A DNA stretch of 34,174 nucleotides from the NCBI GenBank assembly GCA_030653355.1, contig JAURZN010000144.1:1-34174 (forward strand), given 5' to 3'. The notes under the pieces were generated by a model. That model searched no databases. It was not told the origin of the DNA and saw only the letters and a list, made by a program, of their open reading frames with translations. Below, piece by piece: positions 1 to 34,174 of the stretch (positions within the stretch are counted from its first letter, which is position 1; each line of letters begins with the position of its first letter). Source of the DNA: Gallionella sp. (GTDB lineage Bacteria > Pseudomonadota > Gammaproteobacteria > Burkholderiales > Gallionellaceae). A program made the position numbers and the translations under genes.

Positions 1-73
1 TGTTAACTGCTTTTTACTGTGTAACGTTGGTGCGCGTCATAAAATTATGCGTAACTACTCCCCGGCAAGGCTT

Positions 74-1195
74 TTATGCGCGCGCAGGGCGATTGATTTT
101 ATCGAGGAGGTGTTCATGTTTAAGATGCGAATACCTCTTGAGCATTCCAAGCGTCTTGTGCCCGGTGACGCTGGCGGCTTCAATGTCACCAAAACCCTTC
201 TCGAATAAGCGGCTGGTGGCCTCATGGCGCATGTCATGCATACGCAAGTCTGGCGCTCTGATTGCTACTCGCGCCAGCTTCCATGCGTGCCGCAATTGTC
301 CGATGGTAATATTGAGAATGTCGCCCTTAATGCCTCGCGGAAGCACTTTAATCGCATCCAGGGCGGCATTTGAAAGTGGAATATATCGCGCATCGTCGGT
401 CTTGGTGTCAGCAGCTTTAAGCATTAAATAGCTATTATTTAAATCGAGATTTTCCCACTTCATGGACAGTATCTCGCCACGACGCATTGCGGTTTCAACA
501 CTGAGGACAAAAACGACTTTTGCTTGACCGGTAAGTTGTTCCAGCATTAGCGCATATTCATTGCCGCGCAAGCGTCGATCCCTTGGCGCTCCGTCCTTTG
601 GTCTGGCTGACTTAGGCACATTGACGCAAGGATTGGAGTCGATCTTATTCCACTCCGTCGCGGCGATTTCGAAGATGTGGCGGATCAGATTGAAGTAACG
701 GCGGACAGTGGCATCAGTCGCAACCGTTTTTTTAAGTACGCGAACATCCGTTTTTGTTTTTGTGTCTTTCGCTTTAATGTACCTGCCGCTGGTCTTGATC
801 CACTCCATCAACTTGATGATATCCGTCGATTTGATCTGGTAGAGCGGCATAGTCGCAATGTCACTGCGCGCCAGCTTGTCCAGTTGGGATTTTTCCTTCT
901 CCCATCCCTTTTTCTTTTCTGATTTGTCTTTCCGGTATTTTTCTATAGCTTGGGAAAAAGTAAAAAACTTGTTTTCAACCTTCTTTGCACGCGCCACAAA
1001 AGTCGCCTGCTCATTTGTATCCAAGGCGGCGTTCGCCAAGGTCAGGTCGCGGAAGATTCGCGCATCCGCCAGAGTATCAAAAGACTTGTCGATAAGATGC
1101 CCACCGCGCATAAGCTTCACTCTAAAGCTCATTACTCCCTGCTGAGTGATGCAGGTATCAACCTTGCAAGGATATTTTTTTGCCGACTTTGCCAT
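74..1195 (-). CDS. Tyrosine recombinase (phage/genomic-island integrase)
   Basis: A 373-residue site-specific integrase. The catalytic set is visible: Arg near 238 (AMRRGEIL), the HxxR box HDMRH at 320–324, TGH at 344–346 and the nucleophile Tyr at about 355 (KRYSHL). The N-terminal part is basic and resembles the arm-binding plus SAM-like core-binding region, so the protein looks complete and active. I place the start at the ATG at 1195 because an AGGAG lies 8 bases upstream; the GTG at 1204 overlaps that ribosome site. The gene reads away from a truncated tRNA-Glu about 100 bases upstream of its start, the usual placement of an integrase beside its attachment site. The rest of the element should lie to the left of the window. 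Family assignment is firm; the element's identity is unknown. Confidence 0.93.
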   Translation of the reverse strand: MAKSAKKYPCKVDTCITQQGVMSFRVKLMRGGHLIDKSFDTLADARIFRDLTLANAALDTNEQATFVARAKKVENKFFTFSQAIEKYRKDKSEKKKGWEKEKSQLDKLARSDIATMPLYQIKSTDIIKLMEWIKTSGRYIKAKDTKTKTDVRVLKKTVATDATVRRYFNLIRHIFEIAATEWNKIDSNPCVNVPKSARPKDGAPRDRRLRGNEYALMLEQLTGQAKVVFVLSVETAMRRGEILSMKWENLDLNNSYLMLKAADTKTDDARYIPLSNAALDAIKVLPRGIKGDILNITIGQLRHAWKLARVAIRAPDLRMHDMRHEATSRLFEKGFGDIEAASVTGHKTLGMLKRYSHLKHEHLLDKINRPARA

Positions 1196-1212
1196 TGCGC
1201 CCACTCCTCTGA

Positions 1213-1230
1213 ATTAGACTAGATTAGACT
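1213..1230. promoter_or_regulatory. Direct repeat ATTAGACT x2 upstream of integrase
   Basis: Two copies of ATTAGACT, two bases apart, lie immediately upstream of the integrase ribosome site and between it and the tRNA fragment. Short direct repeats here are often arm-type integrase sites or operators. The function is inferred from position only. Confidence 0.3.
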
Positions 1231-1303
1231 TGTAATTATCGCCGCATTTACTATAATAGCACCGCAAGCCAAGTGGTGTAAGGAAGTTAATAAACGCACA
1301 CTT

Positions 1304-1351
1304 CGCCCTTTCACGGCGGTAACACGAGTTCGAATCTCGTTGGGGACGCCA
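1304..1351 (+). tRNA. 3' fragment of tRNA-Glu (UUC), attachment-site half
   Basis: From the anticodon stem onward this matches tRNA-Glu: loop CTTTCAC with anticodon TTC, stem GGCGG, T-arm ACGAG/TTCGAAT/CTCGT, acceptor TGGGGAC, then GCCA. The 5' half (acceptor 5' strand, D-arm) is absent; the bases before 1304 do not form them. The break falls at the anticodon arm, a common crossover point for tyrosine integrases, and the integrase gene lies directly alongside. I read this as the displaced native 3' end left at one end of an integrated element. An intact tRNA-Glu should exist at the other end. It is not a functional tRNA by itself. Confidence 0.85.
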
Positions 1352-1357
1352 AATATT

Positions 1358-1389
1358 AAAAGCCCGTACTTGCGAGTACGGGCTTTTTT
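1358..1389 (+). terminator. Rho-independent terminator after tRNA-Glu fragment
   Basis: A 13-base-pair perfect stem (1358–1370 with 1375–1387), loop TGCG, ending in a run of T. It would have ended the native tRNA-Glu transcript. Because of the A/T flanks it can also act on the minus strand, where it lies just beyond the end of miaA. Confidence 0.85.
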
Positions 1390-1418
1390 ACGTCTGGGTA
1401 AAGTGAAGTAAAAACCTG

Positions 1419-2345
1419 TTACAGGCGCAGCGCGTTTTTGACCTGTCGGGTCAGATTGTTGTCCAGACAATCTATCGCTATGTTTTCAGGCATGGAGCGC
1501 AGCCAGGTCAGTTGACGCTTGGCGAGCTGGCGGGTGGCAATGATGCCGGTTTCGATCAGTTGTGCTTTATCGATTCTGCCTTCCATGTATTCCCAGGCCT
1601 GACGGTAGCCGACACAACGCATGGCGGGCAGTTCGGGATGCAGCGTGTATTTTTCACGCAATGCGCGTAATTCTTCCAGCAGGCCTTGCTCCAGCATCTG
1701 CTTGAAGCGCGTGGCGATGCGCTGGTGCAGCACGCTGCGATCGGACGGGGTCAGCGCGATGGAGGTGATCTGGTAGGGCAGTACAGCCTCTTCCTGATGC
1801 TTGAGCAATTCGGACATCGGTTGTCCGGTGATGCGATAGATTTCCATCGCGCGCTGTATGCGCTGGGTGTCATTAGGCGATAAACGCGCCGCCGTCTCCG
1901 CGTCGATTTCGGCCAGTTGTTGATGCAGGCAGGCGATGCCGTGTCGGGCGATGACCGTATCCAGCTCTGCGCGTACCGCCGCATCGGCGACTGGCAAGGG
2001 GCTTAGGCCTTCCTTCAATGCTTTGAAATACAGCATGGTGCCACCTACCAGCAGCGGGATTTTGCCGCGAGAGGTGATGTCCGCCATCAGTGCGAGGGCA
2101 TCGCGGCGAAACGCAGCGGCAGAATACGCCCCGGTCGGGTCGATAATGTCGATCAGATGATGTGGCGCGCACGCCAGCGTATTCGCATCCGGTTTGGCCG
2201 TGCCGATGTTCATATCGCGATAGACCAGCGCGGAATCCACGCTGATGATCTCTACGGGCAAGGTTTGCACCAGTTCAACCGCCACGCCCGTCTTGCCGCT
2301 GGCGGTGGGGCCCATCAGGAAAATCGCCGGGGGAAAATTGCTCAT
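1419..2345 (-). CDS. miaA: tRNA dimethylallyltransferase MiaA
   Basis: A 308-residue enzyme that transfers a dimethylallyl group to N6 of A37 in tRNAs reading UNN codons, the first step to ms2i6A. The P-loop GPTASGKT is at about residues 12–19, followed by the family block around [18 protein letters not shown], with its substrate Asp and the DMNIGTAKP segment. Length is normal for bacterial MiaA. The start ATG overlaps the TGA of the upstream transporter gene (ATGA), so translation is probably coupled. It is third in the run mutL–transporter–miaA; mutL–miaA adjacency is known from many proteobacteria. The assignment is secure. Confidence 0.97.
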
Positions 2346-3616
2346 GTCAGCTCTCCATGTCGTGTTTCTTTGAGGGCGAGGGCGGCCAGTACGCTGATGG
2401 CGGCGGCGACGGAAATATAGCCGCCCACCCAGCTTAAACCGCCGTGCAACACCAGTTGCTGCGCGATGTAGGGTGCTAAGGAGGCGCCGAGTATCCCGCC
2501 CAGATTGTAAGCGGCTCCCGCCCCGGTATAGCGCACCCTGGTGGGGAACAGTTCGGGCAGCAGGGCACCCATGGGTGCGAAGGTGGCTCCCATCAGGAAG
2601 AGTTCGAGACTGAGGAAGGCGGTGATCTGGATGATGGAGCCGCTGGCAAGCGCAGGTTCCAGCAGGAAGCCGGACAGGAGTGCGGCGCAGCCTGCAACGA
2701 TAATTACCGGGCGACGGCCGAAACGGTCACCCGCCAGCGCCGCGAGCGGGGTGGCGGCGGCCATGAACAGGATGGCCACGCACAACATGGCGAGAAATTG
2801 CGGACGCGGGATGTTAAGTGCAGTCGTGCCGTAGCTGAGCGAAAATACCGTCGAGATGTAGAACAGCGCGTAACACACCACCATCACCAGTGCGCCCAGC
2901 AGCAGCGGTTTGGCATGGTGGGCGAACAGTTCAACAACAGGCAGTCTCACCTGTTGGTGCGATTGTAGCGCACGGGCGAATACCGGCGTCTCGGTGAGTT
3001 TGAGCCGCACGTATAGCCCGATGATGACCAGTATTGCGCTGGCCAGGAAGGGAATACGCCAGCCCCAGGCGCGGAATGCGTTGTCGTCGAGTAACTGTGA
3101 CAGCAATAAAAAACTGCCGACAGCGAGCAAAAAACCGACCGGCGGCCCCAGTTGCGGAAACATGCCGAACCAGCCGCGACGGCCCTTGGGCGCATATTCT
3201 GCCGCCAGCAGGGCGGCGCCGCCCCATTCGCCACCTAACCCTATGCCTTGACCGAAGCGCAGCAGACAGAGCAACGCAGGGGCTGTCCAGCCTATGAGTT
3301 CATAGCCCGGTAGTATGCCGATCAGCGTAGTGGAGGTGCCCATCACCAGCAGCGAGACAGCCAGTGTCGCCTTGCGTCCTATCCGGTCGCCGAAATGGCC
3401 GAACAGCAGCGCGCCGATGGGGCGGGCGACGAAAGCGATGCCGAAGGTGAGAAAGGCATTCAATGCCTGCACCGCCGGGTCGCTGTCGGGGAAAAATACC
3501 GGGCCGATCACCATCGCCACAGCCAGGCCGTAGATGTAAAAGTCGTAAAATTCGATGGCTGTGCCGATAAAGCTGGCGAAGGCGATGCGCAAGATGGAAG
3601 GAGAGACGTTAGTCAT
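2342..3616 (-). CDS. MFS transporter, metabolite:H+ symporter (MHS) type
   Basis: A 424-residue inner-membrane protein with about 12 hydrophobic segments. The N-terminus ([17 protein letters not shown]) and the first cytoplasmic loop ([16 protein letters not shown] motif A) are typical of the metabolite:proton symporter branch (ProP, ShiA, KgtP relatives). The substrate cannot be read from sequence; osmolytes or carboxylates are possible. It sits between mutL and miaA and overlaps miaA by four bases. The start ATG at 3616 falls inside a heptamer tandem repeat and has no Shine–Dalgarno sequence in front of it, so initiation may be weak or depend on upstream translation. A TTG nine codons in is the only close alternative and also lacks a ribosome site. 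Confidence 0.9.
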
Positions 3617-3677
3617 TAGTCATTAGTCGTTAGTCGTTAGTTGCTACGCGGATTTGATTCTGAACTAGCAACTAACG
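3609..3677. repeat. TTAGTCA heptamer array with inverted arm (hairpin)
   Basis: Five consecutive heptamers (TTAGTCA, TTAGTCA, TTAGTCG, TTAGTCG, TTAGTTG) run from 3609 to 3643. A complementary arm follows, giving a perfect 12-base stem (3635–3646 with 3666–3677), and degenerate units continue to about 3692. The array fills the 81-base gap between mutL and the transporter gene and supplies the latter's start codon. Confidence 0.85.
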
Positions 3678-3697
3678 TCTAGCAGCTAGTGACTGCT

Positions 3698-5593
3698 TCA
3701 CTGTCCCCTCATGAACATCTTGTCCAAATCTTTCATGGAAAGCGCAAACCAGGTCGGGCGTCCGTGGTTGCACTGGTCTGAACGTTCGGTCTGCTCCATT
3801 TCGCGCAGCAGCGCGTTCATTTCGGTGATGCTCAATATCCGGTTGGCACGCACCGCGCCGTGGCAGGCGAGGCTGGCCAGCAGTGCATTGCGGCGTTCGG
3901 TCAGCACGCGGCTGGCACCATATTCGCGCAGTTCGTGTAATACCTCGCGGGCGGCGGCTTCGGCTTGTGCCTGTTTGAGCAGCACCGGCATGGCGCGTAC
4001 CGCCAGCGTGGTCGGTGAGAGTGGCGCGATGTCGAAACCCAGTCTGTTGAGTGCCCCCTGTTCTGCTTCCACTGTGGCGACATCCAAGGTGTCGGCGAGA
4101 AAACATACCGGGATTAGTAGCGGTTGCGTAGCGATCTGTTCGGCATCCATGGATGTCTTGAGCTTCTCGTAAACAATGCGTTCATGCGCGGCATGCATGT
4201 CCACTACGATCAGGCCCTGCGTATTCTGCGCGAGAATATATACGCCGGACAGTTGCGCCAGCGCAAAACCCAGGGGCGGGGAGTCGTGAGAGGTAAGTGG
4301 TAAGTGGTCAGTGGGGGCGGCTTTGTCACTTGCCATCTGCCATTCACCACTTGCCTGTGCTGAATCCTGAATCCTGAATCCTGCATCCTGACTTTGCATT
4401 CCCCACACCCCATAAGAGGCATTCAGCTGGGCAGCATTCAGCGGGATTTTTTGTTGCTGAAAATTGGCAAACGCCGCATTTCGGTGCGGGTCGGAATCCG
4501 GTTTGCTTGTTGACTCCGTGAAATCAGGGCTGGCGCTGCCGGAAAGTTCGGGTGTCGCCAGCGCCTGTTGCAAGGTGTGGAAGATGAACTGGTGTATGCC
4601 CTGGCTCTCACGGAAGCGCACCTCGCTCTTGGCGGGATGGACGTTCACGTCCACCTGTTCGGGTGGTATTTCGAGAAACAGTACAAACGCCGGATGGCGC
4701 TGGTGATGCAATATGTCCTGATATGCCTGCCGCAACGCATGGCTGGCGACCTTGTCGCGCACGAAACGGCCATTGACGAAAAAATACTGCGCATCGCGGG
4801 TGCTGCGTGAATAGGCGGGCAGGGCGGCCAGTCCATGCAGAGTCAGGTGGGCAGCGTTTCGTGAAACCGGAACGGCGGCCTTGCCGAATTCGTCACCCAG
4901 CAGTGCAGCGACGCGTTTTAGTGCGGCATCCTGCATCCATCCGCCGTCATCCGCGCCTTTTAATCCTGAATCCTGAATCCTGAATCCTGTATTTAGTTGC
5001 CAGAGGGTGCGGCCATTGTGTTGCAGGGAAAAGCCGACATCGGGACGCGACAGGGCGATGCGCTTGAAGGCTTCCTCGCAATGGGCGAACTCGGTGGCAT
5101 CGGACTTGAGAAATTTGCGCCGCGCCGGGGTGTTGAAATACAACTCGCGAATTTCCACGGTCGTGCCGGGGGGCTGGCTGCTCGGTGCCGCTTCGTTCAG
5201 CCGTCCGTCCAGTGTCTCGACTTTCCAGCCGTGGGCCTCGTCTGCGGTGCGGCTGCTCAGGGTGAGCTGGGCGACGGCAGCCATACTGGCTAGTGCCTCG
5301 CCGCGAAAGCCCATGCTGGCGACACTCTGTAAATCATCCAGTGAGGTGATTTTGCTGGTGGCATGGCGCATCAGCGCCAGTGCCAGCTGATCTTTAGCTA
5401 TTCCGCGGCCATTGTCGCGTACGCGCAACAACTTGATACCGCCGTTTTCCAGTTGCACGGAGATGTCGGTCGCGCCCGCATCCAGACTGTTTTCCAGTAG
5501 TTCCTTGAGGGCGGCGGCGGGACGCTCGATGACCTCGCCAGCGGCAATCTGGTTAATCAGCAGATCGGGTAATACCCTGATGGATGAGGACAT
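3698..5593 (-). CDS. mutL: DNA mismatch repair protein MutL
   Basis: A 631-residue mismatch-repair ATPase that links MutS recognition to strand incision. The GHKL ATPase motifs are clear: IAAGEVIERPAAALKELLENSLDAG, DNGRGI, TSKI, GFRGEAL and the FNTPARRKFLK block. The C-terminal domain has DMHAAHERIVYE, matching the endonuclease motif DQHA(X)2E(X)4E with Gln changed to Met. CNHGRPT and an ACH in place of ACR are also present, so an intrinsic nicking activity is likely but not certain. Two insertions are odd: about residues 200–222 in the N-terminal part, and about 395–425 in the linker. Both are encoded by heptamer tandem repeats (peptide FRIQDSG). Loss or gain of one heptamer would shift the frame. 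The start follows a usual MSSSIRVLPDLLINQIAAGEV N-terminus. Confidence 0.96.
   Translation of the reverse strand: MSSSIRVLPDLLINQIAAGEVIERPAAALKELLENSLDAGATDISVQLENGGIKLLRVRDNGRGIAKDQLALALMRHATSKITSLDDLQSVASMGFRGEALASMAAVAQLTLSSRTADEAHGWKVETLDGRLNEAAPSSQPPGTTVEIRELYFNTPARRKFLKSDATEFAHCEEAFKRIALSRPDVGFSLQHNGRTLWQLNTGFRIQDSGLKGADDGGWMQDAALKRVAALLGDEFGKAAVPVSRNAAHLTLHGLAALPAYSRSTRDAQYFFVNGRFVRDKVASHALRQAYQDILHHQRHPAFVLFLEIPPEQVDVNVHPAKSEVRFRESQGIHQFIFHTLQQALATPELSGSASPDFTESTSKPDSDPHRNAAFANFQQQKIPLNAAQLNASYGVWGMQSQDAGFRIQDSAQASGEWQMASDKAAPTDHLPLTSHDSPPLGFALAQLSGVYILAQNTQGLIVVDMHAAHERIVYEKLKTSMDAEQIATQPLLIPVCFLADTLDVATVEAEQGALNRLGFDIAPLSPTTLAVRAMPVLLKQAQAEAAAREVLHELREYGASRVLTERRNALLASLACHGAVRANRILSITEMNALLREMEQTERSDQCNHGRPTWFALSMKDLDKMFMRGQ
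4292..4355. repeat. GGTAAGT heptamer hairpin inside mutL
   Basis: GGTAAGT, GGTAAGT and GGTCAGT run from 4292 to 4312. An inverted arm of related heptamers runs from 4327 to 4355 (on the other strand GGCAAGT, GGTGAAT, GGCAGAT, GGCAAGT). The two arms can fold into one hairpin. The element lies in the MutL linker coding region and is translated in frame. Confidence 0.8.
4363..4390. repeat. AATCCTG heptamer array (3 perfect + 1 variant) inside mutL
   Basis: Three perfect tandem AATCCTG units (4363–4383) are followed by CATCCTG. Read on the mutL strand they encode a FRIQDS-like peptide in the linker. The same heptamer recurs 600 bases away in mutL. Confidence 0.9.
4962..4989. repeat. AATCCTG x4 heptamer array inside mutL
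   Basis: Four perfect copies of AATCCTG form a 28-base tandem array, encoding GFRIQDSG at about residue 202 of MutL, within the N-terminal half. Degenerate related units (GCATCCT, GCATCCA) lie at 4926–4939. Because the unit is not a multiple of three, single-unit slippage would frameshift mutL. Confidence 0.92.
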
Positions 5594-5661
5594 GTGGTAA
5601 AACGTGGCAAGATTAAGTCGGAGCGCAATTATAGTGGGGTTTTATGTTCAGCGAGAATCGG

Positions 5662-5667
5662 TATAAT
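5662..5667 (+). promoter_or_regulatory. Candidate -10 box for pntA
   Basis: A perfect TATAAT lies 70 bases upstream of the pntA start in the mutL/pntA divergent spacer. The -35 region at the expected distance (around 5639–5645) is poor, so this is a candidate only. Confidence 0.45.
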
Positions 5668-5685
5668 CCCGAAGTTGAATTAAAT

Positions 5686-5706
5686 GCGTCCGGAAGTGCC
5701 GGACGC
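5686..5706 (+). promoter_or_regulatory. 5'-leader hairpin of pntA
   Basis: A perfect 8-base inverted repeat GCGTCCGG/CCGGACGC with loop AAGTG lies between the candidate -10 box and the AGGAG ribosome site of pntA. It would fold in the mRNA leader. There is no T-run, so it is not a simple terminator; a role in mRNA stability, as an operator, or as a protein-binding site is inferred. Confidence 0.5.
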
Positions 5707-5736
5707 TCCATCAGGGTTACACAAGAGGAGAGGTCA

Positions 5737-7302
5737 ATGCGAATAGGCATTCCTGCGGAAACGCATGCTGGCGAGAAGCGCGTCGCGACGGTACCGGAGA
5801 TCGTAGAGAAGCTCATCAAGCTGGGTTTCAGTGTCGCGGTCGAATCGGGAGCCGGAGACGCGGCGAATTATAGTGACGAAGCTTACCACTCCGCAGGTGC
5901 CGAAATTGTCGAGGGCGCTGCCAGACTTTGGGCTGAATCCGACATCGTGTTCAAGGTGACCGTTCCGACGAGCGCCGAGGTCGAATTGATGCACGAAGGC
6001 ATCACCCTGATCGGCTTCATCTGGCCTGCGCAGAATCCCGAACTGATGCAACAGCTCGCTGCCAGAAAGGCGACCGTGCTGGCCATAGACGCATTGCCGC
6101 GCATGTTGTCCCGTGCTCAGAAGATGGACGCGCTGACTTCGCAGGCGGGTGTCGCGGGCTATCGGGCCGTCATCGAGGCCGCCAATGTCTTCGGTCGCTA
6201 CTTCAACGGTCAGATCACGGCTGCAGGCAAGGTGCCTCCGGCCAAGGTGTTCATCGCCGGCGCGGGCGTGGCAGGTTTGGCTGCGATCGGCACGGCTGCC
6301 GGTCTGGGTGCCATCGTGCGCGCCAACGACACCCGCGCCGAAGTGGCCGATCAGGTCAAATCGCTGGGTGGCGAATTCGTCAAAGTCGAGTACGAGGAAG
6401 AAGGCGGTGGAGGCGGCGGCTACGCCAAGGTGATGTCCGAGGGTTTTCAGCAGGCCCAGCGCGAGATGTACGCCAGGCAGGCACGCGAAGTGGACATCAT
6501 CATCACCACTGCGCTGATCCCAGGCCGCCCCGCACCCAGGCTGATTACCGCCGAGATGGTGCAATCCATGAAACCTGGCAGCGTCATCGTCGACATGGCG
6601 GCCGAGCGCGGCGGCAATTGCGAGCTGACCGAGCCGGGTCAGGCGGTGGTGAAGCACGGCGTGACCATCGTTGGCTACACCGATCTCAACAGCCGCCTGG
6701 CCAGACAATCATCCACCCTCTATGCCACCAATCTGTTCCGTTTGACCGAGGAACTGTGCAAGACGAAGGACGGCATCATCAACGTCAACATGGAAGACGA
6801 TGCGATTCGCGGCCTGACGGTCATCAAGGACGGCGAGATCACCTGGCCTGCGCCTGCGCTGCAATTGCCGGCAGCCAAGCCTGCGGTGGCGGCAAAACCC
6901 GCGCCTGCCGCGCATGGTGGCGGCGGCAAGCCCGCCACGGCAGGAAAAACCGTCGCCCTGTTCGGCGCTGTCGCCTTGCTGTTTTTGTTCATCGGCGCTT
7001 ACGCGCCCCCGGCGTTCCTCGGTCATTTCACCGTGTTCGTACTCGCCTGTTTCGTCGGCTACATGGTGGTGTGGAATGTCACTCCGGCGCTGCACACTCC
7101 TTTGATGAGCGTCACCAATGCGATTTCCAGCATCATTGCGATCGGTGCGCTGGTGCAGATCGCGCCTCCACTGACTGAAGGGCTGGCTCGTCCGGATGAA
7201 TGGATACGCGCGCTGGCGGTGGCGGGTATTGCGCTCACTGCGGTCAATATGTTCGGCGGCTTCGCGGTAACAAAGCGCATGCTGTCGATGTTCCGCAAAT
7301 AA
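5737..7302 (+). CDS. pntA: NAD(P) transhydrogenase subunit alpha
   Basis: A 521-residue alpha subunit of the proton-pumping transhydrogenase, which couples hydride transfer from NADH to NADP+ with inward proton flow. The N-terminus MRIGIPAETHAGEKRVATVPE and the dI NAD-binding fold with FIAGAGVAGLAAI are diagnostic. After an Ala/Pro/Gly-rich linker (PAAKPAVAAKPAPAAHGGGG) come the membrane helices from about residue 405, so the subunit is the undivided E. coli-like form. The ATG at 5737 is chosen over an upstream ATG at 5644 because AGGAGAGG precedes it and homology begins there. A run of six glycines follows EEE in the mobile region (GGGGGGYAKVMSEGF). It is followed by pntB after a palindromic repeat. 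Confidence 0.97.
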   Translation: MRIGIPAETHAGEKRVATVPEIVEKLIKLGFSVAVESGAGDAANYSDEAYHSAGAEIVEGAARLWAESDIVFKVTVPTSAEVELMHEGITLIGFIWPAQNPELMQQLAARKATVLAIDALPRMLSRAQKMDALTSQAGVAGYRAVIEAANVFGRYFNGQITAAGKVPPAKVFIAGAGVAGLAAIGTAAGLGAIVRANDTRAEVADQVKSLGGEFVKVEYEEEGGGGGGYAKVMSEGFQQAQREMYARQAREVDIIITTALIPGRPAPRLITAEMVQSMKPGSVIVDMAAERGGNCELTEPGQAVVKHGVTIVGYTDLNSRLARQSSTLYATNLFRLTEELCKTKDGIINVNMEDDAIRGLTVIKDGEITWPAPALQLPAAKPAVAAKPAPAAHGGGGKPATAGKTVALFGAVALLFLFIGAYAPPAFLGHFTVFVLACFVGYMVVWNVTPALHTPLMSVTNAISSIIAIGALVQIAPPLTEGLARPDEWIRALAVAGIALTAVNMFGGFAVTKRMLSMFRK

Positions 7303-7320
7303 GGATAAACCTAAGTTCCA

Positions 7321-7447
7321 TCCGCAGATTACACAGATTAACGCAGATTTCATGCACTTACGTTCGATAAGTGCATCACCTAAAAGGTGTACCTGATTAA
7401 CGGGATAGCTTGTTGTTTAATCTGTGTAAATCTGTGTAATCTGCGGA
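7321..7447. repeat. Composite palindromic repeat between pntA and pntB
   Basis: A long imperfect inverted repeat: the left arm (7321–7350) begins TCCGCAGATTACACAGATT and the right arm (7419–7447) ends AATCTGTGTAATCTGCGGA. Two further stems are nested inside: ATGCACTTA/TAAGTGCAT (7352–7376) and CACC/GGTG (7377–7389). It fills most of the 172-base pntA–pntB gap and would fold strongly in the transcript. The type resembles dispersed intergenic palindromes and is not a coding feature. Confidence 0.85.
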
Positions 7448-7474
7448 CAACTGCTTTTTAAGGATAAATGAATT

Positions 7475-8896
7475 ATGTCTGCAAGCCTGGTAACCGTTTC
7501 TTATATCGGTGCGATTATTCTCTTCATTCTCAGCCTGGGCGGCCTGTCCAATCCCGAGTCTTCGCGTCGCGGTAATCTCTACGGCATGATAGGCATGACC
7601 ATCGCCGTGCTGGCCACAATGTTCGGCCCGCACGTCACGATGGCTGGCCTCCCGTGGATCATGGGCGCAATGGTGGTGGGTGGCAGCATCGGCCTCTACG
7701 CCGCGCGCCGGGTGCAAATGACGCAGATGCCGGAACTGGTTGCGCTGATGCACAGTCTGGTCGGTCTGGCGGCGATGCTGGTCGGCTTTGCCAATTACAT
7801 CGACCCGATGGCGGTATTGAATCTGTCTTCCGCCGAAAAAGCGATCCATGAAATCGAAGTCTATGTCGGCATTCTGATCGGTGCAGTGACCTTCGCCGGC
7901 TCTCTGATTGCCTTCGGTAAACTGGCAGGCAAAATTGGCGGCAAGCCGTTGTTGCTGCCGGGACGTCACTTCATGAATCTGCTGGGACTGCTGGTCGTCA
8001 TCGCATTCGGCTGGCAATTCATGCATGCTGAATCGGTCAGTGCGGGCATGATAGCCCTGAGTGTGATGACCGCCATCGCGCTGTTGTTCGGTATCCACAT
8101 GGTGATGGCCATCGGCGGTGCCGACATGCCGGTGGTGGTGTCCATGCTGAACAGTTATTCCGGCTGGGCGGCAGCGGCAACCGGCTTCATGTTGAACAAC
8201 GACCTGCTGATCGTCGTGGGCGCTCTGGTGGGCTCATCCGGTGCGATTCTGTCCTACATCATGTGTCGTGCGATGAACCGCAACTTCATCAGCGTGATCG
8301 CGGGCGGATTCGGCAGCGGCAGCGGCAAGCCCGCCATGAAGGCGGGCGGCGAAGTGCTGCCGGCGGGCGAAGTGGTGTCCATCAGTGCGATCGAGACGGC
8401 AGAACTGCTGCGTGACGCCAAGAACGTGATCATCGTGCCGGGATACGGCATGGCCGTGGCACAGGCACAACACACGGTCTATGAAATCACCCGGTTGCTG
8501 CGCGAGAGGGGTGTCAACGTGCGTTTCGGTATCCACCCGGTAGCCGGTCGCATGCCCGGCCACATGAACGTGTTGCTGGCCGAAGCCCGCGTGCCTTACG
8601 ATATCGTGATGGAGATGGATGAACTCAATGCGGACTTTCCGGATACCGATGTCGCCATCGTGATCGGCGCCAACGACATCGTGAATCCGGCGGCGCAGGA
8701 AGATCCCGCCAGCCCCATCGCCGGCATGCCGGTGCTGGAAGTATGGCGGGCAAAGACCTCCATCATGATGAAACGCAGCATGGCGACCGGCTATGCGGGT
8801 GTGGACAATCCTTTGTTTTATAAGGATAACAACCGCATGTTGTTCGGCGATGCCAAGAAGATGCTGGAAGAAGTGCTGGCTGCATTGAAATCATGA
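7475..8896 (+). CDS. pntB: NAD(P) transhydrogenase subunit beta
   Basis: A 473-residue partner of PntA. About nine membrane helices form the proton channel (dII), followed by the NADP(H)-binding dIII domain. The dIII signature [20 protein letters not shown], the [20 protein letters not shown] segment, [11 protein letters not shown] and the C-terminal [20 protein letters not shown] are all present. Length is close to the E. coli protein. The start follows AAGGATAAATGAATT, a good ribosome site. It is second in the pntAB operon and should assemble as an inner-membrane alpha2beta2 complex supplying NADPH. Confidence 0.97.
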
Positions 8897-8987
8897 CGGT
8901 GTCCGGCGGCACCCAAAAAGTGGTCTTGAATGTGAACAAGGCGCTGGCCTGAATTGTTGTGAGCCGACAATCAAGAGGGGCGAATAA

Positions 8988-11501
8988 GTGAAATCTTCCC
9001 AGCTTCCCAAATATTTCGCTACCTTCTTGTGGGCGCTGCTGCTCTACGTCCTGGTCATCCTGGCGATGTGGGGTACGGGCGACGAAAAGTTCAGCTATTT
9101 GCACCTCGGTCTGGACACCAGCAACGCGATTTTGTCGCTGTTGCTGGCCGTTTTTCTGCTGGGCGAGCGGCATACTCTGCAAGCCAATGTGCGAAATTAT
9201 CTGGCAATAGGATTTGCTTTCGCCGCGGCGACTGAGCTGCTGCATGCGCTGGTCGGTATCGAATGGGTGGGCTGGTTTTCCTGGATAGATACCTATTCCG
9301 GTACCCTGCGTCCCGCCACCTGGCCGCCCTCCACTTATGTGCTGCCGTTCGCATTGGCATGGGCGTATTGGCTGATGCGGCGGAATGCCAGACTCTCTCC
9401 CGTCCTGTTTGCCGTGGGAATGCTGCTGCTGACGGTAGCCTTGTTTGCCTTGTCCTTCGTTCTGCCGCGCTATGTAGAGGGCGGGATGCTGGGAATTGTG
9501 CGCCCCACACAAGTGCCCTTGCTGCTGATCTGGCTAGGGGTCATCGCACTCTATTGGCGCCAGCGTCACCAGCACCGGATATTTGAAGGCTTCGCGCTGA
9601 TGGGCGTGCTGCTCTTCCTGTCCGATTTGTGCATGCTGTTTTCCACCTCGCCACATGAAAAATTTACCATGATGGCGCATGTCGGCAAGTTGATCGCCTA
9701 TGCCCTGTTGCATGTGATACAGATGCGTGCCGCCGCCGAGGATAGCCAAGCCAGAAGCGAGGCCGAGGCTGAGTTGCGCATCGCTGCGGTCGCGTTTGAG
9801 TCGCATGAAAACATGATGATCACCGATGCAGAGGGCGTGATCATGCGAGTGAACAATCAGTTTATTCAGACTACCGGCTATACGGCTGATGAAGTGGTGG
9901 GAAAAAAGCCGAGCCTGCTCAAATCGGGTCGCCATGATACGGATTTCTACCGGGTAATGTGGGATACCCTCAAGCATGCAGGTACATGGCGGGGCGAGGT
10001 GTGGGACAGGCGTAAGAACGGCGAGATTTATCCGAAATTGCTTACCATCTCTGCCGTGAAGGATGAAAGCGGCAACATCAGCAATTATGTCGGGGCGTAC
10101 GTAGACATTACGGAACGCAAGGCGGCGGAAGAGAAAATAAAGCATCTTGCCTTCTACGATACGCTGACGGCGCTGCCCAATCGCAGGCTATTGCAGGAGC
10201 GCCTCAAGCAGGCATTGGCCTCCAGTGTGCGCAGCAGGCACCATGGCGCGTTGCTGTTTATTGATTTGGACAACTTCAAAATACTCAACGATACGCTGGG
10301 CCACGACATCGGTGATTTGCTGTTGCAACAGGTTGCCCTGCGCCTCGAATCCTGCGTAAGAGCAGGCGATACCGTGGCGCGTCTGGGGGGCGACGAGTTC
10401 GTGGTGATACTGGAAGAATTAAGCAAACAGGAACTTGAAGCCGCCGCACAGGCGGAAACCATCGCCGAAAAGATACTGGCCGCGCTCAATCAGCCTTACC
10501 GGCTTTCCGGGCACGAATGCCGCAGCACATCCAGCATAGGCGTGACCCTGTTCAATGGCCGGCAAGTGGAAATGGATGAATTGCTGAAACAGGCGGATAT
10601 CGCCATGTATCAGGCCAAGAATGATGGCCGGAATGTACTGCGTTTCTTCGACCTGAAGATGCAGGAGGGCATTAACACCCGTGCCAGCCTCGAAGCGGAA
10701 TTGCGCAAGGCGCTGGAGAACCGGCAATTTCATTTGTATTATCAAATTCAGGTAGATAGCGCGCTTCGTCCTCTGGGTGCAGAAACCCTGATACGCTGGA
10801 TACATCCGGAACGCGGAATGATATCGCCCGCGCAATTCATCCCGGTGGCAGAAGAAAGCGGGCTGATACTGCCCATCGGACAGTGGGTGCTGGAAACGGC
10901 TTGTGCGCAACTTGAACGCTGGCAGTCAGATGCGCTGACGCGCGATCTGATTCTGGCGGTGAATGTCAGTGCCCGGCAGTTCCGGCAAGCTGATTTTGTC
11001 GCTCAGGTTAAAACACTGATAGAGCGTCATGCGATCAACCCCGCGTTGCTCAAGCTGGAATTGACCGAAAGCATGTTATTCGAGAATATCGAGGCCATTA
11101 TTACAATCATGGATGCATTGCATGAAATGGGCGTCCGTTTCTCGCTGGATGATTTCGGTACAGGCTATTCATCCTTGCAATACCTCAAGAAACTGCCCTT
11201 GGATCAGCTCAAGATAGACCAGTCATTCGTGCGGGACCTAGGCACCGACAGCAGCGATCAGGCGATTGTCCAGACCATCATCGCCATGGCGAAAAGTCTG
11301 AATCTGCACGTCATTGCCGAGGGGGTTGAAACTGAAGAGCAGCAACAACTCCTCTACTACTATGGCTGCATGCATTATCAGGGATATTTGTTCAGCAAGC
11401 CAGTACCCATTGAACAGTTCGAATCCTTGCTCGCCTTAAAGGATAAGGCTTACAGCGTATCCGAACCTACCTCAACAGCAACCTCTGTAGCTAAAACGTA
11501 G
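8988..11501 (+). CDS. Membrane MASE-like–PAS–GGDEF–EAL c-di-GMP enzyme
   Basis: An 837-residue signalling protein. Residues 1–250 hold seven or so hydrophobic segments of a MASE-type membrane sensor; the exact class is uncertain and the pattern is closest to MASE3/MASE4. A PAS domain (about 265–380) follows, then GGDEF with an intact GGDEF at 467–471 and an RxxD inhibitory site (RAGD). The EAL domain has ETL at 599–601 and DDFGTGYSS at 721. Both activities, c-di-GMP synthesis and hydrolysis, could therefore work. The start is GTG with AGGGG upstream. The last ~17 residues are not EAL sequence: the frame runs into an integrase remnant and stops inside the 18-bp direct repeat at 11487, so the native C-terminus was probably replaced. 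Confidence 0.92.
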   Translation: MKSSQLPKYFATFLWALLLYVLVILAMWGTGDEKFSYLHLGLDTSNAILSLLLAVFLLGERHTLQANVRNYLAIGFAFAAATELLHALVGIEWVGWFSWIDTYSGTLRPATWPPSTYVLPFALAWAYWLMRRNARLSPVLFAVGMLLLTVALFALSFVLPRYVEGGMLGIVRPTQVPLLLIWLGVIALYWRQRHQHRIFEGFALMGVLLFLSDLCMLFSTSPHEKFTMMAHVGKLIAYALLHVIQMRAAAEDSQARSEAEAELRIAAVAFESHENMMITDAEGVIMRVNNQFIQTTGYTADEVVGKKPSLLKSGRHDTDFYRVMWDTLKHAGTWRGEVWDRRKNGEIYPKLLTISAVKDESGNISNYVGAYVDITERKAAEEKIKHLAFYDTLTALPNRRLLQERLKQALASSVRSRHHGALLFIDLDNFKILNDTLGHDIGDLLLQQVALRLESCVRAGDTVARLGGDEFVVILEELSKQELEAAAQAETIAEKILAALNQPYRLSGHECRSTSSIGVTLFNGRQVEMDELLKQADIAMYQAKNDGRNVLRFFDLKMQEGINTRASLEAELRKALENRQFHLYYQIQVDSALRPLGAETLIRWIHPERGMISPAQFIPVAEESGLILPIGQWVLETACAQLERWQSDALTRDLILAVNVSARQFRQADFVAQVKTLIERHAINPALLKLELTESMLFENIEAIITIMDALHEMGVRFSLDDFGTGYSSLQYLKKLPLDQLKIDQSFVRDLGTDSSDQAIVQTIIAMAKSLNLHVIAEGVETEEQQQLLYYYGCMHYQGYLFSKPVPIEQFESLLALKDKAYSVSEPTSTATSVAKT

Positions 11502-11785
11502 CTAATTGCATCCAGTTTTCTGGCGGCGGCTGCGAAATGGCCGGACGATAAGTGTGCATATCGCTCCACCATCCGACTACTTGACCACCCACCCAAATGC
11601 TGGATTTCAAAAATGGTCACGCCGTTTTGTACCGCCCAGCTCGCCCAGGTATGGCGGAAATCTGTGATGCCAGCCCGTTTTAACGCATTCCGCCAGACTT
11701 TGCCGTTTGCCCTTGCAATCCGCTTGCCACCTTTCGTAAATACCAGCGTCGGATGTCCAATGATAGGTGTTCCCTCGTGTTGCAT
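11450..11785 (-). pseudogene. C-terminal remnant of a tyrosine integrase
   Basis: A 111-codon frame that encodes only the catalytic C-terminus of a phage-type integrase: HPTLVFTKGGKRI, RHTWASWAVQNGV, LGGWSS and MVERYAHLS with the nucleophile Tyr. Relatives read DFRWHDLRHTWASW where this has DFRHTWASW, so the HxxR box has lost about five residues and the enzyme cannot be active. The N-terminal domains are missing; the frame breaks off near 11775 against a phosphatase fragment on the other strand. Its 3' end overlaps the GGDEF–EAL gene at 8988. It is a different family from the integrase at 74. Confidence 0.85.
11487..11504. repeat. 18-bp direct repeat, left copy
   Basis: The sequence GTAGCTAAAACGTAGCTA occurs here and again, identical and in the same orientation, at 19113. 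Within it GTAGCTA is itself repeated across AAAC. It lies at the 3' end of the integrase remnant and supplies the stop codon of the 8988 gene. It may be an attachment-site core; this is inference. Confidence 0.75.
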
Positions 11786-11983
11786 TCCGATGGCTTAGTC
11801 GATGCGCAAAATGCTCAGCACGAGAATTTTGGAGAAGAGCGCCTCATCGCATCCATGCGCGGTCACAGATCCCACTATTCGCTCAAAGAAGCCGTATTGA
11901 CTCATCTTGACGGACGTGATGCAGGTGACGATATTTCGATCGACACCATTTCGCTTCATGAAGATCCACATCAGTTACAGTGA
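11768..11983 (+). pseudogene. C-terminal fragment of SpoIIE/RsbU-type phosphatase
   Basis: The translated fragment SLVLHSDGLVDAQNAQHENFGEERL … GDDISIDTISLH matches the end of PP2C-like SpoIIE/RsbU phosphatases, including the Ser-Asp-Gly and Asp-Asp metal-site motifs. Everything upstream of the SDG motif is missing, cut at the junction with the integrase remnant. It lies among other signalling fragments and is not expected to function. Confidence 0.75.
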
Positions 11984-12088
11984 TGATGCGTATTCTGGCA
12001 GACTTGAATATCAGAGCTAGGCTGATAACAGGGTATTAGAGCGTTTTTATAGTTCGCGTCATTAGCAGGCTGCTGAAAAAGGCTGTTA

Positions 12089-13075
12089 GGTCATATCACG
12101 GGGGATTTGTTGCTGCAGCAGATTGCGCAACGGCTGCTGGCGTGTGTGGGGCCGGGCGACACGGTCGCGCGTGTCGGCAGTGACGAGTTTGTGGTGATGC
12201 TCGATGAGGTGGGGAGCAGGCGCTGGAAGCGGCGAAGCAGGCAGAAACGACGGACGAACGAATTCTCGCCGCACTCAATCAGCCATATCAGCTTGCCATT
12301 CGTGAATAATACAGCACATCCAGCATCGGTATAACCCTGTTCGGCAATCAAAAACTGATTGCAGGGAAAATCATGAAACAGTGCAATATCGCGATGTATC
12401 AGGCCAAGAACGCGGGTCGCAATACGCTGCGTTTCTTCGACCAGAGGATGCAGGAAACCATCGATGTTCGTGCCGTGCTTGAACGCGAGTTGCACAAGGC
12501 ACTTGAACTCCGGCAATTCCATTTGCATTATCAGATTCAGGTGGACGGTGAGGGGTGTTCTTTGGGGGCAGAGGCACTCATTCGATGGATACACCCCGAG
12601 CGTGGAACGGTGTCCCCGGCTCAATTTATTCCGCTGGCAGAAGAAACCGGGCTGATACTCTCGATTGGGCAATGGGTGCTTGAGACGGCTTGCGCTCAAA
12701 TCAAGACGTGGGAACAGGATGAGTTGACCCGGAATCTCGTGCTGGCGGTGAATGTGAGCGCAAGGCAATTCAATCAGGGGGATTTCGTATCCCGGGTAAA
12801 AAATGCCGTGGCGTACCATGCTATTAACCCGGCGCGGCTCAAGCTGAAACTGACCGAGAGCATGTTGGTGGAAATGTGGAAAGTATCATTTCATCCATGA
12901 GTGCACTGAAAGAAATCGGTGTCCTGTTCTCGCTGGATGACTTTGGTACCGGCTATTCTTCTTTGCGGTATCTCAAGGAACTGCCGCTCGATCAGCTCAA
13001 GATCGATCAGTCTTTCGTAGGCGATATGGCTGTTGGTGGCGGTGATAATGCGATTTTCATACCGTCATTGCCATG
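12089..13075 (+). pseudogene. Decayed GGDEF–EAL gene
   Basis: A broken paralogue of the 8988 protein. The frame begins in mid-GGDEF (GHITGDLLLQQIA) and carries GSDEF instead of GGDEF and GPGD instead of the RxxD inhibitory site. It then has a frameshift near 12212, a TAA at the position of ECR near 12307, and a single-base loss near 12871 (GAAATG for GAAAATG). A further shift lies near 13055. Between these the EAL domain is well preserved: EALIRWIHPERG, NVSARQF, DDFGTGYSSLRYL and LKIDQSFV. The EAL end is missing beyond TVIAMV, where it joins a receiver fragment. It is clearly inactive. Confidence 0.9.
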
Positions 13076-13231
13076 GTCATCATGCTGACCGCCGAAGCGA
13101 GTCGTGCCGCCGTGCTCAAAGGGGGCGCAGACGGTTACATCACCAAGCCCTTCAAGATTCATGCGCTGATCCGGGCGGTCGGAACCGTACTCGGACTGTC
13201 GGGCGATACGACCGGAAAGGGCTGGGACTAA
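13076..13231 (+). pseudogene. C-terminal half of a response-regulator receiver domain
   Basis: VIMLTAEASRAAVLKGGADGYITKPFKIHALIRAVGTVLG is the second half of a CheY-like receiver, with the conserved Thr and Lys (LTA, TKPF), ending in a natural stop. It follows the EAL fragment directly; the ATGGTCATCATG at the joint suggests a deletion through short homology. The half with the phospho-acceptor Asp is gone. Confidence 0.75.
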
Positions 13232-13240
13232 TGCCCGGAT

Positions 13241-14221
13241 TTACTGCCGGTAGCGGGCGACCAGTTCGTGCCGGTTGATCACACCGATCTTCGAGAAAAT
13301 ATTGCCAATGTGCGTGCGCACCGTCCAGAATGAAATAAAGAGCTCCGCTGCGATCTGCTTGTCCGAATAGCCCTGCATGATTCGTTCGCAAATTTCCCCC
13401 TCCCTCGCTGAAAGGCCCTGCCAGCGTGCCGGCGCACCTGTTTCGTTGCTGACTGACTCCAGCAAAACGGTATTCTGCATGGCGCGGCTCAGACGCCAGA
13501 CAAATTCTTCGGCGATGAACGGCTTCATCAGGTAATCCGTGGCTCCGCTGCGCAAGGCCTCGATGCGGCGCGCCACGTCATCAAAACCTGACATCACGAT
13601 GATCGGCATATGGCACCTGGGTGGTTTCATATGACGTATGTGCTTGACCAGCACCAGACCGCTGTGGATTCCCAGCAGAACCACATCGATGATGGCCACC
13701 TGATAGTTGCCTGTGGACAGCTTGTCTATCCCCTGTTCGACGGTCGTGCATAGATCAGCTTCAAGCCCGAGTTCGTTGCACAGCAGTTCGACATAAGCCG
13801 CCTGATTTTCACAGTCCTCGACCACCAGTGCGCGCCCGTAAAGCTGCAAGTTTCGGGTCTCCCTGGCTGAGTTGCTGATGTATGCGGCCAGTTCCTTGTC
13901 GTTGGAGCGCAGAAAAACCTCGGTTGCACCCGCGTGCATGGCGCCTTGGGCAAGATCCATGTTGCGTTCAGGCACAAGAAAGATGATCGGCATTGCCGCC
14001 CGGCTGGGCAGTAGCCGCGCATTGCGGATCAGGTTGATGCCTTCACCGTCGTCCAGTTCACTTGCGACAATCATCAGCGAACAGGATTCGTTGCCGCTGA
14101 GAAAATCGGCGCCAGCCTGTTCGGTTGTGCAAATGTGACACTGAAATCCTGCCTGTGCGGCCATTTCTGAAATCATCGCAGCGTAGGTGGATGAGGAGTC
14201 TATGCAGAGCAGCGTGGACAT
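13241..14221 (-). CDS. Double-receiver LuxR-type response regulator
   Basis: A 326-residue cytoplasmic regulator with two receiver domains and a C-terminal LuxR DNA-binding helix-turn-helix. Receiver 1 (about 1–120) is degenerate: the acidic pocket reads CIDSSS, the phospho-acceptor position is Ala/Ser (IVASELDDGEG) and the Lys is replaced (LRSND). Receiver 2 (about 130–250) is complete, with VVED, Asp179 in AIIDVVL, VMSGF and Lys233 in LMKPF. The HTH spans about 268–326 (LSAREGEICERIMQGYSDKQIAAELFIS… TVRTHIGNIFSKI). It converges with the receiver fragment, ending 9 bases away. No dedicated kinase gene is adjacent; its partner and targets are unknown. No strong ribosome site precedes the ATG. 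Confidence 0.92.
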   Translation of the reverse strand: MSTLLCIDSSSTYAAMISEMAAQAGFQCHICTTEQAGADFLSGNESCSLMIVASELDDGEGINLIRNARLLPSRAAMPIIFLVPERNMDLAQGAMHAGATEVFLRSNDKELAAYISNSARETRNLQLYGRALVVEDCENQAAYVELLCNELGLEADLCTTVEQGIDKLSTGNYQVAIIDVVLLGIHSGLVLVKHIRHMKPPRCHMPIIVMSGFDDVARRIEALRSGATDYLMKPFIAEEFVWRLSRAMQNTVLLESVSNETGAPARWQGLSAREGEICERIMQGYSDKQIAAELFISFWTVRTHIGNIFSKIGVINRHELVARYRQ

Positions 14222-14300
14222 ATTTTTCTATCTTAAAAAACAACGAATCAAATTTATTTGAAGGTGTCTTTATTCAGGTGCCGGGGCGGATTGTGAAAAT

Positions 14301-14393
14301 TCGCTAATTAGTAGCGATGACGACCTGTACGGGCATAAGGATAATGCAATCAGCGGATCGGAAGTAGTATTTTTTCAACCTGCTGTCAGCAGG
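14301..14393. promoter_or_regulatory. Two palindromes in the regulator–mscL spacer
   Basis: The 251-base spacer 14222–14472 holds no gene. It contains TCGCTA/TAGCGA (14301–14317, loop ATTAG) and a tighter palindrome CCTGCTG-T-CAGCAGG (14379–14393), 80 bases before mscL. Neither is followed by T-runs, so operator sites for mscL or for the divergent regulator gene are more likely than terminators. This is inferred from symmetry only. Confidence 0.4.
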
Positions 14394-14472
14394 TGATCAG
14401 GCGTTTGGGCTATCGTTCACGCAAGGGCCGTAAAACTGTGGCATTTAATAACTTTAGCAAGCGAGGAAAATC

Positions 14473-14871
14473 ATGGGCATGATCAATGAATTAAAGGACT
14501 TTGCAATCAAGGGCAACGTGGTCGATATGGCGGTCGGTGTAATCATCGGCGGCGCATTTGGAAAGATCGTTTCCTCTTTTGTGTCCGATGTGGTCATGCC
14601 GCCGATCGGCGTGCTGGTGGGCGGTGTGGATTTTTCCAAACTGGCGATTACCCTGCAGGAAGCATCCCTGACGGCACCTGCGGTTGTAATCAGCTATGGC
14701 AAGTTTGTACAGACGGTCGTCGATTTCACCATTATCGCTGCGGTTATTTTCCTGGTTATCAAGGCGATTAACTCGACTAAGAGGAAAGAGGCCGAGGCGC
14801 CGACGGCGCCTGCAGCACCTTCGGCACAGGAAGTACTGTTGACAGAAATTCGCGACCTGCTGAAGAAATAA
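14473..14871 (+). CDS. mscL: Large-conductance mechanosensitive channel MscL
   Basis: A 132-residue inner-membrane channel that opens under membrane tension to release solutes on osmotic downshock. The N-terminal amphipathic helix and TM1 ([33 protein letters not shown]) match the family closely, followed by the SDVVMPPIG loop, TM2 (about 75–97) and the charged C-terminal helix ending [25 protein letters not shown] before the ATG contains a good ribosome site. It stands alone between regulatory genes and appears intact. Confidence 0.96.
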
Positions 14872-14950
14872 TCAGCCTCTGCCACTCCCCGATAAGGCTG
14901 GAACTGTGCGGGGGCTTTATCAGGTGATTAATCCTGAAAATAGCAGTCTT

Positions 14951-15074
14951 ATGCGGAGATGCAGAGAACGCGAAGCAAAACCAATATGTTAGTGATCGTT
15001 ATGCATCCACCAGATAATTGATGGTCAAAAAAACGATAATATTTTGTAAATCCGAGTCAATCTGCGCAATCTGA
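14951..15074. repeat. Degenerate remnants of intergenic repeats
   Basis: The 278-base spacer after mscL has no gene. ATGCGGAGATGCAGAGAACG (14951–14970) and TAAATCCGAGTCAATCTGCG (15047–15066) resemble worn copies of dispersed repeats; the second resembles the right arm of the palindrome between pntA and pntB. Resemblance was judged by eye. Confidence 0.4.
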
Positions 15075-15149
15075 TGAAACTTTAAGAGCGTTGCTCATGC
15101 AATCTTTGATGCGGATTGAACTGCAGTTTTTAGGTTATATGAACATGTC

Positions 15150-16409
15150 ATGCAAAAACGAATTTCTGTAGAACAGTTGCGTCTGGGGATGTACATCCAT
15201 GAACTGGGCTGCTCATGGATGGATCACCCCTTCTGGCGAAAATCCTTTTTGCTGGAGGAGCCGCACGATCTGAAAACCATCGCCTCCACCCGGACTCAAT
15301 GGGTATCGATAGATACCTCAAAAGGGCTGGATGTGGCAGTCGAGGCAAATTCAGCCAGTACTGTCGGTTGCCAGCCGGCAGCAGGTAGCGATTGTGCCGG
15401 CTGCTGGGGCATCAAACAGACAGACAATTTTGCTCAGGCCAGCCAGGCGATACCTCAACGCGTAAGCACTGCGCAGGAAGCGGCTCGAGCCGAGATGATT
15501 TGCGAAAAATCGAAGCTGGCGGTCGCCTCGATGTTTCAGGAAACGCGCATGGGTCAGGCGCTGAACGCCGATGATGCGCTGCCCATCGTCGAAGAAATTT
15601 CCAGTTCCGTACTGCGCAACCCGGGCGCGCTGATCAGTCTGGCCAGGCTCAAGGGCAAGGACGATTACACCTATATGCACTCGGTGGCAGTCTGCACGCT
15701 GATGGTATCTCTTGCCCGGCAACTCGGTCTGGATGCAGGGCAGATTCGTCAGGCTGGGCTGGCCGGTCTGCTGCACGATGTGGGCAAGATGATGATCCCG
15801 CCCGAGATACTCAACAAGCCCGGAAAACTGACCGATGCCGAATTTGACACGGTAAAAAATCACCCTGCCGAGGGACACAAACTGCTGCTGGGCGGCATCG
15901 GCATCACTGATATGTCGCTGGATGTCTGTCTGCATCATCACGAAAAGGTGGACGGTAGCGGCTATCCGGAAAAACTCGCCGGTGATGAGATCAGCCTGTA
16001 TGCCAAAATGGGCGCGGTATGCGATGTCTATGATGCAATCACCTCAAACCGTCCTTACAAAAACGGCTGGGAGCCGGCCGACTCAATACGCAAGATGGCG
16101 GAGTGGAGCCGCGGCCATTTCGATCAGCGAATTTTTCAGGCTTTTGTGCGCCGCGTCGGCATCTATCCGACCGGTTCGCTGGTCAGACTGGCATCCGGGC
16201 GTCTTGCCGTTGTTATTGAACAATCCGAAAAGTCGTTGCTCGCGCCCAGGGTGAAGGTGTTTTTCTCAATTAAATCAAACTGCCGCATTGTGACGGAGAT
16301 CACGGATTTAGCCCATCCGGCGTGCCGGGACAAGATCGAGTCATTTGAGGATCCGCTCAAGTGGCACATTCATGACCTGCGTGAATTATGGAGTGGTCTG
16401 CCGGGCTAG
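15150..16409 (+). CDS. HD-GYP cyclic-di-GMP phosphodiesterase (DUF3391 type)
   Basis: A 419-residue protein. Residues 1–65 (KRISVEQLRLGMYIHELGCSW… SIDTSKGLDV) are the DUF3391 N-terminal domain that commonly precedes HD-GYP. A low-conservation, Cys-containing linker follows (about 68–100). The HD-GYP domain spans about 170–330: HSVAV, HDVGK at 209–213, KNHPAEG, HHHEKVDGSGYP at 262–273 and CDVYDAITSNRPYK. All metal ligands and the GYP motif are present, so hydrolysis of c-di-GMP is expected. No membrane segment is seen. It lies just upstream of a GGDEF–EAL response regulator in the same direction, which suggests the two act on the same signal pool. Confidence 0.95.
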   Translation: MQKRISVEQLRLGMYIHELGCSWMDHPFWRKSFLLEEPHDLKTIASTRTQWVSIDTSKGLDVAVEANSASTVGCQPAAGSDCAGCWGIKQTDNFAQASQAIPQRVSTAQEAARAEMICEKSKLAVASMFQETRMGQALNADDALPIVEEISSSVLRNPGALISLARLKGKDDYTYMHSVAVCTLMVSLARQLGLDAGQIRQAGLAGLLHDVGKMMIPPEILNKPGKLTDAEFDTVKNHPAEGHKLLLGGIGITDMSLDVCLHHHEKVDGSGYPEKLAGDEISLYAKMGAVCDVYDAITSNRPYKNGWEPADSIRKMAEWSRGHFDQRIFQAFVRRVGIYPTGSLVRLASGRLAVVIEQSEKSLLAPRVKVFFSIKSNCRIVTEITDLAHPACRDKIESFEDPLKWHIHDLRELWSGLPG

Positions 16410-16509
16410 TGTGTCGCGCTGTGAATTGCGAGGGAGCAGGGCTGCGAGTACAACGAGCAGATTTTTTTCTTGCCTGAAAAAATAATTACCGAAAAGGTTG
16501 TGCCGGATT

Positions 16510-18579
16510 ATGAATGTGTTGCTGGTTGAAGATGATATTGACATGAGGCAGCTGCTATGTTCGCTGCTCGAAATGCGCGGGCACACCGTGACGGCGGTGG
16601 TGGACGGTGAGGCAGGCTGGGAGGCTTATCAGAATCGCAAGTATCCCTTGGTTATTCTCGACTGGATTCTGCCCGGCATGAGCGGGCTGGAATTGTGCCG
16701 CATGATACGAAGCAGTCTGCAAGGGGCGCACAGCCTGATATTGATGGTGACCGCGTGCACCCATTCCGGTGATTTGCAACAGGTGCTTGCAGCGGGGGCC
16801 GATGATTATCTGGCAAAACCGTTCGATCCGGACATGTTCAACATCCGCCTGGCGATCGCGGAACACGGCGTTATCAGAATCAGAGAAAAAAGACTGGCTG
16901 AGGCTGAGCTTCGCACGGCCGCAGTGGCTCTGGAGGCACATAAAGGCATCATAATCACGGATGACAAGGCAAATATTATTCGCGTTAACCGGGCTTTTTC
17001 GGAAATAACCGGATACAGTTCCGTTGAAATGTTGGGGGAAAATCCGCGCATCATGCAATCGGGGCTGCATCCGAGGTCTTATTTCGTTGAAATGTGGCAA
17101 GAATTGCTGCACAACGACGTATGGGTGGGGGAAATCTGGGATAAACGCAAGAACGGCGAGATTTACCCGAGCTGGCTGACGATCACCGCCGTCAGGGACG
17201 AGTTGCAGGAAATCACAAACTACGTGGCGATTTTCAGTGATATCACCGCGCGTAAAAAAACGGAGCAGGAAATTCACCATCTGGCATTTTATGATGCGCT
17301 GACTGAGCTGCCCAATCGCCGCCTGTTTCAGGATCGTTTTTATGCCGCGCTGAATGCTTCTGAACGCCACAAGGATTTCGGCGCTGTGCTGTTCATCGAT
17401 ATGGACAAGTTTAAGTCGCTCAATGATACGCTGGGACACGATTATGGCGACTTGCTGCTGATCGAGGTGGGCGTGCGCATCAAATCCTGCATCCGTGAAA
17501 TGGATACTGTGGCAAGATACGGCGGAGACGAATTTGTCGTGCTGATTGAAGGCGTCAGCAAGAATCAGGATGATGCCGCAAACAAGGTCGCGCGGGTTGC
17601 TGAAAAAATTCGTGAATCACTGGCACGCCCTTATCAACTTAAAGAGCATCAGCATCGCAGTAGCCCGAGCATCGGCATCTGCCTGTATCACGGCAATGAT
17701 GCGTCTATGGCGGCTGTCATCGAACAGGCCGATATGGCGATGTACGAAGTTAAAAAATCGGGGCGAAATGCAATATGCTTTTTCGATCCTCTCATGCAGA
17801 GCAATGTGACCGATCACCATGATCTGGTGCGTAATTTACAGCAGTCCATCGAGCTCAATCAGCTGCAACTGCACTACCAGATACAGGTAGACAGCGGCAA
17901 ACACCCGCTGGGTGCAGAAGCCTTTTTGCGCTGGGACCATCCGGTTCATGGGTTGATGCTGCCGGGCAAGTTCATCCCGCTCGCCGAGGAGAGCACACTG
18001 ATACTCGCGATCGACCAGTGGGTACTGAAGACGGCCTGCCGGCAACTGGCCGCATGGAGCCGATGCAATAAAACACGCCATCTGACGCTGACCGTGAATA
18101 TCAGCGCGAAACAATTCGGACAGCCCGATTTCGTAAGCCTTGTTGCAAAGATCGTGCGGGAGCACGGGGTCAGTCCGGACTTGCTGAAATTGGAACTGTC
18201 CGAGCGGGTGTTGCTGGAAAATATGAACCGTTCCATGGACAAGATACGTGCCTTGAAGGAGCTGGGTATCCGATTGTCGATGGATAATTCCGGCACGGTG
18301 TTTTCATCGCTGTCTTATCTGTCGCAGATTTCATCAGACCAGCTCAAGATCAATCAGGATTTCGTTCAGGGGGTGACAGAAGCCGGAAATGACGCGCAGC
18401 TGGTCAGAACCATCGTCGGTCTGGCCAGATCCCTGGATATGGATATCTTTGCCGAAGGGGTGGAAACGGAAGCGCAGCGCGCCTTCCTTCAAACGCAGGA
18501 TTGCCGCACCTATCAGGGCTATCTGTTCGGCAGGCCGGTGGCGATTGAGCAGTTCGATGTAATGCTCGGGGAGTTATAA
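16510..18579 (+). CDS. Response regulator REC–PAS–GGDEF–EAL with degenerate EAL
   Basis: A 689-residue cytoplasmic protein. The receiver (1–120) has VEDD, Asp51 in VILDWILPG and Lys in YLAKPF. A PAS domain (about 140–260) precedes GGDEF with intact GGDEF at 338–342 and an RxxD inhibitory site (REMD). The EAL domain is eroded: EAF at 470–472, LELSER for the usual LELTES, DNSGTVFSS at 592 where DDFGTGYSS is expected, and KIN at 613–615 for KID. With the metal-binding Asp pair and loop 6 lost, I infer a cyclase whose EAL part is regulatory. The ATG at 16510 is preferred to a TTG at 16498 because receiver homology starts there and AAGG lies upstream. Confidence 0.92.
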   Translation: MNVLLVEDDIDMRQLLCSLLEMRGHTVTAVVDGEAGWEAYQNRKYPLVILDWILPGMSGLELCRMIRSSLQGAHSLILMVTACTHSGDLQQVLAAGADDYLAKPFDPDMFNIRLAIAEHGVIRIREKRLAEAELRTAAVALEAHKGIIITDDKANIIRVNRAFSEITGYSSVEMLGENPRIMQSGLHPRSYFVEMWQELLHNDVWVGEIWDKRKNGEIYPSWLTITAVRDELQEITNYVAIFSDITARKKTEQEIHHLAFYDALTELPNRRLFQDRFYAALNASERHKDFGAVLFIDMDKFKSLNDTLGHDYGDLLLIEVGVRIKSCIREMDTVARYGGDEFVVLIEGVSKNQDDAANKVARVAEKIRESLARPYQLKEHQHRSSPSIGICLYHGNDASMAAVIEQADMAMYEVKKSGRNAICFFDPLMQSNVTDHHDLVRNLQQSIELNQLQLHYQIQVDSGKHPLGAEAFLRWDHPVHGLMLPGKFIPLAEESTLILAIDQWVLKTACRQLAAWSRCNKTRHLTLTVNISAKQFGQPDFVSLVAKIVREHGVSPDLLKLELSERVLLENMNRSMDKIRALKELGIRLSMDNSGTVFSSLSYLSQISSDQLKINQDFVQGVTEAGNDAQLVRTIVGLARSLDMDIFAEGVETEAQRAFLQTQDCRTYQGYLFGRPVAIEQFDVMLGEL

Positions 18580-18621
18580 TTGGGCGTGTCATACTGACCT
18601 TTTCAGGTAATCCTGACTAAT

Positions 18622-18738
18622 ATGACACAAGACGCGCAATACCTGAAGCGGCCATGGTCGAAGAATGTCACGGCAATCCTCGTGCTTGCCCTGATTTATT
18701 TTCTGTCAGGACGGCTGGCGCTTGCTCGACCTAATTAA
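18622..18738 (+). pseudogene. N-terminal fragment of a MASE1 membrane sensor
   Basis: An ATG opens a 38-residue frame ending ILVLALIYFLSGRLAL, the start of a MASE1 membrane domain (relatives continue LLLAIPPGYATAVWPP). It breaks off right after GRLAL and runs out of frame into a histidine-kinase fragment, so a large internal deletion or recombination has joined two genes. Not functional. Confidence 0.6.
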
Positions 18739-18952
18739 CGAAGTCCTCGACTTGGCTAGAGTCGAGTCAGGCGAGGTAAAGTTGATGATTGAAGAGATCT
18801 ATCCGGTGGAGATCATCGCCGAGTGTTTGTCGTTGGTAAGTCCACTCATAGCCCAGAAGAATATTGTTGTCGAGAACCTTGTTAAAGCAGGTGTAGCCTT
18901 GGTTCGAGCGGATTATATGCGCCTCAAGCATGTGTTGATTAACCTGCTGTGA
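18722..18952 (+). pseudogene. Histidine kinase fragment (HisKA helix to start of ATPase)
   Basis: LLDLINEVLDLARVESGEVKL is the segment after the H-box of a HisKA domain, and ADYMRLKHVLINLL leads into the ATPase N-box. A stop comes exactly before the expected SNAIKY. The H-box histidine, N-box and G-boxes are all absent. This fragment is joined to the MASE1 remnant at about 18720. The stretch 18953–19112 downstream holds nothing recognisable. Confidence 0.75.
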
Positions 18953-19112
18953 GTTGTCAGAAAGCTGCCATTCATGAATAACGGATCAGTCTCGGGAACA
19001 GTCAGTCGCGATGGTCAGCAATCGTGCTGCCTGAATAATAGTGAAAATCATTTTTTAATTTGACTGCACGTAATTTTCTGACAAGCTGAATTTTATAGCC
19101 TAATATTTAGTC

Positions 19113-19130
19113 GTAGCTAAAACGTAGCTA
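19113..19130. repeat. 18-bp direct repeat, right copy
   Basis: This is identical in sequence and orientation to 11487–11504 (GTAGCTAAAACGTAGCTA), about 7.6 kb away. The flanks of the two copies differ. It lies in the gene-poor stretch 18953–19246. Confidence 0.75.
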
Positions 19131-19246
19131 CTGGATGAAAATCCGGCATGTTTTAATGCTTTTTGTGGCTTCCCAATAACTATTGCAGATAGTACAAGGC
19201 ATTGATTTAATTAAATTAAAAATTAAATATCATAAACAAGCATCGG

Positions 19247-19303
19247 ATCAGCAAGCCTGTGCCTGTCGATCAGTTCGAGGCGCTGCTGAGGCAGAGGGGT
19301 TGA
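19247..19303 (+). pseudogene. C-terminal tail of an EAL domain
   Basis: ISKPVPVDQFEALLRQRG followed by TGA is the characteristic end of an EAL protein (compare SKPVPIEQFESLL in the 8988 gene). Upstream is A/T-rich sequence without coding sense. It is an orphan end of a vanished gene. The remaining stretch 19304–19408 holds no recognisable feature. Confidence 0.7.
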
Positions 19304-19408
19304 CATGGAAAACATACCCCTGTGATGCAGCGATGAGCGATACAAGACGGCAGATGTTCTTTATACTTCGGTTGCGATAAAAACCTTATCAATCAGAGAC
19401 CATAGGGC

Positions 19409-22400
19409 ATGATGCAGATCAAAAAAGAAGCTGGACTATGGTTCGGGTTGCATGCCAGCCATCAGCAAGCAATGCGCCGTGCGGGTATCACGGTCGTACT
19501 GCTGACGCTGGCTATATTGCTGGTAAGCGCGCTTCCACCGCTGCCTGAAACGCGTGGCATCGCAGGTTACTTGCCGCTGCACACCTTGCTCGAAACCATC
19601 GCGATCATTATTGCAATGCTGGTATTCGCGGTAGGCTGGCATGCCTATCGCCGGGAATTATCCGGCAACTTGCTGCTGATTGCCTGCGCATTTCTCGGGG
19701 TGGGGATGCTGGATTTCACGCATACGATTTCCTACGCGGGTATGCCTGACTTTGTCACGCCAGGCAGCCCGGAGAAGGCGATAGCCTTCTGGCTGGCGGC
19801 GCGTACGCTGGCAGCGATTACACTGTTTGCGGTGGCTATTCTGCCCTGGCGACCGCTGGGATCCGCATTATTTCGTTATGTATTACTCGCCAGTGTGGTT
19901 GCAGTGGTCGGATGTCTGCACTGGCTGATGTTGTTTCACGCCTATCTGTTGCCACAGACTTTCGTCGACGGACAGGGGCTCACCCGCTTCAAAATCTATT
20001 ATGAATACGCGCTGATCGCGCTGAATCTGGCAACGGTATTTATTCTGTGGGTGCGCATGCGCAAACCACAGCCATTCGATGCGGCGGGATTGTTTGGCGC
20101 AGTCTGCGCGATGGCGTTGAGCGAGTATCTGTTTACGCTCTACGCCGAGGTAAGCGATATTTATAACTTGATGGGGCATCTGTACAAGCTGGTCTCCTAT
20201 CTGTTTCTTTATCGTGCGATCTTCGTCGTAGCCATAGAACGACCCTACCTTCAGCTGCAAGCCGCGCAAAACCAACTGCAAGCTACCATTAAAGCGATTC
20301 CTGATCTGCTGTTTGAGCTCGATCTGGAGGGGCGCTACCATGCGTATCACTCTCCCGGATCAGATTTGCAGCCTGCATTTGCCGACGCCTATATAGGCAA
20401 GACGATGCGCGAAGTGCTGCCGGCCGATGTCGCGCAGATCGGCATGTCAGCCTTGCAGGAGGCCTATGAAACCGGTTTTGCCAGGGGTGAATATCAATTA
20501 GAGTCACCCAAGGGGAAACGCTGGTTCGAGTTTTCAGGTAGTCGTAAATCTGTCGAACCCGGGCAGGAAACGCGTTTTGTCGTGCTGTCACGCGATATTA
20601 CCGAACGCAAGCAGATGGAGTTGGAGCTGGCTGAATCGCACACTCTGCTCAGAGCGGTAGTTGACGCAGCGCCGGAACGCATTTTCTGGAAAAACAATGA
20701 GCTGCGTTATATGGGCTGCAATCCCGCGTTTGCCGCCGATGCCGGTGCGCTGTCCCCTGATGAAGTTGTCGGCAAGGACGATTACCAGTTGGCCTGGAAA
20801 GCGCAGGCCGAAATTTATCGTGCCGATGACCGGCAGGTCATGGATACGGGTATCCCCAAACTTTTTTATGACGAGCCTACGACCTCATCTGACGGAAAAA
20901 TTACCTGGTTGCGCACTTCCAAGGTGCCGCTGCGTAATAAAGCCAACGAAACGATAGGCGTGCTGGGCCTTTATCAGGATATTACCGAGCAAAAACTGGA
21001 AAAAATCGTTCTGCAACAGAGCGAATACCACCTCAGGCAGGCGCAGCAGATCGCCCATATCGGTAGCTGGAGTTTAGACCTTGCCGGCAGATTGTTGTGG
21101 TCGGATGAGATGTATCAAATTTATGGCGTTGATCCCGGAACATTCACGCCCAATGCTGATAATTTCCTCAAGTTGATACACGCCGATGACCAGTCTGCCA
21201 TGCAGGAGTGGATCGCAGCCTGTGCATCAGGCCGGAAGCCGGGCGCTCTGGAGTTCCGTGTCTGGCGGGAGGGCACGATCCACTATATCGTCGGGCAGGG
21301 TGAGCTGATGCTGGATGCCGATGGAAAACCGGACTATATGGCGGGAACCGCGCAGGATATTACTGAGCGCAAACGAACCGAGGAGTCTCTGTTCACGCTT
21401 TCCTTTGCCATGGAACAAAGTCCCAATTCCATCGTGATCACCGCGCTTGATGGACGCATCGAGTATGTCAATTCAACCTTCAGCAGAGTAACCGGATACA
21501 GTCTGGATGAGGTGTTCGGCAAAAATCCGCGCATCCAGCAGTCAGGCAAGACATCCAGAGAAACGTATGTTGACATGTGGTCGCATCTGACGGGTGGTGA
21601 ACCCTGGCAGGGCGAACTGGTTAACTGCCGCAAGGATGGCAGCGAATATATCGAAGCCGTACAGATATCGCCGGTGAGGCAGGTTAGCGGCAGGGTTACC
21701 AATTATCTGGCGGTGAAGCAGGATATCACCGAGAAAAAGAAGGCTGAAGAACGCATTGAAAGGTTGGCACATTTCGATCAGCTTACGGGCCTGCCTAATC
21801 GCAGCATGTTGAATGCGCGTTTCAAATTTGCGCTCAGCCTGGCGCAACGCAGTGGCGAGCAACTGGCGTTGATGTTCCTCGATCTGGACCGGTTCAAAAA
21901 TATCAACGACACGCTGGGACATGCCATCGGCGATCAATTATTGATGGAGGTGGCAAGGCGGCTGAAGGCAACCTTGCGCGATGAAGACACGGTGTCGCGT
22001 CTGGGTGGTGATGAATTTATCATTGTCTTGCCCGGCATCGATGCGAACGGTGCGGCGCATGTGGCGAGCAAGCTGCTCGAAGCCGTATCGCTATCCTGGC
22101 AAGTCGAGCAGCATGAGTTGATTGCGACACCCTCGATAGGCATTGCGATCTATCCGGACGATGGCAAGGATTTCGAGACCTTGTCCAAGCATGCGGATGC
22201 AGCCATGTACCGCGTCAAGCAGGAAGGGCGTAACGATTTCCGTTTTTTTACGCCGGAAATGCAGGCCAGTTCCGTGCGCAGCATGCAACTGGCGAATGCG
22301 TTGCGTTACGCATTGTCGCGCAACGAATTGTTTTTACACTACCAGCCGCAACTAGCGATACAGGATGGACGTGTCGTCGGCGCGGAAGCCTTGCTGCGCT

Positions 22401-23044
22401 GGCGGCATCCTGAATTGGGCATGATTTCTCCCGCTGAATTTATTCCCATCGCCGAAGATGGCGGGCAGATCATCCAGATAGGCGAGTGGGTGTTGCGCAC
22501 GGCGGTCAGACAGTTGAAGGACTGGATGGACAGCGGGTTACCGCCGATGGTGATGGCCGTTAATTTGTCTGCGGTGCAGTTTCATCAGGCCAATATGATA
22601 GAACGGGTGAACGGCATACTCGATGAGGTGGGGCTGCCGCACGAATATCTGGAATTGGAACTGACCGAAGCCGTAGCGATGAAGAACCCTCGGGCTGCGA
22701 TCGCGGTCATGGACAAGTTGTATGAAAGCGGCATCCGTATGTCCATCGATGATTTTGGCACCGGCTATTCTTCATTGAGCTATTTGAAAAAGTTCAAGGT
22801 ATCCAAGTTGAAGATAGATCAATCCTTCGTGCGTGATATTACCGATGATCCGGAAGACAAGGCGATTGTTACCGCCATCATCAACATGTCCAGCAGCCTG
22901 GGCATCCGCACGATAGCCGAGGGCGTGGAGACATCCGGGCAATTGGCTTTTCTGCGTTTACAAGGGTGCGATGAGGTGCAGGGCTATTATTTCAGCAAGC
23001 CACTGCTGGCGGAGCAATTCGAGGCGTTTGCAAGAAATAACTGA
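19409..23044 (+). CDS. MASE3–PAS(x4)–GGDEF–EAL c-di-GMP enzyme
   Basis: A 1211-residue membrane signalling protein. The N-terminal 270 residues form a MASE3 sensor with about seven hydrophobic segments and the hallmark GMLDFTHTISYAGMPDF. Four PAS/PAC units follow (about 285–400, 410–530, 540–660 and 665–790), several ending in DITE(R/Q)K. GGDEF is intact at 866–870 with an RxxD inhibitory site (RDED). EAL is intact at 993–995, with LELTEA, DDFGTGYSS at 1114 and LKIDQSFV. Both catalytic domains should be functional, so net output depends on PAS or membrane input. The start could be either of two adjacent ATGs (19409 or 19412). It is the last of the c-di-GMP cluster and faces the TonB receptor gene tail to tail. 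Confidence 0.94.
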   Translation: MMQIKKEAGLWFGLHASHQQAMRRAGITVVLLTLAILLVSALPPLPETRGIAGYLPLHTLLETIAIIIAMLVFAVGWHAYRRELSGNLLLIACAFLGVGMLDFTHTISYAGMPDFVTPGSPEKAIAFWLAARTLAAITLFAVAILPWRPLGSALFRYVLLASVVAVVGCLHWLMLFHAYLLPQTFVDGQGLTRFKIYYEYALIALNLATVFILWVRMRKPQPFDAAGLFGAVCAMALSEYLFTLYAEVSDIYNLMGHLYKLVSYLFLYRAIFVVAIERPYLQLQAAQNQLQATIKAIPDLLFELDLEGRYHAYHSPGSDLQPAFADAYIGKTMREVLPADVAQIGMSALQEAYETGFARGEYQLESPKGKRWFEFSGSRKSVEPGQETRFVVLSRDITERKQMELELAESHTLLRAVVDAAPERIFWKNNELRYMGCNPAFAADAGALSPDEVVGKDDYQLAWKAQAEIYRADDRQVMDTGIPKLFYDEPTTSSDGKITWLRTSKVPLRNKANETIGVLGLYQDITEQKLEKIVLQQSEYHLRQAQQIAHIGSWSLDLAGRLLWSDEMYQIYGVDPGTFTPNADNFLKLIHADDQSAMQEWIAACASGRKPGALEFRVWREGTIHYIVGQGELMLDADGKPDYMAGTAQDITERKRTEESLFTLSFAMEQSPNSIVITALDGRIEYVNSTFSRVTGYSLDEVFGKNPRIQQSGKTSRETYVDMWSHLTGGEPWQGELVNCRKDGSEYIEAVQISPVRQVSGRVTNYLAVKQDITEKKKAEERIERLAHFDQLTGLPNRSMLNARFKFALSLAQRSGEQLALMFLDLDRFKNINDTLGHAIGDQLLMEVARRLKATLRDEDTVSRLGGDEFIIVLPGIDANGAAHVASKLLEAVSLSWQVEQHELIATPSIGIAIYPDDGKDFETLSKHADAAMYRVKQEGRNDFRFFTPEMQASSVRSMQLANALRYALSRNELFLHYQPQLAIQDGRVVGAEALLRWRHPELGMISPAEFIPIAEDGGQIIQIGEWVLRTAVRQLKDWMDSGLPPMVMAVNLSAVQFHQANMIERVNGILDEVGLPHEYLELELTEAVAMKNPRAAIAVMDKLYESGIRMSIDDFGTGYSSLSYLKKFKVSKLKIDQSFVRDITDDPEDKAIVTAIINMSSSLGIRTIAEGVETSGQLAFLRLQGCDEVQGYYFSKPLLAEQFEAFARNN

Positions 23045-23122
23045 GGCAACGTGAGCAATTCATCCCAAATAATCCATTAGGCCGGTATGACGCAGTTTTT
23101 TCTAATGAACTATCTGGGTTTA

Positions 23123-25189
23123 TCAAAGATTATGCTGAAGCTGGAGGTAGAAGGCACGTCCGGGCAGCGGCAGATCGGAATACATGCCTGCCGATTTAAA
23201 GGTTGGTTCTCTGGCATCCGTATTGAGCAGATTCATCACTTTTGCGCTCACCTCCCAACCGTTGACGAGTTTTTCGCGCCGTAAGGTTAAATCTACCGTG
23301 GTGTAATCCGGAATCAGCGGGCGGGTGTCGCCCGGCTCACGCATGCGTCCTGCTACATGATTTATTGTGACACCGGACTGCCATAGCGGCATGAAACGCC
23401 AGTCCGCCCGGGCGAACAGCCGTTGATGTGGCGCCAGCCCCGCATCCTGTCCGGTGGCCGCATCCTTCGAGCGCTGCACTGAAACATTGCCCGTCAGGCG
23501 CAGGTTGCGATCCGCCTCGAAAGTTGCCTCGAATTCAAAGCCGCGGCCGTTTTTTCCGCCACTGTTCAGATACGATGCGCCTACGGGCAAAATAATGTTG
23601 CGCATGTGGTACTGGAAAAAATTCAGACTGGTTTTCAGCTTGTTCACCGGCTGCCATAAAAACCCCAGTTCATCCGTGGTGATGGTCTCAGGTTTGAGAC
23701 GGGAATTGCCGATGGTCACAGGGTTGTTGATGTTGTACAGTTCAGTGAAGGAAGGCGCCCGGAATGCCGTGCCATGCATGGCTTTGATCACGATATTGTA
23801 GGAGGCATCCCACACCAGCGCGATGCGCGGATTGGTGGTGTCGCCGAAGTCGGAATAATGGTCATGCCGCACGCCCGCCGTCAGCGTCCAGTCCCTCGCG
23901 AAACTATATTCGTCTTGGGCGAAAGCAAAGGTGACGCTGCGTTTGTGCGGCAGCAAGAACACCAGCGCCGGATTGCCGCTTGCATCGATCACGCCGGGCA
24001 GCGGCGCAAAATTCGCATCGAAATTTTTGAATTCCTGCGTCTGGTATAAATCGTCCACACGATGTCCTGTGCCTGCGCGTAGGAGATGTTGTTCAAAACC
24101 GGTATAGACGGCGGTCACGCTGGCATGGGTGTGCTGCTCGGCGTGTCCGGGATTGCCGATCATGCCATTGGGGAACGCACCGCCAAATGCACCCGCTGGA
24201 AACAAGGTGTAGGCAGGATTGGCGGGATTACTCTTGATGTCGTAATAACCCGCTACTGCGGACACGTCCCAGTTGGGCGACCAGCCGGTTTTTTCATAGC
24301 TCGCATCCAGATACAGTCTGGACTCGGGAATGCGCGCGTTGGGATCCAGCGCCGCCGCGAGCCCTGCGCCACTGCCCAGTTCCCGTTGTTGATAACCCGA
24401 CCTCAAACGCCATGCCCCATAGGACAGGTCGGCGCGTGCATCGATCGACTTGTTTTGTGCATTGACAGGTCCGGGTGCGAGCGACGCTTTTGTGCCGAAA
24501 ATTGCATCCCAGGCCGTTTGGGCATCTTTCTGAATGATACCCTTCTGGCCATTGGTATTGCTCGCACCGAGATAGAACGCGGCGTCCAGTTCCCACAGTT
24601 TTCCGCCATGCTGTATCCACGCCTCGCGTGTGTTGAAGCTGCCGATACGTGCGCCGTATTCGCTGCCCTTGATGTCCGCCGCCGTCCTGGTAATAACGTT
24701 AATTACTCCGGAGAAGGCATCTGCGCCATACAGCGCCGATCCCGGCCCGCGTATCACTTCGATGCGCGCTACATTCTCAAGCGGCATGCCGCCCCACATC
24801 TGGCTGCGATCACCGGCAAACACATTGGTGATCGGCATGCCATTAACCAGCATCAACACTTCCGAATTGCGGGTGGTATGAATGCCACGAAAGCTGTAAA
24901 TCGGACCCGAGGCGATATTGTTCATGGAAACATGCAGTCCGGGAACCGACTCCAGAACCTGTTCCAGTCCGGTTGCCCCCATGGCCTTGATATCCTGTGC
25001 GGTGATAACAGTTGCACTGGAAGGTGCGCGGGTAATGGCTTGCCGGCCACCGGTGGCGATGCTGACGGTGGAATTATCTCCGTAGATCAGTGCTAGGTCT
25101 TCCTCTTCGGAAGGCAGTGCGGTGGCGGAACCTGTCCAGGCTAAAGACAGCATTACGCAAATTGTCAGGCGACGAATGCTCGGTTGCAT
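23123..25189 (-). CDS. TonB-dependent outer-membrane receptor
   Basis: A 688-residue receptor with signal peptide (cleavage about residue 25, ATALPSEEE). The motif EEEDLALIYGDNSTVSIATGG includes a likely TonB box, followed by a plug domain (about 50–170: PSSATVITAQDIKAMG, VPGLHVSMN, RGPGSALYGADAFSGVINVITR) and a 22-strand barrel. The end is FYLQLQHNL with a terminal hydrophobic pattern suited to BAM insertion. GGGGGAG precedes the ATG. The ligand is not readable: siderophores, metals and vitamins are all possible. It follows the TPP/citrate-synthase-like operon on the same strand after a 114-base gap with its own candidate leader hairpin, so separate transcription is likely. Confidence 0.94.
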   Translation of the reverse strand: MQPSIRRLTICVMLSLAWTGSATALPSEEEDLALIYGDNSTVSIATGGRQAITRAPSSATVITAQDIKAMGATGLEQVLESVPGLHVSMNNIASGPIYSFRGIHTTRNSEVLMLVNGMPITNVFAGDRSQMWGGMPLENVARIEVIRGPGSALYGADAFSGVINVITRTAADIKGSEYGARIGSFNTREAWIQHGGKLWELDAAFYLGASNTNGQKGIIQKDAQTAWDAIFGTKASLAPGPVNAQNKSIDARADLSYGAWRLRSGYQQRELGSGAGLAAALDPNARIPESRLYLDASYEKTGWSPNWDVSAVAGYYDIKSNPANPAYTLFPAGAFGGAFPNGMIGNPGHAEQHTHASVTAVYTGFEQHLLRAGTGHRVDDLYQTQEFKNFDANFAPLPGVIDASGNPALVFLLPHKRSVTFAFAQDEYSFARDWTLTAGVRHDHYSDFGDTTNPRIALVWDASYNIVIKAMHGTAFRAPSFTELYNINNPVTIGNSRLKPETITTDELGFLWQPVNKLKTSLNFFQYHMRNIILPVGASYLNSGGKNGRGFEFEATFEADRNLRLTGNVSVQRSKDAATGQDAGLAPHQRLFARADWRFMPLWQSGVTINHVAGRMREPGDTRPLIPDYTTVDLTLRREKLVNGWEVSAKVMNLLNTDAREPTFKSAGMYSDLPLPGRAFYLQLQHNL

Positions 25190-25234
25190 AGTGGTACTCC
25201 CCCGGTGATATCAAACAACATCTTGTTATTGTCT

Positions 25235-25250
25235 GCCGATGAAAATCGGC
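25235..25250 (-). promoter_or_regulatory. Leader hairpin upstream of TonB receptor gene
   Basis: A perfect 6-base stem GCCGAT/ATCGGC with a 4-base loop lies 46 bases before the receptor start on its strand. A possible -10 (TATACT near 25281) is upstream. It could stabilise the leader or bind a regulator; the sequence gives no specific function. Confidence 0.35.
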
Positions 25251-25303
25251 GCCTCAGTATGTCTGGTTTCTGGAAAAGTATACAACACTGGCAGGCGGGT
25301 TAC

Positions 25304-26116
25304 TCAAGGTATTATATTGCGCCAAGTCCGTTGCCCTATGCCTTCGTAGGCAATTTCACCGCATGGTGTGGGGAAAAGCGTTCCTTCAGGTTTTTCCGCC
25401 GCTTCCAGCCAGCATGGCGGCATTCCTGCGAGGAACATCGGAACGAGAAAAATATGAAACTCCCTCGGTGTCAGCCCTAAATCGGCCGCCAGGGAGGCTA
25501 TCATGCCAGCATAATTCATGCGTAAATTGGGTTTGCCCATCTCCAGCAGGATTATTTCGACCTCGAACGCCATCTTGAAATGTTGTCCTTGATCCAGCCC
25601 CTGTTCCCTGGCAAGACTGGCGAGCCACGGCAGGCGTTCGTCGCAGGAATCGATAGGGCGGCCATAGCCGTAAATGTACTTTGACTTTAGTTCTTCGTCC
25701 ATGAAGTCGCGCAGTGTCTGGCCAAAAGCGACCGCTTTTCCGGCGCGCAGGAAAAAGTCGATGGCGCGCAGGCCGGGGCCGCCGCCATAGATGCGTGCCT
25801 CAGAAACCGCCATTGCGGCGGCCAAGCCCAATGCCGGTGTACTTCGACTGCTTCCGGCGAGGGCGGCGACGCGGTTGTTCCAGATGCGCGCATCGGGATA
25901 GCTGGTGATTACCCAGATACCATGAAGCAGTTTGACTTGTTCGGGGGTATAACGGCGCCCGGTGATGCCGAACAGATACAGTTCCAGCCAGTCGGCATCG
26001 TGCAAGCCCTGATGCAGGTCGAGGCCGCGAAACACCGCGCGCGTACCCGGCCAGCACGCGCCGACTCTGGTGCGCAGGACGCCGATATGGGCCGCCAATA
26101 ATTCGGGGCCGTTCAT
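25304..26116 (-). CDS. Citrate synthase-fold protein, catalytic residues replaced (subunit B)
   Basis: A 270-residue protein with the citrate synthase/citryl-CoA lyase architecture: LHGIWVITSYPDARIWNNRVAALAGS, then a small-domain segment, then LAADLGLTPREF and a Trp-containing tail. Positions normally catalytic have changed by alignment by eye. HGG is YGG (Y110), GFGHP is GYGRP (R153) and the NVDG Asp is Ala in MNYAG (A203). Its ATG overlaps the TGA of the next gene upstream (ATGA), so it is co-translated with the sister protein at 26113. A heteromer with that protein, or a regulatory or altered-chemistry enzyme, is the natural reading. No symbol can be given. A longer frame upstream of 26116 exists but overlaps the sister gene and is not homologous. 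Confidence 0.78.
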   Translation of the reverse strand: MNGPELLAAHIGVLRTRVGACWPGTRAVFRGLDLHQGLHDADWLELYLFGITGRRYTPEQVKLLHGIWVITSYPDARIWNNRVAALAGSSRSTPALGLAAAMAVSEARIYGGGPGLRAIDFFLRAGKAVAFGQTLRDFMDEELKSKYIYGYGRPIDSCDERLPWLASLAREQGLDQGQHFKMAFEVEIILLEMGKPNLRMNYAGMIASLAADLGLTPREFHIFLVPMFLAGMPPCWLEAAEKPEGTLFPTPCGEIAYEGIGQRTWRNIIP

Positions 26117-26913
26117 GGCAACTCCCTGGCAGCGGGATCGTCTTCCAGTTCCACCGGGTAAAAAGGGAATTGTTTGTAGCCGTAGCCCTCCTGTTCCAGG
26201 GCGTGTGCCGCCGCGCCGGGCAGGCGCAGCAGCAGATAGAGCATTTCCCCTTCGTTCGGATTGAACCCCAAATCCGCGAATGCGGCTGCGGCTACACCGC
26301 TGACATCCAGAGGCAGTTCGATAATCTTTTCCAGTTGCCAACGTTGCGAGGTCAGCCAGGACAGGCGCGGTGTAGCGCCGATACGAGCCAGCGTTTCAAG
26401 CAACTGGCACACGCTGGTGGCAGTGGATACACCGTGGGGGTCGAACCCCGGAGGATGCTCGCGCCGGGGCCAGGTATCCACGAAATCGCTCCGCGTATCA
26501 AGGCGGCTGTAGGTATTCCAGGCATCCAGATCGGTGCCGCAAGTGTCCCAGGCGATCATGGCGTCGTATACGTCGCGAGCACCGCGAAAGCGTCCCGCGC
26601 CGACGGAGAGTGCGGCGATCAAGGAGGCTGCGGCACTGGAGCCGCCCACGCTGCCGCACATGGCGGCATGCACTGACGCATCGCGCGGGCCGGGATTGGC
26701 CAGCGCGACCGCCAAGGCTTCCAGCATGTCGAGTTCGGTAGCGGCGGGCAATTCGTCGCGGAACAGCAGTGCGAGCATTTCGACCCAGCGGGCATTGCCT
26801 ACCATCTGACCGTAAACGTCGTACCCCCGGCAGAAGGCTGCACGGGTGGCGAAGGGGTTGTCGGGTTCGGGTTCTTCGCGCCAGATGCGCGTGTGGATTT
26901 TGTCGGTGCTCAT
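26113..26913 (-). CDS. Citryl-CoA lyase/citrate synthase-like protein, catalytic residues replaced (subunit A)
   Basis: A 266-residue protein similar in layout to citryl-CoA lyase-type members of the citrate synthase superfamily: VHAAMCGSVGGSSAAASLIAALSVGAGRFRGARD (compare the AVAAGLLGVGSRFVGT block of citryl-CoA lyases) and LPLDVSGVAAAAFADLGF where relatives read LPINVDGAIGAVLSDLGF. The catalytic Asp is Ser205, and the usual GHP histidine region reads PGFDPHG. It overlaps its upstream neighbour (ATGA at 26910–26913) and its downstream neighbour (26113–26116), a strongly coupled arrangement. I infer a partner of the second citrate synthase-like protein and of the TPP enzyme. Catalysis, if any, is not ordinary citrate synthesis. 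Confidence 0.78.
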   Translation of the reverse strand: MSTDKIHTRIWREEPEPDNPFATRAAFCRGYDVYGQMVGNARWVEMLALLFRDELPAATELDMLEALAVALANPGPRDASVHAAMCGSVGGSSAAASLIAALSVGAGRFRGARDVYDAMIAWDTCGTDLDAWNTYSRLDTRSDFVDTWPRREHPPGFDPHGVSTATSVCQLLETLARIGATPRLSWLTSQRWQLEKIIELPLDVSGVAAAAFADLGFNPNEGEMLYLLLRLPGAAAHALEQEGYGYKQFPFYPVELEDDPAARELP

Positions 26914-28736
26914 TTCAGGGTTCCCAAGGTTTTCATGCGCAGCACCATCGGCGGCACTTCATCAGGGTCGATGCGCACGTCGAGCAGCGTTGGCCCTTTG
27001 CGCCGCAGCATCGCGTCGAAGTCGAGATCGTCTAACTCTTGCGGCGAGTGGATGACGTAACCGGGTATGCCCATGGATTCGGCAAGCTTGCGGTAATCGA
27101 CCTGTGGCAATTCGTAACCGATGGGTTCGGCATCCGCCAGCCGCTGGCCGTGTTTGACCATTCCCAGCGCACCGTCGTTGAGCACGACGAAAACGACGGA
27201 AAGGTTTTCCATGGCGGCCACGGTGATTTCCTGACCGCTCATCAGAAAAGCACCGTCGCCGGTAATGCAGACGACCGGACAGGCTGAATTGCCCCGTGCG
27301 ATGCCGACCGAAGCACCGATGGCCCATCCCATCGGGCAAAAGTCCATCATCACGCGTAACCAGTTGGCCGTGCCCGAGCGTTGCTCCGGCATTTGCCCAT
27401 CGACATATAGGGGTGGCCGTTCAATTCGCCGATTCAGCGGTTGGAGATAATGCACCGTCCACACCATGCTGTTGCCGGAGTCGGCGAGGAAGCGAGTGTT
27501 GGGCGGGCAGCGCTCGGATAATGCTTTCATCAGGCGTTGCGGCTTGATCGGGGTGGCGTCGGAATCGTAGCTTTCGGGCGACTGGAGGGTGACTCCGGCC
27601 AGGCCGTTCGGGCGTCTGATGCACTCGGCGATGCGTGGGGAAATGGCTTTTTGCAGTTCGATCAGGCGTTCACATGTCGAACGAATGTGTCCGCGCACAT
27701 GGAGCATGGCCATCGGTGAACGCATTAGGTTGTATTCTGAATTGTCGATGTGCACCAGGCGTTTGTTGAGCAGGGAGTCGCACCAGCCGCCGCTGACAAA
27801 TTCACTGAAGCCAGTGCCGAATGCGAGCACGATGTCCGGTGTGCTGGAGAGCAGGGCGGCTGCGCTGTCGTGGCCGCCGAAGCCGAACACGCCACAATAG
27901 GCCGGATGGCGAGGATTGATGTAGCCTTTTGCATCCGGGGTGGTAATGAACCTTGCGCCGATCAGTTCGACCAGCGCCATGATCGTTTCGATTGCATCAA
28001 TACAGGAGGCGCCGATCACGAACACGGTGCGTGCTGACCGCCGCAGCTCGTCGTTGAGGCGCTGTATCGCGCGCTCATCGATCAGAATCGGCTCCTGTTC
28101 GAACAACGCCGCCAGATTGTAGGTGGGGGTGGTGCACTCCCTTGCGCTGCGCAGAATGTCCAGCGGAATAGCCAGGTGCGCCGGGCCGCCGGGGGCTTGG
28201 TGCGCTGTCATCAGTGCGTTGGCCAGCTTGCGTTCGAACTGATCGGGGTGTGAAATCATGGCGTTGTAACGCGTGCAGTGACTGAACATGCCAAAGGCGT
28301 TGACACCGGTGCTGGAAGATTCCTGTAACGCGCCTCTGCCGAATGAAGGTAGCGGCGGAAGACCGCTGATCGCCAGCAGCGGGACATTGTTGTCGTGCGC
28401 GCATGCCACGCCAGTAATTAAGTTGGTTGAACCGGGGCCGGAAGTGGCGCAACACACCCCCAGACGCCCGGTCTCACGGGCATAGCCATCAGCCATGAAT
28501 GCAGCTCCGGCTTCGTGCCGCGCCACGATTGGTCGAAGACCACCGCGCCGCTGGCTGCGCGCCATCGCGTTAAACAACGGTTCGATGGCGCCGCCCGGCA
28601 CACCGAATACGTATTCGACGCCTATCTGTTCCAGATAGGCAACCAGCAGATCGGCCACGGTCAGAGCAGCAACGATTGCCGGGCGGGTCGTTATTATGCT
28701 GGTCGTGCTGTTGGCAGGCAAAACATAAGCACCCAT
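26910..28736 (-). CDS. Thiamine-diphosphate enzyme, acetolactate synthase superfamily
   Basis: A 608-residue ThDP enzyme. The N-terminal pyrimidine domain has GVPGG, the catalytic Glu in VARHEAGAAFMADGYARETG, and TSGPGSTNLITG. The middle domain is present. The C-terminal domain has the ThDP/Mg motif GDGAFLMSGQE… VVLND. Such enzymes join or cleave 2-oxo acids, as in acetolactate synthase, sulfoacetaldehyde acetyltransferase and oxalyl-CoA decarboxylase; the substrate cannot be told here. No small regulatory subunit is nearby. I start at the ATG at 28736, preceded by AGAAGGA 10 bases away, rather than at 28778, which has no ribosome site. It leads the operon with the two citrate synthase-like genes, joined by ATGA overlap. 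Confidence 0.88.
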   Translation of the reverse strand: MGAYVLPANSTTSIITTRPAIVAALTVADLLVAYLEQIGVEYVFGVPGGAIEPLFNAMARSQRRGGLRPIVARHEAGAAFMADGYARETGRLGVCCATSGPGSTNLITGVACAHDNNVPLLAISGLPPLPSFGRGALQESSSTGVNAFGMFSHCTRYNAMISHPDQFERKLANALMTAHQAPGGPAHLAIPLDILRSARECTTPTYNLAALFEQEPILIDERAIQRLNDELRRSARTVFVIGASCIDAIETIMALVELIGARFITTPDAKGYINPRHPAYCGVFGFGGHDSAAALLSSTPDIVLAFGTGFSEFVSGGWCDSLLNKRLVHIDNSEYNLMRSPMAMLHVRGHIRSTCERLIELQKAISPRIAECIRRPNGLAGVTLQSPESYDSDATPIKPQRLMKALSERCPPNTRFLADSGNSMVWTVHYLQPLNRRIERPPLYVDGQMPEQRSGTANWLRVMMDFCPMGWAIGASVGIARGNSACPVVCITGDGAFLMSGQEITVAAMENLSVVFVVLNDGALGMVKHGQRLADAEPIGYELPQVDYRKLAESMGIPGYVIHSPQELDDLDFDAMLRRKGPTLLDVRIDPDEVPPMVLRMKTLGTLK

Positions 28737-28941
28737 AAATGAAATATCCTTCTGGTGGGAACCACACTCTATAATCATTATTTGCCGGTGAAGATTGGCA
28801 TTGTCGGTCTATTGTCAATTACGCTTGCAGGTCGTTATGCTACCGCAATTTTTCGCTAAATCGTACTTTTAGCCCTCAAACCGAGCAAAGGATTTGTAAG
28901 CCTGATACTATAACCCCGTCATCAGCATAGAATACCCCCGT

Positions 28942-28952
28942 CGGTTAAACCG
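28942..28952. promoter_or_regulatory. Palindrome CGGTTAAACCG in divergent spacer
   Basis: The spacer between the TPP operon and the substrate-binding protein gene (28737–29055) has no gene. It carries a perfect palindrome CGGTT-A-AACCG and overlapping arms CCGGTA/TACCGG (28950–28983). A site for a divergent regulator is possible. No convincing promoter boxes or riboswitch could be assigned. Confidence 0.3.
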
Positions 28953-29055
28953 GTAAACAGATTGGTCGCCGATGGTGTACCGGATAGACGAAATTTTGCT
29001 AAGGTTTACTTATTTTCAGGTCCGCAAGTTATGGTAACGAAATAAATAACTAACT

Positions 29056-30261
29056 ATGGCTGTAATCACGTCCCCGCCCAGTATTATGTTTCCTGTCCAT
29101 ATGCGGGCGGGCGCGGTGTTACTGGCGATTTCATTGTTGATGACCGCGCCGGCATGGGCGACATTGAAAAATCGTAATCCCTTGTCGGGCGAAACATCGC
29201 AGCAGAATTACGTTCGCGTGACTCGCGCCGTTGCGCCCTCCTTGCTGTTGCCTGCTTCGACTTCGCTGGAGACAGACTATGCCGAGGTGATGCGCGCGAT
29301 TGAAGCGGTTCCGGATGTAATTGTCGTGCCCATTCTGGTTGCCGGTCCCGTAACCGCTGCCGCGACTCGCAACCTTGGCAACAAATTCGCGCAGGCCGAC
29401 GGCAATATCGCAGTCATCTATCCCGATATCGGCGAACCTTATCGCAGCGTGTTCACGCAAATTGTCGGCGGAATAGAGGACAGGGCCGGGAGACGCGTGA
29501 CCAATATTGCGGTGGGGGCGAACGTGGATACCGGCGAGTTGAATAATTCGCTGCGTCGCCAGGATACACGGGTGGTGATTGCGCTGGGCAGACAGGGCGT
29601 AAAGGTCGCTACCGCGCTGGATAGCAATATCCGCGTCGTGGTGGGTGCTGTGCTGACAGCACCGGAAAACGAAGTGCGCGATCATCCGGTAAATAGCCTG
29701 TCGCCGGACCCTGCGCTGCTGTTCTCGCGCCTGAAGAGCTTGATGCCCAAGGCGCGGCGGGTGTTCACTGTGTACGATCCGCGCCAGAATGCATGGATGA
29801 TGCGTCTGGCGAAAGAGGCTGCACGCGCTCAGGGGCTGGAATTTACGGCCTATGAAGCACAGGACTTGCGCAGTGCGACGCTGGCTTATCAGAAAATTCT
29901 CGCCAGCGCCGACAGCAGTCAGGATGCCTTATGGTTGCCGCATGATTCCACCACGGTGGAAGAGGGCTCGGTGCTCCCCTTGGTGCTTGAGGGATCATGG
30001 GCGCGTAACCTGGCCGTGTTTTCCAGCAATTTCGGTCATGTCAGGCGCGGCGTGCTGTTCTCGCTGTATCCGAACAATGTCGAACTGGGTCACCATCTTG
30101 CCGGTTCCGCATTGGCTTTCATGGCGTCCAGCGATAATGAGGTATCCGGCATGTTCCCGTTGCGTGAAGTGTTGATGGCTATCAACTTACGTACAGCCCA
30201 ACACCTTGGAATCAATACCAGCCGCCCGCAAAGTTATGATATGACGTTCCCCGCACAATAA
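29056..30261 (+). CDS. Periplasmic ABC-type substrate-binding protein
   Basis: A 401-residue protein with an N-terminal hydrophobic signal segment (RAGAVLLAISLLMTAPAWA, residues 17–35) and a two-lobe fold recognisable as the ABC_sub_bind type (PF04392-like): NIAVIYPDIGEPYRSVFTQIVGGIE, VIALGRQGVKVATAL, VFTVYDPRQNAWMMRLAKEAARAQG, VFSSNFGHVRRGVLFSLYPNN. No ABC permease or ATPase genes follow. Instead the next gene, 12 bases on, is a membrane c-di-GMP sensor. This suggests the binding protein passes ligand occupancy to that sensor in the periplasm. The ribosome site is weak and the start may be at internal Met 11 or 16. Confidence 0.85.
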   Translation: MAVITSPPSIMFPVHMRAGAVLLAISLLMTAPAWATLKNRNPLSGETSQQNYVRVTRAVAPSLLLPASTSLETDYAEVMRAIEAVPDVIVVPILVAGPVTAAATRNLGNKFAQADGNIAVIYPDIGEPYRSVFTQIVGGIEDRAGRRVTNIAVGANVDTGELNNSLRRQDTRVVIALGRQGVKVATALDSNIRVVVGAVLTAPENEVRDHPVNSLSPDPALLFSRLKSLMPKARRVFTVYDPRQNAWMMRLAKEAARAQGLEFTAYEAQDLRSATLAYQKILASADSSQDALWLPHDSTTVEEGSVLPLVLEGSWARNLAVFSSNFGHVRRGVLFSLYPNNVELGHHLAGSALAFMASSDNEVSGMFPLREVLMAINLRTAQHLGINTSRPQSYDMTFPAQ

Positions 30262-30273
30262 GGCGCGCCATTT

Positions 30274-32721
30274 ATGAAGAAAATTTACACGGCCTTTTTC
30301 CACGACCTCACCTTCTCGCGCCAGATCGGGATCACGGTGACGCTCGGTATTCTCGCTCTGGCGTTGTTTTCCTCCGTTGCGGGATCATGGCAAGTCAACA
30401 AGCGGATGCGCGACAGCCTGATTGAGCAGGGGCAGCAGATCACAGAGAATCTGGCGCGTCAAAGCGCTCTGGCGCTGATTTATGCTTCCGCCGACAATGC
30501 TACCGAGGCGGTGAATATCGCCATGGCTTTTCCGGGAATCATCGGCGTGGAAATTCGCGATGTCAACGGGCGTGTGTTGCTGGCACGCGGCAATGCTAAC
30601 TTTGCCGAATTCCTCGAACAATCCGGCCAGACCAATGGGTTGCAAGCCTCCGCCATACTCAGCACTGAAAGCTCAGAGTCGTGGCGCTTTGCCGCACCGG
30701 TCTATTCCCAGCCTTCTGCGGGTTCACCCTTCGGTGAGGTGACTACACCCGAATTCCTCGGCAATGTTTCGGTGGTGATGAGCAAGGCGGATCTGTCCAG
30801 AAGAACCGCCGATATTTTTATCTCCAATCTATTTACGTCGTTTTTTTTTGCGTTGATTTTTCTGTTGTTGATCCGTTATCTGACCCGTGGGATGGCGCGC
30901 CCGCTCGAACATTTGTCGGCCAGTATGGAACGTGCCCGGATGGGCGAATTGTTGGTGCGCGCCGTGCCCAGCGGACCGAAGGATATTGCCAGGCTGGCGC
31001 ACGCGTTCAATAGCATGATGTCGGTGCGGGAAGAACATGAAGCTGCCTTGCGCATCGCAGCCATCGCCTTCGAGATCGACGAGGGCATGCTGGTAACGGA
31101 TAAGCATTCTGTGATTATCCGGGTCAATCAGGCATTCACCCGGATGACTGGTTACAGTGCCGACGAGGCCATCGGCAAGACTCCGGCTCTGCTTCTTCAG
31201 TCTGGTCGTCATAACGCCGCCTTCTATCAGGCTATGTGGGAAAGTGTAAATCACAACCATCACTGGCAAGGGGAAATCTGGAACAAGCGCAAGAATGGGG
31301 AAATCTACCCCGAGTGGCTTAATATTTCCGCTGTTCTCGGCACAGACGGAAAAGTTGTGAATTATATTGGTTCGTTTATCGACATCACCGAACGTAAACA
31401 GGCCGAAAATGATATACACAAACTTGCTTATTATGACCCGCTTAGCCTGCTGCCCAACCGTCGTTATCTGCTTAATCGTCTCCGGCAGGCCATTTCGATC
31501 AGCGTACGCAACCAGACTGGCGGCGCACTCATGTTTATTGATCTCGATAATTTCAAGACACTGAACGACACCAAGGGACATGATATTGGTGATTTGCTGC
31601 TGATTGAGGTCGCTAAACGCCTGCAAGAGTGCATTCGCGATGGGGATACCGTGTCGCGTTTTGGCGGAGATGAATTTGTGTTGTTGCTGGAGGGCTTGAG
31701 CGCTGAGAAGGCGCATGCTGCCGTACAGGCGCGAGGGGTGGGTGAGAAGATACTCGCGGCACTCAGCCAACCCTATTTTCTTGAAGGATGTGAGTTGTAT
31801 AGTTCATCGAGTATGGGGATCACCTTGTTCATCGATCATGCGGAAAAACTCGATGAGTTGCTAAAACAGGCAGATACGGCCATGTACGAAGCAAAAAAAT
31901 CCGGCCGCAATGCCTTGCGCTTCTTTGACCCGGTGATGCAGGCTGATCTGGAAAGCCGCGCCCAGCTTGAAGCCGGTTTGCGTGATGCCCTGCGCAATCA
32001 GGAATTCCGGCTTTATTACCAGATGCAGGTCAATCACGAGGGGGAGATTGTCGGGGCAGAAGTCCTGCTGCGCTGGTTCTCTCCCGGTGCGGGTCTGGTC
32101 TCGCCGCTGCAATTTATTCCGCTGGCGGAGGAGACGGGACTCATACTGCCAATCGGACATTGGGTGCTGGAAAGCGCCTGTCAACAACTAAAGGCCTGGG
32201 AGCGTGAGCCGCATACCCGCGATTTGCTGCTCGCCGTCAACGTCAGCGGACGACAGTTCCGCCAGACGGATTTCGTCGCACAAGTCATCGAAGTCATCCG
32301 TCAGACCGGCATCAATCCGGAGCGATTAAAGCTTGAGCTGACCGAAAGTATCGTGCTCGATAATGTTGACGACACCATCGCCAAGATGCAGGCATTAAAG
32401 CAAGCTGGCGTGCGCTTCTCCATGGACGACTTCGGCACGGGGTATTCATCGCTGTCCTATCTGACCCGGTTGCCACTCGATCAATTGAAAATTGATCAAT
32501 CTTTTGTGCGCAACATTGGCACAAGACCCACCGATGCGGTGATCGTTCAAACCATCATCGGCATGGCCAATAACCTGGGCATGGAAGTGATAGCCGAAGG
32601 CGTGGAAACACAAGCGCAATGTGATTTCATCATGGCTGCCGGATGCATGCGTTATCAGGGTTATTTGTTCGGCAAACCGGTGCCGATTGAGCAATTTGAG
32701 GCGCAGCTGAAGCCGGGTTAA
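30274..32721 (+). CDS. Membrane sensor HAMP–PAS–GGDEF–EAL c-di-GMP enzyme
   Basis: An 815-residue protein. TM1 (about 18–38), a periplasmic domain of about 140 residues, TM2 (about 182–202) and HAMP (203–250) form a classical sensor. A PAS domain (about 265–385) follows. GGDEF is intact at 464–468 with an RxxD inhibitory site (RDGD). The EAL domain has EVL at 596–598, LELTES, DDFGTGYSS at 718 and LKIDQSFV, so both activities are plausible. It follows the substrate-binding protein gene with 12 bases between and is presumably co-transcribed; the binding protein probably docks on the periplasmic domain. It resembles the 8988 and 19409 proteins in its PAS–GGDEF–EAL core. Confidence 0.94.
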   Translation: MKKIYTAFFHDLTFSRQIGITVTLGILALALFSSVAGSWQVNKRMRDSLIEQGQQITENLARQSALALIYASADNATEAVNIAMAFPGIIGVEIRDVNGRVLLARGNANFAEFLEQSGQTNGLQASAILSTESSESWRFAAPVYSQPSAGSPFGEVTTPEFLGNVSVVMSKADLSRRTADIFISNLFTSFFFALIFLLLIRYLTRGMARPLEHLSASMERARMGELLVRAVPSGPKDIARLAHAFNSMMSVREEHEAALRIAAIAFEIDEGMLVTDKHSVIIRVNQAFTRMTGYSADEAIGKTPALLLQSGRHNAAFYQAMWESVNHNHHWQGEIWNKRKNGEIYPEWLNISAVLGTDGKVVNYIGSFIDITERKQAENDIHKLAYYDPLSLLPNRRYLLNRLRQAISISVRNQTGGALMFIDLDNFKTLNDTKGHDIGDLLLIEVAKRLQECIRDGDTVSRFGGDEFVLLLEGLSAEKAHAAVQARGVGEKILAALSQPYFLEGCELYSSSSMGITLFIDHAEKLDELLKQADTAMYEAKKSGRNALRFFDPVMQADLESRAQLEAGLRDALRNQEFRLYYQMQVNHEGEIVGAEVLLRWFSPGAGLVSPLQFIPLAEETGLILPIGHWVLESACQQLKAWEREPHTRDLLLAVNVSGRQFRQTDFVAQVIEVIRQTGINPERLKLELTESIVLDNVDDTIAKMQALKQAGVRFSMDDFGTGYSSLSYLTRLPLDQLKIDQSFVRNIGTRPTDAVIVQTIIGMANNLGMEVIAEGVETQAQCDFIMAAGCMRYQGYLFGKPVPIEQFEAQLKPG

Positions 32722-32729
32722 TCCGGCTT
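32710..32729. terminator. Candidate bidirectional stem between convergent genes
   Basis: AAGCCGG/CCGGCTT with a 6-base loop GTTAAT spans the stop codon of the sensor gene, between it and the convergent DUF4149 gene. There is no T-run, so terminator function is uncertain. Confidence 0.35.
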
Positions 32730-32751
32730 GATTGCTGGCGTATGATTAGCC

Positions 32752-33201
32752 TCAGCGACTTTTAATGACCAGCAATGCGCCCAGCAAACTTTCCACCAGA
32801 TAGAGTGCGCTGGACAGACCGTGCAGCATTTTGAACTGATCGGCGAGCGGGCTGTGCATCACATAAAGCGGCAATGCCTGTGTCTTCAGGTCAGCCATGA
32901 CAGGCTGTATGCCGAACTGTATTGTCAATGTAATCAACAGCATGATTGCAACTGTCCAGAATGCTTGCAGACGCATGACTGCGCGGCCGGACTGACTCGC
33001 GTAGTGCGCCAGCAGATACGCCCCGCAAATCATGCCGAGGTAGCCCGACCAGACAAATAGTTCTCCGGCCAGCATGCCCGCCAGTTGTCTGTCGGGTTGG
33101 GCATGGAACAGGGCAGGCACGGCGAGATAGCCGATGGCCCACAAGCTGCCGACCCAGGCGGTGATGGATAAAGAGGCGAGGTGTGCAGTGATATTTTTCA
33201 T
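32752..33201 (-). CDS. DUF4149-type small membrane protein
   Basis: A 149-residue protein with four predicted membrane helices: AWVGSLWAIGYLAVPALF, FVWSGYLGMICGAYLLAHY, LQAFWTVAIMLLITLTIQFGIQPVMADLK and YLVESLLGALLVIK. The layout and the HGLSSALYLVESLLG end match the uncharacterised DUF4149 family. The start at ATG 33201 is chosen over an upstream TTG at 33258 that would add a non-hydrophobic, unrelated leader. No function is known. It is a single gene, convergent with the sensor gene and with the next gene upstream on the same strand. Confidence 0.75.
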   Translation of the reverse strand: MKNITAHLASLSITAWVGSLWAIGYLAVPALFHAQPDRQLAGMLAGELFVWSGYLGMICGAYLLAHYASQSGRAVMRLQAFWTVAIMLLITLTIQFGIQPVMADLKTQALPLYVMHSPLADQFKMLHGLSSALYLVESLLGALLVIKSR

Positions 33202-33307
33202 GGCGTGCAGCGTAGCACAGGCAAGCCGGGTGGGGTGAGCGTTCGCTGTGTCTGTCAACCTGGCGCCGTCTGATATGACCAGAACCAGGTTGAAGGGCGA
33301 GTCGGTT

Positions 33308-33616
33308 TTATTCGCCTTCGCCTACGGCTTCGAGAGTACCGGTACCCAGGAATCCACGTCCCTGGGCAAAGTAGACGTTAATGGGCTTCTCGTTGCGCAG
33401 CACATCGAGGACGCTCTGGAACATGCTGGAAGGGAGATGCATCTTGATAATTCCGCCTGTGTACGCATCGGCCTCAAAGAACATGCCGGGGTCATTGAAT
33501 CTAACCCAGGCCAGCGTTTTTCCGCTTGCGTCATTGAGTTGAATCTGAGCGCGGTTGGTTTGATAACCTTCCGGACTGCCATAAAACAAAATGTGGTAGC
33601 TCGATACGTTGGACAT
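33308..33616 (-). CDS. Small protein of unknown function
   Basis: A 102-residue protein I do not recognise. It starts MSNVSSYHILFYGSPEGYQTN and ends RGFLGTGTLEAVGEGE. It is acidic at the C-terminus, rich in alternating hydrophobic residues and likely beta-sheet, with no signal peptide, membrane segment or cysteine. AAGGAG lies 8 bases before the ATG at 33616, an excellent ribosome site. That makes the gene credible and rules out the longer upstream frame. A cytoplasmic role is likely. Confidence 0.75.
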   Translation of the reverse strand: MSNVSSYHILFYGSPEGYQTNRAQIQLNDASGKTLAWVRFNDPGMFFEADAYTGGIIKMHLPSSMFQSVLDVLRNEKPINVYFAQGRGFLGTGTLEAVGEGE

Positions 33617-33892
33617 TTTAACTCTCCTTGTGATGTTGTCGTGGCAGGTGGCAGTTGTAGCGTTGCATCCGGTGCGCCACCCATTACACCGAATCCGGGC
33701 AAATGCAGATTTGTTGGACGATTGAAGGAAGATGTGACGGGTGGCAGGGTTATCGGCATGCACAGGCAATGACTCGCATGATTTCGGTTGCCCCCCGGCT
33801 ATTCCGATTCGCTCATCGGTGTGCAGTCTTGCAGATTTAGAGTCTGAGTGCCATATGTCAAACTGCCTATGTAATCCGGCATGGTCATCATC
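33617..33892. other. Gene-free stretch
   Basis: No credible gene, RNA or repeat was seen between the small protein and the comEC end. It should hold the promoter of the small protein. Confidence 0.5.
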
Positions 33893-34037
33893 TCAATCCG
33901 GCTGTGGCGTGTGCGTCCAGTAACGGCGATGCGTTTTGCGATAGCGTTCGACGCTCAGCCTATGTGCGTTCATCTCGATCAGAATCGCGCCGTCCCTGTC
34001 CGAGCGCAGCAGTTGCGCGCCGCTGTCGGCATAACGT
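33893..34037 (-). pseudogene. comEC: 3' end of comEC, interrupted by group II intron
   Basis: The last ~47 codons of a minus-strand gene read RYADSGAQLLRSDRDGAILIE… ERYRKTHRRYWTHTPQPD then TGA. This pattern (RY…G..LLRSDRDGA… RRYW) is the typical end of the DNA-uptake channel ComEC/Rec2, which carries single-stranded DNA across the inner membrane. The coding match ends at about 34036, precisely where a group II intron begins on the other strand. The rest of the gene lies beyond the intron, outside the window. Identification rests on a short tail only. Confidence 0.65.
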
Positions 34038-34174
34038 GTGTGCCGGGCATGGCACGTAACTATGTCGGTGAAAGTCCGGCAGCCAGGTTTTCGCAGAGCC
34101 GAAGGCTAGGAGAACGGCAAGGGCGTTGTCGCGAGGCAGGGTCTGAAGGAAGCTGAATCCAAAGCTGCGGGGCG
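34038..34174 (+). mobile_element. 5' end of a group II intron (domain I), continues past window
   Basis: It begins GTGTG, the group II 5' consensus, and has a stem GTGCC/GGCAC at once. It then has ACTATGTCGGTGAAAGTCC and GGGTCTGAAGGAAGCTGAA, segments characteristic of domain I in bacterial group II introns. Position 34038 as the first base fits the comEC reading frame ending next to it; 34036 is an alternative. The intron runs opposite to comEC, so it cannot be spliced from that mRNA. The reverse transcriptase gene would lie to the right of the window. Confidence 0.8.

Follow-up and report, generated by a model that had tools for sequence, protein, structure and literature searches.

Organisation of the locus

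The window, by which the whole analysed stretch of 34,174 nucleotides is meant (Gallionella sp., contig JAURZN010000144.1), carries a trio of genes on the minus strand, coding for a ThDP carboligase (TPP) and two proteins of citrate-synthase fold (CSL1 and CSL2). A receptor gene lies downstream of the trio, and genes for a binding protein (SBP) and a membrane sensor run divergently from it:

23123-25189, minus strand: TonB-dependent outer-membrane receptor, 688 aa (Pfam Plug and barrel), downstream of the trio
25304-26116, minus strand: CSL2, 270 aa
26113-26913, minus strand: CSL1, 266 aa
26910-28736, minus strand: TPP, 608 aa from the ATG used
28737-29055: intergenic region between TPP and SBP, 319 bp
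29056-30261, plus strand: SBP of the PF04392 ABC_sub_bind type, 401 aa (Pfam), divergent from TPP
30274-32721, plus strand: membrane sensor with HAMP, PAS, GGDEF and EAL domains, 815 aa (Pfam), directly after SBP

A previous sequence-only reading of positions 25304-28736 had described three genes overlapping by ATGA; direct reading of the sequence confirmed this at both joints (TPP/CSL1 and CSL1/CSL2). Its span captured the trio and missed the flanking receptor, PF04392 protein and GGDEF-EAL sensor. The longest open reading frame of TPP starts at 28778 (622 aa). Chance ORFs or a gene-calling artefact were rejected, since trio proteins in 13 tabulated loci are 24-83% identical to those of the window.

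The receptor scored below the cut-off of every NCBIfam subtype among the best 25 of 31 matches. SBP is thought to be periplasmic, its N-terminus resembling a signal peptide by eye; for the adjacent sensor an activity on c-di-GMP is predicted. GGDEF genes are a common feature of genomes of this kind, and the window is no exception. TPP and SBP possibly share a control region in the 319 bp that separate them; a promoter and terminator scan of 22900-30400 gave no more promoter-like matches than were obtained in shuffles.

The carboligase and the citrate-synthase-fold pair

TPP matched the N, M and C domains of ThDP enzymes in Pfam (E 1e-38, 4e-21 and 4e-28, respectively). In an alignment of the 56 family members whose coverage was 85% or more and whose score was 400 bits or more, the catalytic glutamate E75 was kept in 56/56 sequences, and D494, N520 and G530 in 55/56 each. 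Judged by its sequence, TPP is an intact ThDP carboligase of the acetolactate-synthase type, with a ThDP/Mg2+ site that includes the catalytic Glu, and it appears to be the one clearly competent catalyst among the three proteins. The nearest PDB sequences were BbmA (8x3x, E 1e-80) and CsmA (8x3z); titles and abstract openings in the open-licence literature yielded nothing on these two as ThDP enzymes. TPP is like them, and like the large subunit of acetolactate synthase, in being a full ThDP carboligase with the catalytic Glu and the Mg2+ motif, and it shares with BbmA the glycine in the Gly530 column (Gly484 of BbmA). This column, which we take to be that of Trp464 in the acceptor site of AHAS isozyme II, holds Gln in the aligned AHAS I, so the Trp464 residue does not define the acetolactate synthase family.

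From acetolactate synthase TPP differs in its partners, the CSL proteins, and in its TIGR00118 score (273.6 bits against an NCBIfam cut-off of 538); the other acetolactate synthase models listed by NCBIfam were also below cut-off. A branched-chain amino-acid acetolactate synthase is thought unlikely, as the curated score is too low and the neighbours are different. No ACT-type small subunit was present among the nine neighbour clusters common to at least 7 of 74 loci, one of which had no Pfam match.

CSL2 passed the Pfam Citrate_synt model PF00285 (28.9 bits, cut-off 27), and CSL1 stayed under it (16.5 bits). In NCBIfam, CSL1 scored 57.2 bits for citryl-CoA lyase against a cut-off of 261, and CSL2 reached at best 36.6 bits against 193. 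The top NCBIfam and PDB matches of both were citryl-CoA lyase or citrate synthase, the citryl-CoA lyase 6hxp being the first profile and the first Foldseek match for each. Their AlphaFold models had a mean pLDDT of 64, at which nothing beyond the class of fold can be relied upon. On sequence and model evidence, CSL1 and CSL2 are two separate families of the citrate-synthase/citryl-CoA-lyase fold; the pairing of a ThDP carboligase with two different proteins of this fold, as first described, was borne out. They resemble citryl-CoA lyase and citrate synthase (6hxp; PF00285; PRK06224 models) in fold, in length (~270 aa) and in several glycine/helix motifs, whereas they stand as two tandem paralogues, have lost the classical residues and score far below the curated cut-offs.

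Residues were counted in the 72 CSL1 and 67 CSL2 sequences, from 74 loci, that spanned 85% or more of the profile; the genuine citryl-CoA lyases of loci L129 and L130 were omitted from these counts and from the 80-locus counts given below. We take H274, H320 and D375 (citrate synthase numbering) to be catalytic and H238 to bind oxaloacetate. With columns taken from an alignment of remote relatives, equivalents of H238, H320 and D375 were found in 0/72 CSL1 and 0/67 CSL2 sequences; that of H274 was kept in 14/72 CSL1 and 0/67 CSL2, i.e. lost in 58/72 and 67/67. The two genuine lyases retain the classical residues, and that of L129 adjoins a CaiB-type transferase. An ordinary citrate synthase or citryl-CoA lyase was therefore rejected for both families; the single citrate synthase found in the genome sits elsewhere (G000:C109). 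The suggestion that an acyl unit is passed to or from a CoA/citrate-like substrate finds no support as far as the usual chemistry is concerned, both families being without the oxaloacetate-binding and enolate-forming residues; a different reaction in a re-made CSL pocket is possible. CSL2 has an invariant set of its own (R77, W79, N81, R153, D159, E160, R161, N201 and R263, each 67/67), and this strict polar set suggests a working ligand pocket.

In a tree of 24/72 CSL1, 24/67 CSL2 and six lyase sequences, each of the three groups formed a single clade; long branches meet in this tree and no order of the three groups is claimed. Support for a 14-row CSL2 branch was 93/87 only. A plasmid origin was considered and rejected. 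A plasmid protein search with CSL1 gave eight matches (two annotated as citryl-CoA lyase, six with no listed gene), all of them distant (24.9-27.1% identity); four of these matches, three of them unannotated, served as lyase rows in the tree. Distances within CSL1 and CSL2 were correlated with r 0.94, those of CSL and TPP with 0.48-0.57 and those of CSL and receptor weakly with 0.45-0.54, values that are confounded by species relatedness and of comparative use only. Because of the weak correlation with the receptor, the CSL pair does not obviously set signal specificity. In two genomes CSL1 and CSL2 seem to have been swapped together, the TPP next to them being an ordinary one.

Conservation and neighbourhood

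The neighbourhood search that had been proposed, with dispersal of the trio named beforehand as the refuting outcome, was run and found the trio kept together: CSL2 adjoined CSL1 on the same strand in 77/80 CSL1 loci, and TPP lay within 9 kb of CSL1 in 72/80. The trio is a conserved unit, linked beyond chance, and recurs across many bacterial families, with Massilia arenosa MC02 and Aquabacterium parvum B6 (L009 and L012) among the culturable carriers. Within a sample of 369 genomes of the class, CSL1 was found in 43, TPP in 45 and SBP in 44; CSL1 and TPP occurred together in 37 (expected 5.2, p 1e-36), and TPP and SBP in 38 (expected 5.4, p 3e-38). Fisher p values for co-occurrence ranged from 1e-12 to 3e-38, with genomes treated as independent, relatedness not corrected and the genomes of L129 and L130 (G455 and G289) included. 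With the two ordinary lyases removed, the enzymes are present in 41/369 sampled species of the class, about 1 in 9.

Stoichiometric production, which had been read from the overlaps, gained partial support: the genes of the CSL pair overlap by exactly 4 nucleotides in 28/31 measured loci, those of TPP and CSL1 in no more than 15/31. In 6/31 loci TPP and CSL1 are 763-855 bp apart, with an SDR gene inside the gap.

A TonB receptor lies within 9 kb in 66/80 CSL1 loci and SBP in 55/80; in most loci having SBP, it adjoins a signalling protein and not an ABC permease. Signalling neighbours were Pfam-scanned in 13 loci. A GGDEF protein, either by itself or behind a kinase, is present in eight (the window, L095, L100, L107, L118, L116, L119 and L009); SBP is not nearby in L119, L009 and L116. 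The scanned proteins of the other five (L113, L114, L159, L173 and L165) contained no GGDEF domain: L113, L114 and L159 have hybrid kinases instead, L173, a TPP locus without CSL, has a plain kinase, and L165 a Ser/Thr-kinase-histidine-kinase and a LuxR-type regulator. Neighbours were annotated for 9 of the 29 clusters with at least three loci; clusters 5-8 are one without a Pfam match, an MCP chemoreceptor, an ABC-F-like ATPase in which no membrane domain was matched, and CheR.

In a 100-genome sample of the family, SBP was found in 25/25 TPP genomes. Five family genomes carry receptor, SBP and sensor without TPP or CSL1; this receiving half without enzymes gives a producer/listener pattern. 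Five others have TPP without CSL1, and one (G045) CSL1 without TPP. TPP stands directly beside a receptor in G035 and G015, in which no CSL genes were found. SBP was absent at the threshold used from 7/45 TPP genomes of the class sample, and the trio stands without receptor or SBP nearby in L110, L113, L114 and L163-L166. One genus of another class has the reordered arrangement receptor-CSL1-CSL2-TPP-SBP (L159-L162, 4/8 other-class loci). Some absences are contig ends (e.g. L010, L042, L052 and L058; in G011 and G027 TPP is at a contig end), L003 and L004 are near-duplicates that are both in the 80-locus count, and named loci and unnamed samples may share species.

Possible roles of the trio

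The trio was originally said to fit no pathway, and none matching it was found here either. We tentatively propose, at slightly less than an even chance, that it serves for synthesis within a self-contained module, one that makes and senses its own compound. What we infer for substrate, product, secretion, ligand and regulation is the following. TPP would join an acyl unit derived from a 2-oxo acid to an acceptor that is probably roomy; the CSL pair, which probably forms a heteromer, would bind or convert the acceptor or the product in the re-made citrate-synthase pocket, and the SDR may further reduce the product in some lineages. The small molecule, once released, would be captured by the TonB-dependent receptor, and the PF04392 protein would bind it in the periplasm. 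The adjacent membrane sensor would then read it, with turnover of c-di-GMP as the output both here and in several further lineages, and the circuit would work like quorum- or self-sensing. The proposal draws on the conserved linkage and co-occurrence of the genes, the producer/listener pattern, the reordered but still clustered genes in the other class, the GGDEF proteins of 8/13 scanned loci, the regulator and sensor beside the CSL pair of L116, the intact TPP active site, the high correlation of CSL1 with CSL2 distances, the apparent exchange of the pair and the lack of an importer among the nine clusters common to at least 7 of 74 loci. It counts against the proposal that a TonB receptor would be an uncommon partner for a small carboligase product; so do the TPP genomes without CSL1 or without SBP, the CSL1 genome without TPP, the trio loci without receptor or SBP, the loci without GGDEF, the GGDEF loci without SBP nearby, the weak correlation of CSL with receptor distances and the general commonness of GGDEF genes.

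The further claim that this is a new class of self-made signal, with a ThDP carboligase and a re-purposed citrate-synthase-fold heteromer as its source, a TonB receptor, a PF04392 reader, often a c-di-GMP output and receive-only listeners, is more doubtful, and we regard it as a possibility somewhat on the unlikely side. In LuxP-LuxQ and NspS-MbaA, which are periplasmic-binding-protein sensors, the gene of the binding protein likewise adjoins that of a membrane kinase or GGDEF-EAL sensor; here the binding protein is of the PF04392 type, a TonB receptor is in the locus and a ThDP/CSL set is linked to it. We know of no other combination of these three elements. YfiR-YfiN (HmsC-HmsD), in which c-di-GMP is controlled by a periplasmic regulator with a CHASE8-HAMP-GGDEF sensor, also places such a regulator beside the sensor, and at L116 the CSL pair has as its neighbours a YfiR/HmsC-like protein together with a CHASE8-HAMP-PAS-GGDEF-EAL sensor; the window and 55/80 loci differ in having the PF04392 protein, the enzyme trio and usually the receptor.

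It is rather unlikely, though compatible with the making and sensing of a signal, that the CSL proteins have no catalytic activity and act on TPP as shaping or regulatory partners, in the manner of acetolactate synthase small subunits; regulation of the ThDP enzyme by the pair had also been suggested in the previous reading. The loss of the classical residues from both, the overlap with TPP in 15/31 loci, the seeming exchange of the pair while TPP stays and the retention of TPP without the pair in some genomes would all suit such a role; the pocket suggested by the strict polar set of CSL2 (67/67) argues against it, as does clade B, where no more than 7/13 loci have TPP within 9 kb.

A metallophore or other scavenging ligand appears unlikely. 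The trio would then make a chelator that the receptor recaptures, SBP and the sensor only monitoring its return. TonB receptors mostly import metal chelates, heme or B12, and synthesis genes beside a receptor are the usual metallophore layout, so that both the receptor in 66/80 loci and the arrangement fit; heme, B12 and siderophore subtypes are also among the weak NCBIfam matches of the receptor (best 25 of 31). Against this, the nine clusters common to at least 7 of 74 loci include no inner-membrane importer and no NRPS/NIS synthetase, SBP is paired with a signalling protein and not an ABC permease in most SBP loci, and the five listening genomes of the family have no enzymes.

A catabolic module, in which the receptor imports an external compound, SBP and the sensor report it and TPP and the CSL pair cleave it, is improbable: ThDP enzymes and citryl-CoA lyases can act as C-C lyases, and loci with sensing alone would be there to detect that nutrient too, yet neither an inner-membrane transporter nor a catabolic enzyme is among the widely shared neighbours, both CSL families have lost the classical lyase residues, and in L163-L166 the trio is accompanied by FkbH-like, MaoC-SDR, AMP-ligase or methyltransferase genes of biosynthetic appearance.

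If the proposal of a self-made, self-sensed compound is true, the locus would represent a widespread cell-signalling circuit centred on an undescribed chemical, a use of the citrate-synthase fold not seen before, and a candidate ligand source for orphan PF04392 binding proteins encoded next to GGDEF-EAL sensors. Even under the rival explanations, CSL1 and CSL2 are a new, paired branch within a textbook enzyme family and no longer have its known catalytic residues. Taken alone, a binding protein combined with a c-di-GMP sensor is a familiar arrangement; what matches nothing found here is the enzyme set together with its connection to the TonB receptor, and titles and abstract openings of the open-licence literature yielded no description of the module.

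A methylotrophic context is unsupported, as no methanol dehydrogenase over cut-off was found in the genome of the window (89% complete). Two RuBisCO large-subunit matches over cut-off are present in the same genome and suggest an autotroph.

Genes of the trio and its neighbours

Three genes with ATGA at both joints had been noticed in the sequence-only reading, and direct reading of the window bore this out. They encode a ThDP carboligase of the acetolactate-synthase type (TPP) and two citryl-CoA-lyase-fold proteins (CSL1 and CSL2); together with three neighbours they make up the module.

23123-25189, downstream of the trio: TonB-dependent outer-membrane receptor
25304-26116, minus strand: CSL2, weak matches to citrate synthase and citryl-CoA lyase models
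26113-26913, minus strand: CSL1, weak matches to the same models
26910-28736, minus strand: TPP, all three ThDP-enzyme domains (Pfam)
29056-30261, divergent from the trio: PF04392 binding protein (SBP)
30274-32721, divergent from the trio: HAMP-PAS-GGDEF-EAL membrane sensor

Judged from its sequence, TPP is an intact ThDP enzyme; the catalytic Glu was found in 56/56 family members, and Asp494 and Asn520 in 55/56 each. Its best PDB matches were the ThDP enzymes BbmA (E 1e-80) and CsmA, ahead of acetolactate synthase isozyme I (AHAS I), and it scored under the curated values of the acetolactate synthase family. The reactions of BbmA and CsmA were not found in the open-access papers searched. Gly530 (55/56) falls at the column of BbmA Gly484, where AHAS II has its specificity residue Trp464; AHAS I was aligned with Gln here, in contrast to the Trp of AHAS II, and a roomy acceptor site in TPP is therefore a guess.

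Residues and descent of the CSL pair

The citryl-CoA lyase structure 6hxp was matched more clearly by profiles (E 3e-12 for CSL1, 2e-7 for CSL2) and was the first match of both predicted folds, from models with a pLDDT of only 64. The residue table rests on an alignment of 72 CSL1 and 67 CSL2 sequences that also took in two genuine citryl-CoA lyases found by the same search; H238, H274, H320 and D375 are the classical citrate synthase residues. No CSL sequence had an equivalent of H238, H320 or D375 (0/72 CSL1, 0/67 CSL2), and His stood at the H274 column in 14/72 CSL1 and 0/67 CSL2. All 67 CSL2 sequences carried Arg in place of H320, retained the DPR arginine and shared R77, W79, N81, D159, E160, N201 and R263 (window numbering). 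CSL1 invariants included E13, G75, G156, F157, H237 and E240 (72/72 each). This residue loss and membership tests ruled out an ordinary citrate synthase or citryl-CoA lyase for either protein. Genuine citryl-CoA lyases of a different system were seen at L129:7701-9796, adjoining a CaiB-type CoA-transferase gene, and at L130:7907-9909, where a homologue of that gene is present.

The tree (54 rows) recovered CSL1, CSL2 and the lyases as separate clades, each present in 100% of bootstrap trees; CSL1 and CSL2 both divided into identical sets of loci, clade A (14) and clade B (10). The CSL1 and CSL2 distance matrices correlated at 0.94, as against 0.48 and 0.57 with TPP. Genomes G049 and G078 (loci L058 and L059) hold TPP proteins 92% and 84% like their nearest relative beside clade B CSL1 and CSL2, which are 30-31% and 24% like those of the window. 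Because of this correlation and these clade B pairs, the CSL pair appears to be inherited as one piece; CSL1 and CSL2 probably form a heteromer.

Linkage and neighbourhood

The three genes, first proposed as an operon from one contig, proved to occur together elsewhere: CSL2 adjoined CSL1 on the same strand in 77/80 CSL1 loci, and TPP lay within 9 kb of CSL1 in 72/80 (on the same strand and within 3.5 kb in 66/80). Of 31 measured loci, 28 had a CSL1/CSL2 overlap of exactly -4 and only 15 a TPP/CSL1 overlap of -4; an SDR gene (ca. 254 aa) filled the TPP/CSL1 gap in six. A scan of the genome collection for CSL1 gave 13 named loci (Aquabacterium 8; Sulfuricella, Leptothrix, Massilia, Comamonadaceae and Burkholderiales 1 each). 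CSL1 was present in 21/100 genomes of the window's own family; in its class, the search was positive in 43/369, two of which (G289, G455) hold ordinary citryl-CoA lyases. CSL2 was found in 10/398 genomes sampled phylum-wide, eight of them in other classes. A second TPP of the same subfamily lies near the trio in two genomes (L011:14134-15912; L125:5578-7488). At L091:8678-11456, TPP, SDR and CSL1 are all there, while CSL2 is reduced to a short piece between CSL1 and an IS66 transposase.

Receptor and SBP genes lay within 9 kb of CSL1 in 66/80 and 55/80 loci; a protein scoring at least 80 bits to the window's sensor did so in 53/80, a score that any GGDEF-EAL protein may reach. Clustering of neighbours at 74 loci gave nine clusters in at least seven loci: TPP/CSL (74), receptor (63), sensor (56), SBP (50), SDR (14), chemoreceptor (8), and CheR, an ABC-F-like ATPase and a cluster that matched nothing in Pfam (7 each). 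No importer was among them.

Signalling neighbours were scanned with Pfam at 13 loci. GGDEF occurred with SBP in the window and in L095, L107, L100 and L118, among them kinases joined to, or accompanied by, a receiver-GGDEF-EAL protein, and with SBP absent nearby in L116, L119 and L009. GGDEF was not found among the scanned proteins of the hybrid-kinase loci L159, L113 and L114, of L165 (Ser/Thr-kinase-histidine-kinase and LuxR-type regulator) or of L173, which has TPP and a kinase but no CSL. A YfiR/HmsC-like protein precedes the CHASE8-GGDEF-EAL sensor of L116, and clustering showed a homologous gene in L121. MCP chemoreceptor and CheR genes lie near the module (L108:1852-3840, L104:17512-18840; homologues in L092, L096, L097, L100 and L109), and in some families the module may include a chemosensory array.

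A proposed molecule, made and read

The likeliest role of the trio is to make a small molecule, a reading that goes beyond gene content by inference. TPP would form a C-C bond, the CSL pair would deal with the acceptor or product inside a re-made pocket, and SDR would be an optional additional step; the receptor would gather the molecule, and SBP and sensor would read it in the periplasm, often as c-di-GMP. This sensing half would work as known binding-protein/c-di-GMP sensors do. No counterpart of the enzyme half was found, nor any description of the module in searches of open-access papers.

In the family sample (100 genomes), SBP was found in 30 and TPP in 25, all 25 with SBP; the five SBP genomes without TPP (G003, G016, G029, G060, G066) have loci with receptor, SBP and sensor, enzymes absent. 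Among 369 class genomes, TPP (45) and SBP (44) overlapped in 38 (expected 5.4), and CSL1 (43) and TPP in 37 (expected 5.2); because genomes were taken as independent, the p-values overstate the association. Linkage under altered gene order stands apart from them: in L159-L162 (one genus of another class) the module stays linked in the order receptor-CSL1-CSL2-TPP-SBP.

Against a molecule both made and sensed, TPP is nearby in just 7/13 clade B loci. SBP was missing at threshold in 7/45 TPP genomes of the class, and six class genomes had SBP with TPP missing at threshold, although two (G133, G243) do contain TPP pieces by local profile. Five family genomes have TPP and no CSL1, one of them (G074) with a CSL2 remnant; G045 has CSL1 and no TPP; and L110, L113, L114 and L163-L166 hold the trio with neither receptor nor SBP nearby. 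The G074 remnant (L138:11124-11312, between TPP and receptor) marks a decaying locus.

Three rival readings are retained: a metallophore, catabolism and regulatory partnership of the CSL pair with TPP. Synthesis is favoured over breakdown because, in one lineage, the trio lies near FkbH-like and MaoC-SDR genes (L165, by Pfam; homologues in L163 and L164 read by eye), an AMP-ligase gene (L166) and a methyltransferase gene (L163). Reading is favoured over feeding because a widely shared inner-membrane importer is absent.

A giant Ser/Thr-kinase-GAF-histidine-kinase and a LuxR-type regulator stand beside the trio in L163-L166, from another class (Pfam on L165). At L173:8506-9303, in the locus without CSL genes, a methyltransferase gene lies between TPP and receptor. 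By its sequence the window is a c-di-GMP hot spot, with four GGDEF-EAL proteins in 34 kb (8988-11501, 16498-18579, 19409-23044 and 30274-32721), two carrying MASE3 sensor domains; a phage-type integrase lies at its edge (74-1204).
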